This document shows positions 1 to 64,000 of a stretch of DNA of 64,000 nucleotides, piece after piece. A program made the position numbers and the translations under genes. Numbering within the stretch: position 1 is the first letter of the stretch; every line of letters begins with the position of its first letter. Below the pieces are notes generated by a model, which did no database searches, was not told the origin of the DNA, and saw only the letters and a program-made list of their open reading frames with translations. The DNA comes from Polytrichum commune (taxonomy: Eukaryota > Streptophyta > Polytrichopsida > Polytrichales > Polytrichaceae). The stretch is from positions 4,092,001-4,156,000 of the forward strand of contig OX485803.1 in the NCBI GenBank assembly GCA_950295325.1, given 5' to 3'.

Positions 1-595
1 GATGGGAGGTTCTTCATTTCCTCCAACTACTTTAATTTTTATTACTCATCATGTATGTGCAAGCAAATGTAGATAGCTTGAACAAAAGGTTTTCCTTTTT
101 ACTTGTTTTTAATGCATCACAATTTTTTCATCCAAAGTATCATCTAAGTGATGAAGAAGGTTGTATAATTGTGTCAAAGCAATGGTTGGAAAGATTAATT
201 GCAAAATTTTGATTGATTGCGGTTGAAATCAATGCAAGTAGAGCCGAATTGCTTGAGTTGGTAGAAACTTTGATGCATGAATGTGAAAGAAATTTATTGT
301 ATGAGGCATGACGATTTTGCAGGGGCATCAATGAGTGGTATATCAATTGGTTTTCACATCTCATGAAACTTTGGCAGAAAACACTTGTGATTCCCTCAAG
401 TATTGCAATTTGTGAAAGGGGATTTTCAAAATAAAATTCTATCAAGAGCCACTTGTGAGCTTCATTGAAGTTGGACACTTTGGATGCTTTAATGCAATTA
501 TCATAATGCGGGATAGAGTTGGAGAATATGGATTGGTGGGCACTATTTGAGTTATGGCACAATATGATGAATGGGAGAATTCTTAGTTCGGACTA
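1..595 (+). pseudogene. hAT-family transposase relic (C-terminal part)
   Basis: Read on the plus strand, fragments match the C-terminal half of hAT transposases. Near 105-210 there is a stretch of the type FNASQFFHPKYHL followed by DEEGCIIV and KQWLERLI. Near 350-580 there is a dimerisation-type block with SIAICERGFSK, then KLDTLDALM, then a WW/ELWHNMM tail. Stops interrupt the frame at several places, for example after the FSK motif, and the 5' part lies outside the window. The RNase H-like catalytic core is not visible. It cannot encode an active transposase. The family call rests on the CERGFS...LDALM pattern of the hAT dimerisation domain. Confidence 0.6.
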
Positions 596-1673
596 AATAT
601 TGTAAAAAGTTCAAACTTCCCCATAGGTATTTTTGAAGTGATTGATCTTAAGTTTGATTTTGAGTGAAAGATTAAGATTTTGTCAATTCGCCATTTGAAA
701 GGTAATTTTGGATGTTATCCATCACATTTGAAGGAAAAGGGGGGGGGGGGAGAAGAAGAAAAAAAAAAAAACTTACCCATCACATGAAATAAAGATGTAC
801 CCATCAAAAAAAAAGCATTGAACATGCCCTTACTTGATGGCAGTGTTGCACTCACTTGTTGTTGGTTTAAAGATTAAAAAAATAAGTGTTGCCAACTTGA
901 AAAGAAGGTGTTATTTTAAGGCACTAACTTACTACCTTAGAAGATGGAGAACAAGAAAACGACTCGGAGCCACTTAACACCCTCGTACCATAAAAAATAC
1001 AACTATCTTTCAGTAGATCTTCTCAAGCGTTGAGATAACTTTTCTATTAACAAATCATATAGATTGCACATAACACTATTCAACTAAATTTGTACGATGT
1101 TGGGGCCAAGAATAAACCAAATTCTATTCATATTTATGCTTTATTTATTCTCACAACATAGCACTTCACTAGTAGATTCAGGTTGAAAAACTTGGATGAA
1201 ATAATAAATTGATATTATTGGAATGGAATAATTGATAGCAACTAAATAATGTTATGCATCTCCAAGATTTTCAGCCAGTTTATAAACCCTTGCACTAGCA
1301 AAGAAAATTGTCATTGCCAAGTTTGGAAAAAGGCCCACCTACATCTGGGGAGGGCTAAGGCCATCTTATTATATTATATTATATATATCCAAACCTCAAT
1401 GACATGCAATGAAACCATTCGACCCTACAACTTGTGACCATTCAAATGTTGTTGAATTTGTTATTGTATTTACGGTCTTTGGATTTCTTTTCATCTTTGT
1501 TGTTGTTGTTTGTTGTTATTGTTGTTCAATGACTTTCCAAGCCGGTCCCCTTGCATTAGGTGATGCTCCCCTCTCCCTCTTGCAGGTGGTATGCAATCTA
1601 GACAATCAGAGTGCATGGTTTGCTCATGTATCGATAAGCTTAGATTACGGATGGAATCAAAAGTTTATAAACA
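596..1673. other. AT-rich spacer without recognisable gene
   Basis: No exon-like or conserved coding segment is recognised. The only notable items are a homopurine tract (G run then A run) near 738-770 and a TA-rich tract near 1366-1390. Confidence 0.5.
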
Positions 1674-1944
1674 CTACATTGTTTTGTCTAATTAGTGTGG
1701 GCCACACTAATTCCCAATCACCCACACTATTTTATATTATAATTTGAAGTGGCCCACTATAATTTCTAGTGTGAAAAGTTAGTGTGGGTGTTTTGTATGC
1801 ATGTTTGGATGAACATCCAAGGCAAGGCAAGTACTTAAGTTTACGAATGTCAACCAAGGCAAGTACTATAAATTTAGTGTAGGCCACATTAAATTCCAAC
1901 CCACATGAATTTCCCACCCACACTAATGAGACAAAACAATGTAG
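1674..1944. mobile_element. MITE-like element with ~27-bp terminal inverted repeats
   Basis: The left end (CTACATTGTTTTGTCTAATT, then AGTGTGGG) is repeated in inverted orientation at the right end (CCCACACTAATGAGACAAAA, then CAATGTAG), with about one mismatch. The body is about 270 bp, AT-rich and non-coding. If the TA dinucleotides at 1675-1676 and 1942-1943 are a target duplication, the element would be mariner/Stowaway-like, but this is uncertain. No transposase is encoded. Confidence 0.55.
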
Positions 1945-2053
1945 TTTCTAGGCAGTCAATGAACTAGACACTAACAACCGAGCAGGTGGCAAGCAACTAA
2001 AAAGGATGATAGTTGGTCACAAACCAACGATTGAGTAACAAGGACAATTGTTA

Positions 2054-2447
2054 GGGCCAATAGTTCACACGGGGTCCCCAATCTCAAGTCCCAAGTCCCA
2101 CTCATGTTAGCAAGTCCCAACATGGAGGCAAAGTCCCAACTTGTGAGTCTCAAGTAATCACTAAAATATGGCTAAATATCATTAAAATCGGATCTTGATC
2201 ATTTTTATGTAAAAATATTCACATGTATTGGGTTGAGTGTTGGGTCTAGCTTTTTTACTCGACCCAACTCGCAACACAAGTCCCAAGCCTTATCTCCAAA
2301 AATTGTTGTCATGTAGGCATCCATGTCATACTTGGGACCCCATGTGAAGTGGTAAGTCCCAACTTCCATGCTCTCAACAGTTGAGTTTGCATGGATTGAC
2401 CTCATGTGACTTGGGACTTAAGACTTGGGACCTGTGTAAACTGGCCC
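2054..2447. mobile_element. Non-autonomous element with GGGCCA terminal inverted repeats (PIF/Harbinger-like)
   Basis: The 394-bp segment begins GGGCCAATAGTTCACACGGG and ends GTGTAAACTGGCCC, which are imperfect inverted repeats. Subterminal copies of CAAGTCCCAAGTCCC also occur in inverted orientation at both ends. Flanks are TTA and TCA, one base off a 3-bp target duplication. The ends match the GGGCCAGTTTACACC terminus of the transposase-bearing element at 34915-38661, so it is probably a non-autonomous relative. It has no coding capacity. Confidence 0.55.
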
Positions 2448-3965
2448 TCAATGTGGAGAAAATTCCAATATGTCTATGGTAGATTATATGTGGTGAATCA
2501 TTTGGTGAAGTCGCAATATAACCTATAGAGCAATATGACCCCATGTAAATGTGTCAAACCCTCCGTGCATGCAAATACAAAGCTTTGCACACAAATTTAG
2601 GAGTTAAGGTATTTTCCTTTTAAATATCATTTGCGAGTTCACATTATAGCCTAGCAAGTAGAAGATGTGTTAAGACATAGCCAAATCTTGTGGATGCTTA
2701 ATCATATGCATGCTTGTGATTTTGTCAACATTCCTATATACACATTCAGGTGTGTGGGAATTTTGTGATTGGCACAATTTTCGCATCATCATCCTAAATG
2801 CCCAACACTACTACAATGGGTGTCGATGTCTGGGTGGAATACAATTTCAACCTGGGAAATTGGAATGTATTTACATTGCCTCCAAGGTCCAACTTCCTCA
2901 ACGATGTGTAGCCACCTGCAAATCCTCGCAAGCAAATGGCAAGACAAAGTGAATTCGGGTTATTGAACATACGTTAGTCCAATCGGCGTTGATGGCACCG
3001 GGTTTCCAAGGTTGAAGAAGAACAACAAAATAACAAGAGATGGCAAAGCAAATCTAAAAGAAATAAAGAGGGCGGCAAGAAGAACCAGCACACCTAACCC
3101 AAGATCATACGCAAAAGATTTTGAAGATTAACAAGAGGGCGGCAAGAAGAAGCAACAAATCTTACCTAAGATCAAGTGTAGTTGACGAAAGAAAATGAGA
3201 GAAACAACTTCAAACTCAACCACAAACCTCAAATAACGAACATCGCCACCCTTGTAAAATTACCTGATCCGAGGAGCATAGCAAGCGTGCAATCCTAGAT
3301 GACAAGAGGCTCAACAATGAGCATAGAAGCAACATGGATAGAAATAGGCGGAACAAGAGGAAGAACACCACACCCAGGTTGGAAAAAATCCTCTACTTAT
3401 TTTATTTCTCCTTACATTGCAATTTTCACTTACCAATGCAAAACAATCTGCACAGGGACTTCAATTTGCCTTCTACAAAGCTCTACTACTAAGTCTCCAC
3501 AAAGAATGTTCATCAGAGAGGGTTGATCTGTACAAACCCTGCAACCAATCTCTTCACGACTCACCAACACCAAGAACCTTCATAATGCTCACAAGCTTCT
3601 CAACAACAACAAGTTCCACAAAAACCCTAATAGATCCACCCAAGAACGTCGCACCATGTGCACCCGGAACGCCCACCACTGGCCCTCCAAAACTTCATCT
3701 ATGCTCTCCTCAAATACTTCATAAAGCTCACCCTCCAAGTTCCACTCCTCGTCAAACACACACATAAATTTATGCCCTCACATGAGCCTCACCACTCTTG
3801 CTCCAATATACTTTTCAAAAGGACATGCGACCCACAAAAGGCCCTTTCTCACAACTACCCGCCAAGAGTTCCTCAGTAATTTCCACAATGAGCTCCTTTA
3901 CAAATACCCACAAAACTCCACGCAAGTAACCACAAAAACCTCCATGGCCTAGACTTTTAGGCCAG
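2448..3965. other. Spacer, no supported gene
   Basis: Several short open frames occur on both strands, but none shows a recognisable domain or coherent splice structure. A 17-base motif GAGGGCGGCAAGAAGAA occurs twice, near 3069 and 3137, suggesting a local duplication of about 70 bp. Confidence 0.4.
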
Positions 3966-4140
3966 CCACACAGGGGTCCAGCCGGGTTTGGCGCCCTGCA
4001 TCTAGCCAACCGGGGGCCTTTGGAACGGTGTCCCTAGTGCCTCGGGTTCCCGCCTGGATGGCCGGAGTATAATCCGGGGGGAGGGGGGGGGGGAGCGCAC
4101 CGGCTGGGTTGGCTAGGCCCGGTTGGACCCCCCAGTGTGG
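3966..4140. repeat. GC-rich fold-back element
   Basis: The left end (CCACACAGGGGTCCAGCCGG) and the right end, which reverse-complements to CCACACTGGGGGGTCCAACC, form imperfect inverted repeats of about 30 bp. They bound a GC-rich 175-bp segment in an AT-rich setting. A long G-run (about 4075-4094) lies inside. It is either a MITE or a small fold-back insertion. No coding is seen. Confidence 0.45.
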
Positions 4141-4309
4141 TAGCTCTATTTGTCAACCTGTCACAAACCCACCAATTAGATACATAGTTACATAATACCA
4201 CAAAGTATCTCTCGAGACGCTCACCAATATCTATTAGGCTCCTCAATGATTAGTGCTAAGAGCAGACCAAGAAGTTTCTTGATGGTTCACATACTAGGGT
4301 TTGCAAGTG

Positions 4310-4665
4310 TTATATAGTAGAGGAATCTATTTCCGATCAGGACCCCATCGGCAATTTATAGGGTACCGGAATTTCGATTAGGTTGAGATTGAATTTTGAT
4401 TAGGTCATAACCAACAATGTCATAACACATGTCTTGGTTTTGAGTGCTAAAGGGAGGAGGAATAAGTAGTTATGGCAGACTCTCGACATTGGTAATATGT
4501 TTGGGCCAACTATTAGGCTTCAAAAATTCATAATAATTTCGATCAAAGGAATAAAATTACTAAAAAAAATTGCAATCCTCTTGATTTTTATCTTCCTACA
4601 CGTCTCTAGATGTAGTGTAAAACCTCTTAAGTGATCAATTACGGATGCCTCTACTCTACATTTAT
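4310..4665 (+). repeat. Dispersed repeat, copy A
   Basis: This segment is alignable by eye, with moderate divergence, to 50035-50440 in the same orientation. Shared landmarks are AGGACCCCATC, TACCGGAATTTC, ACACATGTC(C/T)T(A/T)GTTTTGAGTG, GGAATAAAATTAC and TTTTAAGTGATC. It is probably part of a retroelement or other dispersed family, but no terminal structure or coding domain is visible in either copy. Confidence 0.5.
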
Positions 4666-4693
4666 ATTAGCCACCTATGCTTGAATAATGTAC

Positions 4694-4717
4694 ACAATAA
4701 TAATAATAATAATAATA
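4694..4717. repeat. (TAA)n microsatellite
   Basis: An uninterrupted run of about eight TAA/AAT trinucleotides lies in AT-rich spacer. Confidence 0.85.
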
Positions 4718-5574
4718 CCACCTCCATTGCAATTAGTAGAAATACGCCATCCTAAGGGTGTGAACAGAGGGAATCGTTTGGCAACCACTAAGCCACAATG
4801 TACATCGTTTATGGCCCTTCTTACGTCTCATTGTCTTTAAGGATAACGTTGGCCTTAGCATGAACATACCGTAACACCATAGCAGGTTCGTTCATTAATA
4901 ATTCCAAAAAAAAAACGTAAAAAAACATAAATTACAGGCAAAGAGAAACGAATAACTCTCAAATTATACTGTGATAAAAACGAAAAGACAAAAAATCAAG
5001 GCCACCACTATGTCTACAACCTGGCAACATGTTCCACTCCCTCAACTTTCGGTGTTGAACGCCAAGCCCTGTGTCGCATAAGATCCTCTCTCGCACAACA
5101 CTCTCCATCTCTCATCTTGGAGGTATTCATTCTTGTTGCAATGAGTCGGTGGCACCATTTGTGCTGGGTTTTGACATCAGTTAGGGTGTATACGAGGTTG
5201 TAAGAGTTGGGTCTTTTTGGTGGAAGTTGGGGTTGAATCTATTGAGGATTGGGTTATGCAAAACAATGGTGGAGAAGTTGAAGTGCCATCGGCCGTGTAA
5301 GTTATTCGAACTTGGTTTTGTTTTAATTATGTTGATTAGGGTGTCTGGGTTTCTGCTGGAAGCTTGGGATCTGACTCCTTGGATGGTTTTGTGTTGCAGC
5401 TTCACAACATACCACTGTGGAGGTATGAACGTGATCTGGCCGGTGTAATTGGAATCTAGAGTTGAGGAGTGTAGATATTTTTTCTGCAAAGTTGATCATT
5501 GAGTAACAGCTGTGGTTGCATCTGGCTGGAGTTCATGAGAAAATGTGTGCACATTGACATAAAAACAAATGAGA

Positions 5575-5953
5575 AGTGTTTTGAGCCCAGTTGGTGATTC
5601 AGATCCTGTTGTGAAAGTTGAGTACAGAAGATGATTCGGAGGGTGATGTTTCGAGCACAATTGGTGATTCAGATGCTGATGTTCTGAGCACAATTAGTGA
5701 TTTGGATGGTGATGTTCTCAGTACGAGTACTTATTTAGATGCAGAAGTTGGTGATTTAGAAGGAAGTGTTTATGCAGATGTTGATGTGGAACATGAGGCT
5801 GATGAAGATGATGATGACGGTGTTGACTACGAAGATGATACACCTCATTTCATTGTCAATAGAGTCCCATGTGCAACCAAGTTTACATTTACTCTGGTGG
5901 TCGTCTTAGATGTGGGGTTGCATCCAAACTCAAGCAGTGATGTTTGGATATGA
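5575..5953 (+). CDS. Hypothetical acidic, internally repeated reading frame
   Basis: An open frame from 5618 encodes about 111 residues. It starts with near-repeats of about 14 residues (units containing GDVSSTIGDSDAD, then ADVLSTISDLDGD, then GDVLSTSTYLDAE). An Asp/Glu-rich run (EADEDDDDGVDYEDD) follows. The DNA shows the matching repeat of about 42 bp from about 5575, including one upstream unit out of frame with the ATG. I do not recognise a family. Acidic stretches like this occur near the N-terminus of MULE transposases, but no diagnostic domain follows. It may be a gene fragment or a chance frame in tandem-repeat DNA. Confidence 0.3.
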
Positions 5954-6962
5954 TATCCACCTTTAGTAGAAGTTTGTTACTAAGTGTGAAATGTTAATAA
6001 TTTGGAAGCAGCAAGCGAGACTTACTTACCCTCTTAAGCAAGATTAGGGTAATGACTTAGGTTTAAACAAGTTGGGCTGCCATAAATGGATGAAAAACGC
6101 AATTAGGATGAAATTTTTGCACATCTTTCCCACCCTAAACACGAATGATTTTTAATCCAATAAATGAGAAGACGAATTTCAAAAAAAAACTATTTTTGGA
6201 ACGCAAACCTTATTTTTTCAAAAAAATTAAATATTCGTGCAGCAGGTGGCAAACCTGCTATGGTGTTACGGTAGTGTCTCACTTGCAGATTTTGAAACAC
6301 GATTGCCCCTTTTATGGTTTATATTGTAATTTAATCCCAAACCATTTGTCCATGGTAATAACATGAGAATCTACCTTGAGTATAAAATAAAGTTAACACT
6401 ACAACACCTACCCCTAACAATACCTACCTCAAAATGGAAGAAGGAGAACCAATGTTGGTTAAGTCTAGGAAAGTATATCGGCGACTGAAGGTGAACACCA
6501 AAACAACACACAAAACCACCATTGGGGAAGCAACCTAGATCATCTCATGATTTTGGAGAGATGGTCAATGTTACTCTCGCAACATGACATGAAGCATAGT
6601 CCGCCAAGAGCCTAAGGCTAGTGTAAATGCAGCCTACAAAATTTGTGACTTAGCCTATAAAATTTTGAAAGTGTAGGACAAAGAGCCTATAGACAATTTA
6701 AAAACATAGGATATCAACCTATGTGATAAAAAACATGTAGGAAATTTTGCCTACAAAGTTTTTAAAAGAGAGGATTTTAGCCATTCATCCTTCTTCAAAT
6801 TGGGAAATTAGTTGACCTAAGTACATATCTTTAGGCTAATACTCGGGGCTCTTGGGTGGCACATAGACGGATATCAATAATAGCCCTAACTCCCTTCCCG
6901 CCAATCTTTACAAATACCATTCATCACAACTCCTCTCTCATCAGTTCCTCTCTCTGTGAAAC
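5954..6962. other. Spacer, no supported gene
   Basis: AT-rich sequence with poly-A tracts. The 6600-6790 stretch repeats short phrases such as AGCCTAT(A/G) and CCTACAAA, which recur loosely at 7250-7400 on the far side of the CT-rich tract. No coding domain is seen. Confidence 0.4.
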
Positions 6963-7150
6963 ATCTCTCTCTCTCTCTCTCGCTCGCTCGTTGTGTTGAA
7001 ATTCAAGTGTCGCAGTCTCGCAGATCAAGCAACTCTCTCAATCTCTCGTGCAAGCAGCGTTGAAATTCAAGTGTCGCAAATCAAGCAACTCTCTCTCTCT
7101 CTCTGTGTGTGAGGTCAGCGATTTGAACTATGTCTGTGTGTGTGCGAGGT
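6963..7150 (+). repeat. CT/GT microsatellites with a ~61-bp tandem duplication
   Basis: (CT)n runs at about 6963-6982 and 7088-7104 are followed by (TG)n. The phrase GTTGAAATTCAAGTGTCGCA, followed by ATCAAGCAACTCTCTC, is present twice, near 6996 and 7057. This makes a tandem duplication of about 61 bp. CT-rich tracts are common in plant 5' leaders, but no convincing gene follows. Confidence 0.6.
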
Positions 7151-7658
7151 TTTTGCTGGAGTTGGTTAATCCTTGGCCTTCAAACGTGGTGAAGGGCTTA
7201 GCCAGGTTCAATTCTTGCCAAGGATACCACTTAGTACTCAAATTTTGAATTTAAAGCCTACAACATTAAAAGATATGAAGGATTTTAACCTACTAAAAAT
7301 TAGTTTTGAAGGCAATTGGCGGGTAACTTAAAAACTCAAAAGGTTTTCAACTTACAAAAATTTGATATTGTAGGATGCAACCTATGCCATGAGGGAAATA
7401 GCCTATGCCCTTTTAAAGAGGGAGGCAATTAACCTCAATAACTTCAAAAACCTTTTCGGACACTGACATGAAGACGAATCATCCCCTTTGCCTTGTGCTT
7501 TTGTAAGCACCGATGAACTTCCTAGTAACTTCTCAAATCAAGCTCAATGCAACACCTAAATTTGAAAAATATGCAAGCTCAGATTAGGATGTTATGACTT
7601 GGAATCATTGCCACAACTATACGTCACAACATGTTTCACCTTGCACTCTAGGCACCAA

Positions 7659-8565
7659 GGGCCACTTCACACATGAGCCAAGAGCTGTGACCATGAATTC
7701 GTGAGAGCCCAAAAGAAAGTGTCCAAAGGCCATCCCAAGACACCTCCAAAATCATGTAGTGATGTCACATACCCTCAAGTGTAGTGTGTAGTCTTATGTG
7801 TTGAGGGTCCTAACCCAAATGCTAGTTCAATGAATTTTTATTCATGCGGGTCCTCACACATGACAAAATAGAACAAGAAAACGGTAGAACCGTGAGGCTC
7901 TGTTCTTTATTATGAAAGACTATAATTGTAGTTGTCCACTTTGCTCATGCTAATTCATGGCTATTCATTATACCAAACCTTTCATGGATTTTGTGCACCT
8001 TCTTCTCAAATACGGGTCAAGGATTAAAGCTACTCATTTATCACCCAAAATTTTTAAAATAAATAATCAAGAACTACCGAAATAATTAAAGTTAACTAGA
8101 TTTCTTTCAATGTATTTTAGGGAGCACTTATATATAAACTATAGTTAACATCCACATTAAATAAAGTGGACCAAAAATAACAAGAACAAGCAACGTCCAA
8201 GTGTGAACACAAAGTGGTTAGGAAATTTGCTCTTGAAATGAAGAAGTTGATGCATAGTCTCTGTCCTACAGACAGAGCCAATAAATCAAGGGTTGTAAGC
8301 GTTCGGAGTGCCATGGTCTCCCGGTTTTGTGTTAGGTCTACCTTCAAGCGGTGGTTTTTGGAAATAGTCCAAGTGACCATGAAACATGATCCATTCGATG
8401 CCATGTAGGAATGCATGTAGACTTTACATCCACCTTGCATTCACATAGTCCGTTGGTCCCTCAAACGTAGTGTGAAGCGAACTTGGACCGGCTCCGCCTT
8501 TTCCACCAATGAGAGTGCTTGAATTGTACTGGTCACGGGCTCACAGTCTCATGTGTGAAGTGGCC
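7659..8565. mobile_element. ~0.9-kb terminal-inverted-repeat element, GGCCACTTCACAC ends
   Basis: The left end GGGCCACTTCACACATGAG and the right end CTCATGTGTGAAGTGGCC are inverted repeats with an 18-bp perfect match. Looser similarity extends inward (AGCTGTGACC against its inverted partner). No transposase is readable. The internal segment 8240-8420 is similar, in inverted orientation, to part of the element in the asparaginase intron (20513-20913). The GGGCC start resembles the PIF/Harbinger elements here. No clear target duplication is seen. Confidence 0.5.
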
Positions 8566-9189
8566 TTGAATTAACAGATATAACGATAATCAACCCAATC
8601 TTTTGAAACAAGAATGTTTCGTAATGAGAACTTGACACCCACTTGTCACTATTGAAGAGGCTCCATCCTTTGAGTTCTTGACCTTTCAAGTGCTTTAACA
8701 AACTATTGTGTTAACTTAGAAGGACCTGAGTTGGTATCAAGTAGGGGATTTGGGTGTTTATTTGGTCCATTTTTCCATGTTCTCCAACTTCTACCGATAA
8801 GATTTACACAACAAAACATGTGCAAAGTTTGGATTGGAAATTGGATGTCCCTTGATTTAGTTATGGTTATCAAAAGTACATGTTTGTTGATTTCTTAACT
8901 CGATACATAGGTCCTCTCAATTATGCTCACTATTGAGTGTAGAAAATATGTCCAATCTCTTTGAAACACGTGTCTCCCTTCAATCCTCATCAATTTAGAT
9001 ACCAATTAAATATAGGGGTCCGATTAAGAAACTGAGCCACTTAAAGACCCATCTACCTTAACCGATTTGAAGAGGTGGATGAAAAACTGTAATTCCGTTT
9101 CATTGAGTTATCAACACCATAAATCACATTGATTACCACACACAAAATTGGTGTTCACCATTTAGGGATGATAAATGCCTTGGGGTTTT

Positions 9190-10975
9190 GAGTTAGGATG
9201 TGTTGCTAATATATGAACATTGATTACATGTCTAGGATGTCAAGAGCATATACCAACGACTTCTACAATAAGTGGGCCTAATTTGGTTACTCGTATTTAA
9301 AACAACTCTATTTGAGTGGCATGTGGCTAGGAGTGGATCTAAGAACGGACAACACAAACACACATATATATATTTTTTTAAATGGACTACATATTCAAAA
9401 GTTGTCAAGTATTCTTGGTTCAATAGTCAACATAAAACGGGGGATGTATATGATCATTTAATAAGAAATAGAACCTTCACTTTGATAATGAATGAGATAT
9501 TCATTCGATCTCCAAAAATTACAAGGAACTTGAGGGCTACGGGCACTTTTTAAAGTTGCTAAATTTCTTGTACTAATTGGGTGTTTTGCATCCTACAAGA
9601 AGTGGGTGCACATCTAAGAGTGTCCAAAGTTTAAGGCAAGCTTAAGTTACCTTAAGCTAGATATGCGTAATTCAATTTGTTGGTATTAAAGGACACGTGT
9701 ATTTGAGTGTTGTATGGTTGGATGTGAATCTAAGAATGGACCCCCAAAAGACTTGTGTGGAGAATGTGCTCAAAAATAGTTAACCATTCTAAATGCAATA
9801 GTCAACATGATAGTTGGGGAGACCTATGTGATCATTTAGTTGCTCGTAAAATCTTAACTTTGACAATGACTAGGAAATTCATAAAAGCCCCGAAAATCAT
9901 GAGGTAAGAGGTTACGGGCATGATTAGGATTTGCTAATCATCTCACACTAATTTCATGTTTGTACAAGAAGTGGGTGTGGAGAGAAAAATGTTTGATTAA
10001 GGCCCGCTTGAGTTACGTTAAGGTAGATGTGCCTAATTTGGTTACTTGTATTAATCACACACCTATTATTGAGTGGTATGTGGTTAGGTATGGCTCCAAA
10101 GAACATATATTGAAGAGACATGTATTTGAAAGAGATTGGACTACATGCTCAAAATATGCTAACCATTTTAAGCTCGATAATCAACATAATTGGGGAGACC
10201 TATAAAACCACTTAATGAGCATGAGAATCTTCACTTTGACAATGATTAAGAGATTCATATGAGGGGTTGTTTACACCATGGACCATGAAGTTGTCCCAAG
10301 GCCATGTAAAATTTGTGATTAGTTGTTGAACTCATCTCAGGACTACTTCGGTTTACACCAAGGAAAAAAATGTCAGAGTGACCATGGAGTTCGAGGTCCC
10401 CAAAAGACAAATTTCAAGGCCTACATTATCCACTAACATGGTCCAACATGTTTTGTGGTGGGAGAGGCAAAAGATGTGCTCTAATAGAAAAATATAGGGG
10501 CCCATGACAGAGAAATGTTGTTATGATAAAATTTTAATGATTTTTTTGGGGGAAGAGAACATGAAGACAAGACAAAACAAAACAAGAGAATGGTCAAACT
10601 TGATTTTTTTTCCTTTCCAAAACTATATTTTTTGGGCATACATTAAAAAAATTAACACATCCACTTTTTGGTGCATGGTCATTTCTCTTGGTCCACATTT
10701 GATTTAAACCTAGTGAGGGGCCCAAAGGCTTTGTAAATTGCTTTTTAATAAATCAAACTATAATAGTTGGATTATCAAGTCGGACCAAGGAAGAAGGCTA
10801 TCTTGCATGGTTGAACTTCACAGTCCATGGTGTAAACTAGCTTAAGTTTCATAAATTATGAGGAAAGTGGCTACATGCTCAATCTAGATTTGATAACCAT
10901 CTTGTATTGATCATATGTTGTATATCTTAGGAGAAGTGGGCCAATTGGAAAACTTAAATCATTTAAGACCCATCT
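9190..10975 (+). repeat. Tandem array of ~370-bp diverged units
   Basis: Three to four units repeat the order of landmarks AGAAGTGGG, TTAAG(G/C)TAGAT, GAGTGG/GTTGTATGGTT(A/G)G, CTCAAAA, AATCAACAT, GGGGA(G/C), TTTGACAATGA, ATTCAT and TGCTAATCAT. Unit starts lie near 9190, 9550 and 9925, and a partial unit resumes after 10843. The third unit is split by the element at 10263-10843. Open frames inside the units are not conserved between units, so this is non-coding tandem DNA. Confidence 0.6.
10263..10843. mobile_element. Internally deleted PIF/Harbinger-like element
   Basis: This 581-bp element is flanked by GTTTACACCATGGACCATGA at the left and its imperfect inverted copy at the right (CAGTCCATGGTGTAAAC). 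The first ~300 bp match the left part of the 34915-38661 element: TTGTCCCAAGGCC, GGACCACTTCGGTTTA, CCAAGGAAAAA, GGTCCCCAAAAGAC and AGAGAAATG. The last ~240 bp match its right part: TGGTCAAA.TTGATTTTTTTT and AAGTCGGACCA. It lacks the middle with the transposase, so it looks like a deletion derivative. It is inserted into the tandem array. Confidence 0.75.
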
Positions 10976-11552
10976 ACCTTATTTGGAGGTAGCGAGCACA
11001 TGCAATGAAGTGAAATTGATTTTATAGGCCGGGAAGCCAAGCACAAAACCAAACCGTAAAAGGGAAGCAAAGAGGCAAACAGAGGAAGAAACGCGAGCGC
11101 ACATGAATACGTAGGTGTTTGTGTTTCAAGAAAATCCCGCGCGCTGCTTTTGAGGCGCTTTTGCTTTTGTTTGTGTCCATCGGTGCTGCGAGGTGGTCAC
11201 GATGGTGTTGAATGCGGAGAAATTTTAGAGGGAAAGGGACGCCCGCCAGGGAGGAGGACAAAGCTCGTCATGTAGACTGTAGGTAAGTCAAGTTATTAGT
11301 GTACTGGAGTGGTGGTGGCAGACTGTTGGAGCGATCTGTGTGTAGTGGATGTAAGTTAGCTAGTGGGTTGTAGTAGGCCCTGGAGTGTCTGGAATGTGGG
11401 CGAGAGTAGCCTAGACAACAAAAAAACAACAGCAAGTGGCCACCGTATATGTCTCTGACCATGCCGCAGGCAGCATCACCACTTGCTTACAAAACGCCAA
11501 CGCAACTGCTCCTGAGATGTAACGGACAAAATATAAGTTAATCATAACGTAA
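10976..11552. other. Spacer upstream of repeat array
   Basis: A moderately GC-rich patch (11030-11250) gives antisense open frames, but no domain or splice pattern supports a gene. Confidence 0.35.
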
Positions 11553-12688
11553 GCTTAAAGTGGATTCAATTGCAATTGTGGGTGCATGTGACTAACTTAA
11601 CAGGTGCACAAAAGTACACGGTAGAGGAGTCTGTAGGTGTAGGGTTTAAGGTTTAGGTTTAGGGTGTACGCTGTGCTTATGGAATTGGTGATGGGGGTTT
11701 CTTTCTCACAGGTTTGGTCTTCCAGATTGGAGTTCAGTGCTTTCGAGGAGTTGAGTTTCTGGGCACACGCACACACACATACAGACATAACATACTAATT
11801 TAGTTGTGAGAGAATAAGAGGCAAAACTTGAATTTGCAAATGTGGGTGAATGTGAACAGGTGTAGGGTTTAGGGTGTACGCTGTGCTAATGGAATTGGTG
11901 ATGTTTTATTTCTTTCTCATGGGTTTGGTGTTCAATTTGAAGTTCATTGCTTTCGGGGAATTTTGAGTTTCTGGGCACACGCACACACACACACATACGG
12001 ACAAAACATACTTAGTTAGTAGTGAAGGAAAAGGAGGGAAAACTTGGTTTTGCAAATTGTGGATGAATGTGAACAGGTGCACAAAAGTACGCAGAGGAGG
12101 AGTCTGTAGGTGCAGGGTTTAGGGTGTACGTTGTGATGATTATGAATGAAACTGGTGATGAACGTTTCTTTCTGATGGGTTTGGATGGTGTTCCAGATTA
12201 AATTCATTACTTTTGGGATTTTTTGGGCACACATATTTGGACATAAGAAGGCCTAATTGTGTAGTAAAACCTAATCTCAAACTCAGCAATCGAATTCGAT
12301 ATTGTAGGTGAAGTGACGAGTATACGGAGAAGAAGCTTGTAAGTCAAGCAGGGGTACTTGGTATTGGTTCTTCTGGGTTGGACTTGGACTTGGGAATTGG
12401 AATCGGAGGTGTTCCTGGGCATCCGGTTAGTTTTGTATTCCAAATTGGAGCGGGGTTATGAGTTTTTGGGCACACACATTCGGACATAACAAGGCCTCAC
12501 TCTGTAGTAAAACCTGGTGTTCAACTAAACACTCGAATTTGATATTGTAGGTGAAGTGAAGAGTACACAGAGAAGGAGCCTGTAAGTCAAGCAGGGGTAC
12601 TTAGTGTTGGTCTTCTAGGGTTGGATTTGAAGTTGGGAATTGGAATCGGAGGTGTCTCTGGGCACCATTTGGAGTTGGGTTTTGGGTT
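11553..12688 (+). repeat. Five diverged tandem repeats ending at the UBE3D start codon
   Basis: About five units of ~240 bp begin near 11553, 11840, 12055, 12300 and 12545. Shared landmarks in order are GGTG(C/A)A.AAGT(A/G), GAG.AGGAG.CTGTA(G/A)GT, a TAGGGTTTAGGGTGTACG or AGCAGGGGTACTT segment, GGAATTGG, TTTCTGGGCACAC(G/A)C, GGACATAA and TAGTAAAACCT. Divergence is gradual: the two units nearest the gene are most alike. The last unit runs directly into the leader and ATG at 12689. The region probably holds the promoter and 5' leader. Confidence 0.65.
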
Positions 12689-15600
12689 ATGGAGAGGAAG
12701 TGGCGGTATGTGTATGAGGCCCTACAGAATGTGGGGTTCCTGCGTCTTATGGTGTTCGAGGATCGTGAGGATGGTGTGAGGCCGACGCTTGAGTGGTGTT
12801 GGAGTAGCTTTGAGGCATCCGTGGTGCACATGGGGGGATTTCAAGCAGTAATTTGTAGCTGGAGCAATGAGGAAGGAGCATTGCAGAAGTTGCGGGTTCC
12901 CCTCCCTGTCTGTTTGGTAGACCATTCTGTTCCAGTTCGATCCTGGACTCGCGAGGACCATGTGGAGGTCCGGATCGGTCTGTTGTCACTCGACCCCTTC
13001 TTGCATGCGCTACAGCTTTCCCTTGATCAGGAGTCCTTTGGAGTGATGGCACAAGCAAAGGAGGTTTGCAATGATGAGAGTGCAAAACCCTTTTCTTTGA
13101 ACTCAGGTAAATTTGAACACCTGCGTATCTGTGTTCACCTCAAATCTTTTTCGGTCAGCCAATGTTCCATAGGCTCTGAGGCATTATGAGTCAAGATTCG
13201 AATAAAAAACTAGGGTTTATGGTGCAGGGTTTAGGTTGAGTTGCAAACTGTGTGTATGGTTGCAGAGGTGTTATGATTGTGTGCATTACCTAGCACAGTA
13301 CTTCTTCACAACCAGAATAGCATTAGGAATTTTTGTTCCTCAAATTCATTCAAACCATTTGCTGAAAGGATGTGCCGCTGTTGCAAGAGCACAAAAGCTC
13401 ATGCACTTATTCTCATAATTAATTTGTGGCAAATAGGATCAGGTTTTGATACGATTGTAGGATTCTTAGCAATGGGTGATACAGGTGAATCTTGTAGATT
13501 CTAGAAGACTCTTTGAGCTGACTGATCTTCCACTTACATGTTTGAATTTCAGGCAAGCTAGAATTTAGCTCAAGTAATATAAGTCAGGATTTTGTATGCT
13601 TGCAATGTGTGAAGAATTTTGAGTAGTTTGGTCTGTTTTGATCGAGCCACTGACAGATGCCCAAGCCCTTGAGTCAAATGGAGGGGTCATATTCTTCTGC
13701 AGAAATTGCTCGTGTAAGCTCACAAATACACCTTTCAGGTATTGCTAGCAGATAATTCAGTCAGCTTCCCCTATATGCTATGTTACTAAGAATGGGGGTC
13801 TTAGCATCCTAAACACAACTCCATTTCTATTTTCTACAAGAAATAGTATTCATGGGATGCAATTTTTGAGCGTCAAATTAGTTTCATCAGGGAGAAATCC
13901 TCATTTAGGATTTGCTGGTGCACTCAACATCACATGGTGTTTAGTCAAGTTGTTCATTGCAATATCTGCTTCAGCTCTTACCCTTATGGTGATGCATGTA
14001 TGTGCTCCATAAGTGTAATTTTTTCTTATTTTAACATCTTTGCTTGTATGTTCCATTTGTAGGCGCATTTTGGAACTTCCATCTGCAGATTGGCGTGAAG
14101 TAGCTGAGCATTTTTATGGTACCTGTTGCTGTGCATCCTTTGGAGCTCAGGCCGAGTCCCTTGTTGCAAAATTCCAGCAACTGCTCACACCATCTGAAGG
14201 AGTCTGTCTCGTGACCTCTTCCACATGCATTGTGCATGAAGATAACATTGCAGGGAATAGTTCTGGCAAAGTGGAGCCTAATGGTTGTATTGGAATTGAA
14301 ACTGTGGGTATGGCCAATAATGTGGACCAGAACCAGAAACTAGGGGCTCCTTCAAAAATTGGAGAGCATTGTAATGTTGAAGGAGAAAATAACCTCAATA
14401 GCCTTACTTCATTGGTAATGATAAGAGGTGATCATGATCTCAATCATCCTCTGGACACACCAATATCAGCTTTGATAAATGATAGTGATGGAGTGACTGG
14501 CGTAATTGGTAGGGATGCAATTAGTGCCTCCAAGTCGAAACTTTCTGATGGTAACATTGAAGATTTCAAATCCTCTGAGAACAGGGTAAATGGAGTATTG
14601 GGAAGTCCTTCAAGCAAATGTCAATCGGGGAATCTCTTGAGTAGCAATGCTATGTCTTTAGGTAGTCAAGAAGAAGCTGATACCACGTGCATGTCCAGTG
14701 TCTTGACAGAGGGGAAGGGTGACATGGGAGTTTGCCATGACATACATGACGTATGGCATGTTTGTGATAGTACAACATTTCCTCACATAAGTGCAGCCAG
14801 TAGGATTGAAGAAGATGCGGAAGATCCTGATTTGTGCCGTGCGACAAACTGCTGCGTCATGGAAGTTGGCTCTACAGGCTGTTTTGAATCTTCAGAAGCC
14901 CAGAAGCCAGAAGCCCTTGGTAATGGATTCATGACAAACCCAGGATCACAACCAGAAGTTTCAGATTGGGAACCATTTTTCTGCCATGAATGCTTGGACC
15001 TGGTGGGTGCAAAGTATGCTGGCAGCAACAACCATGGGGTGCAGTTCTTTAAGTGTCAGATCTCCACATATGAAACGGTGCTTAGCTCAGCCAATATTTT
15101 CAGGTATGGATATCATTGTTGTGATTGCAACAGACAGAACATTATGTTCCAGCTTTCTGCACAAGTATGCTCCACTTAGAATTTGTCTTTTCTGTTTCAG
15201 TGTCCTTACAGAATTTTTGTATTTTTGCAGGGAGCATGTACCTGAGAGGGTATTTGCCCATGAACTTCAGGTCAATACTGAGGTTACTTCATCGTATCGA
15301 TATGTTGTACGAAGCTTCAAAACAGGAGCAGCCCTTCTACAGCTTGTCCTACTGAACCAAGATGCATTAGTCTGTATAGGCACTTGTCATACAGAGTCTT
15401 CTTCAGACAGTCAGTCAAGAGCTCAATGCATCAGTGGAAAAACTAACCAAGTTCTCGGAAGTAGACTGGATGCTGTGGCGAGGTTTATGTTTCGGGATTG
15501 TCGGAACCTTGACAAGGACCAACTAGGGTAAGAAACAGCTAACTCATTCTCTCATATTTTCCTGTCTATTAACAAGAAGGAAAATCCTCATCATGTTGGT

Positions 15601-15850
15601 GATGAATGCCTAAGAGGGAAGTTGCATCTATGATTATACTCAAGTTTCACATACGTTTTGATCCTTGATATTTCTTTGCATTTTTGACAGATTGATAGAC
15701 AAGTGGGCACAACTTCAAAAAGGAGATGATATATATATGCTGGAAGAGGTAGCTGAAATTTTGATCAATATATTGAAATGCCACCAATTGGCTTATCCAC
15801 CATCTTGTAATTCATTTCAACAATTCAGTGTGTCATTTCTTAGAACTTGA
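12689..15850 (+). CDS. UBE3D: UBE3D-type (HECT_2 family) E3 ubiquitin ligase, 5 exons, 665 aa
   Basis: Exons by GT-AG rule and continuous frame: 12689-13106, 13657-13738, 14063-15103, 15231-15527, 15691-15850. They total 1998 bases and phases agree at every junction. The family (UBE3D/E2C-binding protein, HECT_2) binds E2 enzymes and acts in ubiquitin transfer. The N-terminus MERKWRYVYEAL is typical of plant members. Exon 2 gives the Cys cluster CRNCSCKL (residues 154-161). Exon 3 opens with LELPSADWREVAEHFYGTCC (170-189). About 210 residues of Ser/Asn/Asp-rich, probably disordered sequence follow. WEPFFCHEC (469-477) and FKCQIST come next, then the C-terminal half with YRYVVRSFKTG, LLQLVLLNQDA and WAQLQKGDDIYMLEE. 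The start is the first ATG in frame with the conserved KWR block. The neighbouring HNH gene converges from the right, with 255 bases between stops. The family call is secure; enzymatic activity is inferred. Confidence 0.85.
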
Positions 15851-16105
15851 AATGTCACTGGAACATAAGATTCATCTCTGGTGTTTGAATATACATGATT
15901 ACTTCTTCATGTACCTAGTGTGTGTGCATTTTTCCTTGACAAATATTGTGTAGGGAGCTCTAGTTGTGAGATCTATATGAGCAATTGCATGCTTTGATTA
16001 AATCATAGTTGTACAACTCTGAATGATACTGTATATGAGAAGTAAATTGTTTTCACAACTACTAATTTGTCCACACCACAAAGTTTCCAATGTTACACTC
16101 AATGA

Positions 16106-17717
16106 TCATTGGATGCGGCAACCCATACCCCCCTCATCACTATGCTGTACATTCCCATATGCTGAGAGCTCTACAAAGTCCATGTCTCTTCCTGCAATAC
16201 ATAAAAATGTTTAGTGTGACATAGGGGCAACATAAGAAGCCAACACTCCAATAATTGAGATTGCTGCAGCAAGTTCTATTGCTCAGGATAAAAGTATAAC
16301 CTACATAAGAGAAGACTGCAGGAAGCAAAGGCATACATGCAAAGAAGATTCGCATATGAATTTGATTTAAGTTACTTACAGCTGGAAGACATTAATCCCA
16401 TTGTGCAATACTTAATGTATCTATAATCATGGAGGCATATCTATGGCACCTGAAAGTGTGCAGTATGCGCTCCGTTGCATCAACTCAGTCTTGGAAACAT
16501 TGGTGCGGTTGCCTTTTGCACGGTTTGCGGGTGCCTGCACAGACTTGCTCATGAGGCTAAGTGGCAGGAGAACATGATTACCTTGCGAGGAGTAACTTGT
16601 AAGAAGTTCAGAAGTGGAAGACACCAATGAAATCACACATCTCTGAAATTGAACTGCTAGGCTTTGTAGAAAACCCCATCACCTCATGCAAATATCCTAA
16701 CTCCTCAAGCACTTAAAAGCTGCCATGACCCTAAGCTACTTCGAGTACAACTACAACTCTGTCTGAAGTTACTTTCAATTTAATTTGTAATGTCTTGTAT
16801 TAACAATAGGAAGCACGACCACGAGAAATATGTGCAAGTCGGAAAGATAAGTTAAAAATTACCTGCAAAAGTTGGCAATTGTCGAGTGTACTTGGGCCCC
16901 CCTGTCAGACACAAGACGCACAAAACACCAAAAGATTTAAGTAGATGATTGACCAAGACAATGCTTTACAAGCAAATAATTACATGCGTTGACTGAGTTG
17001 GCAATCAAGGGAGTGCAATCAAGGGACGATTCGACATTGAAAGCAAGTGAATTTCTAGAATCATGCATTGGTCAAAGATGTTCTAAACTTTATGTTGTTT
17101 TTTCCAAACCACCGCCACCGTCTCAGGCAGATTGCACAAATTGCGCAACACAAATTGCGCAAGCAAGTCATAACCAAATCACATGACCTAAATCAAGTGC
17201 AGCAACAAGTTGTCGAATAATGCTCCACACACTCCACAGGAATTCGATGTGAATTTCGCAGACCACGCTGGCAGCAAGACTCTCCAGTCACAATTGGGGC
17301 AGTTTTCTGCGACGCTTCAGTGCAATTGCAGCTCAGAATGCTTGCTCCTAGCTAATCTCGACTACAAAGAACTCCATTCATTTCTCGACGACAAATTCGT
17401 GTGTGATGTGATGCCCTCCCTCCGTCCATCATTACCTTAGAGTGAGGGACGATGTGGTCGTAGTCATGGCAAAGACAGCCTTGGCAGCCGACGAGCTTCT
17501 TGAAGACGACATTGCCGAGTGAGTCCCGCCTCCACCGCGCGGGGTCCCGGCCTTTGACGGGCTCCGCTTTGGCCCAGCACGCCTCCTTCACGTCGTACGC
17601 GAACGAGCGCGGTCCGGTCGGCAAGGGATGATCTCGCCACTCGTCGTCGTCGTCCTGCCTGGGCCTGCTGCTTGCCCTCGCCGCCGCCCGCACCGCCTTC
17701 CCAAGGCCGCGCACCAT
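16106..17717 (-). CDS. HNH-endonuclease-domain protein, 4 exons, 163 aa
   Basis: Exons on the minus strand: 17717-17436, 16901-16863 (only 13 codons), 16534-16450, 16191-16106. They total 492 bases, with GT-AG junctions and matching phases. Residues 38-77 (RSFAYDVKEACW, then GRDPARWRRDSLGNVVFKKL) precede CQGCLCHDYDHIVPHSKGGP, which is the beta-beta-alpha metal core. D87-H88, N102 (in STLDNCQLLQ) and N111 (in ANRAKGN) form an HNH/HNN pattern. The C-terminus reads RDMDFVELSAYGNV and ends GCRIQ, as in the plant family related to Arabidopsis At3g47490. An N-terminal Arg/Ala-rich segment of about 35 residues could be an organelle transit sequence, but that is inference. Its biochemical role in plants is not established. 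The promoter side carries the hairpin-bearing tandem array starting at 17821. Confidence 0.85.
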
Positions 17718-17820
17718 CGCCTCTGCCTCACTCCGTCACCTCTTCGTTTCGAATTCGACTCCTATGCGACGACAATCTCGTATGTTACCGAAGCCGGGCC
17801 ACATCTGTCTTTCTCCGAGG

Positions 17821-18420
17821 GAAAATAGATAACCGATCGCTCATCCAAGTGGAGGGCGCTTCCCTTGCTTTTCCCTATCCATGAAGGCAACATTTCATCC
17901 ATAACCTTTACTTTACATTCATGGGCCGACCAGTTATGATCAATAACCAGCTCATCCAAGAAAGAATACATAACCGCTTGCTCATCCAAGTGGATGACGC
18001 TTCCAACAACTCTCCTGCATTTTCTATCTACACATACAACATTTCATCCATAAACTTTACTTTACATTCGTGAGAAGATCGGTTATGATCGATAACCAAC
18101 TCATCTGAGGGTAAATACATAACTGGTTGCTCATCCAAGTGGAGGGAATTCCCAACAACTCTCTTGCATTTTCTATCCATGTGGACAACATTTCATCCAC
18201 AACCTTTGACTTTACATTCATGAGCAAATTGGTTATGATTAATAACCAATACATAGAGGTGGTTGACTCGTTGCGAGTAACTCGTTTGTGTTATCAAAAA
18301 TCTCGTCACACTTTTGCATCCATCGCGGTACAATATTATCCACAGTTCTCAAATTATGTCCATGAACTACTTGGTTGTGACTGATAACCAATTGAAGGAT
18401 GTGGATGGTTTTCTGCTTCC
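17821..18420. repeat. Tandem ~145-bp repeats, each with a GTTAT...ATAAC hairpin
   Basis: Three full units and a degenerate fourth share CTCATCCAAGTGGA, AACTCTC(C/T)TGCATTTTCTATC, CAACATTTCATCCA(T/C)AA and CTTTACATTC. Each is followed by a short inverted repeat: near 17931-17950, 18081-18097, 18229-18249 and 18371-18391. In the second the arms are GGTTAT/ATAACC. In the third they are TTGGTTAT/ATAACCAA. The array begins about 100 bases upstream of the HNH gene's start codon, so it may contain promoter elements of that gene. Confidence 0.65.
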
Positions 18421-19670
18421 CACAACTTGATATCAATATGATGCTAAAAATACTAAGAATTGTTAAAATTTTATCATCTATATTTGAATTTTAATAAGTT
18501 GTTTATTTATTAGCCACCCTGATTTCTAACCCACACTTCAAATACAATGGATCATGGTATTTTCTACCCATGCTAACTATCAACCCATAATGATGGGGAT
18601 GTTTGGTGTAGCTACATGTGGGAGGATTCGGACGTGGTGAGAGTTTGGATTTGGGGTATGCAAGTGGACATTATGTAGTCACTCTTCTTGGAATTTTCCT
18701 CCTAGGGATGCATGTCATTGAGGAAGGAGTTAATTTTAGGCCACTGTTGATGTTGAGGGCCTTTCATCCCACTTGTTGGTGTAATGTTTTTGATTAGCTG
18801 CCCACCCATTGTAGCTAAATTTAATGCACATGTCAAAGAGAGAATGATTTCTCACATTTAATCACATTTGAGGAGATATAACAATCGCAAAGTAGAAGTT
18901 TCCATGTAGGGGAAAGCTACTGAAAATTTGTGAACTCTAATTTTTTGATGACAATCGAATATTTTCTAGAGACCTAGATGCAATTGGTGAGGTTACATAT
19001 TGCACCTCCCTTGGATTTTATGCAAATGTGTGTATGAGCCTCAAGATTGAAGGCGATATAGAACGCTTGCTTAATCGATTCATTTGCAATCTAAGAGTCG
19101 CTTTATATTACATCCAAGGGCCATTACCATGTAATTGTGCGAGATAAAGCATTCAGAGACTCCAAGAGGGAGGCTATTTATGATGATGTCCTTTGCTATG
19201 TTCGACACTACTTGAGGCGGCATCAATCTTCTCTATCATAGGTCGAGTTCTAGGATCATGTGGAACAACCAAACACCTAATTTTGGCTTAGTTGATCATG
19301 ATTAGGTTTTTCGCCCTTCTTGGGGTTTTGTAGTTCCATTGGTTATTCCCAAGAGAGTTTCGCCACTCTTTTCTTCTGGGTTTCGGTGGCCTTGAATGTA
19401 TTTTGGCAATGAAATAAAACTCATTGCATTTGTCTCAAAAGAAAGAAAGAAAAGACTATCACCGCACTTATGATTTCAAAGTTGCACTTCCAAAATAGCA
19501 AATGAAAACCAACTACTTTATTGCTAGACCTTGATGCATTGCGATAGTCTTAAAGCATGCTCACACCAGGGCTAGTCATTGTTCCTTGACAACATAAGGA
19601 ATCCCTCTTAATAGGGAAAGTTCATCTCTTTCCGAAATTTATTGCTACCAATGAAGATTTTTTGTCCTAC
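18421..19670. other. Spacer, no supported gene
   Basis: AT-rich. Near 19130-19240 a plus-strand phrase reads IVRDKAFRDSKREAIYDDVL and continues for about 15 residues. It looks protein-like but is isolated and flanked by stops in every frame. It may be a retroelement or gene scrap. I could not identify it. Confidence 0.35.
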
Positions 19671-19706
19671 TCCCACTGTCCCCACTGTCCCCACTGTCCC
19701 CACTGG
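19671..19706. repeat. 9-bp minisatellite (CCCACTGTC)n
   Basis: About four perfect tandem copies of the 9-mer CCCACTGTC lie at 19671-19706. No function is evident. Confidence 0.85.
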
Positions 19707-20116
19707 AGTGGATTTAATGTAATGCAATTTCGCCCATTCACTTCACTCCATACAAGACAAAAACTCGTATCAAGGTGCAAACCCTCCCCCACACACACAC
19801 TATGGGCCGGTCGCTGGTCCAAGCGTGGGCATGCTATAAGCGTTCCCATCACCTGCGTTCATCGGTCCCTCGGAGAACATACTGTGGCCTCACTAGACCA
19901 TGGCCTCGGGTGTTACGCTTGCGTTTGCGTCAATACAGAACGGGAAGTATGCCAATCCCTCTCCTATCCCTACCTTACCCAGAGCGTTGCTGAAGGTTTT
20001 GGCTCCGAATTGTGAAGACACACAATAAACTGTGTGGACAAGAGGTAAATTTAGTAATTTTGTTCACTCCCTGTTCACTATACACATGATCCAGACATAC
20101 CTCCATGGCTTCCTCA

Positions 20117-23100
20117 TCAGAGCCAGATGCCAATTTCTGATGTTCCCCCTTCCTTCACGCACGCTCGGAACATGCCTGTGGTGTTGAAAGGCATCACCAC
20201 ATCGCCAGTGGCAGACACAGCCACCAAGCCACCCATGCCTTTGGGCAGACGCTTGACCACCACTTCTTCAGCGGCCTCAGCCAACGATGCGTTCTTGTAC
20301 TCCATGATAGCTGCAACCTCACGTCCCACTGTGGCTTTGATGATGGCTTCGCCCCTTCCGGTTGCCGAGACTGCGCACAAGTGGTTGGCGTAGTTGCCAG
20401 CCCCCACAAGAGGAGTGTCCCCTGTTGACAGAAACACTACAATATTGTTAGGCCGTGTGAGCCCGTGACCATTGAATTCTACAATGGCCTTTGCTGGAAA
20501 ATGGCCAGACCATCCCACTTCACTTTACAGTAGCAGAGCTTGAGGGCGTAAGGGACCAAGGAAAGTTGGATAGGATGAGAAACCTACATGGGTAATGTTC
20601 CATGGTCTATTGGAATTTGCGTCATTCCCATTTTGATGTGGTGGGTCTAACACAAACCGGGAGACCATGGCACTTCAACATCTCACAACCCTTGATTTAT
20701 TATAACTTCTTGTGTAAAAGGGCTCAGATGAATAGGATGGTAATGATATAGATTCGATTGACCCCTGTCTCGCATGTCCTTATACTACACTTGAAGGCTC
20801 CTCACAACGCAAAATTCAATTTCAATTTTCCATAGTGTGGCCTTCAGATGCGTTTACAATTTCATGGTTTCACAATTTACATTATGGCCCTTGGCTATAT
20901 AGTAAAGTGGCCCTCAAGCTCAAGGAACAAATCTCCAAGAACCAGAGTCCTCATTTCTAGAAACGAATGTCAAGCATACTCAAGCTGCAAGTTCCTATTA
21001 GTCCTCACCCCCTCTGAATCTATCTTAAGACATAGAAGCGTTCGCATATTCTCAAATTAAGGCTTAAAATTGCACAATTACCTCTTCCTTGGCTTTTGAT
21101 ACTTGCAGCAAAGTGCCTTTCCATCCCGGTCTTACAGCAAACATTCTTATGATTCTACATTGGATGATCATCAGTATCGTCCATCAACGTTTGCATTACA
21201 ACTTACAAGATGGTTATCTACCTACTCCATTTGGACCAAGCTTGTTCTAAAAAGAAATTTTGAGTGGGTCTTGTGTTAAAGGAACTCCGAGTGTACATCC
21301 TAGCTCAAGGAACACTGAGAAGAAAAATGTTCTTATTTGATATTGATTGCAGTAGAAGCAAGATCGCAAGACTTAAAACCATTTTTCTTCCCAGTGTTCT
21401 CAAGAAACAGGAGACGAGGATTAGTTAATGTCGGTTCGAAAATGGCTTTATGCAAGTTGAAAGCCTAAAAAACATACCTAACTTCCCTAAAAGAAGAATA
21501 CTTTCCAGCCAAGTCTCATTAATTGACTGCAAGAGTCTCACGATGCAAAAGACTACTATATGCTATTGGGGGTGCTATTCATAGTGTTTTCGCCGATTGA
21601 CACTGTAGCGGGAACATCCTCTAGCATACAGAAGAAGGCAGCCGTGTCATGCCAAATCTAGAAAATCGTTTAGAAGTTGAATTGCATCAAATTGCATCAC
21701 AGGAATTGTGGGAGGTACAAGGTTACCTATACGTCCGAGCATTTTGTTCACTAAACCCCCGGTGGAAGTAGCAGCGGCACAATGCCCTTGGTTATCCACG
21801 ACAACGCAGCCTACGGTTTCGAATTCAGGTTTTGGAGCCTGAGTCTTTGATGCCCTTGTTTCATGGAGTTCTTGTGCTGGCTCATCTGAGCTTAGAGCTG
21901 CCAGGTTTTTTGTAGAATGTTGAGTATAGTCTAACTGCAAAATTCACCATAAAGTTCGTCAGCTGTTGTCTCTGGACCAGAAGTCTCCAGATTGCTGCAC
22001 ACAACTGGAGGTTCCATTATAGCTCATACGTGAAGGTAAGGAAAATAAGATTCAGCATCTTGAGACTCTTCCTTAACTAGTCCTATTCTCCTGTTTATGA
22101 AGCATTATATAAATGATCCTTAATATGTAGAGTGCATCATCACGCAACACATTCCCGTCGGTTAGCTCAAAACATTCCAGCCAAGGTGTATGAAACCCCA
22201 AAGTACCTGGACCATGTTCTTCTCATGAGCCCGTGCAAGACGCTCTTGATTTTCTTTCGTTATAAAGTAGCCAGGCTCTTTGGTTTGAACACCCTGCCAC
22301 AACATCCACCCAAACAACTTTATTGAGTGTCAGACGAGACTTTGCTTCCTTGATACGGAACCGAGTTTGTTTATGTATGTTAGTAGCTATGGCGGAGAAG
22401 CTCCCCAACCTGCTGCCTCGCGAATTCTTCTGCCCCTTCGAATGCAAGGTAAATGTGCGGTGTCTTCTCCATGATCAGGCGTGCAAGACTTATGGGATGG
22501 AGCACAGTGGAAAGACCCGAAACGGCACCGCAACTCATCGTGGCCCCATCCATTATACATGCCTCCATCTCCACGGTTCCATTGGTCGTCAACACTGAAC
22601 CTCGCCCGGCATTGAAGACTGGATTGGCCTCCAGTTCTTTCACCTGCGCCCATACCGAGATAAAGTTTTCAAGGATCTTGCAAGAAGAAACACAAGCGAA
22701 TAGATGGCAATAGATGACGGAACTGGATGTGTTTAGATGCCATGGCCTTCAGAGACACGATTCTCTCCTAAAGTTGTAATGGTCATCTTGAGAGACGCGC
22801 AGAAGATATAGTCCTTTACTGGCATCGGACACACGCCGCAAGAAACATGCATGTGTGACCGTTACCTAAATGAAGTAACCTAACCTGCCGCGGAAAATGA
22901 GGACCTGGGGTTGTACAAGAATTGTTTCCTGAACCTGTATCCCGAATGTAAACTATGCCAAGAAACATTAACTGACCACAAGCTCCGCGACGTCGAGGGC
23001 ATTCTGCTGCGATTGCAAAGCGGATACTCCCAGCTCAAGGCATTGGTGCAAGCAGGCCAACGCTGCATCTTTCCTCGCCGTTGGCAAGTCCTTGGATATG

Positions 23101-23138
23101 TCGCCCGCACCCCCATGCAAAGCAATCGCCCAGCCCAT
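20117..23138 (-). CDS. Plant-type isoaspartyl peptidase / L-asparaginase (Ntn hydrolase), 5 exons, 331 aa
   Basis: Exons on the minus strand: 23138-22977, 22643-22410, 22293-22207, 21934-21727, 20421-20117. They total 996 bases; all junctions are GT-AG and the phases fit. The family hydrolyses L-asparagine and beta-aspartyl dipeptides after the precursor cleaves itself into alpha and beta chains. The start is the ATG before [13 protein letters not shown]. Exon 2 carries [28 protein letters not shown] and [10 protein letters not shown]. Exon 4 holds the cleavage/nucleophile site T201 in ETVGCVVVD, then TSTGG (217-221) and NKMLGRIGD with substrate-binding R229 and D232. Exon 5 has [19 protein letters not shown] and ends [10 protein letters not shown]...SEIGIWL. 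The residue before the nucleophile is Glu200 (codon GAA), not the usual Gly. Intron 4 (1305 bases) contains a MITE-like insertion. Length is normal for plant members (about 315-330). Confidence 0.88.
20513..20913. mobile_element. MITE-like element in asparaginase intron 4
   Basis: The ends CCACTTCACTTTACAGTAG and (inverted) AGTAAAGTGGCCC are imperfect inverted repeats resembling the ends of the 7659-8565 element. The internal segment 20580-20720 matches 8240-8420 in inverted orientation (GTCTAACACAAACCGGGAGA, CCATGGCACT, CAACCCTTGATTTATT). No coding is seen. It lies inside an intron and leaves the splice sites at 20422 and 21726 untouched. Confidence 0.45.
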
Positions 23139-25009
23139 AGCCCCCAAGTAGATAGAATAGCACTTTCCTTCCTTCCCTCCCGTCACCACATAACACGATA
23201 TAGTTAATAGAAGCTAAACTCCAGGAACTTCAAAGAGAGCCAAAGGTCCTATCAATGTGTCCACCAATGCAGGAAGCTCCTCGAGGATCGTGCTATGAAA
23301 CTGTCTTGTTTGGACCCTAAAGCTTCCGATCTTGAAGGAAGTGCCTAGAGGCTGGCATGCAACCAAGGAATTGTCACCACCCCACCCTCCACAATGTGCA
23401 TTACTGTGACTCTCTAGTCCTGCCTACATGCGGTCCTGCAGAAGACAGCGCAGGGTGAAAATAAATTATCAGGGATCGCAGTTACCGGATGAACAAGGTA
23501 CCTTTGGAGATGTAAACTCCACGCTCATACAAAGTGCATGATGACGACAGAACTGACTATGTCGAGTTGCGACAAACCTTTTCCTGCCACACGAAAATAA
23601 ACAAATAATATTCTACGGCAGTGTGCACTGTCTGTCAAATCAAACAGGACACGGCAACCACCCATCTGGCTCTCATTCCAAGCACCATGAAACTGACGAG
23701 CCATTAATTTTAGTGTTTAACATCTGCAGGACCTGTGTAATTCAGAGAAGCTGTTGAAGCACTCAATTCGACTTGTGCAGAGATTAATTAACATGATCTT
23801 TCCAAATTTCTACACCCAAAAAAATTTCATAGATGATTGTTCCATTACAAAATGGCCTGTGGAATTAGAATCTATGGATGCAACTTTATCGGTGGCCTGG
23901 TAGCATGAGGCAGGTGAAAGAGACAATGAGCAGCAGGTTTCCGAAAGGAATACATTGATAATTGCTGGATGACGATCTAGTCATTTGTGAGGGTATATCT
24001 TGTAGAACTGCTTTGCGGAAACTACATTGAAGTGTTTAAGTAATGTTCAGGGATGGTCGTGATCACCTTTCAGAAATTCAGCTGTCACGGGTATGGATCC
24101 ACTCAGAAGAAGAATATTGTGCCTGATGAAATTACCCCTAGCTACTGATATCAAAAATCGACGATCATGGATAAGACACACAAGTTGAGGTGTAGAGAGA
24201 AAAAGTAGAGTGGTAATGTCATGAGTCATAATGTACTGTGTATTGAAGTGGAGGATATTTTTACCGAGAATGACTATATTAGAGTTTTGTGCTCCATGGA
24301 TTAGAAGCACTCGCGCACCATAGAACTGTCAATGTGGATATCCATAGTGGTAAGCATTAGATATAGTAAACATGGAATTTCTTTGCAGTAGAATGCAAGC
24401 ATGAGTACATTCTGATCTTTAAGCGACATAGGCCACGCAATTTGGCACCAATGACATTCAAGGCACAGCCACCATGTGAGCGGACTGTGGTGTCGTGATG
24501 AAGCATTAAGCTGCCACACTAGACAGATGAAGGAACAGCCTGTACATGCTCTGTAACAACATTCTGTGCATACTTGTGACAAGGACAGACCATTTCATGT
24601 TCAAAGCAATCAGCTATTATTTTTCAAGGTGGACTGCATCCAGCACCGATTTTCCATGGGGGTTGCAACATTGTAGGCTTGTAACAGAAATTTTCGATGA
24701 TTCTTGCTCAAATTTCACTTTCTAGAGAGTGGAAATGTTGAAAACTGTCTGCTGTTATAATAGAAGCATGGCATCTGCGAAGTCGAACACACTCTTTATG
24801 GTATTTCCAGGACAATTCATAGCTCCAAGTGAGACATGCGAGGATACAATCTGCAAATGTGTAGTGCAATTATCTGAAAGATCTAGACATAACACACGCT
24901 ACAATGCAAGCGCATTCTCATTCAGTATATCGAAGCTTCTTTGCACCGCTCTGGCCGCCATAGCCGCCATGCCAGGTGCTTTAGGCGTCGACCGCACCTT
25001 GCTGGGATA
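23139..25009. other. Spacer, no supported gene
   Basis: This is the promoter side of the asparaginase gene. Short open frames on both strands have no recognisable domain or splice structure. I see no transposon ends. Confidence 0.4.
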
Positions 25010-25600
25010 AAAGGTTACCAAAAAAACTCGAATGCACTCGAATGGAGAGGCAATCGCAGGAGCTCTTCTGATAGCAGTCCTGCCTAGTCCCATGTGCACA
25101 CATACTGCATCGGCAAGCATGCATCTCAATTCCTCGTACGTCGTTCTCTGATACGTTCACTCGAATGTAGGCAGTATTGACACCATTGAAGGTCACCATT
25201 GCCTTGCTTGCACGCTCATAAGTTAAGCTTGGTGCCTCTGCAATTGTGCAGGAGAGCCACTCGAGGCAGCCGCAGCTCCAAAACTCCTCACGAGTCACGA
25301 GTCACTCTTCCTCTGTAGCTCTGCTTCTGGATCAGGACGAGTATTTGAAGGATAGCCCCGATGATAATTCTTCTGCCACTCACTCAACTGTAGGCAGTTC
25401 TGACACCATTTGAGACGATTGATGACCCTGCCTTGCTTGCATGCACATAAGTGGGTGCATCTGCAATTCATGCGCAGACGAGTCACTCGAGGCATGAGCA
25501 GCTCCAAGACTCCTCACGAGTCATTAGACTTCCTCTGCAGTTTAGTTTCTGGATTAAGACGAGTGGATGAGAAATAGCCACGATGATGATTCTTCTGCCG
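25010..25600 (-). repeat. Tandem duplications carrying copies of the membrane-protein tail
   Basis: On the minus strand, CAGAAGAATCATCATCG/CAGAAGAATTATCATCG-type segments start near 25600, 25375 and (more diverged) 25085. The sequence around them repeats too: on the plus strand, GTAGGCAGT.(T)TGACACCATT, CCTTGCTTGCA(C/T)GC, GTGCATCTGCAATT, GAGTCACTCGAGGCA and CTCCTCACGAGTCA recur. The period is about 200-240 bp. The first copy codes for the C-terminal tail of the reading frame at 25514-26008. Confidence 0.55.
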
Positions 25601-26008
25601 TGATTTGTTTTTGTGATGATGACGGCGTCCTGGCCGACCGCCATCCGCTATCTTGTGAACGGTGAAGCAGGCTATGAGGAATACAACGCCAAGAGCTCCG
25701 TAAACAGGGAAAAAATACACCACCCCTCCGCCAAGGGTGAGAGCAGAGAGGGAGAAGACGGGGTTGCTCACATCAACAACCGAGAACGATGCCTTCGCAG
25801 CAGAAGATGATTTCTCTACTTTGCCTGCTCCATGCTGCGCACGGCGAACACCTTCTTGTCCTGATGGTGTTAAACGCTGCGAGTGACGAGTCACGTGTTC
25901 TTGGTATATCATCGCACCACATGCCACAAAGATCACTCCCATGCTTGCCCATTTCGACCACCCTGAGCCGTGACACTCTCCCATGTTCCTGCTGCTCATA
26001 GATGCCAC
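25514..26008 (-). CDS. Hypothetical small membrane protein, 164 aa
   Basis: The single open frame has a plausible membrane protein layout. A hydrophobic segment lies near residues 20-36 (WASMGVIFVACGAMIY) and a polar linker near 37-80. One or two more hydrophobic segments follow near 82-118 (FSLSALTLGGGVVYFFPVYG, then LGVVFLIACFTV). Next comes a very basic patch (GRRHHHKNKSRQKNHH) and a polar tail. I recognise no family. The tail is the part that is tandemly duplicated downstream, so the stop may have been set by the duplication. The frame could also be fortuitous in a moderately GC-rich tract. Confidence 0.35.
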   Translation of the reverse strand: MASMSSRNMGECHGSGWSKWASMGVIFVACGAMIYQEHVTRHSQRLTPSGQEGVRRAQHGAGKVEKSSSAAKASFSVVDVSNPVFSLSALTLGGGVVYFFPVYGALGVVFLIACFTVHKIADGGRPGRRHHHKNKSRQKNHHRGYFSSTRLNPETKLQRKSNDS

Positions 26009-27280
26009 CTATATTGCGCCTATGCCTCATTTCATCTACACCTGCACTCCGACCTTGTGAAGCCCCTCGGCTGCCCCTGCACACCAAATCTTGTTCCATG
26101 CATACAGCGAGGCGGATCGTGCAGCCAGGTTACTAGGTAATACCTGCAACTCCGGACCGTTCATGTGCTGTCTGCCTGCTGATTCCCCGACCCTGAATCC
26201 AGACTTGACTTCCTCTCACACCTCCGATGCAATTCCGTCAACACCGATCGAGCGAGCTCTACCTACTCGATCGAATGCTCTTGAGAATTGATTGATTGAG
26301 TGAGTGAGTGATCATTACCTGCAGCTTGGCGATTCGGGTGAGGTCGTAATTAGGTAGTTCACTCAAGCTTCGTTTGTGAACTGAGTTACGATGATCATCG
26401 TGCACATGAATGCAAATGGAAAGAGTGCAACGGTGCGTGCGTCTCTTCGCATGTGCCTCTTCACCATCGTTCTCTCAACCTTTCGTCTCCTCCAATTTTT
26501 TTCCGCCTGCTGCCTGCCCGGGAGGCAACTCTTGCTCTAACTCACCTACCTCGATCACTTCCAAGGGTCCTCGGATGAGACGGCAGACAAGCCCAAGCCC
26601 AAGACCAAGAACTAACCAAGAACTAACGTAGGTACCTTGGAAATACTTCCTTGTACCATAGACTGATGTCTGGTTCAACACTTTGAGTGCCAAAAGCTAA
26701 TTCGAAGTTGGATTTAACGTGGACTTGACTAATGTGGATGTGGCAAGATTTTCAGAAAAATAGTTTGGCTCAGCCCTAGGGCCAAATCTCTCATTTTCCT
26801 CCTTTTTCCCTTCTCAAACATAAGTTTGTCCATGGATGAATGTATGTGAATGAACATGGAAATTGGACAACTAATGTGGACGGAACTAAGTTAACTTCAT
26901 ATAACTAGATATTCATGTAAGGAATTAAAAGCTCCACCCAAGCATTGATGATGATTGGTATATATATTTACGTAGAATTTATGATTTGTACTTTCAAATA
27001 TGTTTTAATTCAAATATGGATATTGAGAGCATTTATAAGTTGTTTATTTGAATATTGACATATGCCATGGGGGTGGGCGCTTTGGCAGGATATCCCCCAC
27101 GCTGGGACTTACCACGCCTCCTGCGTGGATGGATGCCGTTGGAGTCCACGTCCCAAGTCGAAGTGCCGCTCAATTTGCAATACCTGCCGCACAATATTTG
27201 CCACGGCACCTCAAACCAGGCACTTCGATGCCGGCACTTTGAGCAACCTGCCCGCTCCCGCCCCCGCGAATTTGGCGAAA
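26009..27280. other. Spacer with GC-rich patch before the peroxiredoxin relic
   Basis: 26009-26700 is moderately GC-rich with overlapping short frames and no domain. 26700-27050 is AT-rich. 27055-27280 is GC-rich and reads in frame into the peroxiredoxin relic (ending LPAPAPANLAK). It could be a decayed leader or transit-peptide region of that gene. Confidence 0.35.
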
Positions 27281-28035
27281 ATGGCTTCTATTGCAGTTGG
27301 TGACAAGATTCTGGACAATGTTTTCGAGCTACTTGGAAGACAACAATGGTAGCCACAGTTTCCAAATCCATGAATCCCTGAAGGACAAGAAGGTTGTGCT
27401 CCTCACAGTGCCCGAAGCTTTCACGCCCACCTGCAGGTGAGTAGCTCAAGAATTTAACTGTTGAATGTCGTCCACTTTCTTTGCACAAACTTCTGCTAGT
27501 GTCCATTTCCTCAGGCTTTCGAAAGCTGGTTGGTTTGTTCGGTTTTGAGATATTTCATATAATTGTTTTGCAGCCTCAAGCATGTGCCGAGCTTCATCGA
27601 CAATGCTTCAGAGATCAAGAGCAAGAGCATGTCCGACATCAACGTCATTTCAGGTTTGTTTCAATGATTGAATGAATATACATACAAGTTGCTCGATCCC
27701 CGCATCTCTGGTTCTCCTTGATAATTTGTGTACCTTGGTTTCATGGATTCAAGGTCTTCAAGGTAGATTCATTTCAGTGTTTGGAGCTAACCATTTACGG
27801 TTTGCAGTGAACGATATCTTTGTGATAAAGGCGTGGGAGAAGACCTACCTCGCCAACGAACACCTCAAATTAGGCTTTGGGCATGGAGCTCGACCTGAGT
27901 GATCACAACCTAGGCCTCCGATCATAGAGATACGTTCTGATCATCACCGACCTGGTTGAGGAGGTGGCCAACATCATCGTAGGCGGTCCCCTTGAGATCT
28001 CCGAAGGCGATACCATCATCAAGTCTTTGCAACAG
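27281..28035 (+). pseudogene. Type II peroxiredoxin pseudogene (introns retained)
   Basis: Three exon-like blocks keep GT-AG borders: 27281-27436, 27574-27653 and 27808 to about 28035. The first reads MASIAVGDKI, then after a one-base frameshift near 27335 continues to ESLKDKKVVLLTVPEAFTPT with the peroxidatic Cys. The second gives LKHVPSFIDNASEIK. The third gives VNDIFVIKAWEK, then a second frame disruption near 27870, then ELDLSDHNLGLRS, an in-frame TAG at about 27924, RYVLIITDL and EGDTIIKSL. Type II peroxiredoxins reduce peroxides via the TPTC cysteine. Two frame disruptions, a stop and a shortened segment before ELDLSD mean this copy is not functional. Because introns are kept, it is a duplicated gene, not a processed copy. 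Confidence 0.75.
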
Positions 28036-28500
28036 TATATTCATCATAGCAATAATTTTCCTTAGTTTCATAGTATTTCATCTCCGAAATATGTATCATT
28101 TCGTAGCTGCCAGATTACAGTAAAAATGTTAAGACATGCTCGTATGCATAGAAGCTACATAGTTCAACTCACTTCAAGATTGCATCTTCTTTATGCTCGT
28201 TCTACACCTTAGGGTTACCGAACCCACAGCAGAGAGTGAAGCCTTACTTGCTTAGGTTCTAGTAAATGTTGCTTCCCAAATACGCATACATTTCCAAATA
28301 TGCGAAGTGAACCCTTTCGTTTTTGTATATAGATGCAAACCTTTCAACTCTGTTACGAACCTCTCACCGGTTGGCAATTTGTTTCTTGACAACCAAATCT
28401 CAAAGTAAAGAATTGAAACCAACACCAATTTTATTTCTTCCTCTAAGTACAAACCGCAACCAATTAAAGTTTGGTCAACGAAGCTCTACAACCCGACCAT

Positions 28501-29100
28501 AGGAGAGAGACAAAAAAAAATCCTCTCTCCTCCCCCGAGCTTCTCTTATGGCGAAGCACTACTTTTACTTTCTATATTTACATTTAGTAAAAGTATTCTA
28601 TTCATAGCTCTATCTCATAGTTCTACTATGAATCTTCTATCTTTGGTTCTTCTAGAACCTTCTTTCATCTCTTATCTCCATTCCATTCTTCCAATTGGAA
28701 CTGTCTAATTCCAATTGGATTCATCCATTCTTCTTTCTAGTTGGAACTGTCTAATTCCAACTAAATACATCCATCCTTCATTCCAGTTGGAACTGTCTAA
28801 TTCCAACTAATTCATTCATTCAATCTTCTAGTTGGAACTGTCTAATTCCAACTAGCTTTATCTATTCATTGAGAGTTGTCTAACTCCAATGAATAACATT
28901 CATCTTTCCAAATATGGAGTGGTTTAACTTCTGTGCACCTCATCGAGAGTTGTCTAACTCATGTGCACATGTTCTCAATTGGAATGGTCTAGTTCCAATG
29001 CACTAAATGCGGAGCTGTCTAACTCCAGTGCACATGTTGTCAATCTGGAGTTGTCTTACTCCTTTCCATTCATCTTCAACTGAGAGTTGTCTAGCTCTCA
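28501..29100. repeat. Array of short hairpins with varying stems and a conserved TGTCTA loop
   Basis: Eleven units start near 28691, 28738, 28783, 28828, 28865, 28914, 28941, 28975, 29008, 29044 and 29079. Each is a short inverted repeat around a loop core (T)GTCT(A). Stems differ but remain self-complementary: TTGGAA/TTCCAA extended by CAA/TTG, TAG/CTA or CTAG/CTAG; ATTCATTG..GTT/AAC..CAATGAAT; GGAG/CTCC; TGAGAG/CTCTCA. Upstream hairpins with other loops lie at about 28501-28530 (GGAGAGAG/CTCTCTCC), 28561-28594 (ACTTTTACT/AGTAAAAGT), 28616-28630 (CATAG/CTATG) and 28645-28659 (GGTTCT/AGAACC). No coding function is seen. Confidence 0.7.
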
Positions 29101-29202
29101 TCTTTTTCTGCTTACACACTGGCACATGTAATTAGAATATTTCTCAATAATTTTAGTTACATTACAAATTCCTCCCAAACTTTTTGCTTTACTGGGTTGA
29201 GA

Positions 29203-29315
29203 TTGAAATTGAAATTGAGAATTGAGAATTGAAATTGAGAATTGAAATTGAGAATTGAAATTGAAATTGAGAATTGAGAATTGAGAATTGAAATTGAAAT
29301 TGAAATTGGGATTAG
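29203..29315. repeat. GAATT/GAAATT microsatellite
   Basis: A run of alternating ATTGAA and ATTGAGA units spans about 110 bp. It gives low-complexity frames (Asn/Phe/Ser repeats) on the minus strand that are not genes. Confidence 0.85.
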
Positions 29316-30049
29316 TACACATGCAAATTTTGGGTTTGTCATTCTCCAATAACTGGCCTAAGATGAATTGACATTGAAACAAAGAAATCAAAGCCATGGA
29401 GGACTATCAAATTCAACCAGAATTTGACAGTTTACAATTTGTATCTCTATAAGTGTTCGGGAACACCAGTGTTTCATCACAGATGAATCTACATCCCCTC
29501 TTCATGAGCATCTTCAAGATCACGCCATCAATGTACAGTTTCATAAAATTAATGTAAGGTTGGTTTTCAGGTCAGATTATTCTTACATCGACATCACTAT
29601 GTCGCAACTCCCAGCTGACCTTCTCCTTTTATCGGCTCCGACATCCACTTCAATGACGTCACTTCTCCCTCCATGTATGTGATTTTTCCTTCAAATTTTT
29701 CTTTTTTGAAAATGTGCATATTCAATGCTGCAAAATTGAACAATTGTTGACCACTTAACTCAGACTATGAAACCACATGTATGTAGTGTCAACCATTTTG
29801 GCGCGTGAAGATGTGGATTTAGGATTGAAGAGTGAGATATCTGATGTTAAGTAGTCACAAATGCATCTTTCTCCAAATATGAGGACAAATGATACTTAAT
29901 ATATAGAACTTATTTAACCACTTTAAATTTAATGTTATGAATGTTATATACTTGGAAATTTCACATGTCATTTATTAAAGTATATGGTGATGTATATTTT
30001 TTAGAATTCTAATTTTTATAATAATTTATTTTATATTTTATATAATGTA
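29316..30049. other. Spacer, no supported gene
   Basis: AT-rich, with no recognised coding or element ends. Confidence 0.4.
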
Positions 30050-31790
30050 GAGGATGGTTTGCCCCAAGCCTTTGAGTGTCGCCATAGAAAATGCACCCGC
30101 AAATTCAAGAATTTAAAGAATCTTCGTAGATAGATGAAGAAGAAACACAATTTATTTATAGATAAAATAGAACCAGAGAGGCCAAGAACAAATTATCGCC
30201 ATTAGATTCAAGATCATAAAAACATGAATTCGAAGATCATGAGAGATGTAAAAAAATAACTACAAAAAAATCATAGCCAACAAGTGAATATCTGGAGGTA
30301 GAAGGCATTGGCTTCGTGGAGTGAAATTAAAAAAAATGCACAAGATCGTGAGTCACTCCTTAAACCTCTTCTTTATAGCTTTCTTGATTCAAAGAAGGTA
30401 GAGATTCTTCGAATTAGTGAATGAAGGGTGGGCTTGATTAATTTCCAGAAATGAAGTTCATTGAAGACAAATGATGATTTTTTTCGAAAAATTACAACTA
30501 CGAGGCCATCAAAATATGCAAATTTGGTAAAGACATTTTTAAAGAATCACATTCCTCATGAACGCAAGTTATTCAAGGAGGAGGAGTTTGAGTATCACGA
30601 AGACCAAGAAATTTTTTATTAGTATGTTTCTTTAAAATTATATGAATTTGAATATTTAGGCTTCAATAATTTCTTATGTTACTGTATATGTGTATTATTA
30701 TTGTTTAATTTTTTTTTAAACATCCAAAAAAATTTTTGGTTAAAAGTACAATCTTGGATGGGAGAAGTATGAGGAAGATATGCTCAATGTAGAAGAAAGT
30801 TTGTGGAATATAAAATCCACCTCAATTGTGCCTAAGGTTGAGGAGAAGATAAAGAATTATCGTGCTCGATATCCTTGCTACTTCCGTGAATAAAGGCATG
30901 TTATAATTTTTATTTAGTTTGTGATGTTGGATTCAAATTATTGAACATGGAATATTTTTCTTATCAATATATGATGATGTCTTTTCGATATGTTTATTAT
31001 TTATTGAAGAGCACAATTTATGAAGACAATGATTCACAGATGGATGATGGAGTTACTGGGCTGGTATTTTAAAATCTTCAAAGCAGCATTTTGGGGTATA
31101 AAGAGTAGTAAATATATGGAAGAGGTTCTACAGGAGATCCTACCAATGTTCTCACATTTGGAAGGCCATAAGCCAATTTTCACGTGGTCAGCCAAGAATT
31201 GCGAGTTAATTCAGAAGAATGATGAAGTTTCATTGTGGGGGAAACCCTTGACCAAAGTTTGGAAGAAATGGCCATGTTGGAATGTTACCAACACCGTTAT
31301 CATAGACCACCATGAGCCTAGGGTGGACTGCAATCCACAATCAAATGTGATCACCCCCCCTTCTATGTTGCAAATATGAAGAATTTATCTAAGGACAAAA
31401 ATTATTTAAAGGAAAACTTATGGCCAACTCTTCAAGGCCTCTATATGCAGCAAGACGTTGAAAGTTTTTGGTCCACTTTTAATCTACCCAAAATGCAAGC
31501 AGGGGTGTGTGAACTGAAACAATTTTCGAGGAACATGGCAGTGCATCGGCCATGCACTCCAATGGCAGATCTCAATTGTGCAGGTTCCGGGAGGTGAGGG
31601 GAGTTGTGAACTTGAAGTTCACATTGCACATTGTCCCCCTCTTTTAAGTTGGTCGGTGACTAATTGAAATTGGATTTTTCTTGCATGTGTAGGTTGTTCC
31701 CGGAAAGGAATTGCGGGGTAAGGATATGAAAGCAGTGGATAGCACATCAGGCAATACAACATTGAATTCACGCCAGGTTCGTGCAATCCT
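30050..31790 (+). pseudogene. Decayed gene: C2H2 finger-like segment plus FCP1/NIF-like phosphatase domain
   Basis: Near 30070-30150 a segment reads FECRHRKCTRKFKNLKNLRR, then a stop where a His would be expected, then MKKKHN. This resembles a broken C2H2 finger. Protein-like blocks continue at 30350-30640 and 30760-30890 (VEESLWNIKSTSIVPKVEEK). At 31040-31375 a block matches plant FCP1/NIF-like (HAD) domains: FKIFKAAFWGIKSSKYMEEV, FTWSAKNCEL, GKPLTKVWKKWPCWNVTNTV and RVDCNPQSNVITPP. A frameshift in the C-run near 31351-31357 splits it from the next block (NMKNLSKDKNYLKENLWPTL). A possible last exon lies near 31694-31780. The catalytic DxDxT motif is not seen. Stops, a frameshift and the missing motif indicate an inactive relic. 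Confidence 0.6.
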
Positions 31791-33959
31791 TCTTTAAACC
31801 CTTTTAGTAGATAGATAGATAGAAACTCCGGTCCCAATTTAAGGGGCCGGCGTGAATGAAGTGTCCGTTCGTATTGTCAAATGACCCGATGCCCGAACCT
31901 TTTTAGTATAGGATAATTGAAGTGTGTGTTATTGGGTGCGGGTTTTTGAGCCCATTATGGAGTTCACATTGGAGGGCAAGGAAAACAATGTAGTTCTATC
32001 CGAAGGATTGATTATTGACACATTGTTGTTATGATATTTACATTGTATGAGGTATGCGATTGATTGTTTTGTGGATGGTGTATAGGTGCAGTTCAATGTT
32101 GGGCAATATATGCATATGATGAGTCCGAAAAACAAGAGACGGAAGGTGGCCACTTGTAAAATCAGTAGTGTGGGGGAGTGGATAAGTTTCATTTTAAGAT
32201 CATTCCGGATTTTTGCTACAAAGTGGACGTGACCATTGCTTACCTAGGTGATGTGAAACTTGTATATCCACATGAAGTATGAGACCAATGGGTAGTTGAA
32301 GATGCGGTGGAAGGCAACACACTGTGGAATGAAAGGAATTTGAAAGCAGCATGATTTTCTTCCCACGTACTTATTAGGGAGGACATACAGGTCTTCCACA
32401 TTGTAAACTCTCAACCCACATATGAACACACCCATGCATTTTGTTGGGAACTGAACAATAAATTTAAAATATCTATTATTTTCAAATATGATCCCCACTT
32501 TCATATTGAGTCTCGATCCCAATGTTTGAATGGTAGTTGCATGCTTAAACGGTATTGTAAACGCAATTTCTCTTGCTATGGCGTTATTCTTTTAAAACTG
32601 CAAACAATGCATGAAAAATCATTGTCATTGGTAGTCATTCACTAGCAATTTTGTCGTCGTTAAGGTCGAGTTCGTATCAGAATTTGTAGTCACTGTCAAG
32701 TTGAGATGGATATTAACTGCACATCAATGAGTACATACCTTTTGCAATGTAGTTATTATTAACCATACAAAGTCGCATCGCAGTCAAAATGACATGATAC
32801 AGATCCGTTGTGGCACAATCGTGGCTGCACAAGAAAAAAAAATTATTGTTGTTGTCGAATTATAGTCATTTATGCGTCTACGTGGAGAACTGAGTTATCA
32901 CATATGACACGTGTACCCCTGACACCTTGGCACACGCAATGAAATGTCCCACTAATGAAAGAATAAACAGAGGCTCAATGTGCTCACAGATGGCATAAAC
33001 ATGTGTACATGTCACTAGCATGTAGTTGTTCAATAGTAACGGAATAGTCATTTACGATACACATGGCCACATGACGAAACCCAATGTACTTCACGTCTGC
33101 GTCATGTCATGTTCAACAACTGTAAATGACTACATAAGAACTATATAAATGGACACGTGGCGATATATTACTTGACCCCATGTAACCTTGTATATTGACA
33201 AATACTACGTGTCACACAGTAGGCAATGCACGATGACATGGCCAATTGACTCGGAAGCCACATGTTTGTTGACATGGTGTGAGAGCCAACTCAGATGATG
33301 ACATGGATGTGAGGCCATGGCGTGGATGTCACGTAATGCATGTGCCATCACGATCTGCCATGTTTGTTCAACATGTTTACGACTAGCCTATATGACTATA
33401 GAGTCTAGGTTCCCACGTCACGTCCGCAACGACTGTCTGTCCGTTACAAGTCGTCCATAATAACACAAAAATTAATAGTCATTGTAGTCCTCAACGATGC
33501 AAATGACAATCATAAACAAAGTCGTTTTTTTGTCTATTTTGTTGTTGTGAAAATGCAACTACACCAACAACTGTATTGAAACAATAGTTATTCAATCTAA
33601 TGCGAACCCCTTGGATCAATTGAATCCTTCTATGTTCAATTACTCAGTCTATTGCCTAAACCAGAAGGAATTTCTCCTCTATGGCTCAAGCAACTCTCGA
33701 CATTCAAAAACCAAACACGTAGAAAAAATGATAATAATTCTCTCTCTACCAAGTCTCCCCATGGTTTTTACCTTCTCCTCTCCCATGATGTCTCTCCAAA
33801 TCAACCTATAGTCCTTCCAAACCTACTTACATGTATTTCCAGTCAATTGCCTTGTTCATACTAACTAATTTGAGAGTTTATGGCTCAAAAAGACTCTTCC
33901 TAATCCCTATTTAGACTAGCAAAAATAAATAAATAAAATTACTCCACATAACCCCTCAC
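31791..33959. other. Spacer, no supported gene
   Basis: Contains a short GATA run near 31808-31822 and the phrase AGTCATT repeated several times between 32630 and 33490. The TGTCGTC/GACAACAA-type ends near 32650 and 33540 do not form convincing inverted repeats. No coding domain is recognised. Confidence 0.35.
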
Positions 33960-34700
33960 TAATTATGTTGATGGTCCCTCAACAACCTATCGTCGGAGTG
34001 ACTTGGAAGCCGGTCGTTGATGTTGAGCGGCTTCCTCTACAACTCTATTCAATTCTCTGGCCTTGGTTTTCTCAATAGCTTTTTGTAAATCCTCATCTCT
34101 GGCAACTAATAGCGGGGCATGGGTCCTCTACCACCTCATAAAACGTTCAAAAGGACCTACCCAAGTGTGAGGAAATTCGTTCATCAAACACTTGTGTGCC
34201 CCGGCAATAAAGTGTGTAATGGCCATGGCCTCCACTAGCCTTAACCACTGAGTGAGTCAGTGTTGTAACTTTAAAAGCAATAAGAACTCATGATGGCTTT
34301 TGTGGAACTGGTTTACATCTATAGTAACATTCCATTGCCCACACCAATCACCGAGAATGTTTGCGAACACTGTTGCCCTATAACACACCAGATCGTGATG
34401 ATGGATATGGATTTGAAAACATCGACCATATGTGGCATTACATTATGGAGTAGTAAATTTTGGGCCAAGTATCAGGGGCCAATTGTATTCCAAACTTGAT
34501 AAGGTGGTTGAAAGATTCCATTTGCACCTTCGAGGATAATCACAAAAATGTAGATGGCTAGATACAACCAATGGGTGTATGTCATACCATTGTCTGGACA
34601 CCCACCGATAATGGATGTCCGCAGGGGTCTTTTATGTGCGCGACATGCCGTAGTCTTCTAGTAACCATGGCCATCTAGGTCATAATAAGCTCCTCTACTG
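33960..34700 (-). pseudogene. Unidentified decayed coding sequence
   Basis: One minus-strand frame shows long protein-like stretches broken by a few stops. From 34700 leftward: TPADIHYRWVSRQWYDIHPL; CDYPRRCKWNLSTTL; FANILGDWCGQWNV; THFIAGAHKCLMNEFPHTWV then GPFERFMRW; and ARDEDLQKAIEKTKARELNR then VVEEAAQHQRPASKSLRR. The continuity over about 740 bases suggests a former gene or transposon protein. I do not recognise the family. It ends just outside the left arm of the palindrome. Confidence 0.35.
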
Positions 34701-34914
34701 GTGAGTCGAACAAATGCTCGTATTGGCCCATGTATATGATTTGGTACTAAAGTGGATACAAAATATTCATAAAGTCTATATGCTTTAGGATCATGCTACC
34801 TATGCAATTTCATTTCTCTCCAAGTGTGTAGGTTTCCCTAAGAATAGCTCCAATAATAGTTGATTGATTCTACCCGTTTTTAGGCAAAGGTGAAATTGAG
34901 CATTGAGGGGTTAA

Positions 34915-37900
34915 GGGCCAGTTTACACCACAGACCATGAAGTTGTCCCAAGGCCTTGTAAGAGCGTTGATTGGTTGTGAACTCATCCTAGGACCACTTC
35001 GGTTTATACCAAGGAAAAAATGGCAGAGTGACCAAGGAGGTTGAGGTCCCCAAAAGACGTATTTTAAGGCCTAAATAATCCACTGACGTAGTCCAACATG
35101 TTTTGCGGTGAGAGAGGCAAGAGAGGTGGTATGATAGGAAAAGACAAGGGGCCATGGCAGAGAAATGTCGTTATAACATTTTTGTAATTAATTTTTTATG
35201 GGGGACTATAGATGAAATGGCGGTGGTCCTTTATTACACAATAACAACATATTTCAAAAACTAGTATGAAGTTATAATTCAAAAAAATATTATAATGCCT
35301 AAATCCAAAAAATCAACCAAACATTAAACTACATTAAACCAATATAGGGTTGAATTACATCAAACCAATATAACATAAATTACATAAAACTAGTACGACA
35401 TTAAATCACCTAAAATTGATATAAGGTTAGAATACCAAAAACAAATATATAAGGTTGTTGTTTTCAACAATTTCTCATTTTCCTTATAAACATGTTGTGG
35501 TGTAGTTTGTGTAGTGGCGTATGAATTTTTTTTGTAATGGAGGGATACATTGCCAATGAAGACTCATGTATAGACTTACAAGAATAGAGGTCACAAAATT
35601 CACAATGAATACAAGAAATGATAGCTCAAAATTTTAAGAGCAATCAATTATCAATTTCTTAAATGTTGCATGATCATAATTTGCTCCCTTCTCCTTCTAG
35701 TGCATTTTTCCCTACACCAATTATACCAATATCTAATTTTTTTTGTAAGGGAGAAAACTAGAGAAACCTTCTAGAGTTGGCATCTTCTAAAGATTTGAAA
35801 AGATGACAGAGGCATCAATAGCAACAATAAAATAATAATATTATTATTATGTATTAAAAAATCAACAAAAGAGTAAGAAAAAAAAGAACCAAAAAAATGT
35901 CATAGAAATTGGTGAATCCGAAGATGAATAATTAAAAGAGAAGGAAAAATGAAGTAAAGAGATTTCAAGGTTCATTACCTAATTGCCATTTGAGATGGGA
36001 TGAATGAAGAATTTGCAAAAATCGCAAACAAATACAATAATTTTTTTGACATATATGAAAATTTGAAAACATGAATAATTTTTTAAAACATCAATTCATG
36101 TTTTTCTACAAAATGTTAGGTTGCACGAGGTTGAATGCAAACGTATGAAATAATATGTGGGTTGTATGATGAGGTCATAGAAAACATTAGCCTTATAGTC
36201 CTTATGCATTTCTTCCCCTATAACAATGTTGGGCATTGCCAAGGGGGCTTCGCGATTAGTTTGTTATCTATGTCATCTTGCGCATACGTGAGGTTTTGAA
36301 CATGTGTAGACTCATCTCATTACTCTTTTTTCCTCTCCTTCTAATCACTAACTCATTTCCATCTATTTTGTCTTTAGCTATTGTTCATATGTATTTATAG
36401 AGAAATTGTGTATTCACATTTCAGGTTTGTTTATATATATTTATGTATAAATATATGTATATATAATTTAATCGTTTTTGGTTATCATATAAAAAATAAA
36501 AATGCATTTCCAAAGAATACAAGTCTAACAAAAGAGCTACTAAAGTTTTTGGATGAAATAAAAAATAAAAATGTAAGTGGTCTTAGCAAATGGATGAATA
36601 ACATGGGAGCATGGCAAGTGTGCATAATTAGATTCCAACAAGTGTTACAAAATCATTGCAAAAAGATGTTATTCAATCTACATCTACATCCTATCAAACA
36701 ACTATAGTTAGAACTATAACACCAACGATAGTTGGATCACAAAAGAAAAACAAAACACAAAAAAAAGCTCAATAGAAGATTGAAACTCTATTATAACATT
36801 TTTTGGTCATTTTGAAGTTTTTCTTGCATTATTCTAGGTGTTTACAATCTTTTTGAAAAGCATATACATAAATTTTGGTCTCCTAGATAAGTTCTAATTA
36901 GTATTTTATTGTATTAGTATCACTATCGTTATTTGTATATGATATGCCGGATTTTTTTTCCATAATTTACATTGTTATAGATTTTCTGCTACTAAATTGT
37001 GCATCACTGTGCTTTTACAGAGAAGATCATTTGCCTTTCCATTTTTTTCAATAAAAACAATTTTTTTCTACATTATTTTTTTTCTTCTGAAATTGGATTG
37101 TGTTCCCTATTTAGAATCATTATTTTCACTTCAGCAATTTCAAAATTTTCATCCTGAAATAGAATGTCATCTCGTATTTCTTCTACAAAAATTATTATAT
37201 CTAATTAATTTTTTGAATCTACAATCTAAATCTCTTCAATCACTTCATTGTTTATAAGGCATAAATTATGCAAAATTATGAATATTTCTACAATATCTAG
37301 CATATTCTTTAAATGTACCTTCAAACACTTTATTATCAACGTCCATCTACATTTCAAAATACTAAATGCCCTTTCCACACATATTACGGTTGAAGGTTGG
37401 ATAAAATTCCAATTTGCCTCCTTCCCAAATAATGCAGTCATTCCACCCTTAAATGGATATAATATCCAATGCCTCACCATATATGCGATGTCTCTTACAA
37501 GTTAATATGCATGGATTTTCTCTTTTAAACATGTTTGTCCAATCCTTATAACATGAAAAAACAATCCAATCGTAGAGACTTGCTATCCATCCTAATTCAT
37601 AATTTATGAACACACAATTTGGTCCGACGATTCCTTATAAAATTGTTGAATGAAATGACTTTCAACAGTAATAATCTTTTCTACCCATTACCGGAGCTAA
37701 AACATGAATATGTGACATATCTATAGCCCTTACAATATAAGATTATCATGTAGTTGCTTGAACCTTGAACCTTGAACCTCAAACATTAAATTGTGATTTA
37801 TTTGAAGTTTGCACAAAAACTCGTTCCAAATGCTTCCTACCAACTCTACAAGAAGTCCCTCATTATTTTTGACAATGTACCCTTATAAAATCCATACAAA

Positions 37901-38661
37901 TTTCATATATTTTGCAGTTCATTGCTGCTACCTAACCTATGCAATGACATTGCTACCCTCTCTTGCATCGGCATAATAACCCTAAAACATGTATCCTCTT
38001 TCCTCAAATATGGGCTCAACCTCTCACACAAAAATTTGAATGTATTATATTTCATTTCATTTCATTTTGCTTCCTAAACTCTTTCTCTGTTCACGATCCC
38101 AACAACAAACGGTCTACAAATCCGTACATCCGTTTTTGACTCTATACACTTCTCTCTCTTTGCCCCATACTCTCATAAACCAAGCTCAAAATTGCGAACT
38201 TTTATCATTCTCCTTGCAAGAGCAATGCATGAATATCCACAACATGCTTGACAAGCATGTACCAAAAAAAAATAATAATCCAAAGAGCAAAATAAGGCTC
38301 CTCCTCCTCTCCTCTATTACAACCATCCTTGTTTAAATTCAAGGTGAAAACAAGGAAAAACAAAAACTGAAGCCAACAAAAGATAAGTGAAGCCAATAGA
38401 ATGGTCAAAGTTGATTTTTTTTCTTTCTTTCTTTCAAAACTACCCTTTTCATGTATATATAAAAAACCCCATCACACTCACTAATTGGTCCATGGTCATT
38501 ATTCTTGGTCCAAATTTGGTTTACACCTAGTGGGGGACCCAAGGCTTTCTAAAATTATTTTTGAAGAAGTCGGACCACGGGAAGTTGGGCCATGAAGTCG
38601 GACCATGAAAAAAGACCATCTTACATGGTCTAACTTCATGGTCCATGGTGTAAACCGACCC
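34915..38661. mobile_element. PIF/Harbinger-type transposon, 3747 bp, with TAA target duplication
   Basis: The element starts GGGCCAGTTTACACC and ends GGTGTAAACCGACCC, as imperfect inverted repeats. Inner inverted similarity follows (CAGACCATGAAGTTGTCC against CTAACTTCATGGTCCATG). It is flanked by TAA at 34912-34914 and 38662-38664, the 3-bp type of target duplication used by PIF/Harbinger. A transposase relic lies on the minus strand at 37226-37745. The uninterrupted target sequence is seen in the right arm at 63041-63043. The transposase frame is broken, so mobilisation probably used an enzyme supplied from elsewhere. Confidence 0.85.
37226..37745 (-). pseudogene. PIF/Harbinger transposase relic (DDE_Tnp_4 type)
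   Basis: Reading leftward from 37745: AIDMSHIHVLAPVMGRKDYY with the first catalytic Asp candidate. After stops comes GPNCVFINYELGWIASLYDW with the second Asp. A frame change leads to RDIAYMVRHWILYPFKGG, then CVERAFSILKCRW with the catalytic Glu. It ends CLKVHLKN and FIILHNLCL. This order is that of plant Harbinger transposases. At least two stops and a frameshift make it inactive. Upstream parts of the transposase and the Myb-like partner protein are not recognised. Confidence 0.7.
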
Positions 38662-39945
38662 TAACAACCAACTTAGGCATCCCGTGACCTCAAAGAATGT
38701 TGTTGTTCATTCCAGGCCCCTGGAGTTGACCCCGCCACATGAGATTGCCTACCTATCATGTGGGTGGGTGTGTGCGGTTTGCATCCATCCAACAAAAATC
38801 GTTTGTGAACGATTGTTTACAACCGAGAGAGATTGGTGAGTTGGCACTGAGGGAGCCAACTTCAAAAACCTTGCCGAAGTTCTAAGCTTACTGTGTTCCG
38901 GGTCCAAACTGCCAACATTAAGGAGACAAAAAGATTTTAGGACAGGTGCATGAGAGGGGCATCCACTCAAGGTGGTCCCATGCCAGCTGCTTCCACACAC
39001 ACTTCAGCATAAGGTAGGCAAGTCTTATTAATGTAACAAGTGGGTAGCATATTGGTGTGGCACGCCAACTAGGTTTCGCGAGAGCTCCCCCATTAGTGGC
39101 GCGACACGTGTCACGCGACCAGGACCTACTGACTGATTACTCCTGTACAGAAAAGGTGGTGGCTGTGGCCGGTGCGTGTGGGTTGGCGTGCGAGGTTCGC
39201 AGAGAGAGCGAGAGAGGGAGAGAGGGAGGGGGAGGCTGGGACCGCAGGGGTTATGCCAGGCGGAACGGGACGGGCATGTGGGAGCGAGTGACGACGACTG
39301 TTCTACGGCAGGGCAGTCACAGCAGCTGGCAGGGCGCGGACCCATTCCACGGGAGAACGGGTGTCCGTCTCGGAGTGCATGTTGCGGCCCCTGGCCTGCC
39401 CTCCGCTGCGCTCCCTTCCCCTCGGCACACTGCTGCTGCCTCTCCTCGCCTCGCCCTCGTCGCAGCAGATCCGGTGTTGCAACGCCCCGCACGAAGCAGC
39501 TGTGGGTGGTGAGTTATCAGTGTCGTCGGTGCGTGGATGTGGCGTGCGTGAGGTTGGGTGATTGTGGGTGCGAGCGCGCACTTAGGGTTGCGTTTCCGGG
39601 TTCGCGGTACGGCTGGGCTTCGATCGGCAGCGGGGAGGTTCTGCGCACTCCCCTCGGAACTCCGTAAGTGCGGGGAAGTCGTGTGTTGTATGTTGGCCTG
39701 GAGATAGCGGCGAGAAGGATCCGGGATCCTGCGGGGCGCGTAGGATGGTTTGTGATTGTTGCGGCATGTGGTGGCGTGGGTTTGGATTCGTGGCGCCGGT
39801 GTAGGTTTTGGTGGGGGGGAGGGGGTTAGCCGGACGCCATTTGTGGATCTGTGTCGTAGGTGGGTTATTTTTTGCATGGGAGTGTGGGTTGTGCGTTTGG
39901 TGAAGGTGTGCGGTGGTGTGTGGGTGGTTTGCAGTGGGCTTGTGA

Positions 39946-41628
<1,683 letters not shown>

Positions 41629-43319
41629 AGGTCTCGCGGGAGATCGCTTGTAATTTGGTCGATTCCAGTCTTTGTAGGTGTATACTCGAATTGGATTAAA
41701 CAAGGGTTGGTCTTGAATATGGTTACACCAGCTGCTTTTGGGGATAGCAATCATTTTGAGAAGACAGCAGCAGCAGATTCTACTTTTCTGGGTGGGGCGG
41801 GTAAGGTGCCATGAGAAGCTCGTTTGTCGGGGCGAGTTTCGCGTTTCATGGCTTTATATTTTACAGGTCCGGTGGATTAACGCCGCCGATTCCGTCCTGA
41901 AGTAGTTTAGTGGCAGTCATCTATTTTCAGTAGACAGTCACCCTTGACAGTAGGGTCTTAGATTTCAATGTGAAAGGCATATGCCTGTCTGGAGTATCTT
42001 TTGCAGAGGATGTTTCAAAGGGAGTACAGAGGTTGTCAGTGTAGACCTGGCAGATTCAATATAAAAGTGTCTTATCTCATTGGCCACGCGTAGGAGGTTT
42101 TGGGGTCAGCCAAAGGGAGACATATTCAGTTGCGCCGCGGCATCAGTGAATGGTTGAAGAATTCAGCTGCAATGCGGCTCTGATCTTCTGGAATTATTTT
42201 GTCTTTTAAGCATGTGTTGTGTCTACCGGCTGCCACACATCATAAGCGGTGTCCCCGTTTCAGTTAGCAAGTGGAGGGAAGGTGGTTGAGGTTTGAAGTT
42301 GTGTGGTTGTCGGAAACCTTTCTTGCATCAAACCTTTTTGGGGGGTCGTTTTGTTTTGTTTTGTTTGAATGATGATGGAAGCTACGAGTGGGTTCCGGCC
42401 AGCTGTGATCTGGGGTTGTCTGAGCAGGTCTCCATGATTGGTAAGGCACTTGCTTTTTCGTGCACATGGTGGTAGTGGAAGCTCCTGGAGGGCGTGGGTA
42501 GCAATGAGCATGGCGATTTGTGGGTTGATTGTGGACGATAATGGTTACTGCAGGGGTTGTGGGTTTGGGTTTCTGCAGCATAAGTGAACCGAGATTCAGC
42601 ATGTGCATTTAGAGGTTCAAACTTGGAAGGATTGTGTGAGCGTTTTATAGTGAGCATGTATTAAAGTTGTACACCAGGTGCTCTGTTGTTGGATTGTGAT
42701 TGAACTCCGCAGCGTAGTTTAAAGCCGCTTAGACTTCAGATAGGGCGTAATGAAGCAAGGGGCGTGATAATCAGTGATCGGAAGTGAAGGGGGGAAAATA
42801 ATGGAATTGAAGAATCAACCACCCCCGATTGCTGGATGTATTGTGACTGGCATGGTTGATGAGGGGAGTTTATCATGACAATGAGTATGAGAAGGACAAG
42901 AAGATGAAGTTGGCAGGGTCCAATGAGGGTGCAGAGAATGAGGAAGGGGCGAAGTGTTTTCAACCACTACATATGTGTGAAAACCTGGGCTTTGGTGACT
43001 TTGGCCTTTACATGGTCGTCCATGATTGCAGTAGAGCGAGGACAGCAGGGTTGTCCTTGGTCTTCCCTCGTTCTTTCCTGGGAGCTTGAAAGCCTGCAGT
43101 TCCTAGATCGCATGTGCATTCCTGACTACCTATGTTTCAAACCTAAGAGCCTCTCGCAGAACACCGTACTTTCCTTTCCTACCAGTTTGAACACATTTGT
43201 GGTGGTTGATGTAGAGGAATCAGTGGCCATCCAGTGACAATATTGTCCTGAAGGATTCTGTGGGTGGATTGTTTTGGTCAAATGCTATACCATCCAAAAC
43301 GTTGGATCTTAGAAATGGT

Positions 43320-43690
43320 ATTTACCCATTAACTTTAGTGAGTATCACCTTCGTCTTTGCACTCACATGGTTCTAACCCATTTAAATTAAGTGCATGCTC
43401 GAGACACAAAGTATGCACGTCACCTCGTGCTTTATGGACCCTAGGGCAATATCCAGGGCACTTGTATCAGTGGATGGGCTAAGGGAGGCAAAGTGCATGT
43501 GAGGACTAACAATGAAAATGAGAGGCTGTCCTTGGATGTCATAGACAAGCCTTCACGCATGTGACATGGAAGGCACTTTGTGATATAGGTTACATCAATC
43601 ACGTTTGACATGCGAGCAAAATAATTTGTGATTGTTTTCATGTGAACTCCAACTAACTTGATGAAGTTATGCACCATCCAACTTGGTTAG
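43320..43690 (+). repeat. Repeat family Q, copy 1 (left core)
   Basis: Shares TTTACCCATTAAC, GAGACACAAA.TAT.CAC.TCACCTC, GGGCTAAGGGAGGCAAA.TGC, ATGTGAGGAC, GTCATAGACAAGCCTTCAC, CATGTGACATG and ACATCAATCAC with copies at 49490-49792, 53373-53670 (inverted) and 58006-58376 (inverted). A matching minus-strand open frame is partly shared, but I see no known domain. Confidence 0.6.
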
Positions 43691-46085
43691 AAACATTGAA
43701 TGCATGAAACAACATCTACTCCTAAATTTTGATCACTCTTAGAATGATTGTGTATTTTTCTGTGTACTCCTTTCACGTTAAAGTGATTATCACCAATTAA
43801 CGAGAACATGATTTTAAAAGGGTTTGTCAGACAATGAATTAAGCAAAATGGATGTCTTGAATATTCCAAAATGAAGATGATGATGACATTTGCAAGTATC
43901 ATAACACATTGACAACGGATGTGTTTAGAAGTGAGCAACCATGCTTCTATAGGGAAATATGTTTATAAACTCAACTAACTTGATGTAACATATTTCATCA
44001 TTGAAACCATTGGTCGTTGGTCACTACTTCAGCTCACGAGTTTCAGTCCCGAATAAGTGTCAGTATCTAATATTTAACGACATGCAGGCTTGGAGCAACT
44101 CGAGGATGCAAAACTTGTAATATCATGTAGTCCAACTTTCTTAAGAAAAGTAGGAGTTTTAAACTCCTACTTAAACTTCGGCTTCATTGTCCAGCATGTT
44201 GTGTAGCCCATATCTCAATTGTAAGGTTTTCACTTCAAAAAATCACAATCAAATTTAGCCATCCTAATTATTGGGTGTGTAATTTGAAAAATGCTTATAG
44301 GATGGCATGACGGATATCCATGCTAAGAAATGCATCAAGGTGTGTGGGGCTTGGAGTGTTACTAGCTCAACATTGACACCTTGTGTTGTGTCTATTATTG
44401 ACATCCACTTTGTGTACATGTTCAACAACTAATGTGTGGTTATTTATGCACCATTGGAGGCAGTATTAGGCCTTCGGTGAAACAATTTATGGACAAGTGG
44501 TGGCAACTGTCGGTGGGTGGAACTAATTTGGAGAGTGGCGAGGACCTTTCATAATCGACAAAGCAAGAAGGATTGCAACCGATATCAACAACTAGATCAT
44601 GGCACGAATGCCGAGAACCTTGTTAATGTTGCAAATCATCCATGAAAGGATCAACGGCATGTAGTTGCAGGCTAGGGAGGGAGTAAATGGTGCTCATGTG
44701 CTATTGTTGGAATTACATGTGGTGGGGTGAAAATTCAAAAAAATGACCTTTGCTCATTTTTTAGGTGTAAAACTTGTTAGGTGAAAGTTGAAAAATTAGC
44801 TCAATTTAATACATACAATATTACATGGTAAGATCGTGTTGCTACAATCATATTACCGTCACCAAAATATGTGTGCCCATGTCCTTGTGTGAATGAAAGA
44901 TACAATCATATCACACTTGTGTAATTTTTTGTAGATTGGATACGAGATCCTTACTTATTGATTGTGGTCAGATGGCTCGTTGCACACTTGCAAATCGGGT
45001 CTAGGGCTCGTCTCACCTTTTTTTCTGCCATGGTTGGGGACCACCATGCAAGGCGTTGAGGTTGGTAGCGTTGATTTCAAGCCCATATGCCTATAACCTT
45101 GTTGTTTTTCAAGACCACATGGTGGTTGCCTCCAACCGCTTTTTTGCAATGGAATCACTATAGTCATGAAAACTATCGATTTTTCAATCCCCAAATGATG
45201 TTCATGGCCGAAACAATTGTTGTGGGGATAATTTTATTATGTCCATTGTAAAGTAACAAAATATATATTAATTTTTTTGAAATTGTCTACATGTTCATAT
45301 TCAAAGGACCAGTAAGCTCAAATAATTCATAAGAAATGCTAATCGCATCATTTTTGTTCACAAATTTCATATGTGATCATGTGTGCATGGTATAGAAAAT
45401 GAAAATATAAAATGTGACATCATCTTTGATGATACGAGTGACAACTCTTCGATTTCATCAACAATTGTTGTACACGCATTAAAGAAATGACCCTAATCTT
45501 CATGCATTCTAGAAGACGTTACAAGTCAACACGAGATGAACATGTGTACAAAATATCCAAACAATTTGATATCATCTCCATATTTATCTTCGGTTTTATG
45601 GAGTTTTTATCTTGGAAATGCTCACACAAAGTTCATGACCTAATATAGAAGGTCCAACTGTACAAACATGATCCTTAACTTTATGTCAACAATTTTACTA
45701 CATGAATGTTTTATAGAACAAACATGTAAATCTCACTCTAAAACTGATCTCGGAAAGACATAAAACCATAGGGAAATATACATTCAGGATTTGAAGAAGG
45801 TCTTGGGAACATTTACGAGCTCAAATACATCCTCTGGAAGATACCATACCCATGGGGATTCGCGGGGCCCATGACCAAAGAGTCGCGAAGTGACAAAACA
45901 TGGACATCTGTTCACTTGTCAACGAGAATGGAAACAATGCAGCTTAGGTCCATCACATCTATCTGAGGCTCATGATTTCTCTCTTGCGATCCCTGTTACT
46001 GTCCAACATGGAAAGTTGGAATGTTGTTGTGTATGAATGGCAGCGCCACTTATCAGTTCTCAGTTGCCATTCTTTCAACGACCTC
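43691..46085. other. Gene-free part of left arm
   Basis: AT-rich, non-coding as far as I can see. It is duplicated exactly at 55611-58005. The short minus-strand frame at 44955-45194 (79 codons) has no recognised domain and is identical in both arms only because the DNA is. Confidence 0.4.
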
Positions 46086-46585
46086 CGTTTATCTAAACTG
46101 TCAAATCTAGTGTACGTCGAACCTATCAACGTCATTTAGTCTTGCAGTCATGGTAACTGTCAGTTCGTTCTCAGTCTCCCGGGAATCTATAGACCCCCTA
46201 CCCATGAGGGCAGAATGTTTGGAAATGTTGATGTGAAAAGTGCCTCGGACTATGTTAGTGAATCCACGCATCCTTGTCATACATGTGACAATTATTAAGC
46301 AGCGTGCGTTCGCTCATGTGGGTCCTGAGAATACAACCATGGAATGTAGATTCAGACTCAATCCGAGTTTCCTTACACTAGGTTGGGGCATCCCATGGTT
46401 ATGTGCGAAGGGCCCACATGAACAAACACACGTTGCTCAATAATGTTACATGTATCTTAGTCTTTGCATACATCTAAACTGTCAATTCTAGTATGCAAGG
46501 AATCTTCGGACTCCCGGTTCGTGCACTGTAGAATGTTTGAGAGTGTTAACCTAGTAAGTGCCTCGGGCTATGTTGGTGAGTTGTT
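46086..46585 (+). repeat. Direct repeat inside the arm, ~320-380 bp period
   Basis: ATCTAAACTGTCAA(A/T)TCTAGT occurs near 46089 and 46470. AGAATGTTTG, AAGTGCCTCGG(A/G)CTATGTT and GGTGAG/AGTGAA occur near 46210 and 46530. The same pair is mirrored in the right arm (about 55110-55610). Confidence 0.5.
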
Positions 46586-46845
46586 ACTATCATGTACTCG
46601 ATCTTGCAACGAGTGTGAATTATAAATGTGTTGGTTTGTCTTTGATTGGTTTGAGGGAAGAGGGCCTCCAACAGACACTCGAAGCTCTGCACCGGCTTGT
46701 TGTAGGATATTGAAACACGCAATTAGTGAAGAGACAGCTACCAATGTCGAATCAAGCCCCATGTCCGTTTTTCTCATGGTTTCTCATAATTTTGGAGTTC
46801 ATTGGAATAGGTAATCCATTATCAAAGTGAAGTGTCTGTTTCTTA

Positions 46846-48380
46846 ACAAATGGTCATAGAGCATCTCCCGGCCTCCCTCTTCCTCCTCCCAAATGAGTTG
46901 AGTATTTGGCCTAAACGGTTACCAAATCTAGAGCACGTAGTTCAATTTCTTTGAACAAATGGTTTTTGGTGTTTGTTCATAGATCCACACCGCTCAAATA
47001 AATAAATCCCTCCCCGGGGTGGACTCTTCATTGGAAAGTTACATGATGTGTATGGGTGACTATGAATTAGAACCCTCATATATGAGAAATTAATAAAGAA
47101 AAAAATTGCATATGTACTAAAGGTAGGGTAAAAAATGAACTCACGTATTTATACTACATAATATACAATCTAGTTTTCCTCTCCAATGACAAAATTGTTG
47201 AGCGCTTTTCATTCACATGATGTAACTCATAATTGTTTGAACCTAAACCACACATCATTTGGATGAAACCATCACATGTATTGTAAAAACAAATCTCTAA
47301 ATTTGGGGGCCCGTTTTATACAGATACCTCTACTTCAAAATTCTTGATAGCCTTTTCGAATATACACACCAGAGAAAAACAATACCTCTTCCTTATGTAT
47401 ACTTTGTACACTAATGCCTCAAATAATACCCCTTCTTACACTCACGTTAGTTTGTATGTGGTATGAAGAGTCTACCCCTTCAGGTCTCCGATTGGTTATG
47501 TGTAATGATTGAGTGGACCATATTGGTTGGGTGCACTAAAAATCAAGTGTCATGAAGATCTCCCTAGGTGGCTTAACTTCAGCGCTCCATGGATCAATTC
47601 TAAGGCCTCAGGTTTGAGGTAACCTTTCCAATGGGTTTGTACAAAAGATTGATTCAATTTTAGTGATGTCTAATTGAATTGGAAATACTCAAAAAGATGT
47701 GGTGCATGTGGGTGATTGCACAAGTTTATGAGCATGGAGTCCAAGGGTGTAGAATTACCAAGTGAAAGTTTACATCAATGATGTTTATGAATTTGATTTA
47801 GAAATTAAGGTCCCTCAAATTGCAATCCAAGTTGGTTGAAAGCCCATATTGAACTAGGGTTTGGAAACTAGTTGAATTGAACTAGAGTTTTTTAATTTCT
47901 TTGCACCATGGGCTTGTACTTTTGAAAGTTATTGGTTCAATACCTATCCATTTAATTGGGCTTTTCTAAATAGAATTCCTCCCTTCAATATTTACTCCCA
48001 TTATGATAAACATGGATGACTTCCTAGAAACAAATTAGCAAACCATACTATTGATGATAATCATTGTGATTCTCAGCTAGTTGCAAATATATTTAAAGAA
48101 TTCTACAATATAATCCAAGGAATAATTATAAACCAATTATAACATAATACTATAACAATATTAGTTGTTATACTAAATTTATAGATTTCAAACCTCAATA
48201 AATGATCATATTAAGGGGAAATACGATCTTTAAATCCAACATGTGATACACACATGTGACTTATACTATGTTTCTTGAATTAATGCACCGTGGGTACATT
48301 GAATGTAGAGGGTCGAAACTATGTGAATGCATACTTTTGTCCACCCTATGTACTGTACATATACTATAACTCTTGAGCTC
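46846..48380. other. Left-only insertion between arm core and older inner arm
   Basis: The right arm passes within about 100 bases from the near-identical segment to the older inner similarity, while the left arm has about 1.5 kb more. I see no terminal inverted repeats or coding domain in it. It may be an insertion on the left or a deletion on the right. Confidence 0.45.
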
Positions 48381-49489
48381 ATACTTTCACCCAAATTTTA
48401 AACGTCACTTGCATTCAATTTGGTTGACTTTTTTCGTGAAATGAAAATTTGCAAAAAACAAAGTAGATTCAAAAGATGAGATTCACCCTCATACATTAGG
48501 TCCGGTATGGCTATTATTTGCATTCACGTGGTGCCGGCCTTCGACAATGAGTGCACCCCCCAAGAATCACTGTAAATGAAACTTTATCTGGCAAGTAAAT
48601 GTGGTTGATTACAATGACATAGACCATTCAAGCAATACTTTTCTTGGAGCTTGTGCATATAACGACATATGCAGATGGTGTTCACACTAGAGGTATTTTT
48701 GGTATTTACAATAGAGATACTTGAAGGTATTTTTTAAAATCTAATATGTCCTTTGAGATCTAAAAGCATCTTGGCTTCAAATTGTTTGGTTATGCAACAA
48801 CCAAGTATTGCAGTTAATTGTCCTATAAGCTTGTGACTTTCACTATATGCTTGTTCAATATAGGTCACACACCATGTAACACCAAAGCTCATGTGGACTT
48901 TTGGGTCCAATTGAATAGTTTCCAAAGGATGGATGGAGATGCAAAAGATACTATTTTTCTTAGGTTTTTGTGCTCATAGATGGCATAAGTAATTACGTTT
49001 GAAAGATAAGTGGATTAAAATCTTCATAAAGAGATAATGTATTTGAGTAGAAATGTGCTCAAGATTTTCGTACAACCGAGTCAAACCTTCTCAATAGTTG
49101 TGTGCAAGGGAATCTTAATAAAATTTTAAAAGAAATCATGATCACATGTCTAAATGTCACTTGTAAGAAACAAGATCTGAGTAGGCTTCTATTGGTGGAA
49201 TGGAGCATAATTACAAAATCGTTTTTATGAATTTAAAAGTCTTGTGGTAGATATAGCTTTTTGAAGAAAAAAGTAAGTAAAGCATTATTCTATAGCAGGA
49301 TTTCATGCAATTAATGTCCCATTAATTTCTAAATATTTTGAACATCTATATTTCTTTATGGATTCAATCTTACTCAAAATGAGGTTGAGAATTAAGCACT
49401 TAGTATCATCATGTATGCCATGTAAGATTCACTCATGGATGTCCATACACATCACAAGACCCAAAAATTGAGATGTAATTTTCTGAATC

Positions 49490-49792
49490 AAAGGGTTACT
49501 ATCATTATCTTGTACTAACATGGTTCCAATCCTCTTAGTATTGAGTGCACCTCCAAGACACAAACTATACACATCACCTCATGCCTCACGGCCCCTTTGT
49601 CCTTACCCAAGGCACTTACATCAAATCGATGGGCTAAGGGAGGCAAAATGCATGTGAGGACCGACAATGGAAATGAAAGGTTGTCCTTTAATGTCATAGA
49701 CAAGCCTTCACACATGTGACATGCAAGGCATTTTGTCATATAAGTTACATCAATCACCTTTGGCATTCGATCAAAATAATTTATGACTTAGG
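49490..49792 (+). repeat. Repeat family Q, copy 2 (inner left)
   Basis: Diverged copy of 43320-43690 and inverted partner of 53373-53670. Similarity ends after AATTTATGACTTA, which marks the inner end of the left arm. Confidence 0.6.
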
Positions 49793-50034
49793 ATGAGTTT
49801 CTGTGTAGACTGCTCACCCACTAGATTCCAAATACTATTGGGTTGGAGGTATTCTCATATAAATAAGCACCAGCCACCAACCAACCATATTTTGATGGCC
49901 TACTAGAATGTGGAGGGTCATGGACATGGGCTGCTAGACTTTCATGCGCCCACTAGAGCACTTTTTAACCTACAAGTGTTGGTCACCGAAGGATTGAAGG
50001 AGGAGGTCCATCCTTGGTAACTTGGAGGAGGAGG

Positions 50035-50440
50035 TTATAGTAGAGGTGCCTATTCCTGATGAGGACCCCATCAACAATCTATAGCGTACCGGAATTTCAA
50101 TTAGGATGGGATTGAATTTTGATCAAACTAGGACTAAATTACGATCAAGCAAGAACCAATAATGCCATGACACATGTCCTAGTTTTGAGTGTTAAACAAA
50201 TAAGGAATGAGTGATTAAAATAAGTGAATATGGTAGGCTCTAGACAAATATGTTCGGATCAACTTTTGGCTTAAAAAACTCACAATAATTTCAATTTCAG
50301 GAATAAAATTACCAAAAAAAAATTCCATCCTCCTAATTTCTATCTTCCGACACTAGTAAAAATTGCACCACCTTATATTTCCTCAAATATGGTGCATAAT
50401 ATTTTAAGTGATCGGTTATGGGTGCCTCAACTCTAGTAGA
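50035..50440 (+). repeat. Dispersed repeat, copy B
   Basis: Same orientation and order of landmarks as 4310-4665, for example GAGGACCCCATC, GTACCGGAATTTC, GACACATGTCCTAGTTTTGA and TTTTAAGTGATC. Confidence 0.5.
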
Positions 50441-50918
50441 TGGGCCCACATTTGAGAAGATGAGAGTAGCTAAACTATATATGATATGTAGTGTCATATG
50501 GTATTTTATGCCAATATAGTAATTTTTGGGTGAAAGTTCTTATGAATAAGCAAACATATATTTAGTGTTGGTGACACTACACCATGGTTTACAATTAGTA
50601 TTAAGCAAGACAATTAGAATTGATGACACTAAATATCATATTTAGTGTAGTTGGCACATAAGAACCCTACCCACCATATTCCATCTACATTTGAGCAAGT
50701 TTGTCCTTATTCCCATTAGAATATGATGGGCGAGCAACCTACATGAAAGTTCACCCTTATTCATGCAGGGGGAGACCCCTCATATAAACTTTAAGGGGCA
50801 TGTGCGATAGTAAGCACTAACTTCTAACGGTAAAACTTTACATTCCTTAAATTAAGATCCTATAGTTGCCAAATTGTCTAATATGCTCAAATTGCTAGGT
50901 ACATGATCTAATATGATA

Positions 50919-50938
50919 ATAAATAAATAAATAAATAA
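50919..50938. repeat. (AAAT)n microsatellite
   Basis: About five tandem AAAT/AATA units lie in the palindrome spacer. Confidence 0.8.
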
Positions 50939-53372
50939 CCAACATCGGGTAATCCGATGTGAATTTGAGCATGTTGGCCCTACCCTGCTCAAGAGTCTTC
51001 TGGTGCAAGGTGGGGTTTATTGCTTACCTTGTGGTGGGTGGGCTCTTGGCTTCCTACCTACCTAGCTAGTTTTTCCATCAAATGGACAGAAGGTTTCACA
51101 ATATGAATCAAACCTCCAACCACTCTATTTGGAAATGGGTACCTCTCCACTATCACCCGGTAGTTTTAGGGTCGTCTCGGTCCAGATAATAAACAACTAT
51201 GGTTGTAGGCAAAAGTTGGCCAACATGCTTCTCATTCTTGGAAGCAGTTGAGATGAGATGTGTAAATGAGGGGGTTGGGCTTAGTAGGAGCTCTCTTTTA
51301 AACTTCAATTTTGTCAAGAGTTAGAGGCCAAAATTGAAAGGCATTAAGCAATGTTGGACTCATGTTATATTATATGATACCATTTGGGTGTTTATAATTA
51401 GAGTTTCACATTTTTTTTGATACTAATAAGACATGCATATGTGAGGATATCGTTGTTTGCATTATCATTGGGTCTATATGTCATGCAAGAACCCTTCATA
51501 CCTAGTTAAAATTGTCCGAATATGGATTTGGTTTAGAATCGGTATTGAACCAAATAATAATTATGGTATGCAATAATGACTCTCTCACTTTGAGATATCC
51601 ACCAAATATAAGTATTTGACTAATATTATAGTTTTGATATCCATGGATAGATTTTTTGATACCATAATTGACGTTGAATATTGATGCCATGCATTCACCT
51701 ATACATTGTTATCAATTTGAATAATGTTATGAGAAGATTGAGTCCTTGAGAAAAAATAAAATAAGAAATCAAGTTAATACCATGTTTGGCAGTTGATGTA
51801 TTCTTGGGTGGGTGGGCGTGCGCGCACCCCCTTAGAAGAATATTTTTTGTTGGACTGAAAAGGCTTATAATGAAGAGAAGTGGAGCAGTTTATAAGGCAA
51901 GCACTAATTTCTAAGCAAAAGGTCCACTTGTAAGAGGAGATAGTCTCCTTCCATTGCCCAATAAGAGACGTGGCAAGGACTCGAGCTTGTTCAACGGAAA
52001 ACTACAGTGCATGATTGTTGTGGATGCTTGCAATCGTGAGTGAAGAAAAAATAACACAAGAATCAACATGTACTTTGCTTAGTCCACAAAAATAGGTTTG
52101 ATTGTGGAGGCAATAAGGCATGTGGGCCTTATGCTCGCTCGCTCGGAGGTACTTGTTGTTAAGTCCAAATATAACGTGCATGCATCATCTTCATGACATA
52201 TATAAAATAAATTGCAAGTTCAGGAAAGTTTATTAGGTATAATGTTGTTTTACAAACGTAACAAAGTTCTGTGAGAAAAATGCTTTAGGGTTTCTCGTTG
52301 TCATGGTTGGGGATCTGAAGCCATGACCATGAGAAATCCTAGACCATTTTGTAATAGCCATGGTCACAAACAACATGTAAAAACGGACTTAGACCAGGGC
52401 ATCATGTTTCAACGAGAATAATAAACCAAGAGTAAGTCTTACTAAAAATGTATACTACTAAAATACTCGTTTTTGTGTATGATCACCTTTATTTTATGTT
52501 AAGACAACCTAATTGGGTTGTATCATCCCAGAACATGAGTGACCACTAAAACTTTATCACTTTCTTGACATGTGTGATTCCATGCACGTTCTCGTTCATG
52601 TTTTTTATACGATGACTCTTATTTTTGGTGATCTTGTGTACAACAAACTGGGACCGCCCCTCATTTCTCAACAAGTGAGAGATTTTAGGATAGAGTGGTT
52701 ATGGTGCATAATCACAAGTGTAAACATGCCCTAAGCCTCACACATGCATACAATACAAAGTGATTGCACAAAATAGGGCTAATATAGTTATACTAATTTT
52801 ATATGCCTACTTTCCTTTCACATAATCATTGGTTTCATATTCATATTGCTCTTCATCGTCAATGAATATTGGTGTGGGGCAATTTGAAGCCTTAGACACA
52901 TCAAGAGCAACTTTGGTTGTTCACATTAAGCTTTGCTAGTTGCCTATCAAGTTAGACACTTTAATCACAATATACTTGAAATAATCATGAAAACCCTAGG
53001 GAGGCACCTCATTGTGTTAGAAAACCACTTGTGAAATATATAGGGTCCAATTTAGAGATTTAAGATTGAAATTACACTAATATGGTTCTATCATATCCCT
53101 AGATATAAATATTACAAGGCATTAAGAAAACATGAGGTTCCTCCAAATGGTGACATAGCATTGGATCCTCAAAGGACGATATGAACTTATGATAGGATCG
53201 ATTTTTGAAGGTAGTATAGGGTGCTTAAGTGGAAGACATGTACACCACTGTGGATGAAAATGTGTCTAGCAAGACAGGAATGTAGGTGATAGTAATGAAC
53301 TCTCTACAAGTTAGTACCTTGTTAATGCACATGACCCCTACAGTTTATATGACGTGACTCCTTTGGGATAAT

Positions 53373-53670
53373 TAAGTCATAATTTAATTTGGTCCATGCC
53401 AACGGTGATTGATGTAGTATATGACAAAGTGCCTTCTAAGCCACATGTGTGATTGAGGCTTGTCTATGACATCAAAGGACAACCTTTCATTTCCATTGTC
53501 GGTCCTCACATGCATTTTGCCTCCCTTAGCCCGTCGATTCAATGAAAGTGCCTTGGGTAAGGGCCAAGGGACTGTGAGGCATGAGGTGTTGTGAATAGTT
53601 TGCGTCTCGGAGCTACACTCGATATAAAGGATTGGAACTATGTGAGTGTGAATTAGTGATGATACCCCCT
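53373..53670 (-). repeat. Repeat family Q, copy 3 (inner right)
   Basis: Inverted relative to copy 2 (49490-49792). The two are moderately diverged, and flanking DNA out to about 54800 is also alignable to 48380-49490 in inverted orientation. Confidence 0.6.
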
Positions 53671-56600
53671 AATATAATTATTTTGACCTCATTTTTAGGG
53701 TTTCATGGTGTCTGCAAACATCTATGAGTGAATGCCTTATTTGGTGTACATGATAATAAGAATTGCCTCTCTCAACCTCAAATAAAGTATTATGAATCAT
53801 GGATGTTTAAATTTTCAAATTTTATTGGACATTACTTGCATGGATGTTTTCTTTTTTAATTTTTTTTAAAAATAGTCTACAAAATTCTCTTTAGAATGTA
53901 AGATCTGTCACAAGAACTTTTATTTGTAAACAAAAATGGTATTGTATTACTTTGCATTCAAGTAATAATTTAAAGTATACTTAAATCTTAGTTTGTAACA
54001 AGTGACCACTTATATTTGGACATCTCAGCACTTTTATTTTGAGAACATTATGGTTATGTCACATGAAACCATTGAATAATGGTTTAGATGGGTTACACAA
54101 AACATTTGAGTACATTTATAATAAATATGATATTTCCTCAAAGAGAATTTGATCCATTTATTTCTCAAACTTGATTACTTATGGGATCTATTAACATAGA
54201 AATCTTTAAAAAAAAAAAACAATCAGTTTCATTTGCATCTCCATCCACCCTTTCAAAAAAATTCAAATGAACCCAAAATCTTTGTGAAATTTGGTGTTTA
54301 ATGATGTATTCCCTATATTGATTGATTATAAGATAAAAGTCACGATATTACAAACAAACAAAAATAGCTTAATAGCTACAATAATTGGTCGTTGCCACTT
54401 TGTTGCAAATCAAACAATTTAAAGCCAATATGCTTCTAGATCTCAAGGGGCATTTCAGATCTAAAGAAATACCTTCAAGTAGGTCTATGGTGTAAATGTC
54501 ATCTCAACATGTTGAATATAGAGGCAAGCTCCAAGATAAGTATTGCTTGCATGGACTTTGTCATTGTAATAAACTACAGTTGTTGGATATAGTTTCAATC
54601 ACAATAATGCTTAGAGTGCACTCAACATAAAAGGTTGGCATCACATGATTGGCAATTAATGTGAATATCCGAGCTAACGTTAATGGGTAAATCTCATTAT
54701 TCAGGTATAAATTTTTGATTACAGTCCCATTGCTTGAATTTTTATCATGTGCACCAAATTGAATGAAAGTGATTGCAAAACTTGTGTGGAAGTTTTTAAA
54801 GAGTTATATTAAATGTATAGGTATTTGGAATAATAATAAAAAATTAAAATATTGACTTTGACAACGAATAACCTAATCATAAAAGTTCCATAAATTATGA
54901 GAAAAACGGACATGGGGCTCGATTCGACATTGGTAGCTGTCTCTTCACTAATTGCGTGTTTCAATATCGTACAACAAGCCGGTGCAGAGCTTCAAGTGTC
55001 TGTTGGAGGCCCTCTTCCCTCAAACCAATCAAAGACGAACCAACACATTTATAATTCACACTCGCTGCAAGATCGAGTCATCACTTTTTTAGGATCGAGT
55101 ACATGATAATAACAACTCACCAACATAGCCCGAGGCACTTACTAGGTTAACACTCTCAAACATTCTACAGTGCACGAACCGGGAGTCCGAAGATTCCTTG
55201 CATACTAGAATTGACAGTTTAGATGTATGCAAAGACTAAGATACATGTAACATTATTGAGCAACGTGTGTTTGTTCATGTGGGCCCTTCGCACATAACCA
55301 TGGGATGCCCCAACCTAGTGTAAGGAAACTCGGATTGAGTCTGAATCTACATTCCATGGTTGTATTCTCAGGACCCACATGAGCGAACGCACGCTGCTTA
55401 ATAATTGTCACATGTATGACAAGGATGCGTGGATTCACTAACATAGTCCGAGGCACTTTTCACATCAACATTTCCAAACATTCTGCCCTCATGGGTAGGG
55501 GGTCTATAGATTCCCGGGAGACTGAGAACGAACTGACAGTTACCATGACTGCAAGACTAAATGACGTTGATAGGTTCGACGTACACTAGATTTGACAGTT
55601 TAGATAAACGGAGGTCGTTGAAAGAATGGCAACTGAGAACTGATAAGTGGCGCTGCCATTCATACACAACAACATTCCAACTTTCCATGTTGGACAGTAA
55701 CAGGGATCGCAAGAGAGAAATCATGAGCCTCAGATAGATGTGATGGACCTAAGCTGCATTGTTTCCATTCTCGTTGACAAGTGAACAGATGTCCATGTTT
55801 TGTCACTTCGCGACTCTTTGGTCATGGGCCCCGCGAATCCCCATGGGTATGGTATCTTCCAGAGGATGTATTTGAGCTCGTAAATGTTCCCAAGACCTTC
55901 TTCAAATCCTGAATGTATATTTCCCTATGGTTTTATGTCTTTCCGAGATCAGTTTTAGAGTGAGATTTACATGTTTGTTCTATAAAACATTCATGTAGTA
56001 AAATTGTTGACATAAAGTTAAGGATCATGTTTGTACAGTTGGACCTTCTATATTAGGTCATGAACTTTGTGTGAGCATTTCCAAGATAAAAACTCCATAA
56101 AACCGAAGATAAATATGGAGATGATATCAAATTGTTTGGATATTTTGTACACATGTTCATCTCGTGTTGACTTGTAACGTCTTCTAGAATGCATGAAGAT
56201 TAGGGTCATTTCTTTAATGCGTGTACAACAATTGTTGATGAAATCGAAGAGTTGTCACTCGTATCATCAAAGATGATGTCACATTTTATATTTTCATTTT
56301 CTATACCATGCACACATGATCACATATGAAATTTGTGAACAAAAATGATGCGATTAGCATTTCTTATGAATTATTTGAGCTTACTGGTCCTTTGAATATG
56401 AACATGTAGACAATTTCAAAAAAATTAATATATATTTTGTTACTTTACAATGGACATAATAAAATTATCCCCACAACAATTGTTTCGGCCATGAACATCA
56501 TTTGGGGATTGAAAAATCGATAGTTTTCATGACTATAGTGATTCCATTGCAAAAAAGCGGTTGGAGGCAACCACCATGTGGTCTTGAAAAACAACAAGGT

Positions 56601-58005
56601 TATAGGCATATGGGCTTGAAATCAACGCTACCAACCTCAACGCCTTGCATGGTGGTCCCCAACCATGGCAGAAAAAAAGGTGAGACGAGCCCTAGACCCG
56701 ATTTGCAAGTGTGCAACGAGCCATCTGACCACAATCAATAAGTAAGGATCTCGTATCCAATCTACAAAAAATTACACAAGTGTGATATGATTGTATCTTT
56801 CATTCACACAAGGACATGGGCACACATATTTTGGTGACGGTAATATGATTGTAGCAACACGATCTTACCATGTAATATTGTATGTATTAAATTGAGCTAA
56901 TTTTTCAACTTTCACCTAACAAGTTTTACACCTAAAAAATGAGCAAAGGTCATTTTTTTGAATTTTCACCCCACCACATGTAATTCCAACAATAGCACAT
57001 GAGCACCATTTACTCCCTCCCTAGCCTGCAACTACATGCCGTTGATCCTTTCATGGATGATTTGCAACATTAACAAGGTTCTCGGCATTCGTGCCATGAT
57101 CTAGTTGTTGATATCGGTTGCAATCCTTCTTGCTTTGTCGATTATGAAAGGTCCTCGCCACTCTCCAAATTAGTTCCACCCACCGACAGTTGCCACCACT
57201 TGTCCATAAATTGTTTCACCGAAGGCCTAATACTGCCTCCAATGGTGCATAAATAACCACACATTAGTTGTTGAACATGTACACAAAGTGGATGTCAATA
57301 ATAGACACAACACAAGGTGTCAATGTTGAGCTAGTAACACTCCAAGCCCCACACACCTTGATGCATTTCTTAGCATGGATATCCGTCATGCCATCCTATA
57401 AGCATTTTTCAAATTACACACCCAATAATTAGGATGGCTAAATTTGATTGTGATTTTTTGAAGTGAAAACCTTACAATTGAGATATGGGCTACACAACAT
57501 GCTGGACAATGAAGCCGAAGTTTAAGTAGGAGTTTAAAACTCCTACTTTTCTTAAGAAAGTTGGACTACATGATATTACAAGTTTTGCATCCTCGAGTTG
57601 CTCCAAGCCTGCATGTCGTTAAATATTAGATACTGACACTTATTCGGGACTGAAACTCGTGAGCTGAAGTAGTGACCAACGACCAATGGTTTCAATGATG
57701 AAATATGTTACATCAAGTTAGTTGAGTTTATAAACATATTTCCCTATAGAAGCATGGTTGCTCACTTCTAAACACATCCGTTGTCAATGTGTTATGATAC
57801 TTGCAAATGTCATCATCATCTTCATTTTGGAATATTCAAGACATCCATTTTGCTTAATTCATTGTCTGACAAACCCTTTTAAAATCATGTTCTCGTTAAT
57901 TGGTGATAATCACTTTAACGTGAAAGGAGTACACAGAAAAATACACAATCATTCTAAGAGTGATCAAAATTTAGGAGTAGATGTTGTTTCATGCATTCAA
58001 TGTTT

Positions 58006-58376
58006 CTAACCAAGTTGGATGGTGCATAACTTCATCAAGTTAGTTGGAGTTCACATGAAAACAATCACAAATTATTTTGCTCGCATGTCAAACGTGATTG
58101 ATGTAACCTATATCACAAAGTGCCTTCCATGTCACATGCGTGAAGGCTTGTCTATGACATCCAAGGACAGCCTCTCATTTTCATTGTTAGTCCTCACATG
58201 CACTTTGCCTCCCTTAGCCCATCCACTGATACAAGTGCCCTGGATATTGCCCTAGGGTCCATAAAGCACGAGGTGACGTGCATACTTTGTGTCTCGAGCA
58301 TGCACTTAATTTAAATGGGTTAGAACCATGTGAGTGCAAAGACGAAGGTGATACTCACTAAAGTTAATGGGTAAAT
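58006..58376 (-). repeat. Repeat family Q, copy 4 (right core)
   Basis: Exact inverted counterpart of 43320-43690 as part of the arm. Confidence 0.6.
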
Positions 58377-60067
58377 ACCATTTCTAAGATCCAACGTTTT
58401 GGATGGTATAGCATTTGACCAAAACAATCCACCCACAGAATCCTTCAGGACAATATTGTCACTGGATGGCCACTGATTCCTCTACATCAACCACCACAAA
58501 TGTGTTCAAACTGGTAGGAAAGGAAAGTACGGTGTTCTGCGAGAGGCTCTTAGGTTTGAAACATAGGTAGTCAGGAATGCACATGCGATCTAGGAACTGC
58601 AGGCTTTCAAGCTCCCAGGAAAGAACGAGGGAAGACCAAGGACAACCCTGCTGTCCTCGCTCTACTGCAATCATGGACGACCATGTAAAGGCCAAAGTCA
58701 CCAAAGCCCAGGTTTTCACACATATGTAGTGGTTGAAAACACTTCGCCCCTTCCTCATTCTCTGCACCCTCATTGGACCCTGCCAACTTCATCTTCTTGT
58801 CCTTCTCATACTCATTGTCATGATAAACTCCCCTCATCAACCATGCCAGTCACAATACATCCAGCAATCGGGGGTGGTTGATTCTTCAATTCCATTATTT
58901 TCCCCCCTTCACTTCCGATCACTGATTATCACGCCCCTTGCTTCATTACGCCCTATCTGAAGTCTAAGCGGCTTTAAACTACGCTGCGGAGTTCAATCAC
59001 AATCCAACAACAGAGCACCTGGTGTACAACTTTAATACATGCTCACTATAAAACGCTCACACAATCCTTCCAAGTTTGAACCTCTAAATGCACATGCTGA
59101 ATCTCGGTTCACTTATGCTGCAGAAACCCAAACCCACAACCCCTGCAGTAACCATTATCGTCCACAATCAACCCACAAATCGCCATGCTCATTGCTACCC
59201 ACGCCCTCCAGGAGCTTCCACTACCACCATGTGCACGAAAAAGCAAGTGCCTTACCAATCATGGAGACCTGCTCAGACAACCCCAGATCACAGCTGGCCG
59301 GAACCCACTCGTAGCTTCCATCATCATTCAAACAAAACAAAACAAAACGACCCCCCAAAAAGGTTTGATGCAAGAAAGGTTTCCGACAACCACACAACTT
59401 CAAACCTCAACCACCTTCCCTCCACTTGCTAACTGAAACGGGGACACCGCTTATGATGTGTGGCAGCCGGTAGACACAACACATGCTTAAAAGACAAAAT
59501 AATTCCAGAAGATCAGAGCCGCATTGCAGCTGAATTCTTCAACCATTCACTGATGCCGCGGCGCAACTGAATATGTCTCCCTTTGGCTGACCCCAAAACC
59601 TCCTACGCGTGGCCAATGAGATAAGACACTTTTATATTGAATCTGCCAGGTCTACACTGACAACCTCTGTACTCCCTTTGAAACATCCTCTGCAAAAGAT
59701 ACTCCAGACAGGCATATGCCTTTCACATTGAAATCTAAGACCCTACTGTCAAGGGTGACTGTCTACTGAAAATAGATGACTGCCACTAAACTACTTCAGG
59801 ACGGAATCGGCGGCGTTAATCCACCGGACCTGTAAAATATAAAGCCATGAAACGCGAAACTCGCCCCGACAAACGAGCTTCTCATGGCACCTTACCCGCC
59901 CCACCCAGAAAAGTAGAATCTGCTGCTGCTGTCTTCTCAAAATGATTGCTATCCCCAAAAGCAGCTGGTGTAACCATATTCAAGACCAACCCTTGTTTAA
60001 TCCAATTCGAGTATACACCTACAAAGACTGGAATCGACCAAATTACAAGCGATCTCCCGCGAGACCT

Positions 60068-61750
<1,683 letters not shown>

Positions 61751-63040
61751 TCACAAGCCCACTGCAAACCACCCACACACCACCGCACACCTTCACCAAA
61801 CGCACAACCCACACTCCCATGCAAAAAATAACCCACCTACGACACAGATCCACAAATGGCGTCCGGCTAACCCCCTCCCCCCCACCAAAACCTACACCGG
61901 CGCCACGAATCCAAACCCACGCCACCACATGCCGCAACAATCACAAACCATCCTACGCGCCCCGCAGGATCCCGGATCCTTCTCGCCGCTATCTCCAGGC
62001 CAACATACAACACACGACTTCCCCGCACTTACGGAGTTCCGAGGGGAGTGCGCAGAACCTCCCCGCTGCCGATCGAAGCCCAGCCGTACCGCGAACCCGG
62101 AAACGCAACCCTAAGTGCGCGCTCGCACCCACAATCACCCAACCTCACGCACGCCACATCCACGCACCGACGACACTGATAACTCACCACCCACAGCTGC
62201 TTCGTGCGGGGCGTTGCAACACCGGATCTGCTGCGACGAGGGCGAGGCGAGGAGAGGCAGCAGCAGTGTGCCGAGGGGAAGGGAGCGCAGCGGAGGGCAG
62301 GCCAGGGGCCGCAACATGCACTCCGAGACGGACACCCGTTCTCCCGTGGAATGGGTCCGCGCCCTGCCAGCTGCTGTGACTGCCCTGCCGTAGAACAGTC
62401 GTCGTCACTCGCTCCCACATGCCCGTCCCGTTCCGCCTGGCATAACCCCTGCGGTCCCAGCCTCCCCCTCCCTCTCTCCCTCTCTCGCTCTCTCTGCGAA
62501 CCTCGCACGCCAACCCACACGCACCGGCCACAGCCACCACCTTTTCTGTACTGTACAGGAGTAATCAGTCAGTAGGTCCTGGTCGCGTGACACGTGTCGC
62601 GCCACTAATGGGGGAGCTCTCGCGAAACCTAGTTGGCGTGCCACACCAATATGCTACCCACTTGTTACACTAATAAGACTTGCCTACCTTATGCTGAAGT
62701 GTGTGTGGAAGCAGCTGGCATGGGACCACCTTGAGTGGCTGCCCCTCTCATGCACCTGTCCTAAAATCTTTTTGTCTTCTTAATGTTGGCAGTTTGGACC
62801 CGGAACACAGTAAGCTTAGAACTTCGGCAAGGTTTTTGAAGTTGGCTCCCTGATTGAGTGCCAACTCACCAATCTCTCTCGGTTGTAAACAATCGTTCAC
62901 AAACGATTTTTGTTGGATGGATGCAAACCGCACACACCCACCCACATAATAGGTAGGCAATCTCATGTGGCTGGGTCAACTCCAGGGACCTGGAATGAAC
63001 AACAACATTCTTTGAGGTCACGGGATGCTTAAGTTGGCTC

Positions 63041-63043
63041 TTA
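63041..63043. other. Empty target site for the left-arm transposon
   Basis: The reverse complement reads GAGAGGTTAAGAGCCAACTT. The left arm reads GGGGTTAA, the element, then TAACAACCAACTT. One copy of TAA is present here and two flank the element on the left. This is the pre-insertion form. Confidence 0.8.
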
Positions 63044-63280
63044 ACCTCTCAATGCTCGAGTTCACCTTTGCCTAAAAACGGGTGGAATCAATCGATTGTT
63101 ATTGAGGCTATTCTTAGGGATACCTACAAACTTGGAGAGAAGTGGAATTGCATAGGTAGCATGATCCTTAAGCATATAGACTTTATGAATATTTTGCATC
63201 CACTTTGAGTGCTAATTAAAACATCAATTGTTTGCAATCAATTTACTAGACGGATGCAAGAAGCACAAGGTAGAAGGGAG

Positions 63281-63490
63281 TTATTGCGTACCTCTCATCC
63301 ATCCAACATAAAAAAAATTATCCCCTATAGGTGTGCGGTCAATTTTTTTCAATTACCTTGGACTATCCTAGCTAGTTTGAGGTTTTCCAACTGTTTATGG
63401 TGCCATATCAACTACAAAAGCAACATGTGGGTTGCACACTATTTCAAAACCTAATGTAGGATGAATGAGAGGTATGTTCATATGCAATAA
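63281..63490. repeat. Fold-back/MITE-like element
   Basis: The left end TTATTGCGTACCTCTCATCC and the right end, which reverse-complements to TTATTGCATATGAACATACC followed by TCTCATTCATCC, form gapped inverted repeats around a ~210-bp segment. No coding or clear target duplication. Confidence 0.35.
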
Positions 63491-64000
63491 TTTGGTTTGG
63501 CCAATGCACACACCCAATGATAGGTAATCCCATGTGTCCATCAACTTGAGGGCCCTTTCATGTGGAGAATGCAAGAACTTTGCCTAGACTTGTAATTCAT
63601 CACATGATCCATCAAAATAATCATATTTTGTGGTTGCATGTAGGACCTAATTAAATGAGATGGAATGCATCAACCATAGTGTTTTTCCAAGTGTGAATAA
63701 CTTCTTTGACAATATCGAGATGCATTACTTAGTACAAACATGTCAAGAGCCATCACAAAATTCCAAACAATGGTATGAAAAAAATTAGTTATTTTGTTAT
63801 AGTTATGTATGGAGTTGTAGAATGTTACAACCTTACAAATATAGTTATTAGTTGCCAAAGGAAGTCGTTCATGAAGATTCAAATAAGTATTTTTGAGTTT
63901 CAAAAAGGAATTAGTCAACTTTCAAACCTCCCGTGAATATAGAAGAAAGGCGCATTTACCTAGATGACACCCGTGAATGGGGAAGTATTGCACACAACAA
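63491..64000. other. Spacer to window end, no supported gene
   Basis: AT-rich. The stretch 63510-63570 (ATAGGTAATCCCATGTG...TCAACTTGAGGG) loosely repeats 62945-63000 in the arm edge, suggesting an older local duplication of about 570 bp. Confidence 0.35.

What the first reader, a model, noticed from the sequence alone, without database searches (positions are those of the whole stretch)
28691..29100. Hairpin array with conserved loop and covarying stems
Eleven short inverted repeats share the loop core TGTCTA/GTCT, but the stems differ while staying complementary (TTGGAA/TTCCAA, GGAG/CTCC, TGAGAG/CTCTCA, a 13-bp ATTCATT type). Ordinary tandem decay would break the stems. Keeping pairing while sequence changes suggests selection for structure in RNA or DNA, or a mutational process that copies one arm from the other (template switching). 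Further hairpins with different loops precede it at 28501-28659.
Basis: partly seen in the sequence, partly recalled or inferred. Interest (0 to 1): 0.85.

Follow-up and report, generated by a model that had tools for sequence, protein, structure and literature searches.

The report
Hairpin array in a retrotransposon LTR
The eleven hairpins lie in the regulatory end of an old retrotransposon copy, and comparison with its relatives suggests that evolution kept them folding as RNA in the active element, possibly as landing sites for a protein.

Summary
Eleven hairpin units (28691-29104) share the core TAGACA on the minus strand, and their arms match their own partners better than swapped partners (24 of 20,000 permutations as good). 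The array is not free-standing. It lies in the U3 part of an 816-bp solo LTR, 28351-29166, in minus orientation, with a 5-bp target duplication (AACTC/AATTC). The LTR belongs to a Ty3/gypsy chromovirus with hundreds of LTR candidates in a 408-Mb genome. One sampled member with two LTRs (688 of 688 compared bases identical) and a 1539-aa open frame carries the array, so the family probably moved recently. Across 62 LTR rows, stem changes found in three or more copies are mostly G.U on the sense strand (GU 22, AC 6, other 4). Changes private to one copy are mostly disruptive (GU 11, AC 23, other 52). This fits selection for pairing in the sense RNA, where U3 is 3' UTR, then neutral decay; weaker tests are mixed. 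Five relatives at 54-63% pol identity lack the array. The closest known case is the palindrome arrays of Sirevirus (Ty1/copia) LTRs, where the stem is the conserved part. The function, probably protein binding, is inferred.

The parts
28351..29166 (-). solo LTR of a Ty3/gypsy chromovirus (816 bp; on the minus strand it starts TGTAATGTAAC and ends GTTCGTAACA)
   Evidence: match boundaries shared by dispersed copies; TG...CA ends; internal region on the minus strand in the full-length copy L029
28346..28350 (.). target-site duplication, AACTC
   Evidence: sequence; 14 of 31 two-ended copies have identical 5-bp flanks and 7 differ at one base, this copy being one of the 7
29167..29171 (.). target-site duplication, AATTC (one mismatch)
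   Evidence: sequence
29077..29104 (-). hairpin unit 1 (GAGAG/CTCTC stem)
   Evidence: R1 match 34.5 bits
29041..29068 (-). hairpin unit 2 (GGAG/CTCC)
   Evidence: R1 match 33.5 bits
29005..29032 (-). hairpin unit 3 (GGAG/CTCC, outer stem TGCACT/AGTGCA)
   Evidence: R1 match 39.0 bits; fold
28975..29002 (-). hairpin unit 4 (ATTGGAA/TTCCAAT, loop TAGACC)
   Evidence: R1 match 36.5 bits
28940..28967 (-). hairpin unit 5 (GAGT/ACTC inside GTGCAC/GTGCAC)
   Evidence: R1 match 34.3 bits; fold
28910..28937 (-). hairpin unit 6 (degenerate here)
   Evidence: R1 match 17.7 bits; better kept in other copies
28866..28893 (-). hairpin unit 7 (long stem ATTCATT type with one bulge)
   Evidence: R1 match 34.2 bits; 0 of 200 shuffles fold as well
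28828..28855 (-). hairpin unit 8 (CTAGTTGGAAT/GTTCCAACTAG)
   Evidence: R1 match 39.9 bits; fold
28783..28810 (-). hairpin unit 9
   Evidence: R1 match 39.1 bits; fold
28737..28764 (-). hairpin unit 10
   Evidence: R1 match 40.1 bits; fold
28691..28718 (-). hairpin unit 11 (TCCAATTGGAAT/GTTCCAATTGGA)
   Evidence: R1 match 38.6 bits; fold
28677..28854 (-). tandem 46-bp part of the array (units 8-11)
   Evidence: Tandem Repeats Finder, period 46, 3.9 copies
28572..28586 (-). decayed promoter region (TAAATGTAAATATAG); the relative L047 reads TATATATAAATATAG here
   Evidence: LTR comparison; promoter role inferred
28430..28435 (-). AATAAA, possible polyadenylation signal
   Evidence: sequence; role inferred

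Best explanation
The array is the U3 part of a solo LTR left by a Ty3/gypsy chromovirus. In the living element U3 is transcribed at the 3' end of the genomic RNA, between the polypurine tract and R, so the RNA carries about eleven small hairpins in its 3' UTR, the best of them an AGAC tetraloop closed by U-A on a stem of partly variable sequence. Selection in the mobile lineage kept the arms pairing in the sense RNA and kept the loop, while stem sequence drifted through G.U intermediates and units multiplied in tandem. After insertion, copies such as this one decay without constraint. The likeliest use is multivalent binding of a protein that reads loop and pairing: the element's own zinc-knuckle Gag (packaging or assembly) or a host RNA-binding protein (export, stability). 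Shown: LTR identity, family, orientation, covariation, difference between spread and private changes. Inferred: extent of U3, transcription, protein binding, which protein.
For: LTR: boundaries 28351/29166, 5-bp duplications in 21 of 31 two-ended copies, counting 7 with one mismatch; full copy L029 with two LTRs and gag/protease/RT/RNaseH/integrase/chromodomain pieces on the minus strand, primer-site sequence AATTGGTATCAGAGC and a polypurine tract next to LTR ends. Recent activity with the array present: L047/L048 LTRs 688 of 688 compared bases identical, 1539-aa open frame between them. Eight of 8 elements fetched at 75% or more pol identity, chosen without regard to the array, carry it. U3 placement: array upstream of TATATATAAATATAG. 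Covariation: 42 unit types, score 0.368 against shuffled mean 0.243 (0 of 500 as high) and at most 0.224 for slid partners; pair -2 is GC 22, AU 17, GU 3, unpaired 0; score also above every shuffle on all 59 recurrent and all 255 distinct units. Sense strand: variants in three or more copies GU 22, AC 6, other 4; private GU 11, AC 23, other 52; Fisher 3.5e-4 for GU:AC and 8.8e-9 for GU against AC plus other. Tree: internal branches WC to GU 22, AC 7, other 7 (GU against AC p = 0.008); terminal 57, 46, 55 (p = 0.32).
Against: The sense-strand bias appears only for variants in three or more copies. At exactly two copies it is GU 6, AC 11, other 11; at two or more GU 28, AC 17, other 15, p = 0.14. 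The tree test of GU:AC between internal and terminal branches is only p = 0.055. Two of the five covariation measures do not exceed the shuffles: pairs changed on both sides 7 against 6.9 (342 of 500 as high) and further pair types 19 against 19.6 (419 of 500); by the tool's text these are the two least inflated by relatedness. Loop columns are not significantly more constrained than spacers (p = 0.17), nor stems (p = 0.09), when only substitution numbers are counted. The innermost pair is C-A in 61 of 62 rows of unit 1 and 27 of 62 of unit 4. RNA folding is equally unusual on both strands. Variants can spread between tandem units by recombination, which copies both arms at once and inflates covariation. 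No transcript, protein or small-RNA data were available.
Confidence: 0.55

Rival explanations
1. DNA-level enhancer array: each palindrome is a dyad binding site for a dimeric transcription factor in U3, upstream of the promoter, as proposed for Sirevirus LTR repeats. RNA pairing is a by-product.
For: The array lies upstream of a TATA-like box. The inner GA/TC of the dyad is invariant among 42 unit types. [quoted passage not shown]
Against: A spacer between half-sites should vary and half-sites stay fixed; here the central AGAC is nearly fixed (each position at least 94% over 11 units in 62 rows) and the outer arms vary together. Excess of G.U over A.C in spread changes is not expected of double-stranded DNA.
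Confidence: 0.22
2. Host-silencing substrate: the hairpins are templates for small RNAs that help the host silence the element, as suggested for palindrome-rich Sirevirus LTRs; the element keeps them for another reason or cannot lose them.
For: Small RNAs concentrate on palindrome-rich Sirevirus LTRs in maize (passages). Units 8-11 have stems of 11-13 pairs.
Against: Being a silencing target does not explain selection for pairing in the mobile lineage. Single units are short for Dicer (recalled). Not testable here, no small-RNA data.
Confidence: 0.08
3. Mutational origin only: template switching or conversion between arms and between tandem units keeps arms complementary, without selection on structure.
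For: Part of the array is tandem and unit number varies, 8-13 per LTR among 50. Double Watson-Crick changes occur on single branches (6 terminal, 3 internal). Two covariation measures do not exceed shuffles.
Against: Such copying makes perfect complements and gives no G.U bias on one strand; spread changes show it. Private changes, which should show the mutational process best, are mostly disruptive (GU 11, AC 23, other 52).
Confidence: 0.12
4. Chance product of palindromic tandem repeats; no function.
For: U3 regions often hold tandem repeats (recalled); part of the array is a plain 46-bp tandem.
Against: Arm-swap and shuffle tests; array present in 8 of 8 elements fetched by pol at 75% or more, including one that probably moved recently.
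Confidence: 0.03

Closest known systems
Palindromic repeated motifs in LTRs of Sireviruses (Ty1/copia; Bousios et al. 2010 PMC2829016, passages read; Bousios et al. 2016, recalled and seen as cited in PMC10760457 and PMC5311732)
   Same: High-copy palindromes clustered in the LTR upstream of the TATA box, able to form hairpins, in plant LTR retrotransposons.
   Different: Those belong to Ty1/copia and keep the stem (CGG-CCG core in all but one element described, for example CACCGGAC-NNN-GTCCGGTG) with a variable or absent spacer. Here a Ty3/gypsy element keeps the loop (AGAC) and lets much of the stem covary. PMC10760457 (passages) reports no obvious hairpin peak for Ty3/RLG elements in maize.
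Chromoviruses (chromodomain Ty3/gypsy elements)
   Same: gag, protease, RT, RNaseH, integrase and chromodomain matches, primer site of the initiator-methionine tRNA type (recalled), 5-bp target duplication.
   Different: LTRs of the five more distant pol relatives whose ends could be read here are about 320-410 bp without the array; the 816-bp hairpin-bearing LTR looks like a gain of one clade.
Multi-hairpin RNA signals of RNA viruses and retroviruses bound by capsid or Gag protein (recalled)
   Same: Repeated small hairpins with a fixed loop and variable stems in a genomic RNA.
   Different: Binding, packaging and transcript untested here; located in U3/3' UTR and not in the 5' leader.

Membership tests
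Ty3/gypsy chromovirus LTR | TG...CA-ended direct repeats flanking a gag-pol body | tested here: met
   L029: LTRs at 1006-1833 and 6342-7171, 822 of 828 aligned bases identical plus 2 gap columns
Ty3/gypsy chromovirus LTR | Ty3-type capsid, protease, RT, RNaseH, integrase, chromodomain | tested here: met
   Pfam matches in 4 of 5 separate open pieces given: PF19259, PF08284, RVT_1 (just under its cut-off, 29.2 of 29.6 bits), RT_RNaseH, Integrase_H2C2, PF00385; the fifth piece had none
Ty3/gypsy chromovirus LTR | 5-bp target-site duplication | tested here: met
   14 exact and 7 one-mismatch of 31; of the other 10, 7 abut internal sequence and 3 do not match in place
Ty3/gypsy chromovirus LTR | primer binding site and polypurine tract at the inner LTR ends | tested here: met
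   AATTGGTATCAGAGC beside LTRs in L029 (same place as L016), L042 and L044; GGAAGGGGGAGAT before the L047 LTR and before TGTAATG in L051
Sirevirus LTR palindrome array | Ty1/copia Sirevirus element | tested here: not met
   the element is Ty3/gypsy
Sirevirus LTR palindrome array | conserved CGG-CCG stem core with free spacer | tested here: not met
   stem core GA/TC, loop AGAC conserved
Sirevirus LTR palindrome array | palindrome cluster upstream of the LTR promoter | tested here: met
   array ends about 100 bases upstream of TATATATAAATATAG in L047; promoter itself untested
Sirevirus LTR palindrome array | small-RNA hot spot | not testable with these tools
   no small-RNA data
RNA packaging or transport signal | pairing selected on the sense RNA strand | tested here: inconclusive
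   strong for variants in three or more copies, weaker on a tree, absent at exactly two copies
RNA packaging or transport signal | specific binding by Gag or a transport protein | not testable with these tools
   needs binding or CLIP data
Curated RNA family (Rfam) | match at gathering score | tested here: not met
   0 matches in the whole window

The most novel reading that the evidence does not exclude
A plant-type Ty3/gypsy retrotransposon clade has acquired, within U3, a multivalent RNA signal: a string of about eleven AGAC-loop hairpins in the 3' UTR of its genomic RNA that a protein reads by loop and pairing for packaging or transport. No such cis-acting organisation of an LTR retrotransposon appeared in the listings of my paper searches.
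Probability: 0.27. Interest if true: 0.75.

Novelty: new variant of a known kind. Interest (0 to 1): 0.5.

Why it matters
What marks LTR-retrotransposon RNA for packaging or transport in plants is poorly known (recalled). A repeated hairpin with a fixed loop, covarying stems and hundreds of candidate natural variants, including a probably recently moved copy, makes that testable. The comparison of changes spread through the family with changes private to single copies is a simple way to tell RNA-level from DNA-level selection in other palindrome-rich LTRs, including Sireviruses.

Tried and rejected
Prokaryotic readings (ORFs, tRNA, Rfam) gave nothing for the array; the window is from a 408-Mb genome of 64 contigs, seven of them 42-78 Mb. 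A single-copy structured RNA gene was rejected because the whole 816 bp is a dispersed repeat. A DNA-only foldback element or MITE was rejected because of TG...CA ends, primer site and polypurine tract. Loop-loop kissing between units was judged unlikely because AGAC and TAGACA are not self-complementary (inspection). A generality test on a second LTR, beside chromovirus pol relatives and with no match to this one (973 bp; 3311 candidates by the first look), found it rich in hairpins too (15 of 6 bp or more in L063) with 7 double Watson-Crick changes in stem cells, but no sense-strand bias (GU 17, AC 31, other 45; 9 copies), so it does not extend the RNA claim. Alignment A3 had one row, L061, cut from the wrong place; it was redone and A3 was not used; A2 was only looked at. 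The window hit at 44147-44173 and 57523-57549 is a perfect palindrome without the AGAC loop.

Full report
What was checked. Eleven inverted repeats with the + strand core TGTCTA lie between 28691 and 29104. In the rest of the report the minus strand is the sense strand, for reasons given below, and the core reads TAGACA. Perfect hairpins of at least 6 bp number 9 in the 1,100 bases around the array, against a shuffle mean of 2.4 and a maximum of 7 in 30 shuffles. In half-overlapping tiles of 816 bases across the window, hairpins of at least 7 bp average 0.68; the two highest tiles (6 and 5) overlap the LTR, which itself holds 6.

What it is. A search of the window's own genome (408 Mb, 64 contigs; unnamed, plant-like by inference) returned 47 matches from 40 scored of 635 candidates. 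Of twenty copies fetched with flanks, the match starts at window 28349-28351 in 16 and ends at 29166-29168 in 19. The unit starts TG and ends CA on the minus strand. Of 31 two-ended copies, 14 have identical 5-bp flanks and 7 differ by one base (the window copy among them: AACTC and AATTC); of the other ten, seven abut internal sequence and three do not match in place. Two copies on one contig stand 5.3 kb apart in the same direction (L029). Between them, on the minus strand, are pieces with Ty3 capsid, retroviral protease, reverse transcriptase (29.2 bits, just under its 29.6 cut-off), RNaseH, integrase zinc-binding and chromodomain matches. A primer site of the initiator-methionine type (name recalled) follows one LTR and a polypurine tract precedes the other. 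The finding is therefore part of a solo LTR of a Ty3/gypsy chromovirus in minus orientation.

Where in the LTR. In the sense direction the array occupies about bases 63-476 of 816. In relative L047 the promoter-like TATATATAAATATAG lies at about 568-582 of 803, roughly 100 bases downstream of the array, and AATAAA further on. By the usual LTR plan the array is in U3. U3 is transcribed only from the 3' LTR, as part of the 3' UTR. No transcript was seen; this is inference.

The family. Searches with three divergent LTRs gave 681-711 first-look candidates each, of which 40 were scored each time (overlapping). The 50 LTRs extracted from fetched loci carry 8-13 units by a loop-and-core rule, 10 in the window copy because unit 6 fails it; most of these 50 were found with the array as query, so this is no test. 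A fair test is the 8 elements fetched by pol identity of 75% or more: all 8 carry the array (L047/L048, L049-L054, L059). L047 and L048, the LTRs of one element, are identical over 688 of 688 compared bases and lie on either side of a 1539-aa open frame, so the clade probably moved recently with the array present. Five elements at 54-63% (L055, L056, L057, L058, L060) and one at 48% (L061) lack it. In L055, L056, L057, L060 and L061 both LTR ends can be read by eye, about 320-410 bp apart. The array looks like a gain within one clade.

Covariation. Forty-two observed unit types (chosen from 59 seen at least twice, of 255 distinct) give a covariation score of 0.368 against a shuffled mean of 0.243, 0 of 500 as high, and at most 0.224 with slid partners. 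Paired cells are 78.4% against 69.2% shuffled (0 of 500) and at most 50.2% slid. Two other measures do not exceed the shuffles: pairs changed on both sides, 7 against 6.9, and further pair types, 19 against 19.6; they do exceed the slid versions (at most 4 and 13). In these 42, pair -2 is G-C in 22, A-U in 17, G-U in 3 and never unpaired; pairs -3 and -4 do not vary. With all 59 and all 255 units the score stands (0.368 and 0.335 against maxima of 0.284 and 0.258 in 200 shuffles). In the window copy alone, own arms pair at 71 of 88 positions against a mean of 63.0 for swapped arms, 24 of 20,000 as good; six other LTRs gave 0 to 385 of 20,000 with G.U counted and 25 to 698 without. Examples: unit 1 changes from GAGAG/CTCTC to GGGAG/CTCCT, unit 9 from TT/AA to CC/GG at its base with TT/GG intermediates.

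Which strand. Each LTR copy decays after insertion, so variants found in one copy mostly show mutation, and variants found in several mostly show what the mobile lineage tolerated. In stems, private variants are GU 11, AC 23, other 52. Variants in three or more copies are GU 22, AC 6, other 4. Fisher p = 3.5e-4 for GU against AC, 8.8e-9 for GU against all breaks. G.U is a pair in the sense RNA; on the other strand the same change is A.C. Outside the hairpins the substitution spectrum does not favour G.U-making changes (in two or more copies C>T 11 and A>G 29, G>A 38 and T>C 12). Against this: at exactly two copies the count is GU 6, AC 11, other 11; at two or more, GU 28, AC 17, p = 0.14. On a tree, internal branches give 22/7/7 (GU against AC p = 0.008) and terminal 57/46/55 (p = 0.32), with p = 0.055 for the difference in GU:AC. 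Substitution numbers alone do not show significant constraint in loops (p = 0.17) or stems (p = 0.09) relative to spacers. I read this as good but not conclusive evidence for selection on pairing in the sense RNA.

How it may work. Units 8-11 fold as an AGAC tetraloop closed by U-A, on 11-13 pairs counting the closing ones. A fixed loop on variable stems is what a protein reading loop plus helix would leave. AGAC is not self-complementary, so kissing dimers are unlikely. A piece upstream of the protease match holds CFRCHKPGHRSFEC (sequence), recalled as a zinc-knuckle pattern. I commit to multivalent protein binding in the 3' UTR as the most likely function (packaging or assembly by Gag, or export and stability by a host protein), inferred, not shown.

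Comparison with the literature. The nearest known thing is the palindromic repeated motif of Sirevirus LTRs, upstream of the TATA box, with a CGG-CCG stem core in all but one of the elements described and a variable middle (PMC2829016, passages). PMC10760457 (passages) reports that in maize Ty1/copia LTRs concentrate hairpins and that Ty3 elements lack an obvious peak, and cites the small-RNA excess on Sirevirus palindromes; PMC5311732 (passages) calls those palindromes small-RNA hot spots. The passages seen of PMC3601003 and PMC6911290 did not describe such an array. The 2016 Sirevirus paper is known to me from those citations and recall only. Our case differs in superfamily and in what is conserved. 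The listings showed no description of a fixed-loop, covarying-stem array in LTRs (two of the eight, 21 and 65, returned no paper at all); subscription papers are mostly not held, so this is weak evidence of novelty.

Verdict. The structure belongs to a known kind of place (palindrome-rich U3), in an unexpected superfamily and with the reverse pattern of conservation. The window copy itself is a decayed solo LTR and probably does nothing (inference).

Noticed in passing
window 38662-46777 and 54897-63043: Inverted repeat with arms of about 8.1 kb, 99.4-99.5% identical, each arm with a small-GTPase (Rab-like by eye) reading frame (41089-41628 and 60068-60607); a recent large palindromic duplication or an assembly effect.
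   Followed up: partly
L063:258-1230 and relatives in L021, L025, L056, L060, L061, L062, L064, L065: A second, very numerous LTR (973 bp, 3311 candidates by the first look), beside chromovirus pol relatives, is also packed with hairpins of unrelated sequence, 15 of at least 6 bp, with a few double Watson-Crick changes between relatives.
   Followed up: partly
L018:3591-4671, L037:1101-2200, L030:629-8383; also C2:10222546-10224115 and C2:66676387-66678316: Several LTR copies sit as inverted neighbours, some directly adjacent, others up to 6 kb apart, in both LTR families. Cause unknown.
   Followed up: no
window 29197-29308: A (TTGAAA/TTGAGAA) minisatellite lies 30 bases beyond the LTR end.
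   Followed up: no
window about 20100-23200, minus strand: Reading-frame pieces look by eye like an isoaspartyl peptidase/L-asparaginase gene with introns.
   Followed up: no
L051:457-1228 (C1:4192556-4193327): The other 39 scored places match this stretch only up to about base 545-550 of 772, and L051 carries about 225 extra bases between the polypurine tract and the array-bearing part; this copy has probably been rearranged.
   Followed up: no
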